From Arthrobacter sp. zg-Y238 (GTDB taxonomy: Bacteria > Actinomycetota > Actinomycetes > Actinomycetales > Micrococcaceae), in the NCBI RefSeq assembly GCF_024385525.1, contig NZ_JANFLU010000008.1, forward strand, positions 62,001-126,000: a stretch of DNA of 64,000 bases, written 5' to 3'. The position numbers and the translations under genes were made by a program. The notes beneath the pieces are model-generated. The model was given only the letters and a program-made list of their open reading frames with translations. It made no database searches and was not told where the DNA came from. Positions 1 through 64,000 of this stretch are shown piece after piece (position 1 is the first letter of the stretch; every line of letters starts with the position of its first letter).

Positions 1-185
1 GCCGCATCCATATGGGCGGCCTTGCCGAAGAACCGGTCACCGACAATCCCCTTGCCGGCAACTACCTCAGCCTGGTCCGCATCGGTGGTGACGACGTCGG
101 CCGGCCCGTCCTTGGCCCGCCCGAAGTAGGCGTGTGCGGGCGAGACGAGCAGGTGCAGGATCTCGACGTCGTACGCATAACTCAT
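1..185 (-). CDS. MOSC-domain protein, 5' part only
   Basis: The reading frame opens at ATG 185-183 on the minus strand and runs off the left edge, giving about 61 residues (MSYAYDVEILHLLVSPAHAY...). The segment 'GKGIVGDRFFGK' matches the start of MOSC domains, the C-terminal domain of molybdenum cofactor sulfurases that also occurs alone in small sulfur-carrier-like proteins. The conserved Cys usual in the family would lie outside the window. The family call rests on this short motif; substrate is unknown. Confidence 0.6.
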   Translation of the reverse strand, partial: MSYAYDVEILHLLVSPAHAYFGRAKDGPADVVTTDADQAEVVAGKGIVGDRFFGKAAHMDA

Positions 186-349
186 GCCTCCACGCTAACC
201 GCTCCTGCGTGGACGGGACGCCGCCGCTCATTCCATCAGTGGGGGAGGTTGGCACGGGCGTGCCGGTGCCGCCCGCGTTGTGCCGCACGTGCGAGGATGG
301 CGCGAAACGGCGAGGGCGCCGTGCCGGACGAAGGATGGGTAGGGGAACA

Positions 350-1039
350 ATGCGGTACCTGTACCTGAGGACATGTGCGTCCATGGCCGGCCTGCTGTGT
401 TTGAGCCTGGTCGTGTCGCTCGCCGTGTTTGCTCACCTTTTCAAGGAGCCGGCGATGGACGCGGCGGCTGCCCCCGAAGCAGAGCCGCCGGACAGTTTCA
501 CGCTCGTGATCAACAAGAACCGACCCCTCGCGGCGGACTACGTGCCGGCCGATCTGACAGACGCGGGCGGGCTGCTGCTGCGCGCCGAAGCGGCTGAAGC
601 CTATGCCCGGATGGTTGGTGATGCCGCGGCGGAGGGCGTCGCCGTTTCTCCCGTCAGCGGCTACCGGTCACGGGAAGAACAGTCCCGGCTGCACGCCTCC
701 TACACCGAGAAGTACGGGCAGGAGGGAGCCGATTCGCTCTCCGCCCGGCCCGGCCACAGCGAGCATGAGACCGGGCTGGCCGTGGACATCGGCAATCCGG
801 ACGGTCTATGCGCGCTGGAAACCTGTTTCGAAGGAACGGCAGCCGGTTCATGGACCGCTGCGAACGCCCACCGGTACGGCTTCCTGATCCGTTATCCGGC
901 CGGGGCGGAACACATCACCGGGTATGCCTACGAGCCCTGGCACCTGCGTTACGTGGGGCCGGAGGTGGCCGGCGGAGTCCATGACTCCGGGGTGACGCTG
1001 GAGGAGTTTCTCGGCTTTCCGGCCGCGCCGAACTACTGA
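350..1039 (+). CDS. VanY-type D-alanyl-D-alanine carboxypeptidase (peptidase M15B)
   Basis: A 229-residue protein with an N-terminal hydrophobic segment (about residues 11-31) that would anchor or export it, followed by an M15 peptidase domain. The zinc-site motifs are complete: SGYRS at 103-107, S-x-H-x-x-G-x-A-x-D at 137-146 (ligands His139 and Asp146) and E-P-W-H with Glu195 and His198. It would trim the terminal D-Ala from peptidoglycan stem peptides outside the membrane. ATG 350 was chosen because the hydrophobic segment follows at once and GGGGA lies just upstream; an in-frame ATG at 335 is possible. It faces away from the MOSC gene and converges on umuC. Confidence 0.85.
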   Translation: MRYLYLRTCASMAGLLCLSLVVSLAVFAHLFKEPAMDAAAAPEAEPPDSFTLVINKNRPLAADYVPADLTDAGGLLLRAEAAEAYARMVGDAAAEGVAVSPVSGYRSREEQSRLHASYTEKYGQEGADSLSARPGHSEHETGLAVDIGNPDGLCALETCFEGTAAGSWTAANAHRYGFLIRYPAGAEHITGYAYEPWHLRYVGPEVAGGVHDSGVTLEEFLGFPAAPNY

Positions 1040-1042
1040 CCG

Positions 1043-2350
1043 CTAAACCGCCTTCACCACCGGCAGTTCGCTCCACTCGGTGGTGTACCGCGGCGAGGAA
1101 TACCTGCGCGACATGGTCCATTCCGGCGTCGCCGTGGACATCCCCGCCAGTCCGAGCCCGATGCTCGCCGCACCGTATTTGTCCGTGACTTTCCCCAGCA
1201 GTTCGCCCAGGTTCCGCCGTTCCTGTGCGGAGACGAACTCCTCGAACAGCGGCTGCGCGCCGGCGGACTCCAATCCGCTGAGCATCACCCCGGCCTTGGT
1301 GTAGGGCACACCCTCGACCACCTGGGACTCGAGCGCGCCGACGGCGGCCCGGCTGAGGACCACGGGATCCGCCGTCGGAGTGGGCAGTCGCACCGTGGCG
1401 GAGGGGAACGACGCCGCCCGCTCGCTGAAGTGCGACGTACCGGCATAAGCGGTGAGGATGCTGGCCTGCTGTCCCTCACGCTCCAGCCGTGCGGCCGCCT
1501 GCTGCGCGTAGATGCTCATGACCTGCCGCATTTCCGCACCGGTAGTGACCGGCGTCGAGAAGCTCCGGGAGAAGATCAGCTGTTTGCGGTCCGCCCGCTC
1601 GTCCTCGTGCGGGATGCAGGCGGTGCCGTTGAGCTCCAGCACGGTGCGCTGCAGGGTGACCGAGAATTTCCGGCGGATCAGCGCCGGATCGGCTGCGCGC
1701 AGGTCCGCGACGGTGGTGATCCCCATCGCATCCAGCTTCGTGCCCAGCCGGGACCCCACGCCCCAGAGGCCGGTGACCGGCACCCGGGACATGATGGCTT
1801 CTACGGCGGCCGGGTCCATGGTCTCGAGGTTGCAGACGCCCTGCAGGTGCCGGTTCTGTTTGGCGATCCGGTTGGCGAACTTCGCCAGGGTCTTGGTGGT
1901 GCCGATGCCCACGCAGACAGGCAGGCCGGTGTGGCGGGCGACGGCGGTGCGGATCGTTGCCCCCTGTGCCTCCAGATCGCGCGGCGTGCCGGCGAGTCCG
2001 AGGAAGGACTCATCGATCGAGTACACCTCCTGCCACAGCGCGTAACGCCCCAGCAGTTCCATCACACGGGAACTGAGATCTCCGTAGAGCTCGTAGTTGC
2101 TCGAGCGCTGGATCAGGCCCACGCGCGGCGCGGATTCGGCGAGCTTGAACCACGGCGTGCCGGTCTTGATGCCCAGTGCCTTCGCCTCGTCCGAGCGTGC
2201 CACCACGCAGCCGTCGTTGTTGGACAGCACCACCACCGGCACCCCTGCCAGTTTGGGGTCGAACGCGCGCTCGCAGGAGACGTAGAAGCTGTTGACGTCC
2301 ACCAGCGCGATCCGCTGGGCGGCTGCCGGCGGCGCGGACGGCTCAGACAT
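1043..2350 (-). CDS. umuC: Y-family translesion DNA polymerase, UmuC type
   Basis: A 435-residue Y-family polymerase. The palm motifs are visible: the first catalytic Asp in [16 protein letters not shown] near residue 18, and the acidic pair in YSIDES. The region [17 protein letters not shown] is the helix-hairpin-helix that contacts DNA. Length and motifs fit UmuC (pol V catalytic subunit) rather than DinB or ImuB. Its start overlaps the end of the umuD-like gene by 8 nt, so the two are almost certainly translationally coupled and expressed together from the LexA-boxed promoter upstream of umuD. It would copy past damaged bases during the SOS response. Confidence 0.92.
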
Positions 2351-2762
2351 GGTGCAGGCAGCGGGTCACAACGCCCCACACGGACAGTTCCGACGGCTCA
2401 GCCACGAGGATGTCCGGATACCCGGGGCTTTCGGCCCGCAGCACGATCCGCTGCCCGCTCAGCAGCAGCCGCCGGACCGTGAGTTCCCCGTCCACCACGG
2501 CGACGACGACGGCGCCGTCGCGCGGCGTGAGCGAACGGTCCACAATCAGTTCATCCCCGTTGCAGATACCGGTGCCCGCCATGGAATCGCCTTCCACCCG
2601 CACCACGTAGGTGGAGGTGGGGTCCCGGATCAGGTGCCGGTTGAGGTCAATCCGGCCGTCAAAATAGTCCCGGGCCGGACTGGGAAACCCTGCGGCAGTC
2701 GCGGCGTCGGACTCCGACGGCGGAGCGGGGCGGCGGGAACGGTCTGCTGAGAACACCGCCAT
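2343..2762 (-). CDS. umuD: UmuD-like S24 peptidase with Lys97-to-Arg change
   Basis: A 139-residue LexA/UmuD (S24) family protein that aligns over its full length with E. coli UmuD. The self-cleavage site context AAGFPSPA is present (Ala24-Gly25) and the nucleophile is Ser60 in GDSM. At the position of the general base, Lys97 in UmuD, this protein has Arg: ELTVRRL, residues 93-99 (codons gtc cgg cgg). The first gene of a two-gene SOS operon with umuC. A LexA box lies about 40 nt upstream of the start. Whether it still self-cleaves is uncertain; the fold and partner role with UmuC are well supported. Confidence 0.88.
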
Positions 2763-2775
2763 GCCGAGGCCTCCT

Positions 2776-2809
2776 GGGGATATTTCTAGAACGGGGATAT
2801 TTCTAGAAC
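2776..2809. repeat. Perfect 17-bp tandem duplication in the umuD promoter
   Basis: The 17-mer GGGGATATTTCTAGAAC occurs twice head to tail (2776-2792 and 2793-2809). The second copy supplies half of the LexA box; the first carries an orphan TAGAAC half-site without its partner. Confidence 0.95.
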
Positions 2810-2819
2810 ATACTTTCGA
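2804..2819 (-). promoter_or_regulatory. LexA (SOS) box upstream of umuDC
   Basis: On the minus strand the site reads TCGAAAGTATGTTCTA, matching the actinobacterial SOS consensus TCGAAC-N4-GTTCGA at 10 of 12 specified positions. It lies 42 nt upstream of the umuD-like start codon, where a repressor would block transcription. Confidence 0.8.
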
Positions 2820-2849
2820 ACCCCAAGCCTAGCACCGGACTGCTATTCG

Positions 2850-3410
2850 TTACTTGAGCGGGATCCCGTGCGCGTCGGTGCGGAAGGACCGGGCGTTGCA
2901 GAGAATCATCAGGCCTTCGACGAAGCCCCAGACGGCTCCCATGCCCGTGAAACAGGTCAGGACAAGCTGCGCGATGCCCACGCTGTTGTTGCCCAGGTAG
3001 AAGCGGTGGACGCCGAAGCCGCCGAGGAAAATTCCGAGCAGTCCGGCGGTGACGCGGGATTTCTGGGGCCGGTAACCCGGGCCCTGCGGTGCGTGGCCGA
3101 ACTGGGCATGGCCGTAGCCCTGGGCCTGCTGGTGGCCGGCGGACGGGTAACCCTGGACGGGATACCCCTGGGCCTGGTTCGGGTAGCCCTGGCCGGGATA
3201 CCCCTGGCCGGGCTGGTTCGGGTAGCCGGGTGAAGGATAGTGAGGTGCCTGCTGCCCGTATCCCTGGGGATTCTGGGGCTGGGGGTGCTGAGGCTGCTGG
3301 CCGGCGGGGGCGGTAGGTTCGGGTTTCTTGGGGGAGGCGTATTGCTCGTCCCACTCGTCGGACCACCGGTTTCCGTGGTTGTTTCCCTGGCCGGGACCGT
3401 TACCTGACAT
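2850..3410 (-). CDS. TM2-domain membrane protein with Pro/Gln/Gly/Tyr-rich N-terminus
   Basis: A 186-residue protein. Roughly residues 1-115 form a low-complexity, probably disordered tail with repeated QGYP/GQGYP units; residues about 116-186 form a TM2 domain (GLLGIFLGGFGVHRFYLGN, then a second hydrophobic helix and a short tail). TM2 proteins are two-helix membrane proteins of mostly unknown function. ATG 3410 was chosen because GGAGGAAACC sits immediately before it; an in-frame extension to 3494 has no such site. Next gene downstream on the same strand is the umuD-like gene, which has its own promoter. Confidence 0.85.
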   Translation of the reverse strand: MSGNGPGQGNNHGNRWSDEWDEQYASPKKPEPTAPAGQQPQHPQPQNPQGYGQQAPHYPSPGYPNQPGQGYPGQGYPNQAQGYPVQGYPSAGHQQAQGYGHAQFGHAPQGPGYRPQKSRVTAGLLGIFLGGFGVHRFYLGNNSVGIAQLVLTCFTGMGAVWGFVEGLMILCNARSFRTDAHGIPLK

Positions 3411-3573
3411 GGTTTCCTCCAACGTTTTTTTCGAAGCCATCCGGACGGGGCGTCGAGATTCAGCTTCAACTCCGGCAGCGATCGCCGCAATCATCCGGAT
3501 ATACCTGCTGCCTGCACTCTAACAGCCGCCAGTAACAGAAGCCCCAGACCCGCCCGCGCCCGGACGGACTTGC

Positions 3574-4581
3574 TTAGGCGCCTGCCCGTGCCCAGCGCGC
3601 GAGCCGGTCGCTGGCTTCCATCCAGGCTGTGTCCAGGACCTGTTCCTGAGGATGGGCATCGTGCCACTGGATGATTTCGCGGGCACCTTCGGAAAACGGA
3701 ATCACCGCCTGGTAATCCGGCACCAGGGACTTGATCTTGCTGTTGTCGAAGATGACCGAATGGCTCTTGTCGCCCAGCAGGCCGGGGCCCCGCCCCGGAT
3801 CGAGCGCTGCGATGGTCTCCGATGGCACGTGGACCAGGAGTGGGTCGGGGACACCGGCGGCAGCCGCCAGGGAACGGTAAACGGCGTCCCAGGGCAGGAA
3901 CTCGTCGGATGTGATGGTGTAGCTTTCGCCGACGGCGGCGGGCCGGCCCAGGAGGCCTACGAAGGCCTTCGCGAAATCCCGGCTGTGCGTCAGCGTCCAC
4001 AAGGACGTGCCGTCACCGTGCACCACTACCGGCAGCCCGGCGCGCATCCGGTGGATGTCCGTCCAGTGCCCGGACAGGGGGACCATTGTGGCGTCATAGG
4101 TATGCGACGGGCGCACGACCGTCCCCGGAAAGCCCTCGCTCCGGTAGGCCTGCACCAGGATGTCCTCCCCGGCGATCTTGTCCCGGGAGTACTGCCAGAA
4201 CGGGTTGCGCAGCGGCGTCGACTCCCGCACCGGCAGCCGTGCGGGCGGCTTCTGGTACGCCGAGGCCGAGCTGATGAACACATACTGCCCGGTTCGGCCG
4301 CGGTACAGTTCCACCGCCGCTGCCACATGCTCGGCGGTGAAGGACAGGAAGTCCGCCACGGCGTCGAACGTCCGGCTGCCCAGGGCGCCCCGAACGGCAC
4401 CCGTATCCCGGACATCGGCGGACAGGACCTCGACGCCGGCCGGCGCCGGACGCAGCGCAGACACGCCCCGGTTCAGCACTGTCACCCGATGCCCGAGGCT
4501 GGCAGCGTGCGCGACGGCGGCGGCACTGATCACGCCGGTGCCGCCGATGAAAAGCAGATCAAGAGCCGCGGGATGCGTCAT
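3574..4581 (-). CDS. NAD-dependent epimerase/dehydratase family protein
   Basis: A 335-residue extended-SDR protein starting MTHPAALDLLFIGGTGVIS. The Rossmann dinucleotide motif GGTGVIS is at residues 13-19; the active-site-like pair is in SSASAYQKP, with a YSRDK segment further on. It resembles the CSP41/nucleoside-diphosphate-sugar epimerase group, but the sugar substrate cannot be read from sequence. ATG 4581 is preferred because the Rossmann fold begins straight after it; the same frame stays open far upstream but shows no family features. Divergent from the aldo/keto reductase at 4696. Confidence 0.8.
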   Translation of the reverse strand: MTHPAALDLLFIGGTGVISAAAVAHAASLGHRVTVLNRGVSALRPAPAGVEVLSADVRDTGAVRGALGSRTFDAVADFLSFTAEHVAAAVELYRGRTGQYVFISSASAYQKPPARLPVRESTPLRNPFWQYSRDKIAGEDILVQAYRSEGFPGTVVRPSHTYDATMVPLSGHWTDIHRMRAGLPVVVHGDGTSLWTLTHSRDFAKAFVGLLGRPAAVGESYTITSDEFLPWDAVYRSLAAAAGVPDPLLVHVPSETIAALDPGRGPGLLGDKSHSVIFDNSKIKSLVPDYQAVIPFSEGAREIIQWHDAHPQEQVLDTAWMEASDRLARWARAGA

Positions 4582-4695
4582 TGCGGGTTTCCTTACGGGT
4601 GTCCTTGACTGGGGGAAGGAGCCGGGCTTAGGTGGAGGTGCCCGGCTCCGAACTGCACCCAGCCTAGATGACCGCACGGCAGGAAAGGCACCGCC

Positions 4696-5541
4696 ATGAC
4701 AGAGAGTCCCCGCACCGTTGTTCCGGAACTGACGCTCGGCAACTCCGTACGGATTCCGCAATTGGGGTTCGGCGTCTTCCAGGTCCCGGCTGACCGGGCG
4801 CAGGAAGTGGTGGAGGACGCCCTGGCTGCCGGATACCGTCATATCGACACCGCTGCCGCGTATGGCAACGAGGCCGGAGTGGGAGCGGCCATCGCCGCAT
4901 CCGGCATTCCCCGGTCCGAGATCTTCGTGACCACCAAGCTGCGCAACGGAGACCAGGGGAGGGCGCGGGCCGCGTTCCTGGACAGCCGGCGAGCGCTGAA
5001 CCTCGACGTCGTCGACCTCTACCTGATCCATTGGCCGGTGCCCTCGCAGGGGATGTTCGTGCAGGCCTGGAAGGAACTCGAGGCCCTGTACCGGGACGGC
5101 TATATGCGCGCCATCGGGGTCTCCAACTTCCTCGCCGACCATTTGGATGCCCTGTACGAGCAGAGCCAGGTCCTGCCGGCCGTGAACCAGATCGAACTGC
5201 ATCCCGGGTTCCAGCAGGCGGCGCTCGCGGCCGACACCATTTCCCGCGGCATCGCCGTCGAGGCCTACAGTCCGTTGGGGCAGGGCAGGGAACTGGGCGG
5301 GCCGGAAGTGGCGGCGCTCGCAGAGAAGTACGCAGCCACGGCAGCGCAGGTGGTGCTGGCTTGGCACCTGGGTTCGGGAAGGATCGTCATTCCCAAATCG
5401 TCCGACTCGGGGCGGATGCGGGAGAACCTGGCCGCCGTCGGTCTGGAACTGACGCAGGAGGAACTGGACCTCCTGGACGGGCTGGAGGGCGGACGCCGGA
5501 TCGGTGCCGATCCGGCGACGGCGGACTTCAGCCAGTTCTGA
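4696..5541 (+). CDS. Aldo/keto reductase, 2,5-diketo-D-gluconate reductase-like
   Basis: A 281-residue AKR-superfamily enzyme. The catalytic tetrad is visible: Asp and Tyr in HIDTAAAYGNE, Lys in VTTKLRN and His in LIHWPVP. The C-terminal IVIPKSS segment is the NADPH-phosphate site. These are cytosolic NADPH-dependent carbonyl reductases with broad substrates; the actual substrate is not readable. Length is typical for the AKR5 group. The 76-nt upstream side is a divergent promoter shared with the epimerase gene; the next gene follows after 26 nt and may be co-transcribed. Confidence 0.88.
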   Translation: MTESPRTVVPELTLGNSVRIPQLGFGVFQVPADRAQEVVEDALAAGYRHIDTAAAYGNEAGVGAAIAASGIPRSEIFVTTKLRNGDQGRARAAFLDSRRALNLDVVDLYLIHWPVPSQGMFVQAWKELEALYRDGYMRAIGVSNFLADHLDALYEQSQVLPAVNQIELHPGFQQAALAADTISRGIAVEAYSPLGQGRELGGPEVAALAEKYAATAAQVVLAWHLGSGRIVIPKSSDSGRMRENLAAVGLELTQEELDLLDGLEGGRRIGADPATADFSQF

Positions 5542-5567
5542 CCTGCCGGACAGTCCAGGGAGGGTAG

Positions 5568-5909
5568 ATGCGGCCGTCTCAGGAAGCACTGGATCTCCTG
5601 TACGCCATCGGCGACGAACTGCAGGACGGTCCATTGACCGTGGGCACCATGTTCCGCAGCCCGGGGCTGCGTACCAGATCTAAGATCGTGGCCTTCCTCG
5701 GTTCCGGCGACTACCTGATCGTGAAGCTGCCGAAAGCCCGCGCCCAGGAGCTCATTGCTGCAGGTGCCGCAGGGCCGGTCACCATGGGTAAGCGCACCAT
5801 GCGGGAATGGGTCGAGGTGCCGTCCGCCGCGGACCCGGGGGCCACGGCACTCCAATGGACGGCACTCACCCGCGAGGCGCTGGAATATGTCCGCAGCCTT
5901 CCGGGTTAG
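5568..5909 (+). CDS. Small TfoX/Sxy- or YjbR-like protein
   Basis: A 113-residue protein. The core 'MFRSPGLRTRSKIVAFL... YLIVKLPKARAQELIAAG' followed by 'MREWVEV' resembles the small TfoX N-terminal/YjbR-like domain proteins common in actinobacteria. Most of these have no assigned role. GGGAGGGTAG precedes the ATG as a ribosome site. It lies 26 nt after the aldo/keto reductase, so co-transcription is plausible. The family call is from recalled motif resemblance, not a computed match. Confidence 0.6.
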   Translation: MRPSQEALDLLYAIGDELQDGPLTVGTMFRSPGLRTRSKIVAFLGSGDYLIVKLPKARAQELIAAGAAGPVTMGKRTMREWVEVPSAADPGATALQWTALTREALEYVRSLPG

Positions 5910-5955
5910 CACGGCAATGAGCTTTCACTCGCTCCACCTGTGACAGGAGAATGCC

Positions 5956-6825
5956 GTGAATGATCCATCCCCCTTGATAGCCGTTGTCGGTGCCACCGGG
6001 CATCAGGGCAGCGCCGTCGTGACCGCGCTGCTTGAGCGCGGCGCGAAGGTCCGCGCACTGGTCCGGGACCCCTCCGGCAGCCGCGCTGCGTCGCTCGCGG
6101 ACCGCGGCGTCGAACTGGTTCCGGGAGACCTGACGGACCCGGACAGCCTCGATGCGTTCCTCAAGGGAGCGGACGCCGCCTACGCGATGGCCACCATGGC
6201 CGGGCCCGGCGGAACGGAACAGGAAACCGCCAACGGCGTGGCGCTCGCGGACGCGGCCCGGCGGACGGGTTTGCCGCATCTTCTCTACAGCTCCGTCGGC
6301 GGAGCCGAACGGCAGTCGGGGGTGCCCCACTTTGAAAGCAAGCGCCGCGTCGAGGAGCACATCGAGGCCCTGGGCCTGCACGCCACGTTCCTGCGCCCCG
6401 TGTTCTTCACTGATAACTTTCAAGGCTTCGGCGTCAGCACGGAGGACGGTGAAGTGGTGGTGCGGATGCCGCTGCCGGACAACATCCCGCTGCAGATGGT
6501 CGCCGTGCACGACGTCGGCCGGGCTGCGGCTGCGATCCTGGCCGGCGGCACCGATGTGGAGGGCGGCGCCGTCGAAATCGCGGGGGATGAGCTCACCGGC
6601 TCGCAGATCGCAGCAGCTTTCGGTGAGGCCGCCGGGCTGCCGGCCCGTTATGAGGCGCTGCCGCTGGAGGTGGTCGAGTCCCAGGGGGATCTGGCGGCGA
6701 TGTTCCGCTGGTTCGGGCAAACTTCCGCCTACCAGGGCGACTTCGAGGCAACCCGCGCCCTGCTGGGGGATGCCCCGCTGGATCTGCCCGGTTGGATCAA
6801 AGTCTCGGGATGGACGGCGGGCTGA
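5956..6825 (+). CDS. NmrA-family NAD(P)-binding protein
   Basis: A 289-residue Rossmann protein of the NmrA/atypical-SDR group. The dinucleotide-binding motif VVGATGHQGSAV is at about residues 10-21, and there is no Tyr-x-x-x-Lys pair in the usual place, as expected for NmrA-like redox sensors and related reductases. TTCTYSSVGG-type context (LLYSSVGGAER) follows near residue 115. GTG 5956 is preceded by GACAGGAGAATGCC, a good ribosome site. It converges on the SOS-boxed gene at 6828, with only 2 nt between stop codons. Confidence 0.82.
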   Translation: MNDPSPLIAVVGATGHQGSAVVTALLERGAKVRALVRDPSGSRAASLADRGVELVPGDLTDPDSLDAFLKGADAAYAMATMAGPGGTEQETANGVALADAARRTGLPHLLYSSVGGAERQSGVPHFESKRRVEEHIEALGLHATFLRPVFFTDNFQGFGVSTEDGEVVVRMPLPDNIPLQMVAVHDVGRAAAAILAGGTDVEGGAVEIAGDELTGSQIAAAFGEAAGLPARYEALPLEVVESQGDLAAMFRWFGQTSAYQGDFEATRALLGDAPLDLPGWIKVSGWTAG

Positions 6826-6827
6826 CC

Positions 6828-7157
6828 TCACCCGGCGTCCCGGGCCGTGCGGTCACCCAGGGTTTCCTTGCGTGAGTTGTTGGTCCGGCGGGTGACGGCC
6901 GAGGCCCAGACCCAGGTGGCCCGGCGCAGTCCGGCGTCCTCCCAGAGCACCTGTACCGCCCGGGACGACCAGCTGCAGGCTTCGCCCTTCACACGCTCGG
7001 CAGCGCCGGGGAACCGGATCCAGGCCCAGACGGGCACCCCGGGCACCGACGTGGTGACCGGATTGTGCTCGAAGTCCAGCTCTTCCGGGGTAAGGCTGAT
7101 CGGCTCGGCCCGCCGTGCATAGCGGGCCGCCAGCCGCTCGGCGGCGTCCTGGTTCAT
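6828..7157 (-). CDS. Uncharacterised 109-residue protein behind a LexA box
   Basis: Not recognised as a named family. The 109-residue protein starts MNQDAAERLAARYARRAEP and has a Trp-rich core: VPVWAWIRFPG, GEACSWSSRAVQVLWEDAG and ATWVWASAVTRR, which suggests a small beta-rich domain. The C-terminus is basic. ATG 7157 lies 11 nt downstream of a 15/16 match to the LexA consensus, so it is very likely SOS-induced. It is divergent from the SRAP gene at 7255. Similar small Trp-rich proteins occur in other actinobacteria as far as I recall, without known role. Confidence 0.75.
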   Translation of the reverse strand: MNQDAAERLAARYARRAEPISLTPEELDFEHNPVTTSVPGVPVWAWIRFPGAAERVKGEACSWSSRAVQVLWEDAGLRRATWVWASAVTRRTNNSRKETLGDRTARDAG

Positions 7158-7168
7158 ACTCTTAAAAA

Positions 7169-7184
7169 TAGAACATATGTTCGA
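7169..7184. promoter_or_regulatory. LexA (SOS) box between the 109-aa gene and SRAP gene
   Basis: TAGAACATATGTTCGA differs from the perfect palindrome TCGAACATATGTTCGA at one base. It is 11 nt from the minus-strand start (7157) and 70 nt from the plus-strand SRAP start (7255), so the first gene is the more certain target and the SRAP gene a possible one. Confidence 0.88.
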
Positions 7185-7254
7185 AAGCGGGTAACCGGGC
7201 CGGGTCCCTGCCATGCTCATGCCGGCGGCAGGTCCATGGTGCACAATAGGTGCC

Positions 7255-7959
7255 ATGTGCGGACGGTACGTAATGGCAAGGGCGACGTCGGATCTGGTCT
7301 CGGCGTTCGCCGTCGAGCAAACGGTGGGACCGGACGTGCTCCCGTCCTGGAACGTTGCCCCCACGGATGATGTGCGGATCGTCACCGAGCGGTTCTCCAA
7401 TGAAGCACCGGTGCGGCGGCTGGCGACGGCTAAATGGGGGCTGGTTCCCGTCTGGGCCAAGGACCCCAAGATCGGATCCCGGATGATCAACGCCCGGCGG
7501 GAAACCATCCTGGAGAAACCGGCGTTCCGCAAGGCGGCCGTGAAGCGCCGTGCCCTGGTGCCGGCCGACGGTTACTACGAGTGGGAAAAGTCCGCGGACG
7601 GCAAGATCCCCACCTACCTGTACTCCGGCAAACAGGACCCGCTGGCGTTCGCAGGCCTGTATGAGTTCTGGCCGGACCCGGCGCTGCCGGAGGACCACGA
7701 ACACAAGTGGCTGCTGAGCGTCACCATCATCACCACGAAAGCCACGGACGCGCTCGGCCACATCCACGACCGCACCCCGCTGATCATTCCGCCGGACCTC
7801 TACACTGACTGGCTGGACCCGAAGCTGACGGACGGGGCAGACGTCGCCCAGCTGCTGGACGCCGTGCCCGAACCCACGCTGACCCCGCGGGTGGTGTCCC
7901 GCGAGGTCAACTCGGTGCGCAACAACGGGCCGGAACTGATCGAGCCTGCGAGCGCCTGA
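7255..7959 (+). CDS. SOS response-associated peptidase (SRAP/YedK/HMCES), copy 1
   Basis: A 234-residue SRAP protein. Mature SRAP proteins use Cys2 after Met removal to crosslink to abasic sites in single-stranded DNA, shielding them. MCGRYVMAR gives Cys2; the Asn in MINARRET, Glu in GYYEWEKS and His in IHDRTP complete the known active site. ATG 7255 is required to place Cys second. A CACAAT hexamer sits 7 nt before the ATG, so the mRNA may be leaderless. A LexA box lies 70 nt upstream in the divergent promoter region. A second copy is at 29439. Confidence 0.93.
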   Translation: MCGRYVMARATSDLVSAFAVEQTVGPDVLPSWNVAPTDDVRIVTERFSNEAPVRRLATAKWGLVPVWAKDPKIGSRMINARRETILEKPAFRKAAVKRRALVPADGYYEWEKSADGKIPTYLYSGKQDPLAFAGLYEFWPDPALPEDHEHKWLLSVTIITTKATDALGHIHDRTPLIIPPDLYTDWLDPKLTDGADVAQLLDAVPEPTLTPRVVSREVNSVRNNGPELIEPASA

Positions 7960-7980
7960 CACCTGGTGAACCCCGGTGGA

Positions 7981-8955
7981 TTACCAGGCGTAGTCCTCCG
8001 GCGCCGGTGAGTGCCCGGGGAAGATCCCGTCCAGCCGGGCCAGCGTCCGTGCATCCAGGGTGACGTCCAGGGCGAGGAGTGCCTCGTCCAGCTGCTCTTG
8101 GGTGCGCGGGCCCACCAGCGGCGCCGTCACCGCTGGCTGGTGCAGCAGCCAGGCCAGTGCCAGGACGCCGGGCAGGATGTCCAGTTCCGCGGCCAGTGCC
8201 TCGTACTGCCGGATCTGCTCCTCGTGTTTCTCCAGCAGGTTCCGCACCCTGCCCTCGGCACGCCGCCCGCCGCCGTCGGCCTCCTTCGCCAGGATCCCGC
8301 CGAGCAGGCCGCCCTGCAGAGGGGACCACGGTAGGATTCCGAGCCCGTACTGCTGCGCCGCGGGAAGGACTTCCAGTTCCACGGACCGGTTGATCAGGTT
8401 GTAAATACTCTGCTCGCTCACCAGCCCTGCAAAGTTCCGCCGGCTGGCGTTTTCCTGCGCCCGGGCAATGTGCCAGCCGGCGAAGTTGCTGCTGCCGTTG
8501 TAAATGATCTTGCCCTGCACCACCGCCACCTCCATGGCCTGCCAGATCTCCTCCCACGGCGTGTTCCGGTCAACGTGGTGGAACTGGTAGAGGTCGATGT
8601 AATCGGTCTGCAGCCGCTTCAGGCTGGCGTCCAGGGCGCGCCGGATGTTCAAGGCCGAGAGGTAGGTGTCATTGGGGCGTTCGCTCATGGAGCCGTAGAG
8701 CTTGGTGGCGAGGACGGTGTCCTCGCGCCGCCCGCCGCCTTTGGCGAACCAGCGTCCGATGATCTGCTCGGTCCAGCCCTTACGCTCACCCCAGCCGTAG
8801 ACGTTGGCGGTATCGAAGAAGTTGATGCCGGTATCCCGGGCGGAGTCCATGATGGCGTGGGCGTCCGCCTCGTCGGTTTTGGGTCCGAAGTTCATGGTGC
8901 CCAGGCACAGGCGGGACACGGACAGGCCGGAGCGGCCGAGATGCGTATATTCCAT
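7981..8955 (-). CDS. Aldo/keto reductase, YajO/tas-like
   Basis: A 324-residue AKR-superfamily oxidoreductase starting MEYTHLGRSGLSVSRLCLGT. Catalytic residues are seen as Asp and Tyr in FFDTANVYGWGE, Lys in LATKLYG and His in YQFHHVDR. This subgroup (AKR11-14-like) contains ion-channel beta-subunit relatives and general aldehyde or methylglyoxal reductases. ATG 8955 starts the conserved N-terminus; the frame extends upstream without family similarity. Convergent with the SRAP gene and divergent from the thioesterase gene at 9054. Confidence 0.88.
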   Translation of the reverse strand: MEYTHLGRSGLSVSRLCLGTMNFGPKTDEADAHAIMDSARDTGINFFDTANVYGWGERKGWTEQIIGRWFAKGGGRREDTVLATKLYGSMSERPNDTYLSALNIRRALDASLKRLQTDYIDLYQFHHVDRNTPWEEIWQAMEVAVVQGKIIYNGSSNFAGWHIARAQENASRRNFAGLVSEQSIYNLINRSVELEVLPAAQQYGLGILPWSPLQGGLLGGILAKEADGGGRRAEGRVRNLLEKHEEQIRQYEALAAELDILPGVLALAWLLHQPAVTAPLVGPRTQEQLDEALLALDVTLDARTLARLDGIFPGHSPAPEDYAW

Positions 8956-9053
8956 CCGGCCAGTGTGCTCCCCGTTACGTTGCGGGGCCAGCCGTCGGAC
9001 GGTGCTGGGGTAGCCTGAAAGCCAATTCCGGAACGGCAGGGAGAAGCAAGCAC

Positions 9054-9839
9054 GTGGCTGAATCGTATTACCGCTCGCTGGGCAACGACGCCTATGAGGC
9101 AACCATCCACACCCAGGGGGCCTGGAACCCGCAGGAGCAGCACATGGCTCCCATTTCCGGCCTGCTGGCCCACTGCCTGGAGCAGTTCCGTCCACGCCCC
9201 GAGCTGCGCATGGCCCGGATCAGCTACGACATTTTCGGGTTGATCCCGCGCACCGCCTTCGAGGTGAAAACCTCCGTCCTGCGCCCCGGACGGACCATTG
9301 AACTGGTGCAGGCCGAGATGGTGGTTGAGGGCCGCACCGCCGTTCGCGCCACCGCCTGGCGCCTTGCCCGCGGCTCGACGGCCGAGGTGGCCGCCGTGGA
9401 AGACGATGCCATGCCCGGCCCGGCAGAGGCGGGCACCCATGAAGGCATGACCGAGTGGCCCGGGGCGTTTATTGAATCCCTGGAGAAACGGGCGCTGCCG
9501 GGGCTGCGTCCGGGCCGCGGCCGGGCGTGGCTGCGCACCCCGCACGAAATGGTGGAAGGCACGCCGACGTCGGACCTGGTCCGCCTCGTGGGCATGGCAG
9601 ACACCGCCAACGGTATTTCCACCCGCGTGCCCCCGGGCGGTGACAGCTACATGTTCCCGAACGTGGACCTGCAGCTGCACCTGCACCGCGAACCCCGGGG
9701 GGAATGGCTGGGCCTGGACACCCAGGTAACCTTCGGTGCCGACGGCATCGGCCTGACTTCGACGGTCCTGCATGACCTGCAGGGACCGTTTGGGCGCAGC
9801 GAGCAGATCCTGACCGTCCGGCCGCTCGGCGGAGCGTAG
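9054..9839 (+). CDS. Thioesterase-family (double hot-dog-like) protein
   Basis: A 261-residue protein resembling TesB-type or acyl-CoA thioesterase-like proteins. It starts at GTG 9054, with GGCAGGGAGAAG upstream. The segment NPQEQHMAPISGLLAHCLEQ and the C-terminal FPNVDLQLHLHREPRGEWLGLDT show the paired hot-dog pattern of acyl-CoA thioesterase II-like proteins. The likely reaction is hydrolysis of an acyl-CoA; the acyl chain is unknown. The lipoate ligase-like gene starts 3 nt after its stop, so the two form an operon. Confidence 0.75.
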   Translation: MAESYYRSLGNDAYEATIHTQGAWNPQEQHMAPISGLLAHCLEQFRPRPELRMARISYDIFGLIPRTAFEVKTSVLRPGRTIELVQAEMVVEGRTAVRATAWRLARGSTAEVAAVEDDAMPGPAEAGTHEGMTEWPGAFIESLEKRALPGLRPGRGRAWLRTPHEMVEGTPTSDLVRLVGMADTANGISTRVPPGGDSYMFPNVDLQLHLHREPRGEWLGLDTQVTFGADGIGLTSTVLHDLQGPFGRSEQILTVRPLGGA

Positions 9840-9842
9840 GCG

Positions 9843-10583
9843 GTGCCCTCCGCCTTGGAAGTGTTCCGGCAGGAGGAATCCCTGGGCGCCGCCGCCGACC
9901 TCGACTTTGCGCTCGCCATGCTCGACGCCGTCCGCAGCGGCGGGCTCGGCCCGGCCCTGCGGATTTACCGTCCCCGCCCCACGGTCGCCCTGGGGCAGCG
10001 CGACGCCAAGCTGCCCGGCTTCGCCGCGGCACAGGCTGCCTGCCGCCGGCAAGGTTTCGAGCCGCTGGTCCGAAAGGCCGGCGGCCGGGCCGCCGCCTAC
10101 CACGAGGGCTGCCTGATCCTGGATCATGTGGAGCCGGACACCGACGCGCTCGCCGGCTCGAGACGCCGGTTCGCTGATTTCGGCGAGCTGCTGGCCGGCG
10201 CGTTCCGCAAGGCCGGACTGACCGCCAATGTAGGCGAAATCCCGGGGGAGTACTGCCCCGGGGAATTCACCGTCTCCGGCGAGGCTCCCGGCGGGGAGCG
10301 GATCAAACTGGTGGGCACCGCCCAACGGGTGATTGCCGGCGGCTGGCTGTTTTCCTCAGTGCTGGTGGTGGACAACGCCCTCCCGCTCCGCCGGGTCTTG
10401 ACCGACTGCTATGCCGAGCTCGGGCTGAGCTGGGACCCGCGCACCGCCGGAGCCGCCCGGGACCTCGCACCGGGACTGGATATGGTCCAGGTGCAGGACG
10501 CCGTCCTGGCCGCCTACGCCGGCTACGCACCCCTCGTTGACGGGGACTTCACCGCACTGCGGGGGAGAGTTGCGCAACACTAG
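9843..10583 (+). CDS. Lipoate-protein ligase A-like protein
   Basis: A 246-residue protein of the biotin/lipoate ligase (BPL_LplA) fold. Key segments are RPRPTVALGQRDAKLPG, LVRKAGGRAAAYHEG (the RRxSGG-like substrate loop, here RKAGG) and KLVGTAQRVIAGG with the conserved Lys. These enzymes attach lipoate or octanoate to E2 subunits of oxo-acid dehydrogenases or move it between carriers. Whether it is a ligase or an octanoyltransferase cannot be settled. GTG start directly after the thioesterase gene suggests co-translation. Confidence 0.8.
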   Translation: MPSALEVFRQEESLGAAADLDFALAMLDAVRSGGLGPALRIYRPRPTVALGQRDAKLPGFAAAQAACRRQGFEPLVRKAGGRAAAYHEGCLILDHVEPDTDALAGSRRRFADFGELLAGAFRKAGLTANVGEIPGEYCPGEFTVSGEAPGGERIKLVGTAQRVIAGGWLFSSVLVVDNALPLRRVLTDCYAELGLSWDPRTAGAARDLAPGLDMVQVQDAVLAAYAGYAPLVDGDFTALRGRVAQH

Positions 10584-10620
10584 GGCCGCGTCGCTTCGTC
10601 CCGGCGGCTGCCGGGGATAG

Positions 10621-10663
10621 TGTTGATGGCGGTGAGCCGGCTTAACCGGAGCGGCTATCAACA
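10621..10663 (+). promoter_or_regulatory. Imperfect stem-loop in the leader of the X25-domain gene
   Basis: The outer arms TGTTGAT and ATCAACA pair perfectly, and an inner CCGG-CTTAA-CCGG forms the tip, with mismatched GC pairs between. It ends 20 nt before the TTG start at 10684, so it may be a leader structure or an operator. No riboswitch class was recognised. Confidence 0.35.
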
Positions 10664-10683
10664 TTCGTAACAAAGGAATTCCA

Positions 10684-11457
10684 TTGGGCTCAGACACCGT
10701 TGAAAACACTGCGCTGCGGCTGCAGGCGGTCCTGGAGATCCTCGCAGCAGAGGACCCGTCAGCTACCGGCAAGGTCAGCAGGGCAAAGGTACTCGGTGCC
10801 GCCCTGGACCGTGTGCCGCTCGAAGGACGCGAAGCGGAGGCCCTGGCCAGCGGCACCACGCGCGGCGAGCGTGCCTTGGTGAACGCCACCACCAAACTCG
10901 TCAAGGCGGGCTGGATCCTCAAGGAAGCCCGCTCCGGCTGGAGCATCACCAACGAGGGCCGCCGGGCCCTGAAGGACTTCCCGGAGCCGGCGCACCTGTC
11001 GGCCGCCCTCAGCGGGAAGCCGGTGGCAGCGGCAGAAACCGCTTCGCCGGCAGAGGAAGTAGTGGAAGAGGTCCTGCGCGACGCCGTCGCCGTCCCTTCC
11101 GCTCCGGCCGAACAGCACGGCTCGCACCCGGAGACCGGCATCCCGGAGCCGTCCTTCCCGCAGCCGGAGTCCGTGGCCCTCGCGGGCGATTTCGGCGCGG
11201 CGCTCGGCACCGAGGACTGGAATCCGGCCGGCGCGCAGTTCGCGTTCGACCGCCACGACGAACTGTGGAAGCTCACGGTGGACCTGCCCGAAGGCACGTA
11301 CACCTACAAGGTGGCACTGAACGGTTCGTGGGACGAAAACTACGGGTTCGACGCACACCGCGACGGCGGCAATATCGAGCTGTGGCATACCGGCGGTCCG
11401 CTGACTTTCCTGTATGACCACGCCACGCACAACGTAGTCACCAAGGCAACCGCCTAG
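10684..11457 (+). CDS. Winged-helix-like N-terminal domain fused to pullulanase X25-like domain
   Basis: A 257-residue protein starting at TTG 10684, with AAAGGA 6 nt upstream. Residues about 1-105 look like a small winged helix (KVSRAKVLGAALDRV, then ALVNATTKLVKAGWI and WSITNEGRRALKDF), as in restriction-associated or DNA-binding N-domains. A Pro/Ala/Glu-rich linker follows. Residues about 160-257 match the X25 module of pullulanases (SVALAGDFGAALGTEDW, WKLTVDLPEGTYTYKVALNG, NYG), which normally helps bind alpha-glucan. No catalytic domain is present. A role joining glycogen sensing to regulation is only a guess. Confidence 0.75.
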   Translation: MGSDTVENTALRLQAVLEILAAEDPSATGKVSRAKVLGAALDRVPLEGREAEALASGTTRGERALVNATTKLVKAGWILKEARSGWSITNEGRRALKDFPEPAHLSAALSGKPVAAAETASPAEEVVEEVLRDAVAVPSAPAEQHGSHPETGIPEPSFPQPESVALAGDFGAALGTEDWNPAGAQFAFDRHDELWKLTVDLPEGTYTYKVALNGSWDENYGFDAHRDGGNIELWHTGGPLTFLYDHATHNVVTKATA

Positions 11458-11470
11458 GACCGGCCCGGCG

Positions 11471-12895
11471 TTAGCCCGGACCCTCAACGGGGTCCACCAG
11501 GAACCCGCGGGGCTCCCGCACCCACCAGACCCGTTCGCGGCGCAGTTCCGCCGGCGTGGAGTAGCGGTAGCGGTAGACCCGGGCACGGATCCAGCGGGGC
11601 GGCTCGCCGTCGAACGGGTCCCTGCGCAGCAGGCGCAGGGTCCGCCGGTCGGCGGCGAGCAGCTTCCGCAGCAGCACCGGGAACCAGGCACCGGCGGCAC
11701 CCAGGCCCAGGAACCACATCAGCCAGTCCAGGCGCAGGTGGTAGGGCGCAAACTGGCGCGGCATCCGGCGCGGGTCCCCGGGCTTGCCCTTGAACTCGTA
11801 CTCCAGCCAGCGGGCGTCCGGCCCCGGCGGATCGTTGGTGCCCTCGATGACCACCTCGTCCCGCCGCCGCGTAATGCTGCCGAACGCACCGTAGGCATTG
11901 GAAAGGTGCCAGCGGTTGAAGCTGGCATTCATCAGCTGGTCGCGGCGGACCAGGTTCTTCAGCGGTTCCCACGCCCAGTACAGCACCGCCAGGGTTACGG
12001 CGCCGACGACGACGGCGAACGCCGCCGGGGTTGCCTCCGGATCCGGTGCGGCGAACTGCACTCCCGGAAGCACCGCCTGCACGGCCGAATCGCTCAGGGC
12101 CGTGCACGCGAGCAGGATGGTCAGCACGTTCAGCCAGGCGAAGTTCCCCGAAAGGACGAGCCAGAACTGGGTAAAGATCACCACCGCCGCGGCAATCGAA
12201 GCCACCGGCTGCGGGAAGAACAGGAAGAACGGCACCACCAGCTGGGCGAAGTGGTTGCCCAGCACCTCCATCCGGTGCAGCGGCTTTGGCAGATGGTGGA
12301 AGAACCAGCTGGCCGGGTTCGGCATCGGCTGGGTTTCGTGGTGGTAGTACAGGGCGGTGAGATCCCTCCACACCTTGTCGCCGCGCATCTTGATCAGGCC
12401 CGCACCGAATTCGAGCCGGAACACCAGCCAGCGGAAGGCCCACAGCACCGCGACCGGAACCGCGACGTCGTCGGAGCCCAGGAACGCGGCCAGGAAGCCC
12501 GCCTCCAGCAGCAGCGATTCCCAGCCGAACCCGTAGAACGTCTGCCCGATGTTCACCACGGACAGGTACAGCCCCCAGATAAACAGGAAAGCTGCCATCG
12601 GCAGCCACCACGGCCCGGACTGCGGCACTCCCGCCACCAGCAGCGCGGAGACGACGGCGCCTGCCCACGCCACGGCGAGCAGGAACCGGTCCGAATAGTG
12701 CCAGTGGAAGAGGGTGGGAATTCCCCTGCCCTTGATCCGGGCCAGGAACTGCGGGGCCGGGAGCAGGCCGTTTTCGCCGAGCAGCGCCGGGAACTGGGCG
12801 GCCGCGGAGAGGAACGCGATCAGGTACACGGCGGCGATGCCGCGCTGCAGCACCTGGCGGGCGAATTCGTATCCTTCGGCGCTGAACCACTCCAT
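11471..12895 (-). CDS. Lipase maturation factor-family membrane protein
   Basis: A 474-residue polytopic membrane protein of the LMF1-like family, with about seven to nine hydrophobic helices. Family-like segments include FPALLGENGLLP near the N-terminus, FGWESLLLEAGFLAAFLG, the GAGLIKMRGDKVW loop and the C-terminal block ARWLEYEFKGKPGDPRRMP. In animals LMF1 helps lipase folding in the endoplasmic reticulum; the bacterial members are unassigned. ATG 12895 begins the conserved N-terminus. The gene stands alone, convergent with the X25-domain gene 13 nt away. Confidence 0.85.
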   Translation of the reverse strand: MEWFSAEGYEFARQVLQRGIAAVYLIAFLSAAAQFPALLGENGLLPAPQFLARIKGRGIPTLFHWHYSDRFLLAVAWAGAVVSALLVAGVPQSGPWWLPMAAFLFIWGLYLSVVNIGQTFYGFGWESLLLEAGFLAAFLGSDDVAVPVAVLWAFRWLVFRLEFGAGLIKMRGDKVWRDLTALYYHHETQPMPNPASWFFHHLPKPLHRMEVLGNHFAQLVVPFFLFFPQPVASIAAAVVIFTQFWLVLSGNFAWLNVLTILLACTALSDSAVQAVLPGVQFAAPDPEATPAAFAVVVGAVTLAVLYWAWEPLKNLVRRDQLMNASFNRWHLSNAYGAFGSITRRRDEVVIEGTNDPPGPDARWLEYEFKGKPGDPRRMPRQFAPYHLRLDWLMWFLGLGAAGAWFPVLLRKLLAADRRTLRLLRRDPFDGEPPRWIRARVYRYRYSTPAELRRERVWWVREPRGFLVDPVEGPG

Positions 12896-12950
12896 GGCAT
12901 GTCAGCCTAGCTCCAGCGGCGGGCCGGCGCCGCCCGTTACAGGCGCCGGC

Positions 12951-13493
12951 TTAAATGTACTTATTGATGTACACCCAGCGTCCCCCGAGGTCTGTACGGA
13001 GGGCTTCGAGCAGGGTCGTAACGAGTTCGGGTGAATACCCGCCGGTGCCGGTATCAATGATGACCGCGAAGGACGCCATGGCCATGCAACTCCCCAGGTC
13101 CCAGTCACCGAATAGTCCCGCCCATGAGCAGTCGGGACAGGCAAGCCGGGGCTCGGGGCCGCCGTCGTACCATTCACTGACCAGCGGAACAATCAGCTCG
13201 AGCGGAAACTGGAAAGTGCAGCGCGTGCAAACGGGACCCCCGGTACCCTCACCGGCAAAGTAGTAGTCCCGTCCGGCGACGAAGCTGTAGCTTCCGTTGG
13301 CGTCTGCGGATGCCGCCAAGGTGCGCGGTCCGAAGGCGTCGGCGGGGTGCTTGTCGTAGTAGGGGTCGTAGACCGTAGGGTCGGCCATGCTCCAGCCGGT
13401 GCTGCGGAACCACCTCCGTACCTGGCTGAATCGTTCCTCGCTTCCTTCCGGGTCTACGGAAAGGTCCAGCAGTTGTTCCCGGTTATCGCTCAT
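12951..13493 (-). CDS. Zinc-ribbon paralogue family, copy ZR1
   Basis: A 180-residue protein of a family present four times in this window (others at 23695, 24294, 24869). Shared layout: N-terminal EQLLDLSVD... helix, VRRWFRSTGW, then two Cys-x-x-Cys knuckles (CTRC and CPDC) about 33 residues apart that would bind one zinc, a hydrophobic segment MAMASFAVIID, and a C-terminal LRTDLGGRWVY. ATG 13493 matches the aligned start of the other copies and has TACGGT 5 nt upstream, suggesting a leaderless mRNA. Function is unknown; the pattern of scattered paralogues resembles orphan immunity-type genes, which is inference. Confidence 0.78.
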   Translation of the reverse strand: MSDNREQLLDLSVDPEGSEERFSQVRRWFRSTGWSMADPTVYDPYYDKHPADAFGPRTLAASADANGSYSFVAGRDYYFAGEGTGGPVCTRCTFQFPLELIVPLVSEWYDGGPEPRLACPDCSWAGLFGDWDLGSCMAMASFAVIIDTGTGGYSPELVTTLLEALRTDLGGRWVYINKYI

Positions 13494-13610
13494 GCCACAC
13501 CGTAACGAATGCCGCCGGAAAATACCCGAAAGAGCAGCAGGTTCCTCTTGCCTGCCCCTCGTCCTACGCTGGAACGGTGGCAGAACCCTCTGCCGCGGGA
13601 GGTGCCGGAA

Positions 13611-14417
13611 ATGACCGGATCGCGTGTCCTTGCCCTCGTCGTCGCCCATCCCGACGACGACGCGTACGGGCTGGCGGGAACAGTGGCGCTGCACGAAGAC
13701 GATCCGGAGTTCCGCTTCGTCCTGGTCCACGCGACCGACGGCGGCGCCGGGCAGATTGATCCGTCCTATCCGCCGGTCAACGAACCGCTGGGGCGGATCC
13801 GGCGGCGGGAAATGGAAGCCGCATGGACGGCGCACGGCAGGCCGCCGGACCGCCACGAGTGGCTGGACTACGACGACGGTGCAGTGGCGCAGGTTCCCTT
13901 CGATGAACTGGTGGAGCGGATCGGCGACATCCTGGCGCAGGAGCGGCCCGACGTCGTCGCCACCTTCGGCCCCGACGGAATCACCGGGCACCCGGACCAC
14001 ATCGCAGTCGGTGCGGCCACCGATGCAGCGTTCACGGGCCTTCGGGCCGACGGCGGTCCGGGGCTGCAGCGCCTGCTGCACGGCGGTGTCCGCCGCTCCA
14101 CCTGGGAACGGTGGAACCGCAGCCGGGTCCGGCACGGACTGGAACCCTGGGATGAGGGCAGGGTGTATGACGTACGTCCGGTTCCGGACGACCTGATCGG
14201 CATGGAGGTGGACGTCGGCAGCGTGGCGCACCGGATCGTGGCGGGGCTGATGGAGCATCGGACCCAGCGGCACGTGGTTTCCCCGGGGGTGCCCCCGGAT
14301 TCGGAAGAGGATGCCGGCTGGGCCCGTTCCGTCTCAGTGGAGCCCCTGGTCATTGCCTGGCCGCCGCGGCAGCCCGGGGCAGCCGTACTGGGTGATGTTT
14401 TCGAGGGGTTGGACTAG
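13611..14417 (+). CDS. PIG-L/LmbE-family N-acetylglucosaminyl deacetylase
   Basis: A 268-residue PIG-L family metal-dependent deacetylase. The zinc-site motif VVAHPDDDAYG is at about residues 10-20, and GHPDHIAV supplies the third ligand. Family members remove N-acetyl groups from GlcNAc-linked substrates, including MshB and Mca of the mycothiol pathway. The HPDDDAYG variant places this one with general LmbE-like members, so MshB identity is not claimed. ATG 13611 follows GGGAGGTGCCGGAA; an in-frame upstream ATG at 13509 lacks family similarity. Confidence 0.85.
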   Translation: MTGSRVLALVVAHPDDDAYGLAGTVALHEDDPEFRFVLVHATDGGAGQIDPSYPPVNEPLGRIRRREMEAAWTAHGRPPDRHEWLDYDDGAVAQVPFDELVERIGDILAQERPDVVATFGPDGITGHPDHIAVGAATDAAFTGLRADGGPGLQRLLHGGVRRSTWERWNRSRVRHGLEPWDEGRVYDVRPVPDDLIGMEVDVGSVAHRIVAGLMEHRTQRHVVSPGVPPDSEEDAGWARSVSVEPLVIAWPPRQPGAAVLGDVFEGLD

Positions 14418-14786
14418 ACGGCGTCGACGTTCCGGATGCCGAGTTGCGCGGCCCTTGGAACGCCAGCATGTCTGCCCGCCGGGTGACGGTGAGTTGCTGT
14501 GGACTCCTACCCCCTTAGGCAGGAATAAGCCATCCCGAGTACGCCTCGGTAGCCCTCTTCATATGCAACGCGCTGTTCCTCATAATATTGCCGACGGACC
14601 TGCCCTGCGGCGGGTGGAACGAGCGGGACACTGCTGAATGGATTGCTGATGCCAAGCCGGTGCAGCTTTTTCACGAACAGACGGTGGAAGAAGACAAGCT
14701 CAAGGCAGATATGGTGAATCGCCCCGATCGATGGATGCCAATCTCAGTCGGCAGCAACGACGGATTGCCCTTTGTGGATCGTGCGG
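14418..14786. other. Gene-poor stretch
   Basis: No convincing gene, RNA or repeat was found. A 78-codon frame at 14588-14824 has no recognisable domain and overlaps the SDR remnant that follows. Confidence 0.5.
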
Positions 14787-14936
14787 ATGGCGGCGAGGCA
14801 GGAATTCCGGCTCTGCACTCTTGAGGAGGAACCCGAGCCGGAGGACATCGCCGACGCGATCGCTGCCGTGGTGTCCACCGAGTTCCGCTGGGCAACGGGG
14901 GAGCGCATCGAGGTTTCCGGCGGCGTGCTGCTGTAG
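14787..14936 (+). pseudogene. C-terminal remnant of a short-chain dehydrogenase
   Basis: The frame reads MAARQEFRLCTLEEEPEPED then IADAIAAVVSTEFRWATG and ERIEVSGGVLL before TAG. The PEDIADAI...(W)ATG...I.VSGG pattern is the classic last helix and strand of SDR enzymes. The Rossmann motif and catalytic Tyr-Lys are absent, so only the last 40 or so residues of a once 250-residue gene remain. Confidence 0.75.
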
Positions 14937-15016
14937 CGAGCCCCAAGCCAAGTGTTGATGCTGCCGCAGGCCTCGCGCATATTCGGGGCTACGGCAGGAA
15001 TGAACCTAGGAGTGAC

Positions 15017-15316
15017 ATGTCCCGTGGAGCACCAGCGAAGATCGCACTGAGGCGTGGCACAAGGTTTGGTGCCGCAGCGGCGGTCCTGCTCGTTCTGGGG
15101 CCGTTCATCAACAGGAACTTCGGCGTAGCGGACAGCCTGAGTTCGATGCCGCTTTCCGCGGTCTGGGAAACGGCACCGGTCGCGGTGCTGGTAACGGTGG
15201 CCTATCTGGTCTTGCTGCTGACATCGGTGCTGCTTTGCGCCGTCGTCGTCACCGTCTCCCTCACCGCCGGCTCAACTTCCCGACGGCTCGGGACCCACCA
15301 CCAGGCAGGTGCTTGA
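15017..15316 (+). CDS. Small two-helix membrane protein, unknown
   Basis: A 99-residue protein with a basic N-terminus and two hydrophobic segments (about residues 18-32 and 51-84). CCTAGGAGTGAC places a good AGGAG site before ATG 15017. No family recognised. Its last 45 nt overlap the end of the convergent thioesterase gene on the other strand, so the C-terminal tail may be under dual constraint. A plain integral membrane protein is all that can be said. Confidence 0.6.
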   Translation: MSRGAPAKIALRRGTRFGAAAAVLLVLGPFINRNFGVADSLSSMPLSAVWETAPVAVLVTVAYLVLLLTSVLLCAVVVTVSLTAGSTSRRLGTHHQAGA

Positions 15317-15784
15317 CGCGGTAGCGAGAACCCGGCCGGCGGCGTCGCGCAGGTCCGCTTCGACAAACGCTGCGTTGCGCCCGGCCTTGGTCACCCATCC
15401 GTGGGCGGTGACGGTGCCCGTGTTCGCGGTGGCGGGCCGCAGGAAGGACACTTTGAGTTCGAGGCTGGTGTAGCCGGCGCCGGCCGGCAGCGTGGAGTGC
15501 ACGGCGCAGCCGCAGGCGGAGTCCAGGATGGTGGCGAAAAAGCCGCCGTGGACGGACCCGATCGGGTTGTAGTGCGATTCGTCCGGTTCCGCCGTCATCA
15601 CCACATCCCCCTCGCTCACGCTGACGAGGCGCAGCCCCACGTGGCTGCTGATCGGCGGGGCGGGAACCTCGCCGGCGGCAAGCGCCTGCAAGTGCTCGAG
15701 TCCGGTCCGCGAGAATATGCGTGCGACGTCCCGCTCTGCAGGGGAGTATTCGAGCGTTTTCGAACGCATTTCGGAAGCGGGCAT
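15272..15784 (-). CDS. PaaI-family hot-dog thioesterase
   Basis: A 170-residue single hot-dog protein. The motif NPIGSVHGGFFATILDSACGCAV is the PaaI/YigI signature (HGG followed by an active-site Asp), and LELKVSFLRPA gives the next strand. Family members hydrolyse aromatic or medium-chain acyl-CoA thioesters in the cytosol. The start ATG 15784 follows GAAGGAGCTCCG. The 3' end overlaps the small membrane-protein gene by 45 nt in convergent orientation. Confidence 0.88.
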   Translation of the reverse strand: MPASEMRSKTLEYSPAERDVARIFSRTGLEHLQALAAGEVPAPPISSHVGLRLVSVSEGDVVMTAEPDESHYNPIGSVHGGFFATILDSACGCAVHSTLPAGAGYTSLELKVSFLRPATANTGTVTAHGWVTKAGRNAAFVEADLRDAAGRVLATASSTCLVVGPEPSGS

Positions 15785-15858
15785 CGGAGCTCCTTCAGGG
15801 CTGGTGAGTGCTGGGACTCATAGACACAGTAATGCAGGCCATTCTGTCATGCTGGTCC

Positions 15859-16020
15859 ATGACCGCAGATCCCAGCCCCGCACGGCAGCCGACCAACGCG
15901 GGCGACCGCGTCCTCGACGGCCCGTTCTCAAGGCCCTCGCCCACCCGCTCCGGGTGCAGCTGTCCCCAGACAGCGAGCAGCATGGGAAAACGGGTGGGGG
16001 AATCGAGGTGAGCCACCAGC
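15859..16020 (+). pseudogene. Decayed ArsR-type regulator N-terminus
   Basis: From ATG 15859 one frame reads MTADPSPARQPTNAGDRVLDGP; shifting one frame at 15924 continues VLKALAHPLRVQL, the hallmark opening helix of ArsR-type winged-helix repressors (L-x-A-L-A-x-P-x-R). After that the similarity fades within about 20 codons. Two disruptions and a missing recognition helix mark it as a remnant. It occupies the 300-nt gap before the MFS gene, where no intact gene was found. Confidence 0.6.
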
Positions 16021-16080
16021 TATCACCTTCGGCAACTGGCCCGGCACTGCCTGGTCCGCGGCCATGCCGCAGCCCCGTCA

Positions 16081-17304
16081 CTAGAATTGGTTTGACCGCG
16101 GTGCGTTGACCGGTTGAGACCACTGTCGTTTTGTACGGGGAAGACCCGTCAGTATCAAAGCGCCGACAATCGCCGCAATTCCGCCTACGGTCAGAGCGTA
16201 GGTCGCCCCGGCGCCGTCGACGAGGACTCCGCCGACGCTCGCTCCGACGGCGATCGCGATATTGCAGACCGTCACGATAAGCCCGCCGATCTGCTCAAGG
16301 CGTGTCGGTACAGTCCTGGCACCCCAGCTGAGCACTGCGGTCGGGATTCCGCCGAAACCAAAACCCCAGAGTGCGGCGCCGGTGAAAAGGCCTGTGATTG
16401 ATTCGCCGGCGAGGAGCATAACGAGCATTCCGAGTCCCAATACCGCAGGGAAGAGGAACACGGCGGCCCGAAGCGCACGGTCGGCCAGGGGGCCGCTGAG
16501 AAGAGTGCCCAGGACGCTGGCGGCTCCGAACACGAGCAGCAGCACGGCCAGACCACCGGCATCGATTCCGGACACGGTTTCTGCCGCCGGGCGGATATAC
16601 GTGAATCCGCCGAAGTGGCCGCCGAAGACCAGCAGGACCGCAACCAATCCCACTACGACCACTCCGGAGCGAAGGGTCGATCCGAGGGCGCGAAGCCCGC
16701 GCACTCCTGTAGGCCTGACGGCCGGCAGCGTGGCCGCCTGCACGAGCAGGGCCAGAGCGGCGACGATAGCGGCGATGAAGAAGACGGCCCGCCATCCCCA
16801 GATCTCACCGAGCCAGGCGCCGAGAGGTACGGCAACGATGGTTGCAACCGCTACACCGGCGTTGATGACGGTCAGCGCACGGCCGAGATGGTCGGCGGGC
16901 ACCAAGTGAGCGGCCATGGCGGTGGCCATTGCCCAGAAGCCGCCAAGGGCAACACCGAGCAGGAGCCGCGCGGACAGAAGAACGAAAAGGCCGGGTGCCA
17001 GGGCAACGAGGACGTTGGAGAGGATGGCCAAGGCGGTAAGGCTGATCATGACCCGCCGGCGATCGGTGCGGGGGAGGACCACTGCGATAAAGAGGGCCGA
17101 GAAAACAGCAGCGACGGCCGTCATTGTCACGCTTTGTCCTGCAGCACCGACTGATACGTCCAGGGATCCGGCGATACGCGGAAGGAGACTCGCGGGCAGG
17201 AACTCAGACATAACAATCGCGAAGATTCCAAGGCCGAGCGAGACGACACCGCCCCAGGAGGCTGTCTTGTCTGCTTTGGCGATGTGTGCAGGGGTGGCGG
17301 TCAT
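16081..17304 (-). CDS. MFS efflux transporter (DHA1, NepI/AraJ-like)
   Basis: A 407-residue protein with about 12 membrane helices. FAIVMSEFLPASLLPRIA in helix 1, the LPRTDRRRVM loop between helices 2 and 3 and RLLLGVALGGFWAM in helix 4 fit the DHA1 drug/nucleoside exporters. ATG 17304 starts the conserved region; the frame extends upstream without similarity. It follows the SDR gene by 16 nt on the same strand, so the two form an operon under the divergent XRE regulator. Substrate is unknown. Confidence 0.87.
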   Translation of the reverse strand: MTATPAHIAKADKTASWGGVVSLGLGIFAIVMSEFLPASLLPRIAGSLDVSVGAAGQSVTMTAVAAVFSALFIAVVLPRTDRRRVMISLTALAILSNVLVALAPGLFVLLSARLLLGVALGGFWAMATAMAAHLVPADHLGRALTVINAGVAVATIVAVPLGAWLGEIWGWRAVFFIAAIVAALALLVQAATLPAVRPTGVRGLRALGSTLRSGVVVVGLVAVLLVFGGHFGGFTYIRPAAETVSGIDAGGLAVLLLVFGAASVLGTLLSGPLADRALRAAVFLFPAVLGLGMLVMLLAGESITGLFTGAALWGFGFGGIPTAVLSWGARTVPTRLEQIGGLIVTVCNIAIAVGASVGGVLVDGAGATYALTVGGIAAIVGALILTGLPRTKRQWSQPVNAPRSNQF

Positions 17305-17320
17305 TGTGTTGACCCTTCTA

Positions 17321-18004
17321 CTAGAAGTGCAGCACGCCGTTTTCGTCCCGGAGGGTTCCGGTTGGGCCCTCCGAGCCGTGGGTGGCGAGGTGTACAACGA
17401 CTCGTGCGCTTTCTTCCGGTGACCTCCCGATACCGAAGCGGGCCGTCATATCCGTGGCAGTGGTGCCGGGTTCGAGCGCGTTGAACTTGATGCCGGGGTG
17501 GGATTTGGCGTACTGCACGGTGAGCATGGTCGCCGCCGTCTTCGACGCCGAGTAGAGGGCAAGCGGCAGGTCGAACTCGGGTCGATCGGGGTTGGTTACC
17601 GCCCAGAAGGACCCGGCGCTGCTCGAGATGGTGACTACATGGGCGTTGGCGGATTTGCGCAGCAGGGGGAGCGCCGCCTGCGTGACGCGGACAATACCTA
17701 CGGCATTGGTATCGAAGGCCCGGAGGGCGGAAGGGCCGTCCATCTCCGTCTCCAGGACGCCTGCGTTGTGCACCAGGACATCGAGCCGCCCCTCGGCGGC
17801 ATCAATGCTCGCCAGTGCGCTGGTGACTGAGGCGTCATTCGTTACATCGAGCTGCACGAATCGAGCGCCCAGCCCTGCTGCGGCTTTCTCACCCCGCTCG
17901 GCATCACGGGCACCTATGTAAACGACATGCCCCAACTCCAGCAGTTGCCTGGCAGTCTCGAATCCGATGCCCTTGTTCGCCCCGGTGATTAGTGTGACGG
18001 TCAT
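17321..18004 (-). CDS. Short-chain dehydrogenase/reductase
   Basis: A 227-residue classical SDR. TGANKGIG is the cofactor loop at residues 7-14, NAG follows near residue 80, and the catalytic Ser and Tyr-x-x-x-Lys are in TISSSAG and YSASKTA. This subgroup (carbonyl-reductase-like) is typically NADPH-dependent. It is the first gene of an operon with the MFS transporter and is divergent from the XRE/MmyB-type regulator, a pairing seen very often in actinobacteria, where the regulator controls the SDR. A 22-bp GC-rich element 84 nt upstream may be the operator. Confidence 0.88.
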   Translation of the reverse strand: MTVTLITGANKGIGFETARQLLELGHVVYIGARDAERGEKAAAGLGARFVQLDVTNDASVTSALASIDAAEGRLDVLVHNAGVLETEMDGPSALRAFDTNAVGIVRVTQAALPLLRKSANAHVVTISSSAGSFWAVTNPDRPEFDLPLALYSASKTAATMLTVQYAKSHPGIKFNALEPGTTATDMTARFGIGRSPEESARVVVHLATHGSEGPTGTLRDENGVLHF

Positions 18005-18087
18005 TTTTGTCCTCTCGGTAGGCCAGCTCCAGCTGAACCACTGCAACGCTACGAATGCCTGCTTCCACCGGCCAGAGCCCTGTCCAG

Positions 18088-18109
18088 CCGGGGGAGTGGC
18101 AGGACCCCC
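18088..18109. promoter_or_regulatory. Candidate operator in the SDR/XRE divergent promoter
   Basis: CCGGGGG-AGTGG-CAGGACCCCC, an element with GGGGG and CCCCC ends. It is identical at 19 of 22 positions to 22539-22560 in front of another minus-strand gene, at nearly the same distance from the start codon (84 versus 81 nt). Confidence 0.5.
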
Positions 18110-18141
18110 TCTGCCGCTGTCCCTCCTGCCCTGCCAGGTCC

Positions 18142-18147
18142 TAGGCT
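18142..18147 (+). promoter_or_regulatory. -10 hexamer, leaderless promoter of XRE regulator
   Basis: TAGGCT (TANNNT) lies 7 nt before the ATG at 18155, the spacing expected if transcription starts at the A of ATG. No ribosome-binding site is visible between them. Confidence 0.55.
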
Positions 18148-18154
18148 GGCTCCC

Positions 18155-19027
18155 ATGAGTAAGACATCGAACGCCCTTGGCGACTACCTGCGGGCCAGGC
18201 GCGAGCTGGTAACACCGAAGCAGGCCGGCATCCCGGACATAGGTGTGCGGCGCGTGCCCGGACTGCGGCGCGAGGAAGTGGCCATGCTCGCCGGCATCAG
18301 CGCCGATTACTACCTGCGGTTGGAGCGTGGACGGGACCGGCACCCGTCCGTGCAGGTCCTCGAGTCCATCGCCCGCGTGCTCCAACTTGACGACGACCAC
18401 CTCGCGTACCTGCTCACGCTGGTCGCGGACGTTCCCCGGCAGCGCGTTCGCCGGCCGTCCAAGGAAACCGCTCCCGCTGGTGCACTCAAGCTGCTGGATT
18501 CGCTCGCCCAGCCCGCCTTCATCGAGGGGCGGTACTTCGATATCCTGGCCGCGAACAGCCTGGCGAAAGCGCTCTCGCCGCGTCTTGATCTCGGGGGGAA
18601 CCAGCTGAGGGACATGTTCCTCGACCCGGCAGAGCAGGCCCTTTATCCGGAGTGGGAAGTGGTGACGGAGTGCTTCATTGCGAACCTTCGGCAGTCCGTG
18701 GGCAAGGATGTCGATAATCCCCGTTTCATTGAACTTGTCGGAGAGCTTTCGCTGGCGAGCCCCTACTTCCGCCGGATGTGGGCACGGCATGAAGTGCGGG
18801 CCCAGAGAGGCACACCGATGCGGCTCAACCATCCGCAGGTCGGGGAAATGACTCTCAACCGGGAGCGGCTGGGCATCAACGGAGCGGACGGACTGATGCT
18901 CGTCATTTACCACCCCGACGCCGGCTCGGACAATGCCGAGAAACTTGCACTCCTTGCCTCCGCGGCCTTCTCGACGAACACGAGTCAGGATCATCCGCAA
19001 ACCGGCGCCAGACTGACCAGGGAGTAA
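18155..19027 (+). CDS. XRE-family regulator with MmyB-like ligand domain
   Basis: A 290-residue regulator. Residues about 10-95 form an XRE helix-turn-helix (LGDYLRARRELVTP, PGLRREEVAMLAGISADYYLRLERGRD). Residues about 115-270 form the MmyB-like PAS-type domain (GRYFDILAANSLAKAL, then LNHPQVGEMTL) that binds small hydrophobic ligands in this family. It is divergently transcribed from the SDR-MFS operon, which it most likely represses. The NAD(P)-binding gene downstream starts 5 nt after its stop and is probably co-transcribed. Confidence 0.9.
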   Translation: MSKTSNALGDYLRARRELVTPKQAGIPDIGVRRVPGLRREEVAMLAGISADYYLRLERGRDRHPSVQVLESIARVLQLDDDHLAYLLTLVADVPRQRVRRPSKETAPAGALKLLDSLAQPAFIEGRYFDILAANSLAKALSPRLDLGGNQLRDMFLDPAEQALYPEWEVVTECFIANLRQSVGKDVDNPRFIELVGELSLASPYFRRMWARHEVRAQRGTPMRLNHPQVGEMTLNRERLGINGADGLMLVIYHPDAGSDNAEKLALLASAAFSTNTSQDHPQTGARLTRE

Positions 19028-19031
19028 TACC

Positions 19032-19766
19032 GTGACTACTATCGGCATCCTCGGCGCAGGCCAGGCCGGAGCAACGCTTGCCCGGGTGGCAACGGCGGCG
19101 GGCTACGACGTCGTTATCGCGAATTCGCGGGGACCCGAAACCTTGCGGCGGCTGGTCAATGACCTGGGACGGCGGGCGCGCGCCGCCTACGCGGCAGAGG
19201 CCGCGGCTGCAGCCGACTTCGCCGTCACCGCGTTCCCGTACGCGCCCGGTGACCGGCTGCCGGTGCAGGAACTCGCAGGAAAGGTCGTGATCGACAACAA
19301 CAATTACATGGTCTGGCGCGACGGGAACTTCCCCGACGTCGACTCCGGGCTCAAGACAGTCCATGAGTTACGTCAGGAACAGCTGCCCGCCTCGAAGGTC
19401 GTCAAGGCGTTCAACCACGTCCAGTTCCATGAGCGCTTCCACCTCCGTGTCCCCAGCGACGCGCTGCCGGCCATCATGCGGCTGGCGCGACCGGCCGGAG
19501 CCCCAGACCGTAAAGCGCTGGTCGTCTCCAGCGACTATCCGGAGGCCGTCGAACTGGTTACCCGGTTCTATGACGATCTAGGTTTCGACGCAGTTGATAA
19601 CAGCCCCCTGAGCGAATCCTGGCGCAGCAGCCCCGGTACGCCGATGTGGCGCCACCACGTCGATGGACAAAGCCGCGAGGAACTCATCCGCAATCTGCAG
19701 CGCGCTCAACGGTCCGTCACCTCAACCCCGGCAGCGGCTCAGGCGAAGGGGCCCATGCCTGCGTAA
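19032..19766 (+). CDS. F420-dependent NADP reductase-like / NPDR-type oxidoreductase
   Basis: A 244-residue protein with an N-terminal Rossmann motif GILGAGQAGATLA (residues 4-16), then NSRGPETL, the usual 2'-phosphate-binding loop of NADP-linked members, and VVIDNNNYM. The fold matches the NADP oxidoreductase, coenzyme F420-dependent group; whether F420 is really used cannot be read from sequence. GTG start 19032 follows GGGAGTAATACC. Its last 28 nt overlap the convergent SDR gene at 19739. Confidence 0.78.
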   Translation: MTTIGILGAGQAGATLARVATAAGYDVVIANSRGPETLRRLVNDLGRRARAAYAAEAAAAADFAVTAFPYAPGDRLPVQELAGKVVIDNNNYMVWRDGNFPDVDSGLKTVHELRQEQLPASKVVKAFNHVQFHERFHLRVPSDALPAIMRLARPAGAPDRKALVVSSDYPEAVELVTRFYDDLGFDAVDNSPLSESWRSSPGTPMWRHHVDGQSREELIRNLQRAQRSVTSTPAAAQAKGPMPA

Positions 19767-20461
19767 AGAGCTTCGGGAGGCAGGCTCAGCTGGTCCTTGA
19801 CGGCTTGCGTGTCTGCATCCAGAAACTCGTGCGGCCCCTTCAGCAGGGCATCCAGCACATCCGAGATGATCACGCTGGGGTCGTTCTTGGGAATGTCCCA
19901 GCCCTTCATCATGTCGGTATCGGTGGAAGAGAGGTGCACGCCCATCACATGCGTGCCCTGGCCGGCAAGCTCCAGGCGCGTGCTGTTGGTGAGCTGCCAC
20001 TCGGCGCCCTTCGCGGCAGCGTAGGCACCGTTTCCCGGATACGAGCGGAAGGACAGCAGGGACATGACATTCATGATCGCGCCGCCGCCGTTGGAACCGA
20101 GGATCGGCGCGAAGGCCCGTGTCATTGCCAGGGTGCCCCAGAAATGGGTGTCCATTTCTGCCCGGATACGGCCGAGGTCCCCAGTCAGCAGATTCGTGGC
20201 CGTGGCAATGCCCGCATTGTTGATCAGCAGATTCACATCCGTCGCCGCGGCGGCCGCCGCCTCAACGGTGGCCGGATCGGTGATGTCCACTACGAGCGCC
20301 TCAACCTGGCCGGGTGCTCCGAGCTGCTCAAGGAGGCTGACCTTTCCGGGCTGACGGGTTGTCGCGTAGATCTTCCGTGCACCCCGCTCAACCAGCTGGA
20401 TCACGAACTCCCGTCCCAGGCCCCTGTTCGCTCCGGTTACCAGTGCAACTGTCTCATTCAT
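19739..20461 (-). CDS. SDR-family oxidoreductase regulated by the divergent MerR
   Basis: A 240-residue classical SDR: TGANRGLGREF at residues 9-19, NNAGIA near residue 86, catalytic Ser in VMSLLSF and Tyr-x-x-x-Lys in YAAAKGAEW. It is divergent from a MerR-type gene at 20517 with a perfect 8-bp-arm dyad between them, so induction by that regulator is likely. The 3' end overlaps the NPDR-type gene by 28 nt in convergent orientation. Substrate is unknown. Confidence 0.88.
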   Translation of the reverse strand: MNETVALVTGANRGLGREFVIQLVERGARKIYATTRQPGKVSLLEQLGAPGQVEALVVDITDPATVEAAAAAATDVNLLINNAGIATATNLLTGDLGRIRAEMDTHFWGTLAMTRAFAPILGSNGGGAIMNVMSLLSFRSYPGNGAYAAAKGAEWQLTNSTRLELAGQGTHVMGVHLSSTDTDMMKGWDIPKNDPSVIISDVLDALLKGPHEFLDADTQAVKDQLSLPPEALYAGMGPFA

Positions 20462-20474
20462 AGCTCCACCGTAA

Positions 20475-20496
20475 AACCTGACGTGAGTGTCAGGTT
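20475..20496. promoter_or_regulatory. MerR operator between SDR and MerR genes
   Basis: AACCTGAC-GTGAGT-GTCAGGTT is a perfect inverted repeat with 8-bp arms. It lies 14 nt from the SDR start and 21 nt from the MerR start, a position typical for MerR-family operators in divergent promoters. Confidence 0.75.
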
Positions 20497-20516
20497 CAAG
20501 TCCAGGAAGGATCCAT

Positions 20517-20873
20517 ATGCGTATCGGGGTGCTGGCTGCTCGCAGCGGAGTGAGCGTGAGATCGCTGCGGTATTACGAAACCCGGGGGCTGTTGGTCTCG
20601 TCCCGCACCGGCGGCGGGCATCGTGAGTACGACGACGACGCCGTCGACCGGGTGATCCTCATCCAGGAGCTGATGGCTGCCGGCCTGACCAGTGCTGTGA
20701 TCGTGCAACTGCTGCCCTGTATCTACTCGGGAACGACAACACCTTCCATGGTCAAACGCCTGGACGAGCAACGTGAACTTCTCGACCGGCGTGCCCGTGA
20801 GCTCCTCGCCACCAGGGACCGCCTCGATGACCTCATCATTGAAGCCCGCCACCGGCTCGTCACCCATAACTAG
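20517..20873 (+). CDS. MerR-family transcriptional regulator
   Basis: A 118-residue MerR protein. MRIGVLAARSGVSVRSLRYYETRGLL is the diagnostic N-terminal winged helix, and VDRVILIQELMAAGL leads into the long dimer coiled coil (residues about 75-115). There is no C-terminal Cys-rich metal site; the single Cys is in LLPCIYSG. ATG 20517 follows AGGAAGGATCCAT. It faces the SDR gene across a perfect operator, so it probably controls both itself and the SDR. Confidence 0.92.
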   Translation: MRIGVLAARSGVSVRSLRYYETRGLLVSSRTGGGHREYDDDAVDRVILIQELMAAGLTSAVIVQLLPCIYSGTTTPSMVKRLDEQRELLDRRARELLATRDRLDDLIIEARHRLVTHN

Positions 20874-20900
20874 ACCGGGTCCTCACAGGGCCACCCCTGC

Positions 20901-20930
20901 GTAACGGGCAGCTCTGGTTATGCCCGTTAC
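20901..20930. promoter_or_regulatory. 10-bp inverted repeat upstream of the CGNR gene
   Basis: GTAACGGGCA (20901-20910) and TGCCCGTTAC (20921-20930) are exact reverse complements separated by 10 nt. The dyad ends 8 nt before a TAGGTT -10 hexamer, so a protein bound here would cover the -35 region. Confidence 0.6.
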
Positions 20931-20938
20931 ACAGATGC

Positions 20939-20944
20939 TAGGTT
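20939..20944 (+). promoter_or_regulatory. -10 hexamer, leaderless promoter of CGNR gene
   Basis: TAGGTT lies 6 nt before the ATG at 20951. With no Shine-Dalgarno sequence in the GCAGGC gap, a leaderless mRNA is predicted. Confidence 0.5.
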
Positions 20945-20950
20945 GCAGGC

Positions 20951-21457
20951 ATGAATGAAGATCTGATTGGGGCCTTGGTGAAAGTTGCCTCGACACGAGC
21001 TGAAGGCCAGTGGCCCGAGCAACTGGACCTTGATGTTTTCCATAGGTTCCTCAGAGACCCGGCACCCGCCGCCGCGCTGATTGATGATGTGGCAGTTGCC
21101 CGGCATGCCCGCGATTTATTGGCCGCGGTCCTGGTCGACGGTACGGATGCGGAGGCCCGGAGCGCCCTGAACAGTGTGGCAGCGACATACGCCGTCGTGC
21201 CCCGGATAGACGGGAACGGACCCTACTTCCTGTCTCTTAGCGGAACCGCTGAGGGCGCCTTTTGGGCGCAGATTCTGGCGGACTTGATGCAGGCGGTGAG
21301 CGAAGGATGCCGAGCCCGCGTGGGCAGATGCGTTTCCGCGCCGTGCATCATGCCTTTTCTCGACACCTCAACGGCAGGCGTGCGGGAATTCTGCTCCGTT
21401 CGTTGCGCAACGCGCGCCCGGGTACGCCGCCATCGTTCGAAGGAGGGTTCGTCATGA
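20951..21457 (+). CDS. CGNR zinc-finger (ABATE-domain) regulator-like protein
   Basis: A 168-residue protein. The C-terminal zinc finger has four Cys in the order RCVSAPC...REFCSVRCATRARVRRHR, the pattern of CGNR fingers (here C-A-T-R replaces C-G-N-R), with a basic DNA-contact helix. The N-terminal part would be the ABATE stress-sensing domain, here short. It is likely a DNA-binding regulator. A perfect 10-bp-arm dyad sits just upstream and could be its own operator. Its stop overlaps the ATG of the next small gene (ATGA). Confidence 0.82.
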   Translation: MNEDLIGALVKVASTRAEGQWPEQLDLDVFHRFLRDPAPAAALIDDVAVARHARDLLAAVLVDGTDAEARSALNSVAATYAVVPRIDGNGPYFLSLSGTAEGAFWAQILADLMQAVSEGCRARVGRCVSAPCIMPFLDTSTAGVREFCSVRCATRARVRRHRSKEGSS

Positions 21458-21684
21458 CTGCAGTAATGCCGGCGACACACAGCCAGTACCGCCTTCCGGA
21501 TACCGCAAATCTATGCTCGCGCCTGCTGCATGCGGCCGGGCTCTGGCTGCTTCGTAAAGCGCTGGAGCCGCGCCTTAGTGCCGATCGGCAGAACATCATG
21601 CTGGAGTACCGGAACGTTTCCGACCAGAAGGCTCGAAGGCTGCAGGCGGAGCGCCGGTATCACCTGCTGGTGGGTCCCAGGTGA
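21454..21684 (+). CDS. 76-residue protein coupled to the CGNR gene
   Basis: Starts at ATG 21454, overlapping the CGNR stop in an ATGA junction, with a strong AAGGAGG site 8 nt upstream inside the CGNR coding end. The protein begins MTAVMPATHSQYRLPDTANL, has one amphipathic Leu-rich helix (LCSRLLHAAGLWLLRKALE) and a basic tail. No family recognised. The strong translation signal and coupling argue that it is real and works with the CGNR protein. Confidence 0.6.
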   Translation: MTAVMPATHSQYRLPDTANLCSRLLHAAGLWLLRKALEPRLSADRQNIMLEYRNVSDQKARRLQAERRYHLLVGPR

Positions 21685-21744
21685 GCGTGAGCAGTAAGTC
21701 CGCGAAAGGAGCGCCGGCAATCGCCGGCAGCCGTGTGCAGCGGA

Positions 21745-22161
21745 CTAAGGGTTCATGACGTGATTCCCTGAATGATGAGTCCGACGCCGGCGGCCAGCAG
21801 GCCGACGCCCAGCACGGCCGCTCCACAGAAGCATAATGGCCCGGTTGGGCCGTGCGGGATCCTGGCCGATCACGGAGACGAAAAAACCGGTGGGCATCAG
21901 GATTGCGGCCGCAAGGACGCCGAGGGAAATCGTGGCGAACGGCTCGGGCACGCCGTTCGCCTGCACGATGACCATGATCAGGAGGCCGAGGATGATGAGC
22001 ACTCCCGCGTGGGCGTGGCCGGCACGGAAGAAGCTCTTTTGAAGGTCGTTCGCCGGGAATCGTGCGGTTACCGCTGTAAAGACGAACCGGCCGCCGTATG
22101 CGACGCCGATGACGGTGAGGAGAACGACGCCGGCGATGACCTGGTGAGTGCTATCGAGCAT
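21745..22161 (-). CDS. Four-helix membrane protein, 3' end apparently frameshifted
   Basis: A small polytopic membrane protein of about 138 residues as read, starting MLDSTHQVIAGVVLLTVIGV, with AGHAHAGVL in the third segment. After RAIMLLWSG the reading frame turns into an Arg-rich tail (GRAGRRPAGRRRR), whereas the next frame from about 21820 reads AAVLGVGLLAAGVGLIIQGIT to a stop at 21753, an ideal last membrane helix. So a one-base indel near 21817-21824, real or from sequencing, has removed that helix. GGGAGGG precedes ATG 22161. Likely co-transcribed with the 2TM gene. Confidence 0.65.
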   Translation of the reverse strand: MLDSTHQVIAGVVLLTVIGVAYGGRFVFTAVTARFPANDLQKSFFRAGHAHAGVLIILGLLIMVIVQANGVPEPFATISLGVLAAAILMPTGFFVSVIGQDPARPNRAIMLLWSGRAGRRPAGRRRRTHHSGNHVMNP

Positions 22162-22182
22162 GATGTTCCCTCCCGGTACGGG

Positions 22183-22458
22183 TCAGCCGTCTCGCCGCAT
22201 CCGAGCCACTTCGGCTTCAATCCGGCGATCCGATATGGCGGGACGGCCTGCGTAGACAGGGATCCCCGCAATGACCGCGGCGACAAGAGTCCCCAGGATC
22301 GGCCAGACCGGCCAGAAGTACCCGTCCGGCGTCGTGAAGTACCAGATAGCGACCTGAAGGACCGCGAGCAGCAGGCAGAGACCGACCACCCCTTTGTAAA
22401 TGGTCTTCGCGATGACGCGGCGGCGGGCAAGTTCGTACGATTCATTAGGCGTTGACAT
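22183..22458 (-). CDS. 2TM-domain protein
   Basis: A 91-residue protein with a charged N-terminus (ARRRVIAKTIYKG), two membrane helices (about residues 23-42 and 50-68) joined by a short YFTTPDGYFWPVWPIL loop, and an acidic/basic tail. This fits the bacterial 2TM domain family. It is 21 nt upstream of the four-helix membrane gene on the same strand. A 22-bp element in front of it (22539-22560) nearly matches one in the SDR/XRE promoter at 18.1 kb, so it may share that regulator. Confidence 0.7.
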   Translation of the reverse strand: MSTPNESYELARRRVIAKTIYKGVVGLCLLLAVLQVAIWYFTTPDGYFWPVWPILGTLVAAVIAGIPVYAGRPAISDRRIEAEVARMRRDG

Positions 22459-22538
22459 GGTGTGGTCTTCCTTTCAGATGCGGTGTTGGGGCATCAACGC
22501 TACAAATCCCGGGTATCAGCGGCCAGTGCCCCGCACAT

Positions 22539-22560
22539 CCGGGGGTTTGACAGGACCCCC
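22539..22560. promoter_or_regulatory. Second copy of the 22-bp candidate operator
   Basis: CCGGGGG-TTTGA-CAGGACCCCC, 19 of 22 identical to 18088-18109, 81 nt upstream of the 2TM gene start. Confidence 0.5.
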
Positions 22561-22590
22561 CTCCCGCATTTGCCTGGTGCACCGGATAGC

Positions 22591-22802
22591 CGGGTGCTGG
22601 GATTCGAACAGCGGCAGGATGTGCCGGCGGGCGGGGCGCGCTGGCTGACCGTGGGGGTGCCGGGGGAGGACGCCGGGGTGGAACTGCTGCTCGAACCGGC
22701 CGGGCATCCCGCCGTCGCACCATTCACGGAGGCGCTGGTATCGGACGGGATCCCTCCGACACCGTCGGCAACCTCATCCAGATCGCCGATACTGCGGACT
22801 GA
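22591..22802 (+). pseudogene. VOC/glyoxalase-family remnant with internal deletion
   Basis: One frame reads VLGFEQRQDVPAGGARWLTV then GVELLLEPAGHP and FTEALVSDGIP, the first half of a VOC-family protein. Directly after, in another frame, SDTVGNLIQIADTAD runs to TGA 22802, the VOC C-terminal D-x-x-GN-x-I-Q-I strand. About 40-45 residues in between and the N-terminal start are missing. This fills the gap between the 2TM promoter and the DUF427 gene, where there is no intact gene. Confidence 0.75.
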
Positions 22803-22809
22803 AGCAGCC

Positions 22810-23628
22810 TTAGAAGCGGAACAGGGAGTTGATTTCCTGTTTGGCGTCGTCCACGTACACGTCGGTGCGCTCGTCGAAGAACGAGACCCGGTCCTTGAGC
22901 TGCGCCGAGTCGGGCAGCACCCGTTCATACGACCAGGCCAGGTCCGTTCCCGCCGGATGCCCGGTCACCGACCAGTAGTTCGCGGTCCCCTTATACGGGC
23001 AGACGGACCGGAAGGTCGATGCGTTGAGGACATCCCAGTCCACGTCCGAGCGTGGAAAGTAGGTCCGCGGCGGAAGCATGGTTTCGTACACGAGCAGCGG
23101 CTGGCGGGTCTCGGCCAGCAGCTGTCCGTCCAGGTGCACCCGCACGGCACGCGAGGAGTCCACGGCGTCGACCCGGTGGAAGGGATCCCGGGGGTGCCCC
23201 TCGACCACCTGGTCTTCCTCCAGCCACCGGTCGAACGCATTGAAGTCCAGCAACACATACCCGCCAAGATCTGCATCATCCGGACGGAACCCCGCACCGG
23301 GCAGCTCATGCGCACCTGCGCGCAGGTCCAGTGGCTGGCCGGGGGCAGTGTGCGCGGAGAACGGATAGCGCGGGTCCATCAGGGCGCCCGGCGGCACCTC
23401 GGCCAGCGGGTCGCCGTCGGGCTCGGAAGCAGCCGTCACCTCCGCTGAGATATCTCCGGCGGGTACGGCGTAGATGGGGGTGACTCGCCTCGGCTCATAG
23501 GCCAGCACCGCACTGGTGGAATCCACCACGGTGTTGCCGCCGAGCTGTGCCCGGATACGCCGCGGCGTGGGTTCGTAGCGCAGCTCCGGCAGGAGTTTCC
23601 AGAAAGCGGGACTGATGTGCAGGGCCAT
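22810..23628 (-). CDS. DUF427-domain protein
   Basis: A 272-residue protein with two DUF427 modules. The first covers about residues 25-150 (IRAQLGGNTVVDSTSAVLAYEP), the second about 165-265 (RVHLDGQLLAETRQPLLVYET, SVCPYKGTANYWSV, AWSYERVLPD). DUF427 proteins are compact beta-rich proteins of unknown biochemical role. ATG 23628 begins MALHISPAFWKLL. It ends the minus-strand block that starts with the zinc-ribbon array, 66 nt after ZR2, and may be transcribed with it. Confidence 0.85.
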   Translation of the reverse strand: MALHISPAFWKLLPELRYEPTPRRIRAQLGGNTVVDSTSAVLAYEPRRVTPIYAVPAGDISAEVTAASEPDGDPLAEVPPGALMDPRYPFSAHTAPGQPLDLRAGAHELPGAGFRPDDADLGGYVLLDFNAFDRWLEEDQVVEGHPRDPFHRVDAVDSSRAVRVHLDGQLLAETRQPLLVYETMLPPRTYFPRSDVDWDVLNASTFRSVCPYKGTANYWSVTGHPAGTDLAWSYERVLPDSAQLKDRVSFFDERTDVYVDDAKQEINSLFRF

Positions 23629-23694
23629 GGAACAAGTTTCTGGCGGGCTGCCACCCGATACAAGGGCCTGCGGATTCGGCCGCTTCGCAAGGTC

Positions 23695-24273
23695 TTAGTC
23701 GTGAAAATACATAAACACCCAATGCCCGCCGAGATCGGCCTGTAACTGCTCCACAAAATGCCGCGGAAGTTCGTACGGATCCACCGCGGTACGCCAATCC
23801 TGGCCGATCGGGACATGCCAGTCCCGGTCGATGATGACGGCAAACGAGGCGACAACCAGGGAGGTGCTGAGCTCCCAGCGCCCCCAGGGGGCGTGCCATG
23901 AGCAGCGGGGACAGGTCAGGTCCGGTTCCTGACCCGAGTCCAGCCACCCCTGGATCATCCTGGCAACCTTGTCGATGTCCAGTTCCTCACCGCATTTCCG
24001 GCACTTCGGTCCGCCCGTGCTGTCGCCCAGGTAATAGACGTCGAGGCCGGGAATAAAGGTGAAGACAAAGTATGGCCGGCGGGGATCCAGTTGCCCCATG
24101 AGAAGGGGTCCGGGTCCGTCGGACACTTCCTGGCTGTGCCGGTAGTCGTAGACCTGTGGGTCGGGTGCGCTCCAACCGTTGTCCCGGAACCATTTCCGTA
24201 CCTCGTGCATGCGCGCTTCGGCGTTTGCGTCGTCCACGGACAAATCCAGCAGCTGTGCACGAGTATCCCCCAT
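23695..24273 (-). CDS. Zinc-ribbon paralogue family, copy ZR2
   Basis: A 192-residue member of the four-copy family. N-terminus MGDTRAQLLDLSVDDANAEA, then VRKWFRDNGWSAPDP; the Cys knuckles are CRKC and CPRC, 32-34 residues apart; the C-terminus is LQADLGGHWVFMYF. It is the longest copy, with a unique RDWHVPIGQDW insertion before the last helix. Third and last of the array in transcription order (ZR4-ZR3-ZR2), 20 nt after ZR3. ATG 24273 has TAGGGT 6 nt upstream, so its own leaderless transcript is likely. Function unknown. Confidence 0.78.
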   Translation of the reverse strand: MGDTRAQLLDLSVDDANAEARMHEVRKWFRDNGWSAPDPQVYDYRHSQEVSDGPGPLLMGQLDPRRPYFVFTFIPGLDVYYLGDSTGGPKCRKCGEELDIDKVARMIQGWLDSGQEPDLTCPRCSWHAPWGRWELSTSLVVASFAVIIDRDWHVPIGQDWRTAVDPYELPRHFVEQLQADLGGHWVFMYFHD

Positions 24274-24279
24274 GCGCAT

Positions 24280-24285
24280 ACCCTA
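24280..24285 (-). promoter_or_regulatory. -10 hexamer of ZR2 (leaderless)
   Basis: Minus strand reads TTAGGGT-ATGCGC-ATG; TAGGGT is 6 nt from the start codon and the same block precedes ZR3 and ZR4. Confidence 0.6.
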
Positions 24286-24293
24286 ACGCAGGG

Positions 24294-24824
24294 CTAAAGG
24301 TGGCGGTGGACATAGGCCCAGCGACCGCCGAGATCCGTCCGCAGTGCCTCCATCAGCGGGTCGGCGAGGTTCGACCAGGTGTGGTCAATGATGACTGCGA
24401 GGTGTGCCACGGCCATGCATGAGGAAATCTTCCAATCTCCAAGCAGTGCAGTCCAGGAGCATTCCGTGCAGGTGAGGAGGGGTTCGGCCCCGCCCTGGTC
24501 CCAGTCACTTATCCGGGAGATGACTGACATCAGCGGAAGTTCCGTCCCGCATCTTCGGCACACTGGTCCGCCTGCACTGTCACCGGCATGGTAGAGGTCC
24601 CGCTTGGCAACAAAGGCATAGCAGTCACCCGGATCATGCGCGAATGGGAGGCTTCGGGGGCCGAAGGCGTCTGCCGGGCGCGTCTCGAAGTAGACCTTGC
24701 AGGCGTCCGGATCAGCCTTGGTCCAGCCGTTGGTCCTGAGCCAGTTTCGGACTTCCTGAAGGCGCTCTTCCGCGCCGGCCTCATCCACGGACAGATCCAG
24801 CAGCTGTTCCCAGTGATCTCCCAT
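24294..24824 (-). CDS. Zinc-ribbon paralogue family, copy ZR3
   Basis: A 176-residue member of the family. MGDHWEQLLDLSVDEAGAEE opens the protein, followed by VRNWLRTNGWTKADPD; the Cys pairs are CRRC and CTEC. The hydrophobic segment is MAVAHLAVIID and the C-terminus LRTDLGGRWAYVHRHL, closest to ZR1. It lies between ZR4 (44 nt upstream) and ZR2 (20 nt downstream). TAGGGT is 6 nt before ATG 24824. The zinc-ribbon reading is inferred from two CxxC pairs only. Confidence 0.78.
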   Translation of the reverse strand: MGDHWEQLLDLSVDEAGAEERLQEVRNWLRTNGWTKADPDACKVYFETRPADAFGPRSLPFAHDPGDCYAFVAKRDLYHAGDSAGGPVCRRCGTELPLMSVISRISDWDQGGAEPLLTCTECSWTALLGDWKISSCMAVAHLAVIIDHTWSNLADPLMEALRTDLGGRWAYVHRHL

Positions 24825-24830
24825 GCGCTG

Positions 24831-24836
24831 ACCCTA
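24831..24836 (-). promoter_or_regulatory. -10 hexamer of ZR3 (leaderless)
   Basis: Minus strand reads GGGTTAGGGT-CAGCGC-ATG, with 6 nt between TAGGGT and the start codon. Confidence 0.6.
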
Positions 24837-24868
24837 ACCCAGCTCTGGAGAGCAGGGCTCCCCGCAGA

Positions 24869-25408
24869 TCAGATGTTCTCGACCATATGGACCCAGCGTC
24901 CGCCAAGCTGGCTGCGGAGTTCTTCCAGCAGGGCGGCGATGAGTGGATCGGGATTCAACGAATGGTCGTGGACATCGACGATGATGGCGAAGGAGGCCAC
25001 CGTCAGGGAACCCAGGATCTCCCAGTCGCCCATCCTCTCCTGCCTGGAACAGCTCGTACACGACAGGACCGGCTCCACGTGGCTGTCCCAAGCAATGGCC
25101 AGCTGGACAGCTTCGTCGAGGTCGTATTCCGTGCCGCATTTCCGGCAACGCGGACCGTAGGAATCACCGCCGCCAATGTAGATGCCGTGAAGGGGCACAA
25201 ACGAGTACACGCCGTTTCCCGCAAACAGCCTGGAACTGCGCTCTCCAAAGGAATCGGCGGGGTACATCTCGTAGTACTCGTCATAGGCGGCAGGATCGGC
25301 TTCGCTCCACCCGGTGCGGCGGAACCAGTCCCGCACCCGGACTAAATGCCCTTCGGCGTCGGCTTCGTCGACGGACAAATCCAGCAGCTGTGCGCGAGAA
25401 TCCCCCAT
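24869..25408 (-). CDS. Zinc-ribbon paralogue family, copy ZR4
   Basis: A 179-residue member of the family, first in transcription order. MGDSRAQLLDLSVDEADAEG, then VRDWFRRTGWSEADPAAYDE; Cys pairs CRKC and CTSC; hydrophobic MTVASFAIIVD-like segment (LTVASFAIIVD) and C-terminus LRSQLGGRWVHMVENI. ATG 25408 aligns with the other copies and has TAGGGT 6 nt upstream; an in-frame ATG two codons earlier exists, but it would abut the -10 hexamer. It follows the MBL-fold gene by 55 nt on the same strand. Confidence 0.78.
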   Translation of the reverse strand: MGDSRAQLLDLSVDEADAEGHLVRVRDWFRRTGWSEADPAAYDEYYEMYPADSFGERSSRLFAGNGVYSFVPLHGIYIGGGDSYGPRCRKCGTEYDLDEAVQLAIAWDSHVEPVLSCTSCSRQERMGDWEILGSLTVASFAIIVDVHDHSLNPDPLIAALLEELRSQLGGRWVHMVENI

Positions 25409-25414
25409 GCGCAC

Positions 25415-25420
25415 ACCCTA
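25415..25420 (-). promoter_or_regulatory. -10 hexamer of ZR4 (leaderless)
   Basis: Minus strand reads GGGTTAGGGT-GTGCGC-ATG, with 6 nt between TAGGGT and the start codon, as in ZR2 and ZR3. Confidence 0.6.
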
Positions 25421-25463
25421 ACCCCTGCGGTCAAGGCATGCGCATGGAAGATCCCGGCGGGTC

Positions 25464-26105
25464 CTAGTGCCCCCGGTCGATCCATTCCTGCAGGTGCGGA
25501 CCTTCGGCGGCGATCGACGTCGAATCCCCGTGCCCGGTGAGCACCTTCGTCTCCGCCGGCAGCGTCAGCAGGCGTTCCCGGATGGATTCGATGATGGTCG
25601 GGAAGTCGCTGTAGGAACGGCCCGTGGCACCGGGGCCGCCCTGAAACAGCGTGTCGCCGCTGAAGACCACGGGCTCCGGAACGTCCTCGCCGGCGGCCAG
25701 CGAGAAGCAGACCGATCCGGGGGAGTGCCCCGGCGTGTGCAGGGCGCGCAGCGTGTGGCCGGCAATCTCGAACGTGTCGCCGTCCTCGATCACATCGTCC
25801 GGTCCCTCGTCGGGGAATACGGCGTCCCACAGCATCCGGTCCGCGGCGTGCAGGAACACCGGGGCGCTGAAGCGGTCCCGGGCCTTGCCGACGGCGCGGA
25901 TGTGGTCGTCATGCCCGTGGGTGAGCAGGATGGCCATGACCTCCCGGTCACCCACGGCTTCGGCGATCGCGTTGATGTTGTGCGCCGGGTCGATGACGAT
26001 CACCTGGAGGTCGTCGCCGACAATCCAGACGTTGTTGTCCACGTCCCAGGTGCCGCCGTCCAGGGAGAAGGTTCCCGAGGTGACCACGTTGTCGATGCGG
26101 AACAT
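25464..26105 (-). CDS. MBL-fold hydrolase, probable S-formylmycothiol hydrolase
   Basis: A 213-residue metallo-beta-lactamase-fold enzyme. THGHDDH supplies the zinc ligands, followed by the His in HTPGHSPGS, Asp in FSGDTLF and a late His in LTGHGD. Its ATG shares one base with the stop of the mycothiol-dependent formaldehyde dehydrogenase gene (TAATG), so translation is coupled. Mycobacteria have the same pair (Rv2259-Rv2260), and hydrolysis of S-formylmycothiol to formate is the expected next step. The specific reaction is inferred from this context. Confidence 0.85.
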   Translation of the reverse strand: MFRIDNVVTSGTFSLDGGTWDVDNNVWIVGDDLQVIVIDPAHNINAIAEAVGDREVMAILLTHGHDDHIRAVGKARDRFSAPVFLHAADRMLWDAVFPDEGPDDVIEDGDTFEIAGHTLRALHTPGHSPGSVCFSLAAGEDVPEPVVFSGDTLFQGGPGATGRSYSDFPTIIESIRERLLTLPAETKVLTGHGDSTSIAAEGPHLQEWIDRGH

Positions 26106-27190
26106 TACAGTTCCACCACCGAACGCAGGACCTTGCCGTCATGCATCTTGGTGAAGGCTTCCTCGATGTCGCCCAGGCCGATGCGCTCGGTGACGAAGGC
26201 ATCCAGGTCCAGCCGGCCGAGTTTGTACTGTTCCACCAGCATGGGGAAGTCCCGGGAGGGCAGGCAGTCGCCGTACCAGGAGGACTTCAGGGAGCCGCCG
26301 CGGCCGAACACGTCCGCCAGCGGCAGTTCGATCTTCATCTCCGGGTTCGGCACACCCACCAGCACCACGCGGCCGGCGAGGTCACGGGCGTAGAAGGCCT
26401 GCTTATAGGTTTCCGGGCGTCCAACCGCGTCAATCACGACGTCGGCGCCGAAGCCGCCGGTGAGGGCGCGGATGGCTTCCACCGGATCTTCGTCCTTGGA
26501 GTTGATGCCGTGCGTGGCGCCCTGGGCCATGGCCAGTTCAACCTTGGCCGAGTCGATGTCCACGGCGATGATGGTGGTGGCTCCGGCCAGCTTTGCGCCG
26601 GCGACGGCGGCAATGCCCACGCCGCCGCAGCCGATCACGGCCACGGATTCCCCGCGCTGCACGGCGCCGGTGTTGATGGCGGCACCGATGCCGGCCATAA
26701 CGCCGCAGCCGAGCAGGCCCACCGCGGCGGCGTCGACGTCGTCGTCCACCTTGGTGCACTGGCCGGCGGCGACAAGGGTCTTCTCGGCGAACGCGCCGAT
26801 GCCCAGGGCGGGCGTCAGCTCGGTGCCGTCCTCCAGAGTCATCTTCTGCGTGGCGTTGGCGGTGTTGAAGCAGTACTGCGGCTCGCCCTTGCGGCAGGCG
26901 CGGCATTCGCCGCACACCGCGCGCCAGTTCAGCACCACACGGTCCCCGGGGGCTACCTCGGTGACGTCGGGGCCGACGGCGGAAACGACGCCGGTGGCTT
27001 CGTGCCCGAGCAGGAACGGATAGTCGTCGTTGATGGCGCCCTGCTTGTAGTGCAGGTCGGTATGGCAGACGCCGCAGGTGAGGATGTCCACCAGCGCTTC
27101 GCCGGGCCCGGGGTCCGGTACCAGGATGGTCTCCAGGGAGACGGGGGCGTTCTTTTCCTTGACGACTACGGCCTGAACCTTATGAACCAT
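26105..27190 (-). CDS. mscR: S-(hydroxymethyl)mycothiol dehydrogenase
   Basis: A 361-residue zinc-dependent alcohol dehydrogenase. Catalytic zinc ligands are in CGVCHTD and GHEATG; the structural zinc site is the four-Cys run [15 protein letters not shown]; the NAD motif is GCGGVGIAA. The sequence [19 protein letters not shown] is typical of the mycothiol-dependent class. It oxidises the spontaneous formaldehyde-mycothiol adduct to S-formylmycothiol in the cytosol. ATG 27190 starts the conserved N-terminus. Coupled to the MBL-fold gene downstream; divergent from another ADH at 27402. Confidence 0.93.
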
Positions 27191-27401
27191 GAGTGTGCTG
27201 CCTCTTTCGATGTCCGGGCGGGAAGCCTGAGTCCGGCATCCCGCTTCCCATCCTATGGACCCGGGGCGCCGGGGGCGAAGCCGGAATTGCCCTTCCGCTC
27301 CCGGCTCAACCGTCAGGGCCTGCCGCCGGGCCGGGCGCCGTCCTAGCATGGAAGGCAGGAACGGGTCCGGAGTGACAGCCGCCAACACCAGGAAGTGCCC
27401 C

Positions 27402-28418
27402 ATGCTAGGAACCCTGTTGTACGGAGAGCGGGATGTCCGGGTGGAGGATGTCCCCCGGCCGGTACTCCAGGAACCCACTGACGCGATCCTAAGAGTGGTG
27501 GCGGCCTGCGTCTGCGGATCGGACCTGTGGCCGTACCGGGGCATCGACCCGGTGCGCCGCCCCCGTCCGATGGGGCATGAATACGTGGGCGTAGTCGAAG
27601 AAACCGGGGCGGCGGTTTCGCTGATCCGGCCGGGCCAGTTTGTGGTGGGCTCCTTTTTCGCCTCCGACAACACCTGCGAAATCTGCGCCGCGGGTTATCA
27701 GAGCCGGTGTGTCCATGCCGTCGGCGTCGGCGGAGCACAGGCTGAGTATCTGCGGGTTCCCCTCGCGGACGGCACGCTCGTGGCGACCGCGGAGCCACCG
27801 GATGCAGACGTGATCCCGTCGCTGCTCGCCGCTTCGGACGTGCTCGGTACCGGTTGGTTCGGTGCGGCTGCTGCCGAGGCCGGGCCCGGCAAGACGGTCG
27901 CCGTGGTGGGCGACGGCGCGGTGGGTCTCCTGGCCGTGCTGGCCGCCGGGCAGATGGGCGCCGAACGGATCATCGCCATGAGCGGCCACCCGGACCGGCA
28001 GGAACTGGCCCGGGAGTTCGGAGCCACGGACATCGTCCCTGAGCGCGGGGACGACGGCGTGGCAGCGGTGCGTGAGCTGACCGGCGGGCTGGGTGCCCAC
28101 AGCGTGGTGGAGGCAGTGGGAACCCAGGCTTCGATGCTGCAGGGCATCGGCTGCACCCGCCCTGGCGGCCATATGGGCTACGTGGGGGTGCCGCACGGCG
28201 TGCAGCTACCCGGCGAACAGCTCTTTTTCGCTGAGATTCACCTGCTGGGCGGCCCGGCGCCGGTGCGCCGGTTCCTGCCCGAGCTCATGGGGTTGATCCT
28301 GCAGCGCAAGATCGACCCGGGGAAGGTGTTTACCCTGGAGCTGCCGCTGGGTGAGGCCGTGGACGCCTACCGGGCCATGGACGAACGGCGGACCATAAAG
28401 GCATTGCTGCGTCCCTGA
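27402..28418 (+). CDS. Zinc-dependent alcohol dehydrogenase-family protein
   Basis: A 338-residue MDR-family dehydrogenase. Catalytic zinc ligands are in [12 protein letters not shown] and GHEYVGVV; only part of the structural site is present ([15 protein letters not shown] gives three Cys). The nucleotide motif is [14 protein letters not shown] 27402 has AGGAAG 8 nt upstream; an in-frame GTG at 27372 is possible. It is divergent from mscR and could serve aldehyde or alcohol metabolism; its substrate is unknown. Confidence 0.87.
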
Positions 28419-28449
28419 CTCACCGCCCGGCAGGTTCCCACCCGCAGCG

Positions 28450-28959
28450 CTAGAAGTCTACGTAGGTTCCGGTCGAAACGGTGCCGCTGAAGTCCGTTGC
28501 GGAACCGAAGCGTCCGTCGAGTCCGCATTCCTGCTGCGAACCGGAAAACGACATCAGGTTGAACCCGTATGTCACATCGTGTGACTGGCCCGCCGGCAAG
28601 GTCAGTTGGAATACCGACTCTCCGGCACGCCAGCTGGCGGTTTCGAACGCCAGCGGGCTGACCTCGGTCCGCACTGCGGGGAGGATCGCACTGAGCGGTA
28701 CCGGCCCCTTGGTAGACGCCTGGCTGGTCACGGTACGTTCACTGGTGAGCGCGACAGGTGCAGTGACCGTGGAACTGTTCGTGAGCGTTGCCGTGCCGGC
28801 TGTTTCCTGGCTTGTGGTGGACCCGGTGAAGGTGGTTGCCGTGGATCCTGGTTCGCATTCGGTGACGGACGCTGAGGCCGGTGCCGCGAAAACCGCGGAA
28901 CCGGCGATCAGTCCGGCTGTCGATAGGAGGACGGCGGTCCGTGTCATAGTGGTCTTCAT
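28450..28959 (-). CDS. Secreted protein of unknown function
   Basis: A 169-residue protein with a clear signal peptide: MKTTMTRTAVLLSTAGLIAG followed by SAVFAAPASA and a likely cut before SVTECEPG. The mature part is Ser/Thr-rich with two Cys (ECEPG and QECGL) that could form a disulphide, and beta-strand-like alternation. GAAGGAGCGAG lies before ATG 28959; the frame extends further upstream without a better site. No family recognised. Stands alone between an ADH and the mycoredoxin gene. Confidence 0.7.
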   Translation of the reverse strand: MKTTMTRTAVLLSTAGLIAGSAVFAAPASASVTECEPGSTATTFTGSTTSQETAGTATLTNSSTVTAPVALTSERTVTSQASTKGPVPLSAILPAVRTEVSPLAFETASWRAGESVFQLTLPAGQSHDVTYGFNLMSFSGSQQECGLDGRFGSATDFSGTVSTGTYVDF

Positions 28960-29079
28960 CTCGCTCCTTCGTGTCCCGGTAGTACCCGTTCCCTCTGGAA
29001 GAGCCCCCACACTACTACTCAGTAACCGAGAGTCAAGCACGTGGTTCCGCCGTCCGCCGGGCCCGAGGGGCCCTATCCG

Positions 29080-29352
29080 CTAGAGGCCGAGGCGGGACTT
29101 TACCTCGGATGCCGAAGGGTTGGTGGCCGCGGAACCGTCCGGGAAAATCACGGTCGGTACGGTCTGGTTGCCGCCGTTGAGCGAGGCCACCAGCTCCGCA
29201 GTACCTTCCACGTCTTCGATGTTGACCTCGGTGTAGCCGATGCCCTGGGCATCCAGCTGTGACTTCAGGCGTCGGCAGTATCCGCACCAGGAGGTGGAGA
29301 ACATGGTGATGGTTCCGGTTGCGGGGGTGAAAGCTTCAGCAGTGGCAGCCAC
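29080..29352 (-). CDS. mrx1: Mycoredoxin (glutaredoxin-like)
   Basis: A 90-residue thioredoxin-fold protein with the redox motif W-C-G-Y-C near residues 22-26 and cis-Pro in QTVPTVIF. Motif and length match mycoredoxin-1, which reduces mycothiol-protein mixed disulphides in actinobacteria. Start is GTG 29352, with AGGAG 8 nt upstream. It stands between the secreted protein gene and, divergently, the second SRAP gene. With mscR 2 kb away it supports mycothiol as the main thiol of this organism. Confidence 0.88.
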   Translation of the reverse strand: MAATAEAFTPATGTITMFSTSWCGYCRRLKSQLDAQGIGYTEVNIEDVEGTAELVASLNGGNQTVPTVIFPDGSAATNPSASEVKSRLGL

Positions 29353-29438
29353 GATGGTTGCTCCTCTTCGTCGAAATGGATTGTTGCCTGATCCAACAGT
29401 ATTCCGGCCGGCGGCATTCCCGGTGGCAGACTGGAGGC

Positions 29439-30227
29439 ATGTGCGGAAGATACGTCATGGCCCGCTCCGCGGGGGACCTCGTGGCCGAGGCAGAAGCGGA
29501 GGCTGACGCGAACCTGGAACTGCGCGCGTCCTGGAACGTAGCCCCGACGTCGGACGTCCCCGTTGTCCTCGAACGGTTCGTGGACGTGCCGGGCCGGGGA
29601 CGGACGCAGGTGCGCCAGATCCACGTTGCCCGGTGGGGCCTGGTGCCGGGGTGGGCAGGTGATGCATCCGTAGGCGTACGTGCGTTCAACGCCCGCAGCG
29701 AGACTGTCCTGGAAAAGCCCACGTTCCGTGAGGCAGTTCTCTCGCGCCGCTGTGCGGTGCCGGTGGACGGCTACTACGAATGGAAGGTGGGCCCCGGCAA
29801 GGCGCGCCGCCCGTTCCACGTTTCCCGGGCCGACGGCGCCCCGATCTACTTCGCCGGCCTGTATGAGTGGTGGCGGGATCCGGCGAAGGCCGAAGGGGAC
29901 CCGGAGATGTGGCTGCTCTCGACGTCGATCCTGACCGTCGCCTCGCCCCCGGCGGAGAGCGCCGAACCGGCACTGCGCGAACTGGCCGGGCTGCATGACC
30001 GGCTGCCGCTGCCGCTGTCCCGGGACGCCATGGCTGCCTGGTTGGATCCGACGCGGCGCGATGCGGGCACGCTGGTAGCCCTGGCTACGGCGCAGGCCTA
30101 CCCGACGGCGGCGGACTGGGTGCTGTCCGAAGCCCATCCTGCCGTGGGTAACGTGCGCAACGACGGCGAGTACCTGCTGCATCCCGACCCGGCGGAGACG
30201 GTGCCGACGGAGGACGTGCTGTTCTAG
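29439..30227 (+). CDS. SRAP (YedK/HMCES) protein, copy 2
   Basis: A 262-residue SRAP protein, longer than copy 1 because of a 30-residue insertion. MCGRYVMAR gives Cys2; Asn in FNARSET, Glu in GYYEWKVG and His in LHDRLP complete the abasic-site crosslinking centre. ATG 29439 is required for Cys2; CAGACT 6 nt upstream may be the -10 of a leaderless promoter, and GGAGG lies too close to act as a normal ribosome site. Unlike copy 1, no LexA box is visible in the 86 nt upstream. Confidence 0.92.
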   Translation: MCGRYVMARSAGDLVAEAEAEADANLELRASWNVAPTSDVPVVLERFVDVPGRGRTQVRQIHVARWGLVPGWAGDASVGVRAFNARSETVLEKPTFREAVLSRRCAVPVDGYYEWKVGPGKARRPFHVSRADGAPIYFAGLYEWWRDPAKAEGDPEMWLLSTSILTVASPPAESAEPALRELAGLHDRLPLPLSRDAMAAWLDPTRRDAGTLVALATAQAYPTAADWVLSEAHPAVGNVRNDGEYLLHPDPAETVPTEDVLF

Positions 30228-30234
30228 CGGGAAC

Positions 30235-30672
30235 TTATTCGGAAATCACTGCCAGGGTGACCCGGCCGGCGTCGTCCACCCTGAGGCCGGGGTTGAAGCA
30301 GACTTCCCAGCGCAGTCCATCGGGGTCCGTGAAGTAGCCGGAATAGCCGCCCCAGCTCATTTGGGTTCCGGGGGCGGTGATGATCCCGCCGGCGCCGGCG
30401 GCGTTGGCCAGCACGGCGTCCACCTCGGCGGCCGAGTCCACGTTGTGCCCGAGGGTAACCGGGGCGTTGTGGAGTTCGCCGACCGCACCGGCTTCCGCAG
30501 CCAGATGGTCGGCCCGGAAAAAGGCCAGAAGCAGCCCATGGTTGATCTGGAAGAAGATCACCTCGTCGGGGACGTATTGCACTGTTTCCCAGCCGAGCCG
30601 CGAAACGTAGAACGCGTGAGTTACTTCGAGGTCCCGTACGCCTACGGTGACCACGGAAACGTGGGGATTCAC
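30235..30672 (-). CDS. VOC (glyoxalase/bleomycin resistance)-family protein
   Basis: A 145-residue VOC-fold protein: VSVVTVGVRDLEVTHAFYVSRLGW begins the first module and GYFTDPDGLRWEVC ends the second. These proteins bind a metal through paired beta-alpha-beta units and act in isomerisation, ring cleavage or drug binding; the specific reaction is unknown. GTG 30672 was chosen because the fold starts immediately and AGGA lies 8 nt upstream; ATG 30708 would add an odd Arg-rich stub. Convergent with SRAP copy 2, 7 nt apart. Confidence 0.82.
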   Translation of the reverse strand: MNPHVSVVTVGVRDLEVTHAFYVSRLGWETVQYVPDEVIFFQINHGLLLAFFRADHLAAEAGAVGELHNAPVTLGHNVDSAAEVDAVLANAAGAGGIITAPGTQMSWGGYSGYFTDPDGLRWEVCFNPGLRVDDAGRVTLAVISE

Positions 30673-30768
30673 GCCTATGATCCTGCCATGAAAGCGCCGG
30701 ACGGCCATTACCCGGGTAGCGGGGGCCCGGTGCGGCGCCTGCGGCCCGGGAATGGTTACTCTTAAGGG

Positions 30769-31107
30769 ATGGAATCAGCTGAGCAGAAATCCGTTTCGGG
30801 ACAGCTAGATAATGTCCGGACAGCAATTGACGAAATCGATGAGGAAATTGTCGCGCTGATCTGGCGGCGGCAGCGGCTGGTCCGCGTCGCCGGGGGACTG
30901 AAGGACAACGACGACGCCGTCCGCTCGCCCAAGCGCATGGAGGAAGTCATTGCCCATGTCCGCCATGCGGCCCAGGAGCAGGACGGCGACTGCAACGTGG
31001 TGGAACGCACGTACAAGGCCATGATCGAGGCCTTCATCGACTACGAGCTGAAGGTCCGCCACGAGATGGAGACCCAGCGCAAGCTGGACGCCTTCAGCCG
31101 CAGCTAG
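30769..31107 (+). CDS. Chorismate mutase (AroQ class)
   Basis: A 112-residue all-helical AroQ-type chorismate mutase. VRTAIDEIDEEIVALIWRRQRLV is helix 1 with the conserved Arg, and VRSPKRMEEVIAHV supplies the next active-site Lys/Arg set. It converts chorismate to prephenate for Phe and Tyr. TACTCT lies 6 nt before ATG 30769, so the message may be leaderless. Not near other aromatic genes. Confidence 0.85.
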   Translation: MESAEQKSVSGQLDNVRTAIDEIDEEIVALIWRRQRLVRVAGGLKDNDDAVRSPKRMEEVIAHVRHAAQEQDGDCNVVERTYKAMIEAFIDYELKVRHEMETQRKLDAFSRS

Positions 31108-31172
31108 CGGGGGTCCGCTTCCGGCACGCCGCGCCACACGCCGTCGGCGTTCTCAACCGCGGGGTTGCCCGC

Positions 31173-31198
31173 ATCGGGTAGGTTGTGCCGCATGACAC
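31173..31198 (+). repeat. 26-bp leader repeat, copy 1
   Basis: ATCGGGTAGGTTGTGCCGC followed by ATGACAC, exactly repeated at 32014-32039. It contains the -10 hexamer TAGGTT (31179-31184), 7 nt before the start codon, and the first codons of the gene. Confidence 0.9.
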
Positions 31199-32013
31199 AA
31201 ACCGTCGGTGGCCTCTTCCCTTTACCTGATGGCGAACGGGTCCACGCGTGGCTGTCCCTGGAATGGGGATCGCGCAAGGAGACTCCGGTGCAGGTCGCGG
31301 AACGGATCCTGTTGACGCTCCCGTTGCTTCGAAACAGGTTTCCGGAACTGGACGCAGCGTGGCAGATGTCGGTGAAGACCCTCTTCGCGCCCGGACTCCA
31401 ATGGATCGACGTCCCTGACGGGCCGGAAACACTCGGAGCGCTGATTCAAAGTCCCCGCCAGCGCGACGTCCCCGACTCCCTTGTGGACACCGGAACCCTG
31501 AAGGCAAAATTTTCACTGACCGCGGGCGGCGATCCGGAGAACGGACTGTTTCTGTTTGATATTTCTGCCGGCCGCAGCCATTTCTGGACGCTGCCGGCAA
31601 ACAGCATTTCACTTCGGCCGCCTGCGGAATTCGTTCTCGGTTCCCCTGAGGAAGCCCGCGGCTGGTTCGGTGAACTGGTCCGAATCTGGCAACCCGAAAC
31701 TGCGTGCCTTATGACCCCGGAAACCATGGACCTCTGCAGAGAGAGGAGGGGTCAACTGGGGATCGGGCACCGGCCGTTCAGCGCTCCGTCTGTGGGCTAT
31801 CTGAACTGGTTCTCGCGCACCGGGTACGGCAGGCTTCCTTTCCCGCTGGACGCGGTGACCCGTGAGGACCCGGACGGGACGCTGATTGCCGTCCCGGATT
31901 GGAACGCCGCCGCCGTCGCTGACCTGTATGCCGAGCTGGAGACCATGGGGATGCTGCACGAGATGCCGGATCACCAGGTTCCCGATGGTCCCTTCCACGA
32001 AGACCGGGCCTGA
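31192..32013 (+). CDS. Imm52-like immunity protein, copy 1
   Basis: A 273-residue protein resembling immunity protein 52 family members of polymorphic toxin systems: WGSRKETPVQVAERIL near the N-terminus, W in LDAAWQMS and the C-terminal VGYLNWFSRTGYGRLP ... DGTLIAV. ATG 31192 is fixed by the exact 26-bp leader shared with the next gene; an in-frame start at 31165 falls before the -10. No toxin gene is visible nearby, so if the family call is right it is an orphan immunity gene. The call rests on recalled motif resemblance. Confidence 0.65.
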   Translation: MTQTVGGLFPLPDGERVHAWLSLEWGSRKETPVQVAERILLTLPLLRNRFPELDAAWQMSVKTLFAPGLQWIDVPDGPETLGALIQSPRQRDVPDSLVDTGTLKAKFSLTAGGDPENGLFLFDISAGRSHFWTLPANSISLRPPAEFVLGSPEEARGWFGELVRIWQPETACLMTPETMDLCRERRGQLGIGHRPFSAPSVGYLNWFSRTGYGRLPFPLDAVTREDPDGTLIAVPDWNAAAVADLYAELETMGMLHEMPDHQVPDGPFHEDRA

Positions 32014-32039
32014 ATCGGGTAGGTTGTGCCGCATGACAC
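32014..32039 (+). repeat. 26-bp leader repeat, copy 2
   Basis: Identical to 31173-31198. The -10 TAGGTT (32020-32025) again lies 7 nt before the start codon at 32033. Confidence 0.9.
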
Positions 32040-32818
32040 TCACTGTGGCCGACCTGTTTCCGGAGGATAAGGCGGTCCGTATCGGGCTGCTGTGGGGAGC
32101 CAGGAGGGAAACGGCGGAGCAGGTGGCCGCCCGGATCCTGCGGATGCTGGACCTGTTCCGGGGACGGTTTGATGCTGCCGAGAGTGAGTGGCACGGCCCC
32201 GCACTCGTGTTCAGGGACGCTGCGGACTTTACGGACCCGTCCGCACTGGGCCGGGCAATTGAAAGCCACCGGGAGCGCGACGCCCCCGACTCGCCGTTTT
32301 CCACCGGCACCAGAAAGATGCAGTTCCTGCTTTACGCTGACACGGGTGCCAAGGAACCGCTGTTCTCCCTGGACGTTACCGCCGGCCGGAACCTCGGCCC
32401 GAGACCCAACAAAATCTCCCTGAAACTGCCGGGGGGCTTCACTATCGGCACCCCTGATGAGGCCTCCGCCTGGTTCCGGAAGCTGATCCGCATCTGGGAA
32501 CCGGAAACGGCGAGCCTTACCAGCCGGGAATCCTATGACAGGGTCAGCGAGCGCCGGACCCGGTTGGGATTGCCGGCACATACATCTCACCGGGAACCCG
32601 CCGTCGGATACCTCAACTGGTTCTCCCGGACGGCCTACGGGCGGCTCCCCTTCCACATTGCTGCTGCCGCCGTGCAAAACTACCCGGACGGAACGCTCAT
32701 CACGGTGAAGGACTGGCATGCCCCGGCCGTGGCGGATGTGTACGCCGAACTGCAGGTCATGGGGATGATGCACGAGATGCCGCCGGTCCAGGTGCTAGGG
32801 AACCATGGGGGAAACTGA
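32033..32818 (+). CDS. Imm52-like immunity protein, copy 2
   Basis: A 261-residue paralogue of the previous gene, sharing LLWGARRETAEQVAARIL, RKLIRIWEPETASLTS, VGYLNWFSRTAYGRLPF and DGTLITVKDW. Identity is roughly half over the length by eye, so the duplication is not very recent, yet the 26-bp leader is identical. ATG 32033 is used. Its last 14 nt overlap the DUF2087 gene in another frame, so the two may be co-transcribed. Confidence 0.65.
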   Translation: MTLTVADLFPEDKAVRIGLLWGARRETAEQVAARILRMLDLFRGRFDAAESEWHGPALVFRDAADFTDPSALGRAIESHRERDAPDSPFSTGTRKMQFLLYADTGAKEPLFSLDVTAGRNLGPRPNKISLKLPGGFTIGTPDEASAWFRKLIRIWEPETASLTSRESYDRVSERRTRLGLPAHTSHREPAVGYLNWFSRTAYGRLPFHIAAAAVQNYPDGTLITVKDWHAPAVADVYAELQVMGMMHEMPPVQVLGNHGGN

Positions 32819-33377
32819 TCCGACGCCGGAGGGGAACCGCTGGCGTCCCGTGGCGGCGGCGCTCGCTGACCGCCGGCGCCTGCACCTGTACGCCCGAGCC
32901 GTGCTGGCGGACAACGACGGCGCATGCCTGGACCCGGAGGATCTCACCTCTTCCGAGACCAAGTCGTTGGCCGTGCTGCAGAACGCCGGCCTGGTCCGCG
33001 TCGGCGAGCGCGGCGTGGAACCCGTAGCCTCGGTCTTCGCTGATCTGCTGGCCGCCGGGGTACGCACACCCGACACGTCGGCCCGCCGCTTTCTGGTCAA
33101 CGGCAGGCTCGAGTCCTACCCGCGCAAACGCTCCGACCGGCTGGAGCTGCTCCATTTCCTGGCCGGGGAGGTCTTTGAACATGCACGGTCGCCGGAGCCG
33201 GGGCTCCGGCCGGTCCTGTCGGAGAAGGAACTCACCACCCGGCTGACGGCCTTCACCGCAGATCCCGCTGCCATCCGCCGCTATCTGGTGGATGAAGGCA
33301 TCGTGGCCCGGGATGCCGCAGGCACCCAGTACTGGCTCACCCGTCCCCGCCCGGCGGAAGGAATGGAATTTGCCTAG
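32805..33377 (+). CDS. DUF2087-domain protein
   Basis: A 190-residue protein. Residues about 1-85 look like a winged-helix-like region (VAAALADRRRLHLYARAVL, LQNAGLVRV). Residues about 92-180 match DUF2087: FLVNGRLESYPRKRSDRLELL, LSEKELTTRL and IRRYLVDEGIVARD...YWLT. DUF2087 is usually the C-terminal half of ArsR-like regulators, so a DNA-binding role is likely. ATG 32805 overlaps the Imm52-like gene by 14 nt, indicating translational coupling. Confidence 0.82.
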   Translation: MGETDPTPEGNRWRPVAAALADRRRLHLYARAVLADNDGACLDPEDLTSSETKSLAVLQNAGLVRVGERGVEPVASVFADLLAAGVRTPDTSARRFLVNGRLESYPRKRSDRLELLHFLAGEVFEHARSPEPGLRPVLSEKELTTRLTAFTADPAAIRRYLVDEGIVARDAAGTQYWLTRPRPAEGMEFA

Positions 33378-34149
33378 TTTCCCGGAAACGGCCAAGCTCA
33401 CTGCCACCAACGAGGCTCCCGGCACCCCCGCCACCGTGGAGGGCCTGGTGAACTTCCGCGATCTGGGCGGCCGACGACGGCGAGACGGCACGCTTACGCC
33501 GCACGGGGTCTTCTTCCGCTCCGAAACGGTGGACCTGATCCGGCCCGGCGGCTGGGACACCCTGTATGCGCTGGGAGTGCGTACCGTCGTCGACCTCCGC
33601 CAGCCGCCCGAACGTGCACGGGACACCACCGCGCGCCCGGACTGGCTCACCACGGTTCCCGTGGACCTGGACGGCCTGGCCGAGAACCCGGAGTTCTGGG
33701 AAGGGTACTGGGACAACGGGCTGATGGGCACGCCGCTGTACTTCCTGCCGCACCTGACCCGACTGCCGGACCGGATGGGCGCCGTCCTCACCGCCCTGGC
33801 CGGCGCACCCGAGGGCGGGGTGCTTTTCCACTGCATGGCGGGACGTGACCGCACCGGAATGACCGCAATGGTCCTGCTCGCGGCAGTGGACGCGGAGCCG
33901 GAGGAGATCCGGGAGGACTACTTCGAAACCGTCCGCAACGCGGACGCCTTCGCAGCAGCAACGGGACGGCCCAATCCGGAGGCACAGAGCGAAAAACTGT
34001 GCGCCGAGCACGGAACCAGCATGGACGGTGCCCTCCGCGCGGCGGTGGACGGCTTTTCGCTGCAGCGGCTCTTTGACGATGCCGGGCTGCCGGAAGCAGT
34101 CCGCACCGGCATCCGCACCTGGCGGGGAGCAGTTACCGCCGAGCCTTAG
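33370..34149 (+). CDS. Tyrosine-protein phosphatase (PtpB-like)
   Basis: A 259-residue protein with the phosphatase signature H-C-M-A-G-R-D-R-T-G (Cys-x5-Arg) near residue 155 and the N-terminal NFRDLGG of the bacterial Y_phosphatase3 group, to which mycobacterial PtpB belongs. It would dephosphorylate phosphotyrosine or phosphoinositide substrates. TTG 33370 is proposed as start because GGAAGGAATGG lies before it and the fold begins soon after; the start overlaps the DUF2087 stop by 8 nt. An ATG at 33292 would lie deep inside DUF2087. Confidence 0.85.
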   Translation: MPSFPETAKLTATNEAPGTPATVEGLVNFRDLGGRRRRDGTLTPHGVFFRSETVDLIRPGGWDTLYALGVRTVVDLRQPPERARDTTARPDWLTTVPVDLDGLAENPEFWEGYWDNGLMGTPLYFLPHLTRLPDRMGAVLTALAGAPEGGVLFHCMAGRDRTGMTAMVLLAAVDAEPEEIREDYFETVRNADAFAAATGRPNPEAQSEKLCAEHGTSMDGALRAAVDGFSLQRLFDDAGLPEAVRTGIRTWRGAVTAEP

Positions 34150-34159
34150 CGCTGCTCTG

Positions 34160-35203
34160 CTACTCCGACGTCCCCGCTTCGAGGATCGACACGATTGAGA
34201 AGAGCGTAAAGCAGACAGCTCCGAGCCCAACCAGCACGTGCGCGGGGACAAAGAACGCCGGGTCTGTGCCTGCGGCTTCAAAGAGGAACGCGGCGAAAAA
34301 CAGACAGGTGAGCGCTGTTCCGATGGGCATCAGCGGGATGCGGTTGGCCAGGGCAAACGTGCGGCGCCAGACGAGGGCGAGCAACAGCACCTTCGACAGG
34401 ATGCTGAAGCAGATCAGCCCGAGGCCGATCAGCACACATCCCGGGGCCAGCCGGTAGGGTTCGTGTGAGCTGAACAGCACGAATAGTCCGAGCAGCACAT
34501 TGATCGTGCCGGCGGCAGCCACGAGCCAGGGCCAGGCGGAACGTTCGCCGCCGCTGAATTCGTTGCGCACCTGGCGCACGATGCTCGCGACCAGGGCGAT
34601 CAGCGACGTGCAGATCGCCGACAGGCCGATCAGGACGTGGCCGGCAACGAATCCGGGAGTATCTCCGCGCACCAACAGGCCGATCGCAAGGGAGAAACCG
34701 ACGACGGCGGCCGCAACCGGAACTGCGAGCAGCGCGGCGCCGACGGCGCGGGAGTGGGCACCTTCCGGCGGGCCGCCCTGAGGCTCGAGTAACTGTGCTG
34801 ACTGGATGAGCGTGAATTTTGTGGACGCGGCCGCGACGGTGCTGACGCACGCGGCGACGAAGCCGATGCCGATCACAACGAAGCCCGCCGTGAGGTTCTC
34901 CGCCGTGTTGTCCCGGTTGGCCAGAGCGATGCCCCAGATGATGGCGGCGGCAGCAGCCACGTAGCCGGACAGCGGCAGGATGATCGCCCACGCGCGCCCA
35001 TAGCGGTTGATGAGCTGCCTGATGATGGTGGCCGCCGTGGTGAACAGTGCATAACAGATGGCGGTCAGCCCGACGTTGACGTGTCCGGCGACAAAGTGAT
35101 CGGCATCGTTCCGCCCGGCCAGGATGTAAAGGCCGAAGGACAGGCAGACAGCGCCCATGAGAAGCGGTATGGCGCGGAAAATGACACTTATTGTCCGGTT
35201 CAT
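34160..35203 (-). CDS. DUF2776-family membrane protein with five-fold internal repeat
   Basis: A 347-residue membrane protein with about 10 helices. It is built from five repeats, each opening with a F-V-A-G-H-V-like turn followed by GL-x-x-IC: FVAGHVNVGLTAIC, LTAGFVVIGIGFVA, FVAGHVLIGLSAIC, LAPGCVLIGLGLIC and FVPAHVLVGLGAVC. The N-terminal MNRTISVIFRAIPLLMGAVC matches DUF2776, a family without known function. ATG 35203 is clear. Convergent with the phosphatase gene; divergent from the DHA2 pumps. Confidence 0.85.
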   Translation of the reverse strand: MNRTISVIFRAIPLLMGAVCLSFGLYILAGRNDADHFVAGHVNVGLTAICYALFTTAATIIRQLINRYGRAWAIILPLSGYVAAAAAIIWGIALANRDNTAENLTAGFVVIGIGFVAACVSTVAAASTKFTLIQSAQLLEPQGGPPEGAHSRAVGAALLAVPVAAAVVGFSLAIGLLVRGDTPGFVAGHVLIGLSAICTSLIALVASIVRQVRNEFSGGERSAWPWLVAAAGTINVLLGLFVLFSSHEPYRLAPGCVLIGLGLICFSILSKVLLLALVWRRTFALANRIPLMPIGTALTCLFFAAFLFEAAGTDPAFFVPAHVLVGLGAVCFTLFSIVSILEAGTSE

Positions 35204-35406
35204 GGTGTACCCCGAAGGCGATCCCGTGCGGCTTCGACGTCGTGGCCGGTCCGCGTTTAGTGCCAGTCTGCGCCTGTCCTAACCGTGGAACAACGCCGAG
35301 GCAGGGAGCAGTTCCCCAGGCTATGGAACTTCGCTCCGTCCCTGCCCTGGACCAGACAGCCACGACGCCTGCCGGTACCGGCGGCATGGGTGGCCGCCGC
35401 CGACCG

Positions 35407-35435
35407 TTGACTTGGCAGGACGGTGGGCGTCGAAT
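35407..35435 (+). promoter_or_regulatory. Candidate promoter of the DHA2 pump pair
   Basis: TTGACT (35407-35412), 17 nt, then TCGAAT (35430-35435), about 55 nt before ATG 35490. It is the best -35/-10 pair in the 286-nt divergent region, in which nothing else was recognised. Confidence 0.4.
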
Positions 35436-35489
35436 GGAAGTTCCGACCGGAGTGCCCCTCATCCGGCGGAAATTTCCAAGGAGGAGTGC

Positions 35490-37172
35490 ATGGCCGACCG
35501 GTTTACTCCCCACGGAACCGCAGCAACCCATCCGATAGCCGGTATGGCCGGTGCCATGGGAGCACCGGTCAATGCCGTCCCCCTGGTGGCGCACACGCCG
35601 CAGGCCCGGAGCGGCCCGCCAACGGGCGGGGAGAGTGCACAGGGCCGCGCCGATGCGGGAGGCGGGCACTCGCGGCGGCAGATCGCCGTCGTCTTCGCCG
35701 GGCTGATGCTCGCGGTGCTTGTCGCCGCCCTGGACCAGACCATCGTCTCCACCGCCCTGCCCACCATCGTGGGGGACCTGCAGGGCATGGACCACCTCTC
35801 CTGGGTGATCACCGCCTACCTGCTGACCTCCACCATCGGGCTGCCGATCTACGGGAAGCTCGGGGACCTGCTCGGGCGCAAGAACATCTTCATTTTCGCT
35901 ATCGTGGTTTTCCTGGGCGGCTCCGCCCTGTCCGGGCAGGCGCACAGCATGACCGAGCTCATCACCTACCGCGCCGTCCAGGGCGTAGGCGGCGGCGGGC
36001 TGATTATCGGTGCGCAGGCCATCATCGGCGACATTGTGCCCGCCCGCGAGCGCGGCAAGTACATGGGCCTGATCGGCGCGGCGTTCGGCATCGCTTCCGT
36101 CAGCGGACCGCTGCTGGGCGGATACCTCACCGACTACTGGTCCTGGCGGTGGGTGTTTTACATCAACCTGCCCATCGGTGCGGTGGCGCTCGCGGTCATC
36201 ATCACCGCGCTGCACCTGCCGCGGTCCGACCGCAAAGGGATCCGGCTGGACTATGCCGGGGCCGCACTGCTTGCCGTCGGCAGCGCCGCCCTGGTGCTGC
36301 TGACCAGCTGGGGCGGCAACAACTATGCCTGGACCTCGCCCACCATCCTCACGCTGGGAGCGGTGGCCGCCGTCGCCGTCGCCATCTTCATTCCGGTGGA
36401 ACTGCGCGCGTCCGAACCGATCCTTCCGCTGCGCCTGTTCGGGATCCGCAACTTCCTGATCTGCACGCTGGTGGGGCTCGCGGTAGGCCTGGCCATGTTC
36501 GGGTCCATTGCCTACCTGCCCACCTTCCTGCAGATCGTCAACGGAGCCAGTCCCACTATGTCCGGGCTGATGATGCTCCCCATGACCGCGGGGCTGCTCA
36601 CCACCTCGATCGGGACGGGGCAGCTGATCTCCCGCACGGGCAAGTACAAGATCTATCCGATTCTCGGCTCACTCACCATGATCTGCGGACTGCTGCTGCT
36701 CTCGCGCATTTCCAGTACGACGCCGTACTCCCTCACCGCGCTGGGCATGTTCGTGCTGGGACTGGGGATCGGGGCGCTGATGCAGAACGTGGTGCTGATT
36801 GTGCAGAACAGCGTCCCTGCCAAGGACATGGGCACCGGGGTTTCCACCGCCAACTACTTCCGGCAGATGGGCGGTTCGCTGGGGATTGCCCTTTTCGGCT
36901 CCCTGTTCATCCGCCGGCTGAACGACCAGCTGGCCTCCGCGCCGGCCGGAGCCGGCGACGCGGCGTCGGGCGGCGCCAATTCAATCAGTCCGGACAGCAT
37001 CAGGGCCCTGCCCGCTCCGGCGCAGGACTTCATCAAATCCGCGTTCGGCGAAGCGCTGCCGCCGATCTTCCTGCTCGGGGTGCCGATCCTGGGGGCGGCC
37101 TTTGTCCTGACGCTGTTTCTTGTCCAGCAGCCGTTGTCCCGGACGGCGCGGGTGAACGTGGACGCAACGTAG
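35490..37172 (+). CDS. DHA2-type MFS multidrug exporter (EmrB/QacA), first of tandem pair
   Basis: A 560-residue protein with a disordered N-terminal tail of about 65 residues and 14 predicted helices. The diagnostic DHA2 motif [18 protein letters not shown] is in helix 1 (motif D1), [13 protein letters not shown] is motif A and [21 protein letters not shown] is motif C. These proton-driven pumps expel drugs and lipophilic cations. ATG 35490 follows AAGGAGGAGTGC. The neighbouring gene at 37207 is a close paralogue. Confidence 0.92.
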
Positions 37173-37206
37173 GGCCAACAACAACCATGAAGAGAAGAAA
37201 CCCGCC

Positions 37207-38817
37207 ATGTCCCACAGAGCAATAACGCCGCGCACCGCGGCGCCCGCGGCCCGCTCCGGGACCGCCCTGCCGAAGCACCGGGTGGACGCCGCCCGGGGCG
37301 CGGAACCGAAGCGGAACCTCGTGCCGGTCTTCACGGGGCTGGTGCTCTCGGTGCTGCTGGCAGCCCTGGACCAAACCATCGTCGCTACGGCCCTGCCCAC
37401 CATTGTGGGGGACCTGAACGGGTTGGAGCATCTGTCCTGGGTGGTCACCGCGTACATCCTGGCGGCAACCATCGGCCTGCCGATCTACGGCAAGCTCGGT
37501 GATCTGTTTGGCCGCAAGAGCATTTTCATTTTCGCCATCGTGGTGTTCCTCGCCGGCTCGGTCCTATCCGGACTGGCCCAGAACATGGGCCAGCTGATCG
37601 GGTTCCGTGCGCTGCAGGGGGTAGGCGGCGGCGGGCTGATGATCGGGGCGCAGGCCATCCTCGGGGACCTGGTCTCCCCGCGGGAGCGCGGGAAGTACAT
37701 GGGCCTGATCGGGGCGGCCTTCGGGCTGGCGTCCGTGGGCGGTCCGTTACTGGGCGGCTGGATCACCGATGCCTGGTCCTGGCGGTGGGTGTTCTACATC
37801 AACCTGCCCATCGGCGCGGTGGCGCTCGCCGTCGTCGTGTCTTCGCTGCATCTGCCCAAACCCCGGGGCAGGCGCCCGAAACTGGATTACGCAGGCGCCG
37901 GGCTGCTTGCGCTCGCGAGCGCCGCCCTGGTGATGCTCACCACCTGGGCCGGCACCACGTACGCCTGGTCAAGTCCGCAGATTCTTGCCCTGGCCGTGGT
38001 GACGCTGGCGGCCGGCACGTCATTTGTCCTGGTGGAGAGGCGGGCCGAGGAACCCATCCTGCCGCTTGGCCTGTTCCGCAGCCGGAATTTCCTGCTGCCG
38101 GTGCTGGTGGGCATCGCCGTCGGAATCGCGATGTTCTCCACCATCTCCTACCTGCCCACCTTCCTGCAGATGGTCAACCGGGCCACCGCCACGCAGTCGG
38201 GCCTGATGATGCTGCCCATGATGGGCGGGCTGCTGCTGACCTCCATCGGCACCGGGCAGCTGATTTCCCGCACCGGCCGGTACAAGATCTATCCGGTGCT
38301 GGGGTGTGCGGTGATCATTGCCGGGTTGGTGCTGCTCTCACGGATCTCGGACACCACCCCATACGGGTTCACCGCAATCGGCATGCTGGTGATGGGACTC
38401 GGGCTGGGAATGCTGATGCAGAACCTGGTGCTGATTGTGCAGAACAGCGTGCCGGGCAGGGACATGGGCGCGGCTATCTCAGCAGCGAATTATTTCCGCC
38501 AGATCGGTGCCTCGTTCGGGATCGCGCTGTTCGGGTCGATCTTCATCCACCGGTTGGGCAATGAGATTGCCGCGGCGCCGCCGGGGGCCGGGACTGCCCT
38601 CGGAGGGGACATCAATTCGCTGAGTCCGGCTATGCTCCGCGGGCTCCCCGCACCGGCGCAGGACTTCATTGCTGCGGCATTCGGGCAGGCCCTGCCTCCC
38701 ATTTTCCTGCTCAGTGTGCCCATCGTGGCAGTTGCCCTGGTGCTGTGCCTGTTCATTCGGGAGACGCCGTTGTCCACCACGGCGCGGGTGAAGGTGGACG
38801 TGGACAGCGGGAGATAG
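37207..38817 (+). CDS. DHA2-type MFS multidrug exporter, second of tandem pair
   Basis: A 536-residue DHA2 pump, about two-thirds identical to the upstream gene by eye across helices 1-14 ([52 protein letters not shown]). The 34-nt gap holds GAGAAG as a ribosome site. The N-terminal tail is shorter and unrelated to that of the first copy. A tandem duplication that has kept both copies in one operon; different substrates are possible but not shown. Confidence 0.92.
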   Translation: MSHRAITPRTAAPAARSGTALPKHRVDAARGAEPKRNLVPVFTGLVLSVLLAALDQTIVATALPTIVGDLNGLEHLSWVVTAYILAATIGLPIYGKLGDLFGRKSIFIFAIVVFLAGSVLSGLAQNMGQLIGFRALQGVGGGGLMIGAQAILGDLVSPRERGKYMGLIGAAFGLASVGGPLLGGWITDAWSWRWVFYINLPIGAVALAVVVSSLHLPKPRGRRPKLDYAGAGLLALASAALVMLTTWAGTTYAWSSPQILALAVVTLAAGTSFVLVERRAEEPILPLGLFRSRNFLLPVLVGIAVGIAMFSTISYLPTFLQMVNRATATQSGLMMLPMMGGLLLTSIGTGQLISRTGRYKIYPVLGCAVIIAGLVLLSRISDTTPYGFTAIGMLVMGLGLGMLMQNLVLIVQNSVPGRDMGAAISAANYFRQIGASFGIALFGSIFIHRLGNEIAAAPPGAGTALGGDINSLSPAMLRGLPAPAQDFIAAAFGQALPPIFLLSVPIVAVALVLCLFIRETPLSTTARVKVDVDSGR

Positions 38818-38830
38818 GAGCGGCCTGGCG

Positions 38831-39295
38831 TTAGGTGCCGTCATAACCGGATAGGGCGATCACCAGCAGGAAAAGCGCTGCCACGAGGCCTGCCTGCCAG
38901 ATCAGGGAGGGAATGATGTACAGGCGGGCGGCAAGCTTCTTGTTCCCCTGGATAAGCGCCGCGATGAATCCCGTCACTCCTGCGAGCAGGGTGAACAGGC
39001 CGGAAAAGGCGAAGAAGCCAAAAATGGAGAAGTCGGAGACGTCCCAGGGGGCGAGGATGACGAGGGGGCGGACGACGATCGCCCAGACGATCGACACGAG
39101 GATCATTCCCGTTATCGCTGCCGCGCTGAACCGTGTTTTCCGGGAGGCCGCTTCTGGGGGAACCGGGCCCTGATCCGCAGGCAGGACGTCTTGCAGATAT
39201 GGATTCCGGTGCTGGGGTTCAGGTCCCTGCCCGAACGGATTCCACGGTTCCGACTGCTGCCCTCCATTAGGCGGTGTGTTGCTGTCTGCTGCCAT
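38831..39295 (-). CDS. Small membrane protein with Pro-rich N-terminus, unknown
   Basis: A 154-residue protein starting MAADSNTPPNGGQQSEPWNP. Residues 1-52 are Pro/Gln-rich and probably cytoplasmic; three hydrophobic segments follow (about residues 56-80, 87-114 and 128-150). No family recognised. ATG 39295 is used; the open frame extends upstream but with no hydrophobic or conserved features. Convergent with the DHA2 gene and divergent from the SOS-boxed dnaE2 operon. Confidence 0.6.
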   Translation of the reverse strand: MAADSNTPPNGGQQSEPWNPFGQGPEPQHRNPYLQDVLPADQGPVPPEAASRKTRFSAAAITGMILVSIVWAIVVRPLVILAPWDVSDFSIFGFFAFSGLFTLLAGVTGFIAALIQGNKKLAARLYIIPSLIWQAGLVAALFLLVIALSGYDGT

Positions 39296-39498
39296 AACCG
39301 GCCCCCATCCGATGAGTATTGCCTGGACCAAGGCATCCTGCGCAGAATCCAGCTGTCTGGAAACAGTGTGCACCATGCGGGCATCGGCTCCGGCAGCGGC
39401 ACACCTGGGCTCTGCTGCTTCTGAGCGGATCTCCTTTCCCATCCACCTCCGCGTGGTGCCGTTTGTCCCCGGCTGGTCGTACACTGGTGGCGGAGCTG

Positions 39499-39516
39499 TT
39501 CGAACATATGTTCGAA
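39499..39516. promoter_or_regulatory. Perfect LexA (SOS) box before DUF6504-dnaE2
   Basis: TTCGAACATATGTTCGAA is an 18-bp perfect palindrome containing the full actinobacterial SOS consensus. It lies 74 nt upstream of the DUF6504 gene start and should control both downstream genes. Confidence 0.95.
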
Positions 39517-39590
39517 TTAGTTGCCAACTGATAACCAGTGGTGAGAGACGTAGGCGGTGTGCCTGTCTACCGGGGCGGGGAGGAAGCTGA

Positions 39591-39902
39591 ATGGGTACCT
39601 TCAGCGAAGCAATCGAGGTGGTGTGCTCGCCCGCGGGCCAGCCTCTCCGGCTTATCTGGGGCGGGCGCACCTACAAGGTGGGGGCCGATCCGGTGCGCTG
39701 GTATGAGCGCCGCAACTGGTGGGAAGAGGAAACCCGTGCCGAACGCGGCCACGGCGCTGGACTGGTGGATACCGAGATCTGGCGGGTCCAGGCCCGCGTC
39801 AATGACCGCTCCGACCTGCGCACCCTCGACCTTTCGCATCACGTCCGCAGCGACCGCTGGCGCCTGATCCGGATCCACGATGCCCTGAGGGACAGCGCCT
39901 AA
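39591..39902 (+). CDS. DUF6504-like protein of the dnaE2 operon
   Basis: A 103-residue protein, MGTFSEAIEVVCSPAGQPLR, rich in Trp and Arg (WGGRTYKV, WYERRNWWEEE, TEIWRVQARV). The pattern matches the small DUF6504 proteins found next to imuB and dnaE2 in actinobacteria; their job is unknown but SOS mutagenesis is implied by context. It is the first gene after a perfect LexA box. A 17-bp tandem repeat covers its stop codon and the gap to dnaE2. Confidence 0.75.
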   Translation: MGTFSEAIEVVCSPAGQPLRLIWGGRTYKVGADPVRWYERRNWWEEETRAERGHGAGLVDTEIWRVQARVNDRSDLRTLDLSHHVRSDRWRLIRIHDALRDSA

Positions 39903-39941
39903 TGGAAGACAGTGCCTAATGGAAGACGGCGCCTAAACAAT
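39891..39941 (+). repeat. 17-bp tandem repeat across the DUF6504 stop codon
   Basis: Units GACAGCGCCTAATGGAA (39891-39907), GACAGTGCCTAATGGAA (39908-39924) and a diverged GACGGCGCCTAAACAAT (39925-39941). Each unit repeats the TAA stop; the first two also carry TAATG, and the last runs into the dnaE2 ATG. Confidence 0.9.
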
Positions 39942-42900
39942 GAGCTTTATCCACCTGCACGCAGCCACTGCGTTCAGCGCCCACTACGGGGTGTCCTGGC
40001 CGGAGGAGATGGCGCAGGCCGCTGCTGCCGACGGCGCGGATGCGCTCGCCTGCACGGACCGGGACGGGCTCTATGGAACGGTCAAGCACCTGCGGGCGTG
40101 CATGGAGGCGGGCATCGATCCCATCGTCGGGGTGGACCTGGCTGTGCTGGATGGCAGTAACGCCGTCACGGGACGGGTGGTCATTCTCGCCCACGGGCAT
40201 ACCGGAGGAGCAGGCTACCGTGCCCTGTGCCGGCTGATCTCCGCCGCGCACGCCGCCACCTCCGCCTCCCGGGCACGCGCCGGCAAACCGGTAGGCGTCA
40301 CCATGGAGCAGCTTGCCGGGTACGTCGGCGGCGTAAGGGCCGGGCAAGGCGTCCCCGAGGAGGAGGCCGAACCGGTCCTGACCGTCCTCGTCGGCCCGCA
40401 GTCCGACGTCGGCCAGGCCATGCGCAGCCGAAGCTACGCCGTCGCCCGCACCCTGTTCGGCCGCTGGCGCTCGCTGATCCCTGCCCGGGCGCTCGCCGTC
40501 GAGGTGGTCACGCATCTGTCTGCGCCGGGGGAGAACCTCAGCCTTGCCCACGCAGTACGCATGTTCCGGCTGGCCGACGAGATGCGCGTGCCCGGCATCC
40601 TCACCAATGCCGTGCGCTATGTGGACGAGGATGGAGCCGCCACCGCCGACGTGCTCGACGCCGCGCGCTCGCTGACCTCGCTCTCCCACCTCCCGGACTT
40701 ACAGCCCAACGGACAGGGCTGGCTCAAGGGGACACGGGAGATGACCGCACTGGCCCGTGAGATCAGCTCAGAGGCAGGCTACGGTTCCTCCGGAGCGGCA
40801 CGGATGCTGGCCGACACTGCGGCGCTCGCGGATAGCTGCCGGATAGATCCCGTGGCGGACATGGGCTGGAAGCAGCCCGTGGTGCCCGAAGCCTCGGTGA
40901 TCGGCATCGAGGCCGAACCCATGATCGAACTGCGCCAGCGCTGCGAGGCGGGGATTACCCGCAGGCTGCGTGCCCGGGACTCCATTGCCGAAGTCGAACT
41001 GCGCAACCGGCTCGAACACGAGCTGGGCATCATCGAGCAGCTGGGCTTCGCCTCGTACTTCCTCACCGTTGCGGAAGTCTCGGACATGATCACCGGGATG
41101 GGGGTACGCGCCGCCGCCCGGGGGTCGGGAGCCTCCTCGCTGGTGAACTACCTGCTGGGCGTCAGCCACGTGAACCCGCTGGATCATGACCTGATCTTTG
41201 AACGCTTCCTCTCCCGGGACCGGTCCACGCTGCCGGACATCGACATTGACGTCGAGAGCGCCGAGCGGCACAACGTCTATCACCGCATCTTCGAACGCTT
41301 CGGCTCCGAACGCGTCACGCTGATGAGCATGCAGAACGGCTACCGGGCACGGGGAGCGGTGCGCGACGCCGGACTGGCGCTGGGCATGCCCGAGGAGGAG
41401 ATCGGCGCTGTGGCTAAGCAGCTGTGGCGTTTCTCGGCCCGCAACTTCCGCGAGGCGCTCGCCGAAAAGCCCGAACTGCGGGAATTCTCCGGCCAGGTGG
41501 AAAAAAACCAGCAGCTGGACCTGCTGGTGGACCTCACCGAACGCCTGGACCGGCTGCCCCGGCACATCTCCATGCATCCCTGCGGAGTGATCCTGGGGGA
41601 CACCTCCCTGCTGGACCGCACCCCAGTGCAGCCCAGCGGCCTGGGCCTGCCCATGTCCCAGTTCGACAAGCACGACATGGACCCCATGGGCATGCTCAAA
41701 CTCGACGTGCTGGGCGTGCGGATGCAGAGCGCCATGGCCTTTGCCGTCCGCGAAGTGGTGCGGGTGCACTCCTCCCGTGAAGAGGTCATTGCCGCCGGGA
41801 AGCACCGGGACAGGCCGGACTCCCCGGACCCGGAGTTCGTCGAAGCGGACGGCCGGATCAACTTGGATGCCGTGCCGTTCGACGACGAACCCACCTACGA
41901 ACTTATCCGCAGCACGCATACCCTGGGCTGCTTCCAGATCGAATCCCCGGGACAGCGTGAACTGGTGGGCAAGCTGGCGCCGCGGGAGTTCAATGACCTG
42001 ATCATCGACATCTCCCTGTTCCGGCCCGGCCCGATGAAATCCGATATGGTCCGCCCGTTCCTGGAACACCGGCACGGCTTTTCCCCCGAGGTGTACCCGC
42101 ACGAGGCGCTGCGCCCGGTGCTGGCCGAAACGCACGGCGTCACCGTCTTCCACGAACAGGTGCTGCGGACCCTGAACGTCTTCACCGGCTGCGGGCTGGC
42201 GAAGGCGGATGAACTGCGCCGGCTGCTGGGCAACGAAACCGCCGAGCCCGGCGTGGAGGAATACTTCCGCAGCAAGGCCGCCGCCCGCGGCTACACTCCG
42301 GAGACCATCGACAAGGTCTGGGACACGCTCAAGGCCTTCGGCAGCTTCGGCTTCTGCAAGGCCCACGGCGCTGCCTTTGCCGTACCCACCTACCAGTCCG
42401 CGTGGTTGAAGGCGCACCACCCGGCAGCGTTCCTCGCCGGGATTTTCGAGCACGATCCCGGGATGTATCCCCGCCGGCTGCTCGTGGCCGAGGCCCGGCG
42501 GATGGGCATCCCCATCCTGCCCCTGGACATTAACCGCAGCGGCGAAACCTACCGGGTGGAACGGCTCGACGACGGACGGCTGGGCATCCGGCTTTCCCTG
42601 GCCGGGATCTACGGGCTGTCCGCCGTCGAGCTAAAGCGTATTGCCGCCGGGCAGCCCTATGACTCCCTGGCGGACCTGCGGGCACGCGCGAAGGTCTCCC
42701 GGCCCACGCTGCGCCGGCTGGCGCAGCTCGGTGCGTTCGACTCACTCAGCAAGCAGACCGGCTCCGAGGGCAGCCGCGCGGACCTGATCCAGTACCTGGA
42801 CGCCGCACCGGCCAAGTCCGCGTCCCGGAAGCACGATCCGATTCCCGGGCAGCTGGCCCTGCCGCTGGGCGATACCGAGCTGGCGAACCTGCACCATCAC

Positions 42901-43365
42901 CTGCCCGAACCGGGGCTGCGGGAAAAGGTCCGCACCGAACTGGACCTGCTGTCCGTGGACGTCAGCGCGCACCTGATGGAAAGCTACGGTCCGCTGTTGC
43001 GCGGGCTGGGCGTCACTCCCGCGGAAGCACTGATGGACCTGCGCAACGGGACCGAGGTGCTGGTCGCCGGGATCCGGGTGGCCACGCAGACTCCGCCCAT
43101 GCGTGGGGGACGCCGGGTGGTGTTCATCAGCCTCGACGACGGCACCGGGTGCATTGACTGCACGTTCTTCCACGAGGCGCAGGAGAAATCCGGTCCGCTG
43201 CTTTTCGGCACGGAGCTGCTGCTGGTCCGCGGACTGACCCGCCGCACCGGCCCGCGGGGCATCAGCCTCCAGGCCCTCGAGGCATGGAACCTGGCGGACA
43301 CGGACTCGCTTCCGAAGCCCGGCCGTCAGCGCGGCATGTTGGTGGGGTCCAAGCGCAGCGGATAA
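39940..43365 (+). CDS. dnaE2: Error-prone DNA polymerase III alpha subunit DnaE2 (ImuC)
   Basis: A 1141-residue C-family polymerase. The N-terminal PHP domain opens with IHLHAATAFSAHYG; catalytic acidic residues are in LPDIDIDVES near residue 430, and FRPGPMKSDMVRPFLEHRHG is the fingers region. The C-terminal part has HhH and OB segments (LVAGIRVATQTPPMRGGRRVVF). Length and motifs fit DnaE2, which with ImuA' and ImuB carries out damage-induced mutagenesis in actinobacteria. Neither partner gene is beside it here. It follows DUF6504 by 37 nt under a perfect LexA box. Confidence 0.94.
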   Translation: MSFIHLHAATAFSAHYGVSWPEEMAQAAAADGADALACTDRDGLYGTVKHLRACMEAGIDPIVGVDLAVLDGSNAVTGRVVILAHGHTGGAGYRALCRLISAAHAATSASRARAGKPVGVTMEQLAGYVGGVRAGQGVPEEEAEPVLTVLVGPQSDVGQAMRSRSYAVARTLFGRWRSLIPARALAVEVVTHLSAPGENLSLAHAVRMFRLADEMRVPGILTNAVRYVDEDGAATADVLDAARSLTSLSHLPDLQPNGQGWLKGTREMTALAREISSEAGYGSSGAARMLADTAALADSCRIDPVADMGWKQPVVPEASVIGIEAEPMIELRQRCEAGITRRLRARDSIAEVELRNRLEHELGIIEQLGFASYFLTVAEVSDMITGMGVRAAARGSGASSLVNYLLGVSHVNPLDHDLIFERFLSRDRSTLPDIDIDVESAERHNVYHRIFERFGSERVTLMSMQNGYRARGAVRDAGLALGMPEEEIGAVAKQLWRFSARNFREALAEKPELREFSGQVEKNQQLDLLVDLTERLDRLPRHISMHPCGVILGDTSLLDRTPVQPSGLGLPMSQFDKHDMDPMGMLKLDVLGVRMQSAMAFAVREVVRVHSSREEVIAAGKHRDRPDSPDPEFVEADGRINLDAVPFDDEPTYELIRSTHTLGCFQIESPGQRELVGKLAPREFNDLIIDISLFRPGPMKSDMVRPFLEHRHGFSPEVYPHEALRPVLAETHGVTVFHEQVLRTLNVFTGCGLAKADELRRLLGNETAEPGVEEYFRSKAAARGYTPETIDKVWDTLKAFGSFGFCKAHGAAFAVPTYQSAWLKAHHPAAFLAGIFEHDPGMYPRRLLVAEARRMGIPILPLDINRSGETYRVERLDDGRLGIRLSLAGIYGLSAVELKRIAAGQPYDSLADLRARAKVSRPTLRRLAQLGAFDSLSKQTGSEGSRADLIQYLDAAPAKSASRKHDPIPGQLALPLGDTELANLHHHLPEPGLREKVRTELDLLSVDVSAHLMESYGPLLRGLGVTPAEALMDLRNGTEVLVAGIRVATQTPPMRGGRRVVFISLDDGTGCIDCTFFHEAQEKSGPLLFGTELLLVRGLTRRTGPRGISLQALEAWNLADTDSLPKPGRQRGMLVGSKRSG

Positions 43366-43440
43366 CATCGGTACGGGCGGAAGTGCGGCCGTGTCCAGGC
43401 CGTGCAGCAGACGCCGTACAACGAAATCTAGGAGACAATC

Positions 43441-45453
43441 GTGTCAGTGCCAGAGAAGTTCACCCTCATCGTCGACGGCGAAGAGACCACGGTGGATACT
43501 GGCACCACTGGTGCGCAGCTCTTCTTCGACCGCCGCGACGTCGTCGTGATGCGCGTCCACTCCGTCCTCAAGGACCTGGATACGCCGCTGGAGCAGGGCG
43601 ACATCGTGGAGTCCGTCACCATTGAGTCCGAAGACGGACTGAATGTCCTGCGCCACTCCACCGCCCATGTCATGGCCCAGGCCGTGCAGCAGCTGCGTCC
43701 GGATGCCAAGCTGGGCATCGGCCCGTACATCAAGGACGGTTTCTACTTCGACTTCGACGTAGCCGAGCCGTTCACGCCGGAGGATTTGAAGACCCTCGAG
43801 AAGATGATGCAGAAGATCATCAACTCGAACCAGAAGTTTGCCCGCCGCGTGGTCAGCGAAGACGAAGCCCGCGAAGCCATGAAGAACGAGCCGTACAAGC
43901 TTGAACTGCTGGGCAAGAAGGACGGCGCCGAGGAAGCCGGCGAAGGTGCCAGCATCGAGGTCGGTGCCGGCGAGATCACCATTTACGACAATGTGGACCG
44001 CAAGTCCGGCGACGTCGTCTGGTGCGATCTGTGCCGCGGCCCGCACCTGCCTAACACCAAGCTGATCTCCAACGCCTTCGCCCTCACCCGCTCCGCCGCC
44101 GCCTACTGGCTGGGCAACCAGAAGAACCAGCAGCTGCAGCGCATCTACGGCACCGCCTGGCCCACCAAGGACGCGCTGAAGGCCTACCAGGAACGCCTGG
44201 CCGAGGCCGAGCGCCGCGACCACCGCAAGCTGGGCACCGAACTGGACCTGTTCTCCTTCCCGGATGAGCTGGGTTCGGGCCTGCCGGTGTTCCACCCCAA
44301 GGGCGGCATCATCCGCAAGGCCATGGAGGACTACTCCCGCCAGCGCCACACCGAGGCCGGCTACGAGTTCGTCTACACCCCGCACATCACCAAGGGCCAC
44401 CTGTACGAGGTTTCCGGCCACCTGGACTGGTACCGCGACGGGATGTTCCCTCCCATGCACGTGGACGAGGTCACCGACCCGGAGACCGGCGAGGTCACCA
44501 AGCCCGGCCAGGACTACTACCTGAAGCCGATGAACTGCCCCATGCACAACCTGATCTTCCGTTCCCGCGGACGGTCCTACCGTGAGCTTCCGCTGCGGCT
44601 GTTCGAATTCGGTTCCGTGTACCGCTACGAGAAGTCCGGCGTGATCCACGGCCTGACGCGTGTGCGGGGCATGACCCAGGACGACGCCCACATCTACTGC
44701 ACCCGCGAGCAGATGAAGGACGAGCTGACCACCACGCTGAAGTTCGTGCTGGACCTGCTCAAGGACTACGGCCTGGATGACTTCTACCTGGAGCTGTCCA
44801 CCAAGGACCCGGAGAAGTTCGTCGGCTCCGACGACATCTGGGAGGAAGCCACCCGCACCCTCGCCGAGGTTGCCGAAGCTTCCGGCCTGGACCTGGTCCC
44901 GGATCCGGGCGGAGCAGCCTTCTACGGCCCGAAGATTTCCGTCCAGGCCCGCGACGCCATCGGCCGCACCTGGCAGATGTCCACCATCCAGCTGGACTTC
45001 AACCTGCCCGAGCGCTTCGAGCTCGAGTACCAGGCCGCTGACGGCACCCGCCAGCGCCCGGTTATGATCCACCGCGCCCTGTTCGGCTCCGTGGAACGCT
45101 TCATGGCTGTGCTCACCGAGCACTACGCCGGCGCGTTCCCGGCCTGGCTGGCACCGGTGCAGGTAGTCGGCATCCCCGTGGCCGAAGCGTTCAACGACTA
45201 CATGTTCGACGTCGTCGACAAGCTCAAGGCCCATGGCATCCGCGCCCAGGTGGACACCGGAACCGACCGCTTCCCGAAGAAGATCCGCACGGCGTCCAAG
45301 GACAAGATCCCGTTTGTCCTGATCGCCGGCGGCGACGACGCCGAGGCAGGCGCCGTGTCCTTCCGCTTCCGCGACGGCAGCCAGGACAACGGCGTACCCG
45401 TTGAAGAGGCCGTCAAGCGGATTGTCGAAGCCGTCCGTAACCGGGACAAGTAG
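43441..45453 (+). CDS. thrS: Threonyl-tRNA synthetase
   Basis: A 670-residue class II synthetase. The N-terminal TGS domain is short (residues 1-65), followed by the editing domain with the [11 protein letters not shown] zinc-like motif (about 72-82), and the catalytic domain with motif 2 ([25 protein letters not shown]) and motif 3. The C-terminal anticodon-binding domain ends [10 protein letters not shown]. Charges tRNA-Thr in the cytosol. GTG 43441 follows TAGGAGACAATC. First gene of the thrS-HIT-pgsA block conserved in actinobacteria. Confidence 0.97.
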
Positions 45454-45468
45454 GGCGGCGGGGACGCT

Positions 45469-46053
45469 ATGGGAGAACAGCCTGACGACGCCGCGGTGAC
45501 GGACACGTTTGAACTCGCCGGCGTCCCCGACGCTTTCCAGCGGCTCTGGACCCCGCACCGGCTTGCCTACATCAAGGGCGGGCAGAAGCAGGTCTCCTCA
45601 AAGGAGACCTGCCCGTTCTGCGCCGCGCCGGAGCGGTCGGACGAGGAATCGCTGATTGTCCACCGGGGGAAGCATGCCTTCGTCATCCTGAACCTCTTCC
45701 CGTACAACGCCGGCCACCTGCTGGTCTGCCCGTACCGGCATGTGCCGGACTACACGGACATCGACCCGGAGGAGACGGCGGAAATCGCGGCGCTGACCCA
45801 GACCGCCATGCGCGTGCTGCGGAAGGTGTCCAGCCCCACCGGTTTCAACCTGGGCATGAACCAAGGCGAAACCGGCGGGGCCGGGATTGCCGCCCACCTG
45901 CACCAGCACATCGTTCCGCGGTGGGGCGGTGATGGAAACTTCCTTCCGATCATCGCGCAGACCAAGGCCATCACCCAGACCCTGGGCGATGTGCGCCGGC
46001 AAGTGGCCGACGCCTGGCCTCAAGAGGGCTCCGGCCCGGACAGCGAGGACTGA
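45469..46053 (+). CDS. HIT-family protein, probable Ap4A phosphorylase
   Basis: A 194-residue HIT protein with the active-site triad HLHQHIVPRW and CPFC, likely a zinc-ligand pair, in the N-terminal part. Its mycobacterial counterpart (Rv2613c), which lies in the same order between thrS and pgsA, is a diadenosine tetraphosphate phosphorylase. ThrS and other synthetases make Ap4A, so the pairing makes biological sense. ATG 45469 is 15 nt after the thrS stop. The next gene starts 3 nt after its stop. Confidence 0.85.
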   Translation: MGEQPDDAAVTDTFELAGVPDAFQRLWTPHRLAYIKGGQKQVSSKETCPFCAAPERSDEESLIVHRGKHAFVILNLFPYNAGHLLVCPYRHVPDYTDIDPEETAEIAALTQTAMRVLRKVSSPTGFNLGMNQGETGGAGIAAHLHQHIVPRWGGDGNFLPIIAQTKAITQTLGDVRRQVADAWPQEGSGPDSED

Positions 46054-46056
46054 CGC

Positions 46057-46674
46057 GTGCTCAACAAATACGCACGGGGATTCTTCACTGCCGTTTTCAC
46101 CCCGCTGGCCACCTGGCTGCTGCGCCGGGGGGTGACCCCGGACATGGTCACCATTGCCGGCACGCTCGGCGTGATGATCGGCGGCCTGGTCTTTTATCCG
46201 CTGGGTGAATTGTTCTGGGGCACCATCTTCATCACCGTCTTCATCTTCTCCGACGTGGTTGACGGGATCATGGCCCGGCAGCAGCAGCGCAAGGGGAGCT
46301 GGGGCGGGTTCCTGGATTCCACCCTCGACCGCTTCGCCGACGGCGCCCTGTTTGCCGGCGTCGCCATCTGGTTCTTCACCGGCGGCGGCAACGACGCCAT
46401 CGGCACCGCGGCTGTTCTCTGCCTGGTGGTCGGCATGCTGGTTTCCTACATCCGGGCCAAGGCCGAGTCGCTGGGTTTCTCCGCCAATGTCGGCATAGCC
46501 GAGCGTGCCGAACGGCTGGTCTCCCTGCTGGTCGCCACCGGACTGGTGGGCCTGGGTGTACCCGAGGTCCTGCTGCTGGTGGTGCTGATCCTGCTGACCC
46601 TGGCCAGCTGCGTGACCATCGGCCAGCGGATGCACACCGTGCGGAAACAGGCGCGGATGGGCAACCCGGCCTAG
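46057..46674 (+). CDS. pgsA: Phosphatidylinositol phosphate synthase (CDP-alcohol phosphatidyltransferase)
   Basis: A 205-residue membrane enzyme with six helices. The CDP-alcohol motif D-x2-D-G-x2-A-R-x8-G-x3-D-x3-D is complete (DVVDGIMARQQQRKG, then GGFLDSTLD). In actinobacteria the gene in this thrS-HIT position makes phosphatidylinositol phosphate from CDP-diacylglycerol and inositol phosphate, the start of PI and phosphatidylinositol mannoside synthesis. GTG 46057 is 3 nt after the HIT stop. A strong hairpin terminator follows. Confidence 0.9.
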   Translation: MLNKYARGFFTAVFTPLATWLLRRGVTPDMVTIAGTLGVMIGGLVFYPLGELFWGTIFITVFIFSDVVDGIMARQQQRKGSWGGFLDSTLDRFADGALFAGVAIWFFTGGGNDAIGTAAVLCLVVGMLVSYIRAKAESLGFSANVGIAERAERLVSLLVATGLVGLGVPEVLLLVVLILLTLASCVTIGQRMHTVRKQARMGNPA

Positions 46675-46692
46675 GCAGGCTTACCAGACGCA

Positions 46693-46732
46693 ACAGAAGG
46701 CGGGAACCGGATCACCGGTTCCCGCCTTCTGT
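46693..46732 (+). terminator. Strong hairpin terminator after pgsA
   Basis: Two perfectly complementary 18-nt arms (ACAGAAGGCGGGAACCGG and its reverse complement) with an ATCA loop, 18 nt after the pgsA stop. The T tract is poor (TTTAT), as is common in high-GC actinobacteria. Confidence 0.85.
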
Positions 46733-46765
46733 TTATGGTCGCTGCCGGGCCGCTGCCGGGCCGCT

Positions 46766-46817
46766 GCGGCTGCCGCAGCGGCGGACTTAGGGCGGCTGCC
46801 GCAGCGGCGGACTTAGG
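46766..46817. repeat. 26-bp perfect tandem repeat between pgsA and the M3 peptidase
   Basis: Two exact copies (46766-46791 and 46792-46817) of a unit that itself contains a CTGCGGCTGCCGCAG-type palindrome, just past the M3 peptidase stop codon on the other strand. It may act as a terminator for that gene. Confidence 0.85.
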
Positions 46818-46827
46818 CCGCCGAGGC

Positions 46828-48852
46828 TTAGGCCAGGCCGCGCCGGTCCAGCAGCGGCTGGATCTGCGCATCGCGTCCGCGGAAGTTCCGGAACGCCTGC
46901 AGCGGATCGATGCTGTTGCCGCGGGACAGCAGCTCCGTCCGGAAACGGTTTCCGTTCTCCCGGGTCAGGCCGCCGTTCTCCCGGAACCACTCGACCGTGT
47001 CGGCGTCGAGCACTTCGCTCCAGATGTACGCGTAGTACGAGGCAGCGTAGCCGCCGGCAAAGATGTGCTTGAAGTAGCCGGTGCGGTAACGCGGCGGAAC
47101 CAGGTCCAGGTCGACGCCGGCCGCCGCCAGGGCCGCTGCCTCGAAGGCTTCCGGATCCTGCACCGTTTCGCCCGGGGGGAGTTCGTGCCAGGCCAGATCC
47201 AGCAGGGCGGCACCCAGGTACTCAGTGGTGGAGAATCCTTCGCCCCAGACGGCCGCCGCATTCACCTTGTCGATTTCCTCCTGCGGCAGCGGCTCCCCGG
47301 TGACGTAGTGCTTTGCGAAGTTGCTGACCACCTCCGGCCACAGCATCCACATCTCGTTGACCTGTGACGGGTATTCCACGAAGTCGCGCGGCACGGAGGT
47401 GCCGGAGAACTGGGGATAGATGACGTCCGAGAACAATCCGTGCAGCGCATGGCCGAATTCGTGGAACGCCGTGACCACCTCGCCGAAGGTCAGCAGCGTG
47501 GGTTCACCGGCCGGGGGCTTGGAAATGTTCAGGTTGTTGATGACCACGGGCTGGGCGTCCAGCAGCCGGGACTGGTGGACCAGGGAATTCATCCAGGCGC
47601 CGCCGTTCTTGGTGTCCCGGGTGTAATAGTCGCCCAGGAACAGGCCGAGCCCGGTGCCGTCGTCGTCCTTCACTTCCCAGACCCGGACGTCGGGGTGGTA
47701 GCCCGCGAGGTCTGTCCGTTCGGTGAAGGTCAGTCCGTAGAGGCGGTTGGCGGCGTAGAAGACGCCGTCAGTGAGGACGCGCTCCAGTTCGAAGTACGGG
47801 CGCAGGGCGGAGGAGTCGACGTCGAACTTCTCCCGGCGGACCTGCTCGGAGTAATACGCCCAGTCCCAGGCGGCCAGTTCGTGTCCGTCCCGCCGGGCCG
47901 CTTCGCGCAGCTCTTCGGCCTCGGCTTTGGCATTGCGCACGGCTGCAGGGGCGAGCTTGTCCAGCATCTCGTGGATCGCGTCCAGGGACGGTGCGGTCTG
48001 GTCATCCGTGCCGTACTCGGCATGGTTGGCGAAACCGAGCAGTGCAGCCTTCTCCGCCCGCAGCGCGGCCATCTCGGCGGCGAGGGCAAGCGTGTTCCCG
48101 TCGTTGTTCCGGAAACCCCGGTGTAGGGCGGCTTCATGCAGCCGACGGCGGCTCTCCCGGTTGGTCAGCGACGCCAGGGCTGGCTGCGGGGTAGGCAGCA
48201 CGAGGGACAGCAGATACTTGCCGTCGTGTCCCGCTTCCCTCGCAGCGGTCGCTGCGGCAGCGATGTCGTCGTCGGGCAGGCCGTCCAGTTCGGCGGCGTC
48301 GTCCACTACCAGGGCCGAAGCGTTGGTGTCCTTCAGCAGGCGCTGGGAAAAGTCCGTGCCCAGTTCCGAAAGCCGGGCGTTCAACTCCCGCATGCGGGCC
48401 TGCCCGGCGTCATCGAGCTGCGCCCCGGCGCGGATGAAGCGGCGGCGGTACTCCGACACTAGGCGGACCTGCTCATCGTCCAGGCCGGTGAGGTTCGCCG
48501 CGACGGCTTCGACCCGGGCAAAAAGCTGCCGGTTGAGGTAAATCGTGTCTTCGTGCGCGGCGAGCCGCGGGCCGATCTCCTGCTGGATCCGCTGCACGCC
48601 CTCCGTAGCGTCCGCGGCACAGAGGGTGAAGAAAACGACGGCGGTGCGCCCCAGTTCCTGGCCCGAGGACTCCAGTTCGGCGATGGTGTTTTCGAAGTCG
48701 GGGACCTGCGGGTTCGCGGCAATGCGCTCAATCTGCGCGGCGTGCTCCCGGATTCCGGAGTCAAAAGCGGGCAGGAATACGTCTTCGTTGATCTGCGCGA
48801 ACGGAGGCAGCTGGTACGGCAGGCTACTCGGGTAAAGGAAAGGGTTGTCCAT
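46828..48852 (-). CDS. M3-family oligopeptidase (peptidyl-dipeptidase Dcp/OpdA type)
   Basis: A 674-residue zinc metallopeptidase. The catalytic motif is H-E-F-G-H-A-L-H-G near residue 458, with the third ligand Glu about 28 residues later. The N-terminal half is the helical substrate-clamp typical of thimet-like enzymes. It would cut short peptides in the cytosol. Start ATG 48852 (MDNPFLYPSSLPYQL) aligns with family N-termini; a GTG six codons further upstream is an alternative. It converges on pgsA. Confidence 0.92.
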   Translation of the reverse strand: MDNPFLYPSSLPYQLPPFAQINEDVFLPAFDSGIREHAAQIERIAANPQVPDFENTIAELESSGQELGRTAVVFFTLCAADATEGVQRIQQEIGPRLAAHEDTIYLNRQLFARVEAVAANLTGLDDEQVRLVSEYRRRFIRAGAQLDDAGQARMRELNARLSELGTDFSQRLLKDTNASALVVDDAAELDGLPDDDIAAAATAAREAGHDGKYLLSLVLPTPQPALASLTNRESRRRLHEAALHRGFRNNDGNTLALAAEMAALRAEKAALLGFANHAEYGTDDQTAPSLDAIHEMLDKLAPAAVRNAKAEAEELREAARRDGHELAAWDWAYYSEQVRREKFDVDSSALRPYFELERVLTDGVFYAANRLYGLTFTERTDLAGYHPDVRVWEVKDDDGTGLGLFLGDYYTRDTKNGGAWMNSLVHQSRLLDAQPVVINNLNISKPPAGEPTLLTFGEVVTAFHEFGHALHGLFSDVIYPQFSGTSVPRDFVEYPSQVNEMWMLWPEVVSNFAKHYVTGEPLPQEEIDKVNAAAVWGEGFSTTEYLGAALLDLAWHELPPGETVQDPEAFEAAALAAAGVDLDLVPPRYRTGYFKHIFAGGYAASYYAYIWSEVLDADTVEWFRENGGLTRENGNRFRTELLSRGNSIDPLQAFRNFRGRDAQIQPLLDRRGLA

Positions 48853-48966
48853 AAAGCCCAAGACTGGCACAGCGGGGCATCCCGCTCCAACCTGACACTG
48901 CAGTAGGATCGGTCCGATTCCCCGCTGCCGCAGCCTGCGGGCCTGGGGAGATGCGTGGGGGGGTTC

Positions 48967-50310
48967 ATGAAACGCAACCTGGGTATTCGTCTTCCGGGGC
49001 GTGGTCCGGGGCTAGGTGCCGGGCTGCTTGCGGGGGTGCTCCGCCTGCCGGGGCTTGCGGCGGTGCTGGCGCTGGCCCTGCTGCTCGGCGGCTGCATGGC
49101 GGACGGTGGAGGCGGGAGCGACGGGCCGGAGGGGCGCCAAGGTGCCGGCGCGCCGTCGTCGGCGTCCGCCTCGTCCGCCTCGCCCGCCGCGTCGCCTGCC
49201 CGGTCAGCGTCGCCGTCGTTACCGTCCGCGGACCCCGGCAACCCCGGCAAGGGGCCGGACTGTCCCACGGAGAACTGCTTCTCCCTCATGCTTGCCGGCG
49301 ACCTGCTGGTCCATCCGCAGCTGTGGGAGCAGGCCGCGGCGGATGCGGGTGCCACGGGCAAGGGACCTCTGGACTTCGAGCCGCTGCTGGCCGGGCAGCG
49401 GACCTACATTTCCGGATCGGACCTGGCCGTGTGCCACATGGAAACCCCGGTGGCCGAACCGGACGGGCCGTATACGGGCTATCCCATGTTCAACGTACCG
49501 CCGCAGATCCTCACGGCAGCGGCCGCCGTCGGCTATTCCGGCTGCACCACCGCCAGCAACCACACCATCGACGCCGGTACGGCCGGCTTGAACCGCACGC
49601 TGGGCGTGCTGGATTCCCTGGGGCTGGCGCACACCGGCTCGTACGCCGCCGAGACCGGCGCCGGCGCTCCCATGCGCCTGTCCGCTCCGGCGGGGGAGCT
49701 CGCCGTCATCGAGGCCACTTACGGGTTGAACGGGCTGGTGGCCGAGTATCCGTGGCAGGTGGACCTGCTCGACGCCCCGGCGATGATCGCGAAGGCGAAG
49801 GCGGCCCGGGCGGAGGGGGCCGACGTCGTCGTCGCGGCCATCCATGCGGGCGAGGAATACGCGTCGGTGCCCAATGTCCAGCAGGTGGAAACCGCCCACG
49901 CGCTGGCGGACAGCGGCGAATTCGACTTCATTTACGGCCACCACACGCATTCGGTGCTGCCGATCGAGAATTACAACGGCACCTGGATTGTCTACGGGCT
50001 CGGCAATGCCGTGACGGAGCTGTCGCCCTGGTACGACGTCAACAACGAGGGCCTGATAGTCCGGGCGCAGTTCGCCCGCGACGACGCCGGGGCGTGGACA
50101 GTCAGCGACCTCGCCTGGGCGCCGTCGGTGATCGTCCGGGACCCGTACCGGTGGTGTTCCGTTGCGGGGGACCTGCCGCAGGGGGAATGCGCGCCGCCGG
50201 CCCAGCGGGAAGCGGTGCGCGCACGGACCGTTCCGGTGGTCGAGTCTCTGGGGGCGGCCGACGCCGGGGCGCATGAATGGCTCGTGTCGCAGGGCGGCGG
50301 GGGAGGGTAG
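48967..50310 (+). CDS. CapA-like lipoprotein (PGA_cap phosphoesterase fold)
   Basis: A 447-residue protein with a lipoprotein signal (LALALLLGGC, cut before Cys at about residue 46) and a Ser/Ala-rich linker to about residue 95. The catalytic region follows the CapA order: LMLAGDLLVH, CHMETPV, TTASNHTIDAG, IHAGEEY and GHHTHSV. CapA is needed for poly-gamma-glutamate surface polymer attachment in bacilli; family enzymes are metallophosphoesterase-like. ATG 48967 sits behind GGGGGG; an in-frame GTG at 48955 is possible. No capB/capC genes are nearby. Confidence 0.85.
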   Translation: MKRNLGIRLPGRGPGLGAGLLAGVLRLPGLAAVLALALLLGGCMADGGGGSDGPEGRQGAGAPSSASASSASPAASPARSASPSLPSADPGNPGKGPDCPTENCFSLMLAGDLLVHPQLWEQAAADAGATGKGPLDFEPLLAGQRTYISGSDLAVCHMETPVAEPDGPYTGYPMFNVPPQILTAAAAVGYSGCTTASNHTIDAGTAGLNRTLGVLDSLGLAHTGSYAAETGAGAPMRLSAPAGELAVIEATYGLNGLVAEYPWQVDLLDAPAMIAKAKAARAEGADVVVAAIHAGEEYASVPNVQQVETAHALADSGEFDFIYGHHTHSVLPIENYNGTWIVYGLGNAVTELSPWYDVNNEGLIVRAQFARDDAGAWTVSDLAWAPSVIVRDPYRWCSVAGDLPQGECAPPAQREAVRARTVPVVESLGAADAGAHEWLVSQGGGGG

Positions 50311-50374
50311 GCGAGGGCGTGGTTGTGGGGTGTCGGGGTCGTGCGGCGTTGTGCGGGACAGCCGGGCATGAGGG

Positions 50375-51103
50375 CTAAACCGCTTCGGTGAGAAAAATCC
50401 ACTCCGGTGAATCCTGCCGTACCGGGCTTCCATCCCAGTTACCCCAGCACTGATCGACGGTGAATCCTGCGGCTTGCAGCCCTGCGGTCACAGTGTTCCA
50501 GGCAGGGAAGCGCAGTGTCTCGGTCGTCGTTCGCGTTCCGGAGCCGTCGGTCCAGGTATCGGTGTGGGTGATCCGGTCATCCTCACGCTGGACGGTCTGG
50601 GTGACTGTTCCCCGGCTGGTACTGTGCGTGCCCTCCCACCTGCGCCAGGCTTCAACGTCCGGGTTGCGTACTTCAAAGGCCAGGCTGCCTCCGGGCCGCA
50701 GTGCTCGTCTGGCATGCGTGAGTACCTGCACCCAGGAGGTGTCATCAAGGAAGTACTGCGCGACATGTCCGGTCATCAGAACCAGATCGGTCCAGGCATC
50801 CGGCAGGCTTTCCGCGGTTCCTTGAATCCAGATGACGGTGCCGGCATGCGGCTGGGATGCAGCGAGCGAGAGCATCGTTTCTTCCGGCTCGACACCGATC
50901 ACTTCATGCCCTTGCCCGGCCAACAGGCTGCACAGTAGGCCCGTTCCTGCGCCGATGTCCGCAACACGGCGGGCTCCCAATGTGCCCGCCAAGGACAGAT
51001 AGAACGGGAGGTCCTGCCGGGCTTCGCTGTCGGCGTCGTAGGCTGCCGCAAGTTCAGGGACGGCGTAGTAGTTAGCCGGTTTCAATGCAGTCATGCGGCT
51101 CAT
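50375..51103 (-). CDS. Class I SAM-dependent methyltransferase
   Basis: A 242-residue Rossmann-fold methyltransferase. Motif I is VADIGAGTGLLCSLL at about residues 47-61, motif II GVEPEETM and motif III LRPGGSLAFEV. The C-terminal substrate domain begins at WEGTHSTSR. ATG 51103 gives MSRMTAL; a second in-frame ATG 9 nt later is also possible, and neither has a clear ribosome site. Acceptor molecule unknown. It stands alone between the CapA-like gene and the HNH gene. Confidence 0.85.
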   Translation of the reverse strand: MSRMTALKPANYYAVPELAAAYDADSEARQDLPFYLSLAGTLGARRVADIGAGTGLLCSLLAGQGHEVIGVEPEETMLSLAASQPHAGTVIWIQGTAESLPDAWTDLVLMTGHVAQYFLDDTSWVQVLTHARRALRPGGSLAFEVRNPDVEAWRRWEGTHSTSRGTVTQTVQREDDRITHTDTWTDGSGTRTTTETLRFPAWNTVTAGLQAAGFTVDQCWGNWDGSPVRQDSPEWIFLTEAV

Positions 51104-51439
51104 TTCTGTGAGGTCTCGCTTCAGTCGGGGCTGGCGGCTTCCGGTGGGGCTTCCGGTGGGGCTTCCGGTGGGGCTTCCGCCGGAACGCTAACACGCGCGG
51201 CGAGCCCGGACGACGGATGGGTCGGGACGCCCTGCCTGCGCACTGCGGCAGATCCAGGCTAGCCTTCGAGTCGACGATGGCAGGCCTCGGGCGAGCATTC
51301 CGGATCGACCGATGGAGGCAGGAACCGGCCCCACGCTTTCAAGTGTTTCTGCAGGTCAGAGCAGGGGTACTCGGGGATGGAGGAGGTTTTCCACAAGGAC
51401 GAAAACTCCTATCGCAGGCATGGTTTTGAGCTCATAGCA
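51104..51439. other. Gene-free stretch with a 12-bp tandem repeat
   Basis: About 340 nt between the methyltransferase start and the HNH gene. A 12-bp repeat lies at 51136-51183 and a LexA box at the right end. A 70-codon frame at 51217-51429 has no recognisable features. Nothing else seen. Confidence 0.5.
51136..51183. repeat. Four copies of a 12-bp repeat (GGCTTCCGGTGG)
   Basis: Three exact head-to-tail copies (51136-51171) and a fourth with two changes (51172-51183), 33 nt upstream of the methyltransferase start, where the promoter should be. Confidence 0.9.
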
Positions 51440-51455
51440 TCGAACACATGTTCGA
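51440..51455. promoter_or_regulatory. LexA (SOS) box over the start codon of the HNH gene
   Basis: TCGAACACATGTTCGA matches all 12 specified consensus positions. Its ATG is the proposed start codon (51448-51450) and GTTCGA encodes part of the MFE N-terminus, so a bound repressor would sit on the first codons. Confidence 0.9.
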
Positions 51456-53078
51456 ATCAAATCCGGATTACCAACCACCTGTTGATGGCGTTGAGCCCTC
51501 CGGCGGTACACCTCCTGGATACCGCGGTGGCAGCAACGGACGGGCTTCTGCGCCAGCGATGTCCAGCCGTCAGTGCCGTGGCACGGCAACCCCTGACAAA
51601 GCGCCTTGCGGCAACGAACCGTCATCCTCGCCGGTCACCACGTGGATCTCCGAGCTGTCGTCCGGGCGGGCTTTGGAAGACATCGCCTCCGATACAGATG
51701 CGGGTCTGATAAACCGCCTGCGAGTACTCGAAGAACTCAAGGCTGCCGCTGCAGCAGCCCAGGTCCGGGTTACCGCCGCTTTCGATGCTTCCGTACGCGC
51801 AGCACATGCCCGTTCCGGGGTTCCCCTGGAGCAGCAGGGGAGAGGAGTCGCAGCTCAAATTGCCCTCGCCCGACGCGAATCGCCTGCCCGCGGCGGGCGG
51901 ATCCTTGGCTTTTCCAAGGCACTGGCACATGAAATGCCGTGCACACTCCGGGCGCTGTCCGAGGGCTCAACGAATGGCGGGCAACGCTGCTGGTCCGCGA
52001 GACGGCGTGCCTGTCAGTATCGGACCGTCGGCTGGTGGACCGGGAAGTGGCCGGAGACCCTGCAGGGCTGGAGGGTTTGGGGGACGGACGCCTGATCGGC
52101 CGGATCCGGAAAATAACCTACCGGATCGATCAGGAGGCGCTGGTCCGCCGGGCAGCCAAGGCCCAGGCCGACCGTTATGTTTCCTGCCGGCCTGCCCCGG
52201 ACACCATGACTTACCTGACCGGCCTGTTGCCGGTGGCCCAGGGTGTTGCCGTCTTTGCCGCCCTCAGCCGTGAAGCAGATTCACTCCGGGCCAGTGGCGA
52301 TGAACGCGGCCGGGGCCAGATCATGGCTGACACGCTGGTTGAAAGAATCACCGGTCTTACCCAAGCTGACCGTGTGCCGCTGGAGGTCCAACTCGTCATG
52401 AGCGACCGTACGCTTCTTGCGGGCTCGGATGAGCCGGCCTACCTCCAGGGATACGGTGTGGTACCGGCCATGTGGGCGCGCGACGCGGTACGAAAAGCCG
52501 GAACTCGCAGCGGCGGCGGAGGGGTGGCTGAATTTCACACTGCTGATGACAACCAAGTCGGAAGCCGTCAGGCAGTTGCCGACCAGACCCGAAGCCGTCA
52601 GGCAGTTGCCGGCCAGACCGGAAGCCGCAGCTTTAGCGGTGAAACGACCGGAAGCGGCCCGACGCCCAACGCGGGACGAAAAGGCCGGGCAACTCGAAGT
52701 GGAGGATCCGGTTCTCCGGACCTCTGGCTCCGACGCCTCTACACGGCCCCGGCCACCGGTGAACTCATCGGCATGGACTCAAAGGCGCGGTTCGTCCCCG
52801 ATTCATTGGCGAAATTCATCTCTGCAAGGGATCAAACCTGCCGGACACCGTGGTGCAACGCGCCAATACGGCACCGCGACCACATCCGCCGGCACCGGGA
52901 CGGGGGCGCCACCGATGCAAAGAACCTGCAGGGACTCTGCGAAGCCTGCAACCAGGCCAAGGAAGCACCTGGATGGCGTGCTGAAAGCAGTGGAAGTCCT
53001 GGCCGGCACACGGTTGAAATCACCACGCCGACCGGACACACCTATCAATCCACGGCGCCGCCGCTGCCGGGCACCTGA
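51448..53078 (+). pseudogene. DUF222-HNH endonuclease (13E12-type), disrupted by a frameshift
   Basis: The first frame (51448 to about 51966) opens MFESNPDYQPPVDGV and carries DUF222 signatures: GVAAQIALARRESPARGGR and GFSKALAHEMPCTLRAL. The expected continuation L-N-E-W-R-A-T-L-L-V-R-E-T-A is in the next frame; adding one base at 51964-51966 would give ...ALSEG-LNEWRATLL and join the two. The second frame runs to 53078 and ends in a complete HNH site (CRTPWC, RDHIRRHRDGG, NLQGLCEACNQAK). Such genes are multicopy, mobile-like and often LexA-regulated in mycobacteria. It could be a pseudogene or a sequencing slip. Confidence 0.82.
52561..52620 (+). repeat. 30-bp in-frame repeat in the HNH linker
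   Basis: Two copies (52561-52590, 52591-52620) differing at two bases, plus a partial third, encode tandem SRQAVAxQTx units in the low-complexity linker between DUF222 and the HNH domain. Confidence 0.85.
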
Positions 53079-53259
53079 TCGTTCGAGCCGCAGCGCTAAG
53101 TGCGATGCCGAGACGGCCAGGTCGTCGCTGTCCCCGCGGTGTGGTCTGCCGGAGGAGGGCGTCCTGGACTGATCGAACGACTGGCAGTTCATCAGGAACA
53201 CCGCAGCCGCGGATACGGCACGGTCATGACAAATGCGACACACTTAGCTTGTCTACGTA

Positions 53260-53892
53260 TCAGCGCTTCAGAATGAATATCCCGTCCGGGCCGGTACGAG
53301 TGTTTAGCGCACCTGGTTTCGCGTAAACACTTACGGACCAGCCTGAGTCCTCATCGAAAGCGCCGAGGTGCCAGTCTGAGAATCGATTCAGTAACGGTAG
53401 CCCTGCGGAACCCGCCGCAGCATCCTGTGCCTGCGGACCGCCCCTTGTGTCAACGGTGGTACCGACCACAAACAGGCCACCGTCAACCAGGAGCCCACAG
53501 ACTCGCCTGAAAGCGTCCTGCAAAGCCTCGCTGGAAAGGAATGCCGGCACGTTTCCAGACATCAAGATGACCTCGTACCTGCCGGGCAGACCCTCACTAC
53601 GCAGGCGCTCATCAGAGAGTTCGTCCACGGCCAGCTGTCGATACCATTCGCTATCGAAGATGTCGGCGGCGACATCCAAAACGGCACGAGCCGGATCGAT
53701 GCCGTACGCGTGATGCCCACTCTGACGCAGCGCATTAACCGCCGAGCCGATGCCGCAGCCGACATCAAGGATCCGGCTGTTGCGGGGGGCCAGCATGTCT
53801 ATAAACCGGGCATCGACCTCAAGGTCGGTTCCTATTTCCACTAGCCGGAGCATCTTTTTGGCGTAGGAATCAAGGTCAGCACTGGGCATCAT
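53260..53892 (-). CDS. Class I SAM-dependent methyltransferase, second
   Basis: A 210-residue methyltransferase with motif I ILDVGCGIGSAVNAL (about residues 40-54), then GIDPARAVLDVA and a late LLVDGGLFVVGTTVD strand. ATG 53892 is preferred because TAGTCT lies exactly 7 nt before it, as in other leaderless genes of this window; in-frame ATG codons occur at 53898 and 53889 as well. Unrelated in detail to the methyltransferase at 50375. Substrate unknown; no operon partner. Confidence 0.82.
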   Translation of the reverse strand: MMPSADLDSYAKKMLRLVEIGTDLEVDARFIDMLAPRNSRILDVGCGIGSAVNALRQSGHHAYGIDPARAVLDVAADIFDSEWYRQLAVDELSDERLRSEGLPGRYEVILMSGNVPAFLSSEALQDAFRRVCGLLVDGGLFVVGTTVDTRGGPQAQDAAAGSAGLPLLNRFSDWHLGAFDEDSGWSVSVYAKPGALNTRTGPDGIFILKR

Positions 53893-53953
53893 GACCATCA
53901 GACTAACGGGCAGCCCCGGCACCCGGACGAAAAGCGTCCCACGCAGCGAGTCC

Positions 53954-54700
53954 CTAGCGCGGCCGCTGCCCGGCGTGCTGGCGTGCCATCTCCGAGAGCT
54001 TCGACAGCTCAGCCAGATCCTCTTCCGAACGGGGAACAGGAGAGAAGCTGCCGTACTTCCGGATTGCTGCCTTTTCGATCAGGAAGTCCGCAATGGCCGG
54101 GTTCTTGGGAAGGAGGGAACCGTGCAGGTAACTGGCCACTACGTTCTTGTACCGGGCGCCCTCGGTGCTGTCCTTGGTGTTGTTGCCTTCACCCTTGCGG
54201 ATCTCCGCGAGCGGCTTCACGCCCGGGCCGAGGAACGTCTGGCCGCTGTGGTTCTCGTAACCGTGGATCTCGCCGAATTCTTCGCTGACCGAAAGCACGT
54301 TGCCGATCAACCGCACGTCACCGCCGTGGGTCTCCATGTCCAGGATGCCGATGCCGGGAATGAGCGCACCCTCATGCGTCTTGAAGAACCGTCCGAACAA
54401 CTGGTACAGACCGCAGATCACCAGCATCGGCAGGCCGTCCTCGGCAAGCCACTGCAGGGTAGGCGCCAACTGCTGGAGATCCTGCTGGATCACCACCTGT
54501 CCGCTGTCCTGGCCGCCGCCGCCGACAATGATGTCGACGTCGGCAGGGAACTCGTCCCCGGCGTTGTACTCCTCGACGACAGGCTGGTAGCCGTACCACT
54601 TCAGGCGCTGCTTGAGCACCAGCACGTTGCCCCAGTCGCCGTAAATGTTCATTTCCCGCGGGTACAGCTGCAGGATTTTGATTGTGCGGTCCTCGGTCAT
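53954..54700 (-). CDS. gatD: GatD subunit of lipid II isoglutaminyl synthase
   Basis: A 248-residue class I glutamine amidotransferase of the CobB/CobQ-like group. The nucleophile Cys is in LVICGLYQLFG, and the catalytic His in SYLHGSLLPKNP near the C-terminus. GatD supplies ammonia to MurT, which amidates D-Glu in the stem peptide of lipid II. Its start overlaps the murT stop by 4 nt (ATGA), indicating coupled translation of an equimolar complex. Order murT-gatD is conserved in Gram-positives. Confidence 0.93.
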   Translation of the reverse strand: MTEDRTIKILQLYPREMNIYGDWGNVLVLKQRLKWYGYQPVVEEYNAGDEFPADVDIIVGGGGQDSGQVVIQQDLQQLAPTLQWLAEDGLPMLVICGLYQLFGRFFKTHEGALIPGIGILDMETHGGDVRLIGNVLSVSEEFGEIHGYENHSGQTFLGPGVKPLAEIRKGEGNNTKDSTEGARYKNVVASYLHGSLLPKNPAIADFLIEKAAIRKYGSFSPVPRSEEDLAELSKLSEMARQHAGQRPR

Positions 54701-55968
54701 GAGACCACCTCTACCTTCGTGATCTTGGAGAGTTCCCGGCGTACGGCCAGCATGGCCGTGTACGTGCAGAAGATCCGCATGGGAACCCCGGGGGAGTCCT
54801 TGATAAAACGCTTCAATCCATCCGTGATGTCCGGTTCGATGGTGCGCACGGGTACGTCGTCGTACTTCAGCCGCAGCGCCATGTCGTAGGCGCGCACGCC
54901 GCTGACGACGTCGACTCCGCCCTCGGCCAGGGATTCGAAGTCCACGTCCCACAGCCAGGACATGTCCCGGCCGTCGGCGTAGTTGTCATTGATGGCGATC
55001 ATTGTTGAATAGCCGTGGGCGGCGAAGGACTTCAGGCCCAGGCGGAAGCCGCTGGGATTCTTGACCAGCACCAGCTCCAGCGGCTGGCCGTTGACGGTCA
55101 GGGACTCGCCGCGCCCGAACGCAGGCTCCACATTCGCAAGCGCCTCGAACAACGCGTCGGAGTCGAGGTTCTTGCCCTTGATCGTCCGCGCAAAGGCGAG
55201 GGCGGCGGCGGCATTGAAGATGTTGTAGACACCGCGCAGCTTCAGTCCGGTAGTGCGGACCTGTCCGTCGACCAGGAAATCGGCGTCCGTCTCACTTACG
55301 CGTTCAAGGACGACGTCGGCCTCCTGCGTTGCCGCCAGCGCCTCGGCGAGGCTGCCGCGCATCTCGTCGTCGTTGGGGAAGGTGCTGCGCAGCGACGCGT
55401 CGAGCCCGAAGTACACGGCACGCTGTCCGTTCAGGGAATCGGCAATGCCCGCCACGCGGGGATCCTCGCGGTTCAGCACCACCGTCTCGGTGGTCGCGCG
55501 GGCAATGGATTCCAGCAGGCGGGTGGTCTTGTCGATTTCGCCGAACCGGTCCAGCTGGTCACGCAGGACATTCAGCAGCAGGCTGTAGCGCGGCTGGATC
55601 AGTTTCACGAAGTGCACGGCATGGGCCTCGTCCAGTTCCAGGACGGCGATGTCAGCATCCAGGTGCCCGCGCAGGTTCACTTCGCCCAGCAGGGCTGCGG
55701 CGACGCCGCGGGTGAAGTTGCTGCCCGTGCGATTGGTGAAGACCTTCAGCCCTTGGCTCTCCAGGAGCTCCACCACCATCTTGGTAGTGGTGGTCTTGCC
55801 GTTGGTTCCGGACACGACGGCGACGCCGAGCGGCAGGTCTGCGAGCGTGCGGCGGATGAAATCCGGATCGATCTTCTCCACCACCAGGCCCGGCAGGGCG
55901 GAGCCGCCGCCACGCAGTTTGGAGGCACTGCGGACCAGTTTTCCGACCAGGATGGAAAAAGAACTCAT
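54697..55968 (-). CDS. murT: MurT subunit of lipid II isoglutaminyl synthase, no zinc ribbon
   Basis: A 423-residue Mur ligase-like protein. The P-loop is SGTNGKTTTTK near residues 53-63, the central ATP-Mg region contains LELDEAHAVHF and NVLRDQLDRFGE, and the C-terminal MurT domain DUF1727 follows (DRDMSW-type: YADGRDMSWLWDVDFE). The four-Cys zinc ribbon seen in staphylococcal MurT is absent; the only Cys is near the C-terminus (IFCTY). ATG 55968 is preceded by TATATT 8 nt upstream, a possible leaderless -10. It activates D-Glu for amidation with GatD. Confidence 0.92.
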   Translation of the reverse strand: MSSFSILVGKLVRSASKLRGGGSALPGLVVEKIDPDFIRRTLADLPLGVAVVSGTNGKTTTTKMVVELLESQGLKVFTNRTGSNFTRGVAAALLGEVNLRGHLDADIAVLELDEAHAVHFVKLIQPRYSLLLNVLRDQLDRFGEIDKTTRLLESIARATTETVVLNREDPRVAGIADSLNGQRAVYFGLDASLRSTFPNDDEMRGSLAEALAATQEADVVLERVSETDADFLVDGQVRTTGLKLRGVYNIFNAAAALAFARTIKGKNLDSDALFEALANVEPAFGRGESLTVNGQPLELVLVKNPSGFRLGLKSFAAHGYSTMIAINDNYADGRDMSWLWDVDFESLAEGGVDVVSGVRAYDMALRLKYDDVPVRTIEPDITDGLKRFIKDSPGVPMRIFCTYTAMLAVRRELSKITKVEVVS

Positions 55969-56092
55969 GGTTACTGAATATAGCGCACACCCTTGATACA
56001 GCACCGATCCGAAGGAGTGAGGCTGCACGCATCGGGGCAGGTCAGCGGGGTTATATCCGTTGGGATCCGTCCCCGACCCGGAGCCAGGAAGC

Positions 56093-56110
56093 GTTTCCGG
56101 CCCCGGAAAC
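56093..56110. promoter_or_regulatory. 18-bp perfect dyad in the yebC promoter region
   Basis: GTTTCCGG-CC-CCGGAAAC, ending 12 nt before a TAGAAT -10-like hexamer (56123-56128). It could be an operator or a weak terminator; about 120 nt of leader separate the hexamer from the yebC start. Confidence 0.4.
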
Positions 56111-56246
56111 GGAATCGGTCGCTAGAATTGTGGCAGTGCGTTCGGGAAGCTTAGCTGGTCTCCCTGTTCGGCCCCGGGTTCCCCGGAGTCCTGGACGGGC
56201 GGCAAGCAGCCGGACTTTTTTATCGATCAGAGGAGAAGCGTAGAGC

Positions 56247-57005
56247 ATGTCGGGCCACTCTAAATGGGCAACCACCAAGCACAAGAAGGCCGTAATTGAT
56301 GCCAAGCGCGCCAAGTCCTTCGCCAAGCTGATCAAGAACATCGAAGTTGCAGCACGTGCCGGCGGAGCCGACATGGCAGGCAACCCGGCCCTTGAACTGG
56401 CCGTTTCCAAGGCCAAGAAGACGTCGGTGCCGATCGACAATATTAACCGTGCGGTCAAGCGCGGCGCCGGTCTGCTCGGTGAAGCCGTTGATTACCAGAC
56501 CATCATGTACGAGGGCTACGGTCCGCAGGGTTCCGCCCTCCTGATCGAGTGCCTCACGGACAACAAGAACCGTGCTGCTTCCGAGGTCCGCCTCGCCGTG
56601 ACCCGCAACGGCGGCAACATGGGCGACCCCGGTTCGGTGGCTTACATGTTTACCCGCAAGGGCGTGGTGAACCTCCCCAAGAACGGCCTCACTGAAGACG
56701 ATCTGCTTATGGCCGTCCTGGACGCCGGTGCCGACGAAGTGAAGGAATCGGGCGAGAACTTCGAGATCATCTCCGAGCCGCAGGACCTCCGCGCCGTCGT
56801 TGGTGCGCTGGAAGAGGCGAGCATCGAGTACGAGACCGATGAAGCCGAATTCGTCCCGTCCATGCACGTGGAACTGGACGCCGACGCTGCCCGCAAGTTC
56901 CTCAAGCTTGTGGATGCGCTGGAAGACCTCGACGATGTACAGAATGTCTACTCCAACGCTGATATCCCGGCCGCCGTTATGGCCGAGCTTGAAGAAGACG
57001 ACTAA
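56247..57005 (+). CDS. yebC: YebC/PmpR-family protein
   Basis: A 252-residue protein with the invariant N-terminus [21 protein letters not shown] and the [19 protein letters not shown] and [14 protein letters not shown] blocks. Long annotated as a DNA-binding regulator, the family has more recently been linked to translation, relieving ribosome stalling at proline-rich stretches. First gene of the yebC-ruvC-ruvA-ruvB-yajC-secD-secF-relA block. GAGGAGAAG precedes the ATG by about 11 nt. Confidence 0.95.
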
Positions 57006-57016
57006 GCGCCGAATCA

Positions 57017-57616
57017 GTGTCTTTACGCGTCCTGGGGGTGGACCCCGGCCTCACCCGCTGCGGCCTTGGAGTAGTTGAGGTCGAGGGAAACCGCCGGGCC
57101 ACCCTCGTGGCCGTCGGAGTTGTCGGCACGGTGGCCGGAACCGCGCTGGACGCACGGCTGCTGGTCATTTCCGAAGCCATCGAGCTGTGGCTGGACACCC
57201 ACCGGCCCGATGTCCTGGCCGTGGAACGGGTGTTCAGCCAGCTCAATGTCAGCACGGTGATGGGTACCGCCCAGGCGTCCGGCGTCGTCATTGCCGCCGC
57301 TGCCCGGCGCGGCATCCCGGTGGCCCTGCACACGCCCACTGAGGTCAAGGCGGCGGTCACCGGCTCCGGCTCGGCCAACAAGGACGCCGTGGGCAAGATG
57401 GTGACTAAGATCCTGCGGCTGGACGAGATGCCCAAGCCGGCGGACGCAGCCGACGCCCTTGCCCTGGCGATCACCCACGCCTGGCGCCGCGGCGTCGCCG
57501 GTCCCGGACCCACCGCAGGCTCTGCGTCGCGGGGCACGGCGCCGGCTACCGGACTGACTCCGGCCCAGCGGCTCTGGGCCGAAGCGGAAGCGCGGGCAAA
57601 ACGCGGAAGCTACTGA
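57017..57616 (+). CDS. ruvC: Holliday junction resolvase RuvC
   Basis: A 199-residue RuvC nuclease. Catalytic acidic residues are Asp in [11 protein letters not shown] (residue 8), Glu in LAVERVF and the Asp pair in [12 protein letters not shown]. It cuts Holliday junctions symmetrically after RuvAB branch migration. GTG 57017 lies 11 nt after the yebC stop. The tail beyond residue 165 is a low-complexity Gly/Pro/Ala-rich extension. Followed by ruvA after 73 nt. Confidence 0.96.
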
Positions 57617-57652
57617 ACAGCAGGGGAATGCGGGCGCCAGCAAGTAGGGTAT

Positions 57653-57668
57653 TCGTAGATATGTTCTA
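57653..57668 (+). promoter_or_regulatory. Degenerate LexA-like box before ruvA
   Basis: TCGTAGATATGTTCTA matches the SOS consensus at 9 of 12 specified positions and lies 21 nt upstream of the ruvA ATG. Its GTTCTA half-site is the same as in the umuD box. Weak alone; context makes it worth noting. Confidence 0.4.
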
Positions 57669-57689
57669 TACAGCCTCTGGAGTTCCTTC

Positions 57690-58316
57690 ATGATCAGTTC
57701 CCTCCGCGGGGTCGTTTCGCACGTGGGCCTTACCTCTGCCGTCATTGATGTCAACGGATTCGGGATGCTCGTCCAGGCCACTCCGCAGACTCTGGCTTCG
57801 CTGCGCACGGGAAGTGAAGCCAGCGTCCATACCGCGATGATCGTCCGCGAAGACTCCATGACCCTGTACGGGTTCAGCGACGCGGATCAGCGCGAGGTCT
57901 TTGAAATCCTCCTCGGCGTCAGCGGCGTGGGCCCCCGGATAGCCCTGGCTGTCCTGGCCGTGCACACCCCCGAAGCCATCCGGGTGGCCGCATCCACCGG
58001 CGACGACAAGGCCTTCAGCAAGGTCTCCGGCATTGGCCCCAAGGGCGCCCGCCGCATTGTCCTCGAGCTGGCGGACAAGCTGGTGCCGCACGGCACCGCG
58101 GAAAACCCGGCCGCACCCCGTTGGCAGGAACAGGTCCTGGCGGCCATGACCGGTCTCGGCTGGTCCGAAAAGGACGCCACCGCCGCCATGGACGATACCG
58201 CCGCCGAGCATCCCGACGTCGCTGCCGCCGGCAACGTGGGGGAAATCCTGAAACTGACGCTGCGACGCCTCGGGACCGACGGCGCCCGGGCCTCCTCGCG
58301 CCGAAAGGCTGGCTGA
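57690..58316 (+). CDS. ruvA: Holliday junction branch-migration protein RuvA
   Basis: A 208-residue RuvA. Domain order: OB fold (residues 1-64), two helix-hairpin-helix motifs ([16 protein letters not shown] and [16 protein letters not shown]) in domain II, and the RuvB-binding domain III at the C-terminus ([19 protein letters not shown]). It binds the junction as a tetramer and loads RuvB. The ruvB GTG starts 1 nt after its stop. A weak LexA-like site lies before it. Confidence 0.96.
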
Positions 58317-58317
58317 G

Positions 58318-59409
58318 GTGTCCGCTGATTCCCTGGTTGCTCCGGGGCCCGATCCGGACGACAAAGCCATTGAAGCCGCGCTGCGTCCCAAGAACCTGGA
58401 CGACTTCGTGGGGCAGAAGCGCGTGCGTGAGCAGCTGTCGCTGGTACTCGAAGCGTCACGGCTGCGCGGCCGCAGCGCCGACCATGTCCTGCTGTCCGGT
58501 CCGCCCGGACTGGGCAAGACCACCCTGTCCATGATCATTGCCGCGGAAATGAACGCACCGCTGCGGATCAGTTCCGGGCCGGCCATCCAGCATGCCGGCG
58601 ACCTCGCAGCCATCCTGTCTTCCCTGACCGAGGGCGAGGTGCTGTTCCTGGACGAAATCCACCGCATGTCCCGCCCGGCCGAGGAAATGCTCTACATGGC
58701 CATGGAGGATTTCCGCGTCGACATCATCGTCGGCAAGGGAGCCGGTGCCACGGCCATTCCGCTGGACCTGCCGCCGTTCACCCTGGTGGGAGCCACCACC
58801 CGCGCCGGCCTGCTGCCCGGTCCGCTGCGGGACCGTTTCGGATTCACCGGCCACCTGGAGTTCTATTCGACGGATGAACTGGAACTGGTACTGCGCCGCT
58901 CGGCCATGCTGATGGATATGAAGGTCAACTCCGCAGGCTTCGCCGAGGTTGCCGGACGCTCGCGCGGCACTCCCCGAATTGCGAACCGGCTGTTGCGCCG
59001 CGTCCGCGACTGGGCGCTGGTGCACGGTATCGAGCAGATTGATGCCCGCTCGGCCGGGGCCGCGCTGGATATGTACGAGGTGGATGTGCTCGGCCTTGAC
59101 CGGTTGGACCGCGCCGTGCTGACCGCGCTGGTCACCAAGTTCAACGGGGGACCGGTGGGACTTTCCACGCTGGCAATCGCCGTCGGCGAGGAACCGGAGA
59201 CCGTGGAGACGGTGGCTGAACCGTACCTGGTCCGTGAAGGCCTGCTCGGCAGGACTCCGCGGGGCCGCATTGCGACCCGGGCCGCGTGGGAGCATCTGGG
59301 CCTCCAGATGCCCGAGCACGTGGCCGCTGCCATGCCGCAGAACATGTTTTCCGGCCCGGGTACCAACACCTCGTCCGCGGCAGTCGACGAGAGCGTGCCG
59401 GAAACTTAA
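58318..59409 (+). CDS. ruvB: Holliday junction DNA helicase RuvB
   Basis: A 363-residue AAA+ motor. Walker A is [10 protein letters not shown], Walker B LFLDEIHR, sensor 1 GATTRAG, arginine-finger region GPLRDRFGF and the C-terminal winged helix ([19 protein letters not shown]). It drives branch migration with RuvA. Start is GTG 58318, one base after the ruvA stop, so the genes are coupled. A short disordered tail follows residue 340. Confidence 0.97.
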
Positions 59410-59514
59410 CAGTCCGCTCCCACGTTTTCCGTTTAGACTGGCCCTTGGGCACGGTCCCGGCACAATGCCCGGACCCCGCCTGACCCTTCCCCAACAGAAA
59501 CAGGAACCATCCAC

Positions 59515-59934
59515 GTGAATCCCGCTGATCTCTTTCTCCCTCTTCTGCTGGCGGTCTTCGTCATCATGATGTTCCGCAAGCAGAAGAAGTCACAGCAGAC
59601 GGTTGCCCAGCAGCGGTCCCAGATGCTTCCGGGTACCGAGGTCATGACCCAGTTCGGGCTTTTCGGCCGGATCGTTTCCGTGGACCAGGAAGAAAACAAG
59701 GCGGTGCTGGAGCTTTCCCCCGGCAACACCGCCACGGTGCACCTCCAGGCACTGACCAAGGTCGTCACCGTTCCCGCCGAAGAAACACCGGCCGATGACG
59801 CCGCCGCGGTCCCCGATGACGCCTCTTCCCTCACGCTCGGCAAGGACACCTCCGAGCGCCAGGACGCCGTGCAGGACGAGACACCTGAAGAAACACTCAA
59901 GCGCCTGAACCGCGACGACAAAAAAGAGAACTAG
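59515..59934 (+). CDS. yajC: Preprotein translocase accessory subunit YajC
   Basis: A 139-residue YajC. One N-terminal membrane helix (LFLPLLLAVFVIMMF), then the basic RKQKKSQQ linker and the MLPGTEVMTQFGLFGRIV core. The C-terminal 50 residues are an acidic Asp/Glu-rich tail. YajC associates with SecDF at the translocon. GTG 59515 is used. A TAGACT hexamer about 80 nt upstream (59434) may be its own promoter. Confidence 0.9.
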   Translation: MNPADLFLPLLLAVFVIMMFRKQKKSQQTVAQQRSQMLPGTEVMTQFGLFGRIVSVDQEENKAVLELSPGNTATVHLQALTKVVTVPAEETPADDAAAVPDDASSLTLGKDTSERQDAVQDETPEETLKRLNRDDKKEN

Positions 59935-59948
59935 ACTCTCCACGAGCC

Positions 59949-59972
59949 AAGCGGGGCATCGGTGCCCCGCTT
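59949..59972 (+). terminator. Hairpin between yajC and secD
   Basis: AAGCGGGGCA and TGCCCCGCTT pair perfectly around a TCGG tetraloop, 15 nt after the yajC stop and 56 nt before secD. No T tract follows, so it may be a partial terminator or an mRNA-processing site that sets secDF levels. Confidence 0.6.
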
Positions 59973-60027
59973 GCCGCCCGGAGACCATGACGGTCCCGGT
60001 GATCTTCGCCCTTAAGGAAAATTCCCT

Positions 60028-61755
60028 ATGCCCCGTACCGGCCCCGGCTCGGCCGCGAAAAAGACGCTCCTCTGGTTGGGCGTCATTTTTGCTGCCTTGG
60101 CCCTTTTGCTTGGCGGTGGTTCCATGTGGAGCAACGCCAGCTGGACCCCGAAACTCGCCCTCGACCTTGAGGGCGGCACCCAGATGATCCTTGCTCCCGA
60201 GGTGCAGGGCGGTGACTCCGAAATCACGACCGAGCAGCTCGACCAGGCCGTGGAGATCATCCGCCAGCGCGTGGACGGCAGCGGCGTCTCCGAAGCGGAG
60301 ATCAGCACGCAGTCCAACCGCAACGTCGTGGTGTCGCTGCCTGGTGTCCCCGATCCCGAGACCCGCGAGCTGATCCAGGCTTCCGCGAACATGGAGTTCC
60401 GCCCGGTCCTGGCCGGCGGCGGGGGACAGGGTGCAGCAGTAACGGATCCCACTCCCGCGGAACAGCTGCCTACCCCGTCGGCGGAACCCACCGATGCTTC
60501 GGACACCAACTGGATTTCACCGGAACTGCAGACGCAGTTCGAAACCACTGACTGCCTGAACCCGGATACCATCGCAAACGCGGAGCAGGCGCCGGCCGAC
60601 CAGCCCATGGTCGCCTGCGAGCCCGGCACCGCCGGCAAATACATCCTGGGCCCGGTCGAAGTTCCCGGCGTGGACATTTCCACGGCCAGCTTCGGCATGG
60701 CACAGGGCAACAACGGTGTTTCCACCAACCAGTGGGCCGTGAACATCGAGTTCAACGGCGAGGGCACCGACAAATTCCGTTCGGTTACCGAGCGTCTCTT
60801 CGCCTTCCCCCAGGGCGACCCGCGGAACCAGTTCGCCATCGTCCTCGACGGGCAGATCATTTCCGCGCCGACCGTCAACGCGGTCATCACCGACGGCAAG
60901 CCCCAGATCACCGGCAACTTCACCCAGGAAAGCTCCGAAGCGCTCTCCGAGCAGCTGAAATACGGCGCCCTGCCGATCAGCTTCGAGATCCAGAGCGAAC
61001 AGCAGGTCTCGGCAACCCTTGGCTCCGACCAGCTGAAGATGGGTATCATCGCCGGCCTGATCGGCCTGGCCCTGGTAGCCGTCTACTCGCTGTTCCAGTA
61101 CCGCGCCCTGGGCTTCGTGACCATCGCCTCGCTCGTCGTGGCCGGTCTGCTGTCCTACCTGGCCATCGCCATCCTGGGCTGGAGCCACAACTACCGGCTC
61201 TCGCTGGCAGGCGTGGCCGGCCTGATCGTCGCCATCGGGCAGACTGCGGACTCGTTCATCGTGTACTTCGAACGTATCCGTGACGAGCTCCGCGACGGCC
61301 GCGGGCTGGTGTCCGCGGTGGACAACGGGTGGAAGCGCGCCAAGCGCACCGTCCTGGCCTCCAAGGCCGTGAACATCCTCGCCGCCGTCGTCCTGTACTT
61401 CGTGGCAGTGGGCAACGTGCGGGGATTTGCGTTCACCCTGGGCCTCACCGCCATTGCGGACCTCATTGTGGTCTTTATGTTCACGCACCCCACCATGGTG
61501 CTTCTGGCCCGCACCAAGTTCTTCGGCGACGGCCACCGCTTCTCGGGCCTCGATCCGAGCAAGCTGGGCGCCGTACCGCTGTACCGCGGTGCCGGACGCC
61601 TGCGGAATCCCTCCGATGTTCCTGCTGCGCGCGGCAAGAACAAGGGAGCGGCCAAGGAAGCCGAACGACGGATGACCATCGCCGAACGGCGGCTTGCCGA
61701 AAAGCAGGAATCAATGGCCGGTAGCGGCCGCAGCTCCGAGAAGGACGGCGAGTAA
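60028..61755 (+). CDS. secD: Protein translocase subunit SecD
   Basis: A 575-residue SecD. N-terminal helix (about 13-33), then the LALDLEGGTQM signature of the P1 head, a Pro/Thr/Asp-rich insertion near residues 138-165, and six-helix RND-type membrane part from about residue 335, with GLIGLALVAVYSLFQYRALG and the GQTADSFIVYFERIRDE motif. Uses the proton gradient to pull exported proteins with SecF. Its stop overlaps the secF start (TAATG). C-terminal 60 residues are a charged tail. Confidence 0.95.
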   Translation: MPRTGPGSAAKKTLLWLGVIFAALALLLGGGSMWSNASWTPKLALDLEGGTQMILAPEVQGGDSEITTEQLDQAVEIIRQRVDGSGVSEAEISTQSNRNVVVSLPGVPDPETRELIQASANMEFRPVLAGGGGQGAAVTDPTPAEQLPTPSAEPTDASDTNWISPELQTQFETTDCLNPDTIANAEQAPADQPMVACEPGTAGKYILGPVEVPGVDISTASFGMAQGNNGVSTNQWAVNIEFNGEGTDKFRSVTERLFAFPQGDPRNQFAIVLDGQIISAPTVNAVITDGKPQITGNFTQESSEALSEQLKYGALPISFEIQSEQQVSATLGSDQLKMGIIAGLIGLALVAVYSLFQYRALGFVTIASLVVAGLLSYLAIAILGWSHNYRLSLAGVAGLIVAIGQTADSFIVYFERIRDELRDGRGLVSAVDNGWKRAKRTVLASKAVNILAAVVLYFVAVGNVRGFAFTLGLTAIADLIVVFMFTHPTMVLLARTKFFGDGHRFSGLDPSKLGAVPLYRGAGRLRNPSDVPAARGKNKGAAKEAERRMTIAERRLAEKQESMAGSGRSSEKDGE

Positions 61756-62771
61756 TGAGTAAGCTCCCCAGTTTCGCCGCATTCGGCAACGACCTTTACA
61801 CGGGAAAGCGGTCCTACAACTTCGTTGGCAAGGCAAAGCTGTGGTTCATCATCGCAGCGGCAGCCGTGCTGCTTTCGATCGCCATACCGGTAGCCAAGGG
61901 CGGATTCAACCTCGGCATCGAGTTCCGCGGCGGCTCCGAATTCACCGTCTCCAACGTCAGCAACACCGACGTCAGCGGCGGCGAGAAGGCCGTGGCCGAG
62001 GTTGCCGGGACAGCCGACCCGAAGGTCACCAACATCGCCCCGGGCACCATGCGGATCCAGACGGAGAAGCTGAGCGATGACCAGACCATCGAGGTCAAGG
62101 AATCGCTGGCGGATACCTACGGCGTAAGCCAGGACGAGGTCACCTCCACCTTCATCGGTCCCACCTGGGGCAGCGACGTCAGCCGGCAGGCCCTCGTGGG
62201 CCTCGTCGTCTTCGTGGCACTGGCCGCGGTGCTGATGGCCTTGTACTTCCGGACTTGGAAGATGTCGGTTGCCGCCGTCGTCGGGCTGCTGGTGGTTATG
62301 GTGGTCACCGCGGGCGTCTACGCCCTGAGCGGTTTTGAAGTCACGCCGTCGGCCATCATCGGTTTCCTTACCGTGCTCAGCTACTCGCTCTATGACACCG
62401 TGGTGGTGTTCGACAAGGTCCGGGAAAACACCAAGGACCTGGACAAGCGCACCAAGCGGACCTTCGCGGAAGAAGTGAACCTGGCCGTGAACCAGACCCT
62501 GGTGCGGTCCATCAACACTTCCGTGGTGGCAGTCCTCCCGGTGGCCTCCATCCTGTTCATCGGTGCGCTGCTGCTGGGCGCCGGAACCCTGAAGGACCTG
62601 TCCCTGGCATTGTTCGTGGGCATCATCCTGGGCACCATCGCGACCATCTATATTGCAGCGCCGCTGTACGCGTGGCTGCGCCGGAATGAACCGGACATCC
62701 GCAAGCAGGCCAAGCGGGTGGCCGAGCGCCGTGCAAGCGAAGCCAAGGGCTCGACGGCGGTCAGCGCCTAA
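61755..62771 (+). CDS. secF: Protein translocase subunit SecF
   Basis: A 338-residue SecF with the N-terminal helix, periplasmic GIEFRGGSEFTV region and six-helix bundle holding LSYSLYDTVVVFDKVREN and NQTLVRSINTSVVAVLPV. Works as a pair with SecD, to which it is translationally coupled through a TAATG junction. The N-terminus MSKLPSFAAFGNDLYTGKRS is typical of actinobacterial SecF. A strong hairpin terminator follows. Confidence 0.96.
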   Translation: MSKLPSFAAFGNDLYTGKRSYNFVGKAKLWFIIAAAAVLLSIAIPVAKGGFNLGIEFRGGSEFTVSNVSNTDVSGGEKAVAEVAGTADPKVTNIAPGTMRIQTEKLSDDQTIEVKESLADTYGVSQDEVTSTFIGPTWGSDVSRQALVGLVVFVALAAVLMALYFRTWKMSVAAVVGLLVVMVVTAGVYALSGFEVTPSAIIGFLTVLSYSLYDTVVVFDKVRENTKDLDKRTKRTFAEEVNLAVNQTLVRSINTSVVAVLPVASILFIGALLLGAGTLKDLSLALFVGIILGTIATIYIAAPLYAWLRRNEPDIRKQAKRVAERRASEAKGSTAVSA

Positions 62772-62794
62772 GGGGTAAATCCCGCTCCGACCAT

Positions 62795-62832
62795 CCGGTT
62801 CCGTACTCCATGCCAAGTGAGTACGGAACCGG
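62795..62832 (+). terminator. Hairpin terminator after secF
   Basis: Two 14-nt perfectly paired arms (CCGGTTCCGTACTC and GAGTACGGAACCGG) around a 10-nt loop, 23 nt after the secF stop, followed by CGGTTTAA. Confidence 0.8.
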
Positions 62833-62858
62833 CGGTTTAAGTGCGGTGCGGGCAGGCT

Positions 62859-62906
62859 TAGACTGGTTGACAGGGCTGCGTAAAGCGCGGCCGCCAAAAC
62901 GTTTTG
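62859..62906 (+). promoter_or_regulatory. relA upstream region with TAGACT, TTGACA and a 12-bp palindrome
   Basis: TAGACT (62859-62864) and TTGACA (62867-62872) are promoter-like hexamers, and CAAAACGTTTTG (62895-62906) is a perfect palindrome 37 nt before the relA GTG. Which element starts transcription cannot be decided; relA therefore probably has its own promoter after the secF terminator. Confidence 0.4.
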
Positions 62907-62943
62907 ACCACCTGCTTTTGAGAGCACGGAAGAAAGGTCGTCA

Positions 62944-64000
62944 GTGGCCAACAGTGCAACGCCTGCCGATGAGGCAGGAAACAGCGGCACCGCGGGAATC
63001 GACCCGGGGCAGAAGAGCACCGCAGCGCGCGAAGCTGCGGCATTGGATGCTGCCGCAAGCACCACTGACGCCCTGCTTCCTGTACCCGGCCCGGCTTCCG
63101 CTCCGGCGAAAGTCGGCAGCGGCGCAGGCCGTGCGCCGTCGACCGGCCGCCGTGCCTCCACGCGTGCACGGCTCGCCCGGCTGGCAGGCCGGGGCAACCC
63201 CGGCTACTCGCCGATGCTGGAACCGCTGCTGCGCACGGTCCGGGTCAACAACCCCAAGGAAGACCTGGAGCTGATCCAGCGCGCCTATGTGGTTGCCGAG
63301 CGCAGCCACGAGGGCCAGAAGCGCAAGAGCGGGGATCCGTACATCACGCATCCGGTGGCGGTGGCGACCATCCTGGCGGAGCTGGGCATGACCGGCACCA
63401 CCCTCGCCGCGGCGCTGCTGCATGACACCGTGGAGGACACCAGTTACACGCTGGACGAGCTGCGGAGCGAGTTCGGCCCCGAGGTAGCCATGCTCGTGGA
63501 CGGTGTCACGAAGCTGGACAAGGTCACTTTCGGCGATGCGGCGCAGTCCGAGACCGTGCGGAAAATGGTCGTTGCCATGGCCAAGGACATCCGAGTCCTG
63601 GTCATCAAGCTCGCGGACCGGCTGCACAACGCCCGCACCTGGCGGTTTGTGTCACCGGAATCGTCCGCCAAGAAGGCGCGCGAAACCCTGGAAATCTTCG
63701 CCCCGCTGGCCCACCGGCTGGGCATGAACACCATCAAGTGGGAGCTGGAGGATCTTTCCTTCGCCGCGCTGCACCCCAAGGTGTATGACGAAATCGTGCG
63801 GATGGTGGGGGACCGGACGCCGGAACGGGAAAAGTACCTGGGCACCGTGCGGTCGCAGATCGCCGATGACCTGCATGCGGTCAAGATCAAGGCCACCATC
63901 ACCGGCCGGCCGAAGCACTATTACTCGATCTACCAGAAGATGATCGTGCGGGGCAAAGACTTCGACGACATCCATGACCTGATGGGCGTGCGCGTCCTGG
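62944..64000 (+). CDS. relA: Bifunctional (p)ppGpp synthetase/hydrolase RelA/SpoT, 5' part
   Basis: Starts at GTG 62944 behind AGAAAGG and stays open to the window end (352 codons). After a 75-residue Ala/Thr/Pro-rich extension the HD hydrolase domain appears: [12 protein letters not shown], the HD in LLHDTVEDT and [15 protein letters not shown]. The synthetase domain begins at the very end ([28 protein letters not shown]). It makes and degrades the stringent-response alarmone. The gene after secF in many actinobacteria is this same relA. The 3' half lies outside the window. Confidence 0.95.

Follow-up and report, generated by a model that had tools for sequence, protein, structure and literature searches.

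Homogeneous polyimmunity loci are formed by families of immunity genes that include Imm36 (DUF600), according to passages in Zhang et al. (2012, PMC3482391). In Staphylococcus aureus, the esaG genes for type VII immunity provide a second precedent. As sections of a recent study describe them, these lie in tandem, vary in copy number between close strains, have a conserved 5' stretch and are exchanged by recombination (Garrett et al., 2022, PMC9484751). Those sections treat tandem immunity genes of type VII systems from Firmicutes (PMC9484751).

Here we consider four small genes, ZR1 to ZR4, in a 64,000-nucleotide stretch of Arthrobacter sp. zg-Y238 DNA, the whole of which is called the window. 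The reading that we prefer, with a probability of roughly one half, is that they encode a new family of immunity proteins in a polyimmunity locus.

Four paralogous genes, three of them in tandem

The initial annotation described a four-copy family with three members in tandem, and this has been corroborated. All four genes are open frames on the minus strand (Table 1), encode proteins of 176-192 aa and align over their whole length. Identity is 40-52% across all six pairs (41, 52, and 46% to ZR1 for ZR2, ZR3, and ZR4). When the genome was searched with ZR1, the other three were recovered at E 6e-41 to 6e-61. The remaining two of the six rows were one at E 0.006 with three stops and one at E 0.2, so a fifth copy is not indicated and there are four convincing ones. 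Judged by their sequences, ZR1-ZR4 are paralogues and not a chance likeness. The gaps within the array measure 20 and 44 bases and contain no partner gene, and the position of ZR1 is conserved in 6 of the 9 ZR-carrying genomes of the genus.

The alignment of the four proteins contains 48 invariant positions. These include Q7-D14, W28, R30, G33-W34, C89/C92, C119/C122, G170-G171, and W173, in keeping with the W-x-R-x-x-GW segment, two CxxC pairs and LGG-x-W end that were originally pointed out. Two other early descriptions need adjustment. The QLLDLSVD stretch was taken for a helix, and it is mostly beta strand (E4-10) in the predicted structure. The claim of strong divergence in the middle holds only approximately. 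Across eight types of the genus, pairwise identity averages 0.77 over residues 1-14, falls to 0.38-0.42 in residues 32-67 and to 0.30 in helix 98-110, and is 0.15 in the loop 149-154, but the two cysteine knuckles stand at 0.57 and 0.53. The hexamers in front of the starts (Table 1) are not evident in the homologues from outside the genus that were looked at.

Table 1. Positions of the ZR genes and other features in the window.
Feature	Position	Strand	Remarks
ZR1	12951..13493	-	180 aa; adjoins lipase-maturation-factor-like gene
TACGGT hexamer	13499..13504	-	5 bases before ZR1 ATG; putatively promoter-like
DUF427 gene	22810..23628	-	slot border; Pfam PF04248, 109.8 bits
ZR2	23695..24273	-	192 aa; alternative ATG two codons upstream, 24279
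TAGGGT hexamer	24280..24285	-	6 bases before ZR2 ATG; putatively promoter-like
ZR3	24294..24824	-	176 aa
TAGGGT hexamer	24831..24836	-	6 bases before ZR3 ATG; putatively promoter-like
ZR4	24869..25408	-	179 aa; alternative GTG two codons upstream, 25414
TAGGGT hexamer	25415..25420	-	6 bases before ZR4 ATG; putatively promoter-like
MBL-fold gene	25464..26105	-	other slot border; named by eye
Imm52-like pair, first gene	31192..32013	+	no own Pfam match; 48% identical to second
Imm52-like pair, second gene (Imm52)	32033..32818	+	PF15579, 33.6 bits, cut-off 25

A variable slot and exchange of whole genes

The slot between the MBL-fold and DUF427 genes holds zero to three ZR copies. The MBL-fold gene was matched in all 29 genomes of the genus (as two separate pieces in G022), and ZR follows it directly in seven, in one to three copies. 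ZR is present in 9/29 genomes of the genus and 15/395 of the family. It had been suggested that conservation as a single-copy gene in all relatives would refute the proposal; the distribution is instead patchy at both levels. Searches at family, order, and class level each covered about 395 genomes, with scoring limited to the top eight candidates of a genome. Genes in relatives were called by a simple script, with starts that are approximate and small genes that may be missed.

Two relatives, G019 and G020, amount to a natural experiment in which one ZR gene has been replaced and the neighborhood is nearly unchanged. Their aligned flanks are 95.8-99.5% identical, and the ZR gene between them is of a different type. 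The exchange extends from flank to flank. Some ZR copies in relatives are broken.

There is no sign of positive selection on ZR in dN/dS. The ratio is 0.23-0.46 in the ZR pairs retained (11 of 14) and 0.04-0.19 in the flanking genes kept. Exclusions were the PIG-L rows, whose coordinates were not in frame, those of G015, whose orthologues were poor or incomplete, rows shorter than 100 codons and the G009 rows, both flanks and ZR, where dS is below 0.03 (flanks 0 to 0.41, ZR 0 to 0.31).

Predicted fold, putative zinc site, and distant homologues

An AlphaFold2 model of a ZR protein (pLDDT 92.6) shows an alpha/beta core into which a four-cysteine knuckle is inserted, and the modeled core can be read as having ferredoxin-like topology. 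C89, C92, C119, and C122 are invariant in all 13 alignment rows, and the two CxxC pairs have the form of a zinc knuckle, which presumably binds zinc. Foldseek gave no match in the PDB at E <= 0.001 for this model or for that of a Streptomyces-type homologue, and none in BFVD at the same threshold for the first model. The best VIA-align score of the ZR model is Z 7.0, which the tool rates as common. Chain 6d7y_B, from an immunity complex, scored Z 5.8 (96 aligned, rmsd 3.5); it shares the list with many other ferredoxin-like rows and is not taken as kin.

Sequence look-ups in Pfam, NCBIfam, and PADLOC found no match above cut-off for ZR1-ZR4. In PHROGs no hit had an E value below 0.05, and ZR1, which alone was compared with PDB sequences, matches none. 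Ten homologues in Pfam and five in NCBIfam gave zinc-ribbon-like matches only, below cut-off in every case. YezG-like, Imm52, Imm61, and other Pfam immunity families were absent from the scans of ZR1-ZR4 (E up to 10) and of the ten homologues (E up to 1). The family could not be named initially, and a housekeeping family, sought as evidence against the immunity idea, emerged from none of these look-ups.

Full-length homologues with the same predicted order of elements occur in distant actinomycetes. The profile of the Streptomyces-type homologues (alignment A3) aligns with that of ZR over 168 columns (E 4.8e-20, probability 99.3), and a model of one (pLDDT 91.2) has the main elements in the same order. 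One tandem pair (L073) recalls the ZR array. On the other hand, identity in the profile alignment is 20%, the knuckle region is longer, and one of the four cysteines is missing from L078, which leaves three invariant in A3. Phage records contain no ZR homologue, and exact peptide patterns from two single proteins found none in viral contigs. One homologue is on a plasmid, Curtobacterium pusillum pCPAA3, with 28% identity to ZR1 and 37% to the homologue of G298.

What if ZR is simply an accessory zinc protein, a regulator or stress protein whose ligand is RNA, DNA, or a small molecule and which has diversified by ordinary duplication and horizontal transfer? The alpha/beta core and the cysteines conserved in 13/13 rows would suit this, and the Streptomyces-type homologues lie, by eye, among metabolic and regulatory genes. 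Nevertheless, a one-gene swap in a near-constant neighborhood, tandem divergence, and immunity neighbors would not be expected of such a protein, and we consider it unlikely.

Immunity-family neighbors of ZR, toxins, and type VII secretion

The immunity neighbors were found among genes hand-picked for Pfam, without blind control. Six genomes of the genus have an Imm52 match, four with ZR, at one shared neighborhood, and two without. In G004, ZR adjoins an Imm52-like gene (13.9 bits, below the cut-off of 25) that is 38-45% identical to those of the window and G027. At L031, a YezG-like gene (23.0 bits, cut-off 21.7), an Imm61-like gene (14.6 bits, below the cut-off of 25) and ZR stand in a row. 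The YezG-like match, 0.7 kb from ZR, is the sole one in that genome; we take DUF600 to be this Pfam family, PF04634. A search for Imm61 matched nothing anywhere, controls included, and is uninformative. Inspected by eye, the neighbors at 11 Streptomyces-type loci include no immunity or toxin genes.

In the loci viewed, no cognate toxin gene adjoins any intact ZR copy. Orphan immunity genes are by definition those without an adjoining toxin gene. In G089, a truncated ZR overlaps the C-terminus of a nuclease toxin.

Could ZR instead assist type VII secretion, for instance as a chaperone of variable effectors or as their targeting partner? ZR in G360 is found at the margin of a type VII secretion locus. 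It forms a run on one strand together with DUF6882 and a MinD-like gene, and DUF6177 and an FtsK/EccC-type ATPase lie next to this run. However, in the window's genome ZR (contig C8) is far from EccC (contig C11), G351 has ZR and no EccC match, and the EccC matches of G027 and G028 are weak. There is no correlation between ZR and type VII secretion, because full-length EccC is equally common without ZR (7/9 ZR genomes, 14/20 ZR-less genomes of the genus). WXG100 matches occur in 15/15 ZR genomes, but this is no evidence for a link since WXG100 is a lone gene beside groEL in the two genomes looked at. Such a role is improbable.

Patchiness, exchange, and broken copies would also be seen if ZR were part of another accessory defense, for example against phages. 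This is slightly less probable still, given that PADLOC has no match and that no common effector gene is apparent by eye beside the copies. Finally, a type II antitoxin is very improbable, with RelB/RelE-like genes about 1.8 kb from ZR in G255 (by eye) set against the array, the part examined closely, whose consecutive genes are not interrupted by any partner gene.

A possible polyimmunity mechanism

The initial annotation had proposed immunity proteins or antitoxins. The first half is supported indirectly (by patchiness, copy number at the slot, whole-gene exchange and neighbors), and the locus offers nothing for the second in its type II form. Weighing against immunity are the lack of a toxin gene next to intact copies in the loci viewed, the occurrence of EccC irrespective of ZR, the neighbors of the Streptomyces-type loci (by eye) and the dN/dS values, which give no sign of positive selection.

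If ZR proteins confer immunity, they would probably do so in the cytoplasm, as no hydrophobic N-terminus is visible in their sequences. The ferredoxin-like alpha/beta core, with the zinc knuckle between its halves, may be a scaffold that is kept constant as its surface varies. Each copy would then bind and neutralize one variant of an antibacterial toxin from related competitors, delivered perhaps by type VII secretion. In ZR2-ZR4, one-gene cassettes, each with a putative start-proximal promoter, would make up a homogeneous polyimmunity locus, and cassettes might be gained, lost, broken, and exchanged via recombination in their flanks. A wider proposal is held more tentatively. Perhaps an undescribed actinobacterial immunity superfamily, with an alpha/beta core and zinc knuckle, extends from Arthrobacter to the Streptomyces-type homologues; its toxins may be type VII effectors, and its one-gene cassettes may have their own leaderless promoters and be exchanged between close relatives. 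If the ZR proteins do confer immunity, they would point to toxins used by environmental actinobacteria against their kin, and their scaffold is one for which solved structures offer no convincing counterpart.

Comparison with known systems

Imm52 and YezG-like genes are found close to ZR or elsewhere in genomes that carry it, but Pfam scans show no homology between these families and ZR. ZR matches no Pfam immunity family and has no known toxin, in contrast to the homogeneous polyimmunity loci in passages of Zhang et al. (2012, PMC3482391); like those loci, ZR2-ZR4 are tandem paralogues of one type. The esaG genes are unrelated to ZR by family search. They have three homology blocks in the sections cited (PMC9484751), whereas in ZR only a 5' block was seen, significant in 5/17 pairs before correction, and the G019/G020 exchange runs flank to flank. 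Nevertheless, esaG as described there (PMC9484751) and ZR are alike in being tandem genes of varying copy number with a conserved 5' stretch and exchange by recombination.

The ZR proteins

The initial annotation proposed a four-gene ZR family, and this holds: all four genes are open and lie on the minus strand in the places assigned to them. The zg-Y238 genome contains four convincing copies. ZR2-ZR4 align with ZR1 from end to end, at 41-52% identity and with 48 invariant positions. Among the eight types found in the genus, the first 14 residues are best kept (mean pairwise identity 0.77), followed by the cysteine knuckles (0.57 and 0.53), and variation is greatest in helix 98-110 (0.30) and loop 149-154 (0.15). 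The dN/dS ratio is 0.23-0.46 in the ZR pairs kept (n = 11), compared with 0.04-0.19 in the flanking genes kept. These values mean that purifying selection is weaker on ZR; they do not prove diversification.

Family libraries returned no name for these proteins. An AlphaFold2 model built on 13 aligned homologues (mean pLDDT 92.6, pTM 0.90) has the order strand, helix, short strands, long strand, cysteine knuckle with helix, long strand, helix, strand. The predicted fold is read as a ferredoxin-like core into which a putative zinc knuckle is inserted. Structure comparison agrees with a ferredoxin-like reading through rows at Z 5-7, none of which stands out as a match. The main elements have the same order in a model of the distant Streptomyces-type group (eight homologues, pLDDT 91.2), and a profile-profile alignment of the two groups spans 168 columns (E 4.8e-20).

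Distribution and the variable slot

ZR matches are patchy: 9 of 29 genomes in the genus, 15 of 395 in the family, 3 of 396 in the order and, at E 0.01, 14 of 394 in the class, with zg-Y238 itself counted in the last two. The Streptomyces-type profile matched 12 of 394 genomes at E 1e-6; two such homologues stand in tandem behind TetR-like and acyl-CoA genes (named by eye). Named ZR loci come from Arthrobacter sp. zg-Y844, A. zhaoxinii, A. bussei and a record filed under Vibrio cholerae. That record (L031, WNZI01000002.1, strain label 35D) reads as actinobacterial, and its genome, G351, is placed in the window's own family.

ZR1 adjoins a lipase-maturation-factor-like gene in six of the nine ZR genomes of the genus. 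The ZR2-ZR4 array is bordered by an MBL-fold gene, matched in all 29 genus genomes (split in G022), and by a DUF427 gene. ZR directly follows the MBL gene in 7 of the 29 genomes; in seven others DUF427 lies at most 1.5 kb after it, without ZR. G015 has a broken copy 1.3 kb beyond the MBL gene. Three copies are degenerate: the ZR3 genes of G009 and G015, and the G089 copy. In G001, G005 and G006 the slot is occupied by a member of another family, which also occurs 2.3 kb from ZR in G298 (identity 30-34%). Its proteins have about 350 residues and start with LLAGPRGR-like residues; the two members scanned had no Pfam match.

Exchange of a single gene is seen between G019 and G020, which share blocks of 10.2 kb (99.5%), 4.7 kb (98.5%), 1.8 kb (95.8%) and 0.2 kb (97.1%). 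Identity falls immediately past the MBL stop codon, is 32-76% per 50 columns across the ZR gene, and is back to 92-100% from the DUF427 start onward. The slot gene is ZR3-like in G019 and of another type, by eye closest to ZR2, in G020. The ZR1 proteins of the two genomes are identical. Besides the ZR gene, G020 lacks two segments a few hundred bases long near 7.0-7.2 kb of the viewed locus (L048).

Feature positions, Pfam scores and ZR copy numbers
Feature	Location	Detail
YezG-like gene	L031, two genes upstream of ZR	23.0 bits, above cut-off
Imm61-like gene	L031, between YezG-like gene and ZR	14.6 bits, below cut-off
Imm52 gene	G027, 4.9 kb from ZR	28.7 bits, above cut-off
Imm52-like gene	G004, adjoins ZR	13.9 bits, below cut-off
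Imm52-like tandem pair	Window 31192-32818	48% mutual identity; second only above cut-off (33.6 bits, 6.6 kb from ZR4)
ZR neighbours	G360	FtsK/SpoIIIE 207.7, DUF6177 82.2, CbiA/MinD-type domain 27.7, DUF6882 60.2 bits; above cut-off
Toxin-fragment run	G089, L041 3061-9016	
Five-gene row	zg-Y238 contig C15, L082 165-2684	
WXG100-like genes	L129 15217-15507; L132 11964-12254	
Streptomyces-type tandem	L073 9740-10958	
LLAGPRGR-type family	L042 6055-7116; L101 2247-3290; L103 2239-3327; L110 2217-3254	
ZR after MBL gene	zg-Y238	Three
ZR after MBL gene	G009	Three, one broken
ZR after MBL gene	G021	Two
ZR after MBL gene	G019, G020, G027, G028	One each

The start of the gene

A TANNNT hexamer lies 5-6 bases ahead of the ZR ATG in 15 of 15 rows, which share ancestry and are not independent cases. 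It is TAGGGT in all rows but ZR1. From what is known of actinobacteria, it may serve as a -10 box for leaderless transcription. By a 5-7-base rule, 36 of 257 called genes have TANNNT. Possible starts two codons upstream in ZR2 and ZR4 would upset this spacing; ZR3 lacks such a start. The hexamer is not evident in 13 upstream stretches of homologues from outside the genus. The first 20 codons are richer than the rest in identical codons at identical residues in 5 of 17 ZR pairs (p < 0.05, uncorrected; lowest p 0.0004), two of which pass the Bonferroni limit of 0.0029. No significant pair includes ZR1 or G004.

Immunity-type neighbours

The Pfam neighbour scan covered thirty hand-picked proteins, one of them scanned twice (Table). 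The YezG-like match in L031 is the sole one in its genome and lies 0.7 kb from ZR. In G314 an Imm61-like gene, 90% identical to that of L031, is also upstream of ZR; no YezG-like match was found there. The Imm52-like gene of G004 is 38-45% identical to those of the window and G027. Within the genus, 6 of the 29 genomes have an Imm52 match, and ZR is present in four of these six.

G089 and G360 are alike on one side of ZR, but G089 is without a full EccC. Similarity of the G089 ZR frame ends near residue 131, and the frame overlaps the C-terminal part of a nuclease toxin (PF13930, 32.2 bits). C-terminal fragments of the nuclease toxin then alternate with genes of 166-215 codons, weakly similar to YezG-like proteins by BLAST (E 2e-5 to 7e-4) and without a Pfam match. 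In the related G360 the corresponding place is taken by a type VII secretion locus.

The zg-Y238 genome has EccC (1150 bits). At the start of its contig C15, five similar genes stand in a row next to a ligA-like gene. Two match YezG-like below its cut-off, and two compared by BLAST with the YezG-like gene of G351 gave E 2e-23 and 2e-24. In the conspecific G009, similar genes adjoin WXG-size genes near the EccC gene (by eye). The ZR profiles had no match in the C15 row or the EccC-side loci of G009. A lone WXG100-like gene adjoins groEL in two genus genomes.

Comparison with known polyimmunity loci

Tandem divergent paralogues, patchiness, single-gene exchange and the company of immunity families make a polyimmunity locus a better fit than its rivals. 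ZR2-ZR4 are a candidate for such a locus, with putative toxin neutralisation as the central step, at a probability of about 0.5. The wider proposal, an undescribed actinobacterial superfamily of putative immunity proteins extending from Arthrobacter to Streptomyces-type genomes and exchanged as one-gene cassettes, is tentative and somewhat doubtful. Both levels reflect that neutralisation is putative, that no cognate toxin gene was seen beside an intact ZR copy in the loci viewed, and that the neighbourhood support comes from a handful of hand-picked loci, to which the distant homologues contribute none.

Literature searches on immunity proteins, zinc ribbons, polymorphic toxins, type VII secretion and DUF6882, judged by titles and the opening lines of abstracts, brought up no description of the ZR family. 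Homogeneous polyimmunity loci were defined by Zhang et al. (2012; PMC3482391), who count Imm36/DUF600 as one of the families that make up such loci. The same paper couples Imm52 to Tox-REase-5 and Imm61 to Ntox40; the taxa it lists for Imm52 are proteobacteria and caudoviruses, and actinobacteria are not among them. Tandem esaG genes, according to Garrett et al. (2022; PMC9484751), recombine with each other.
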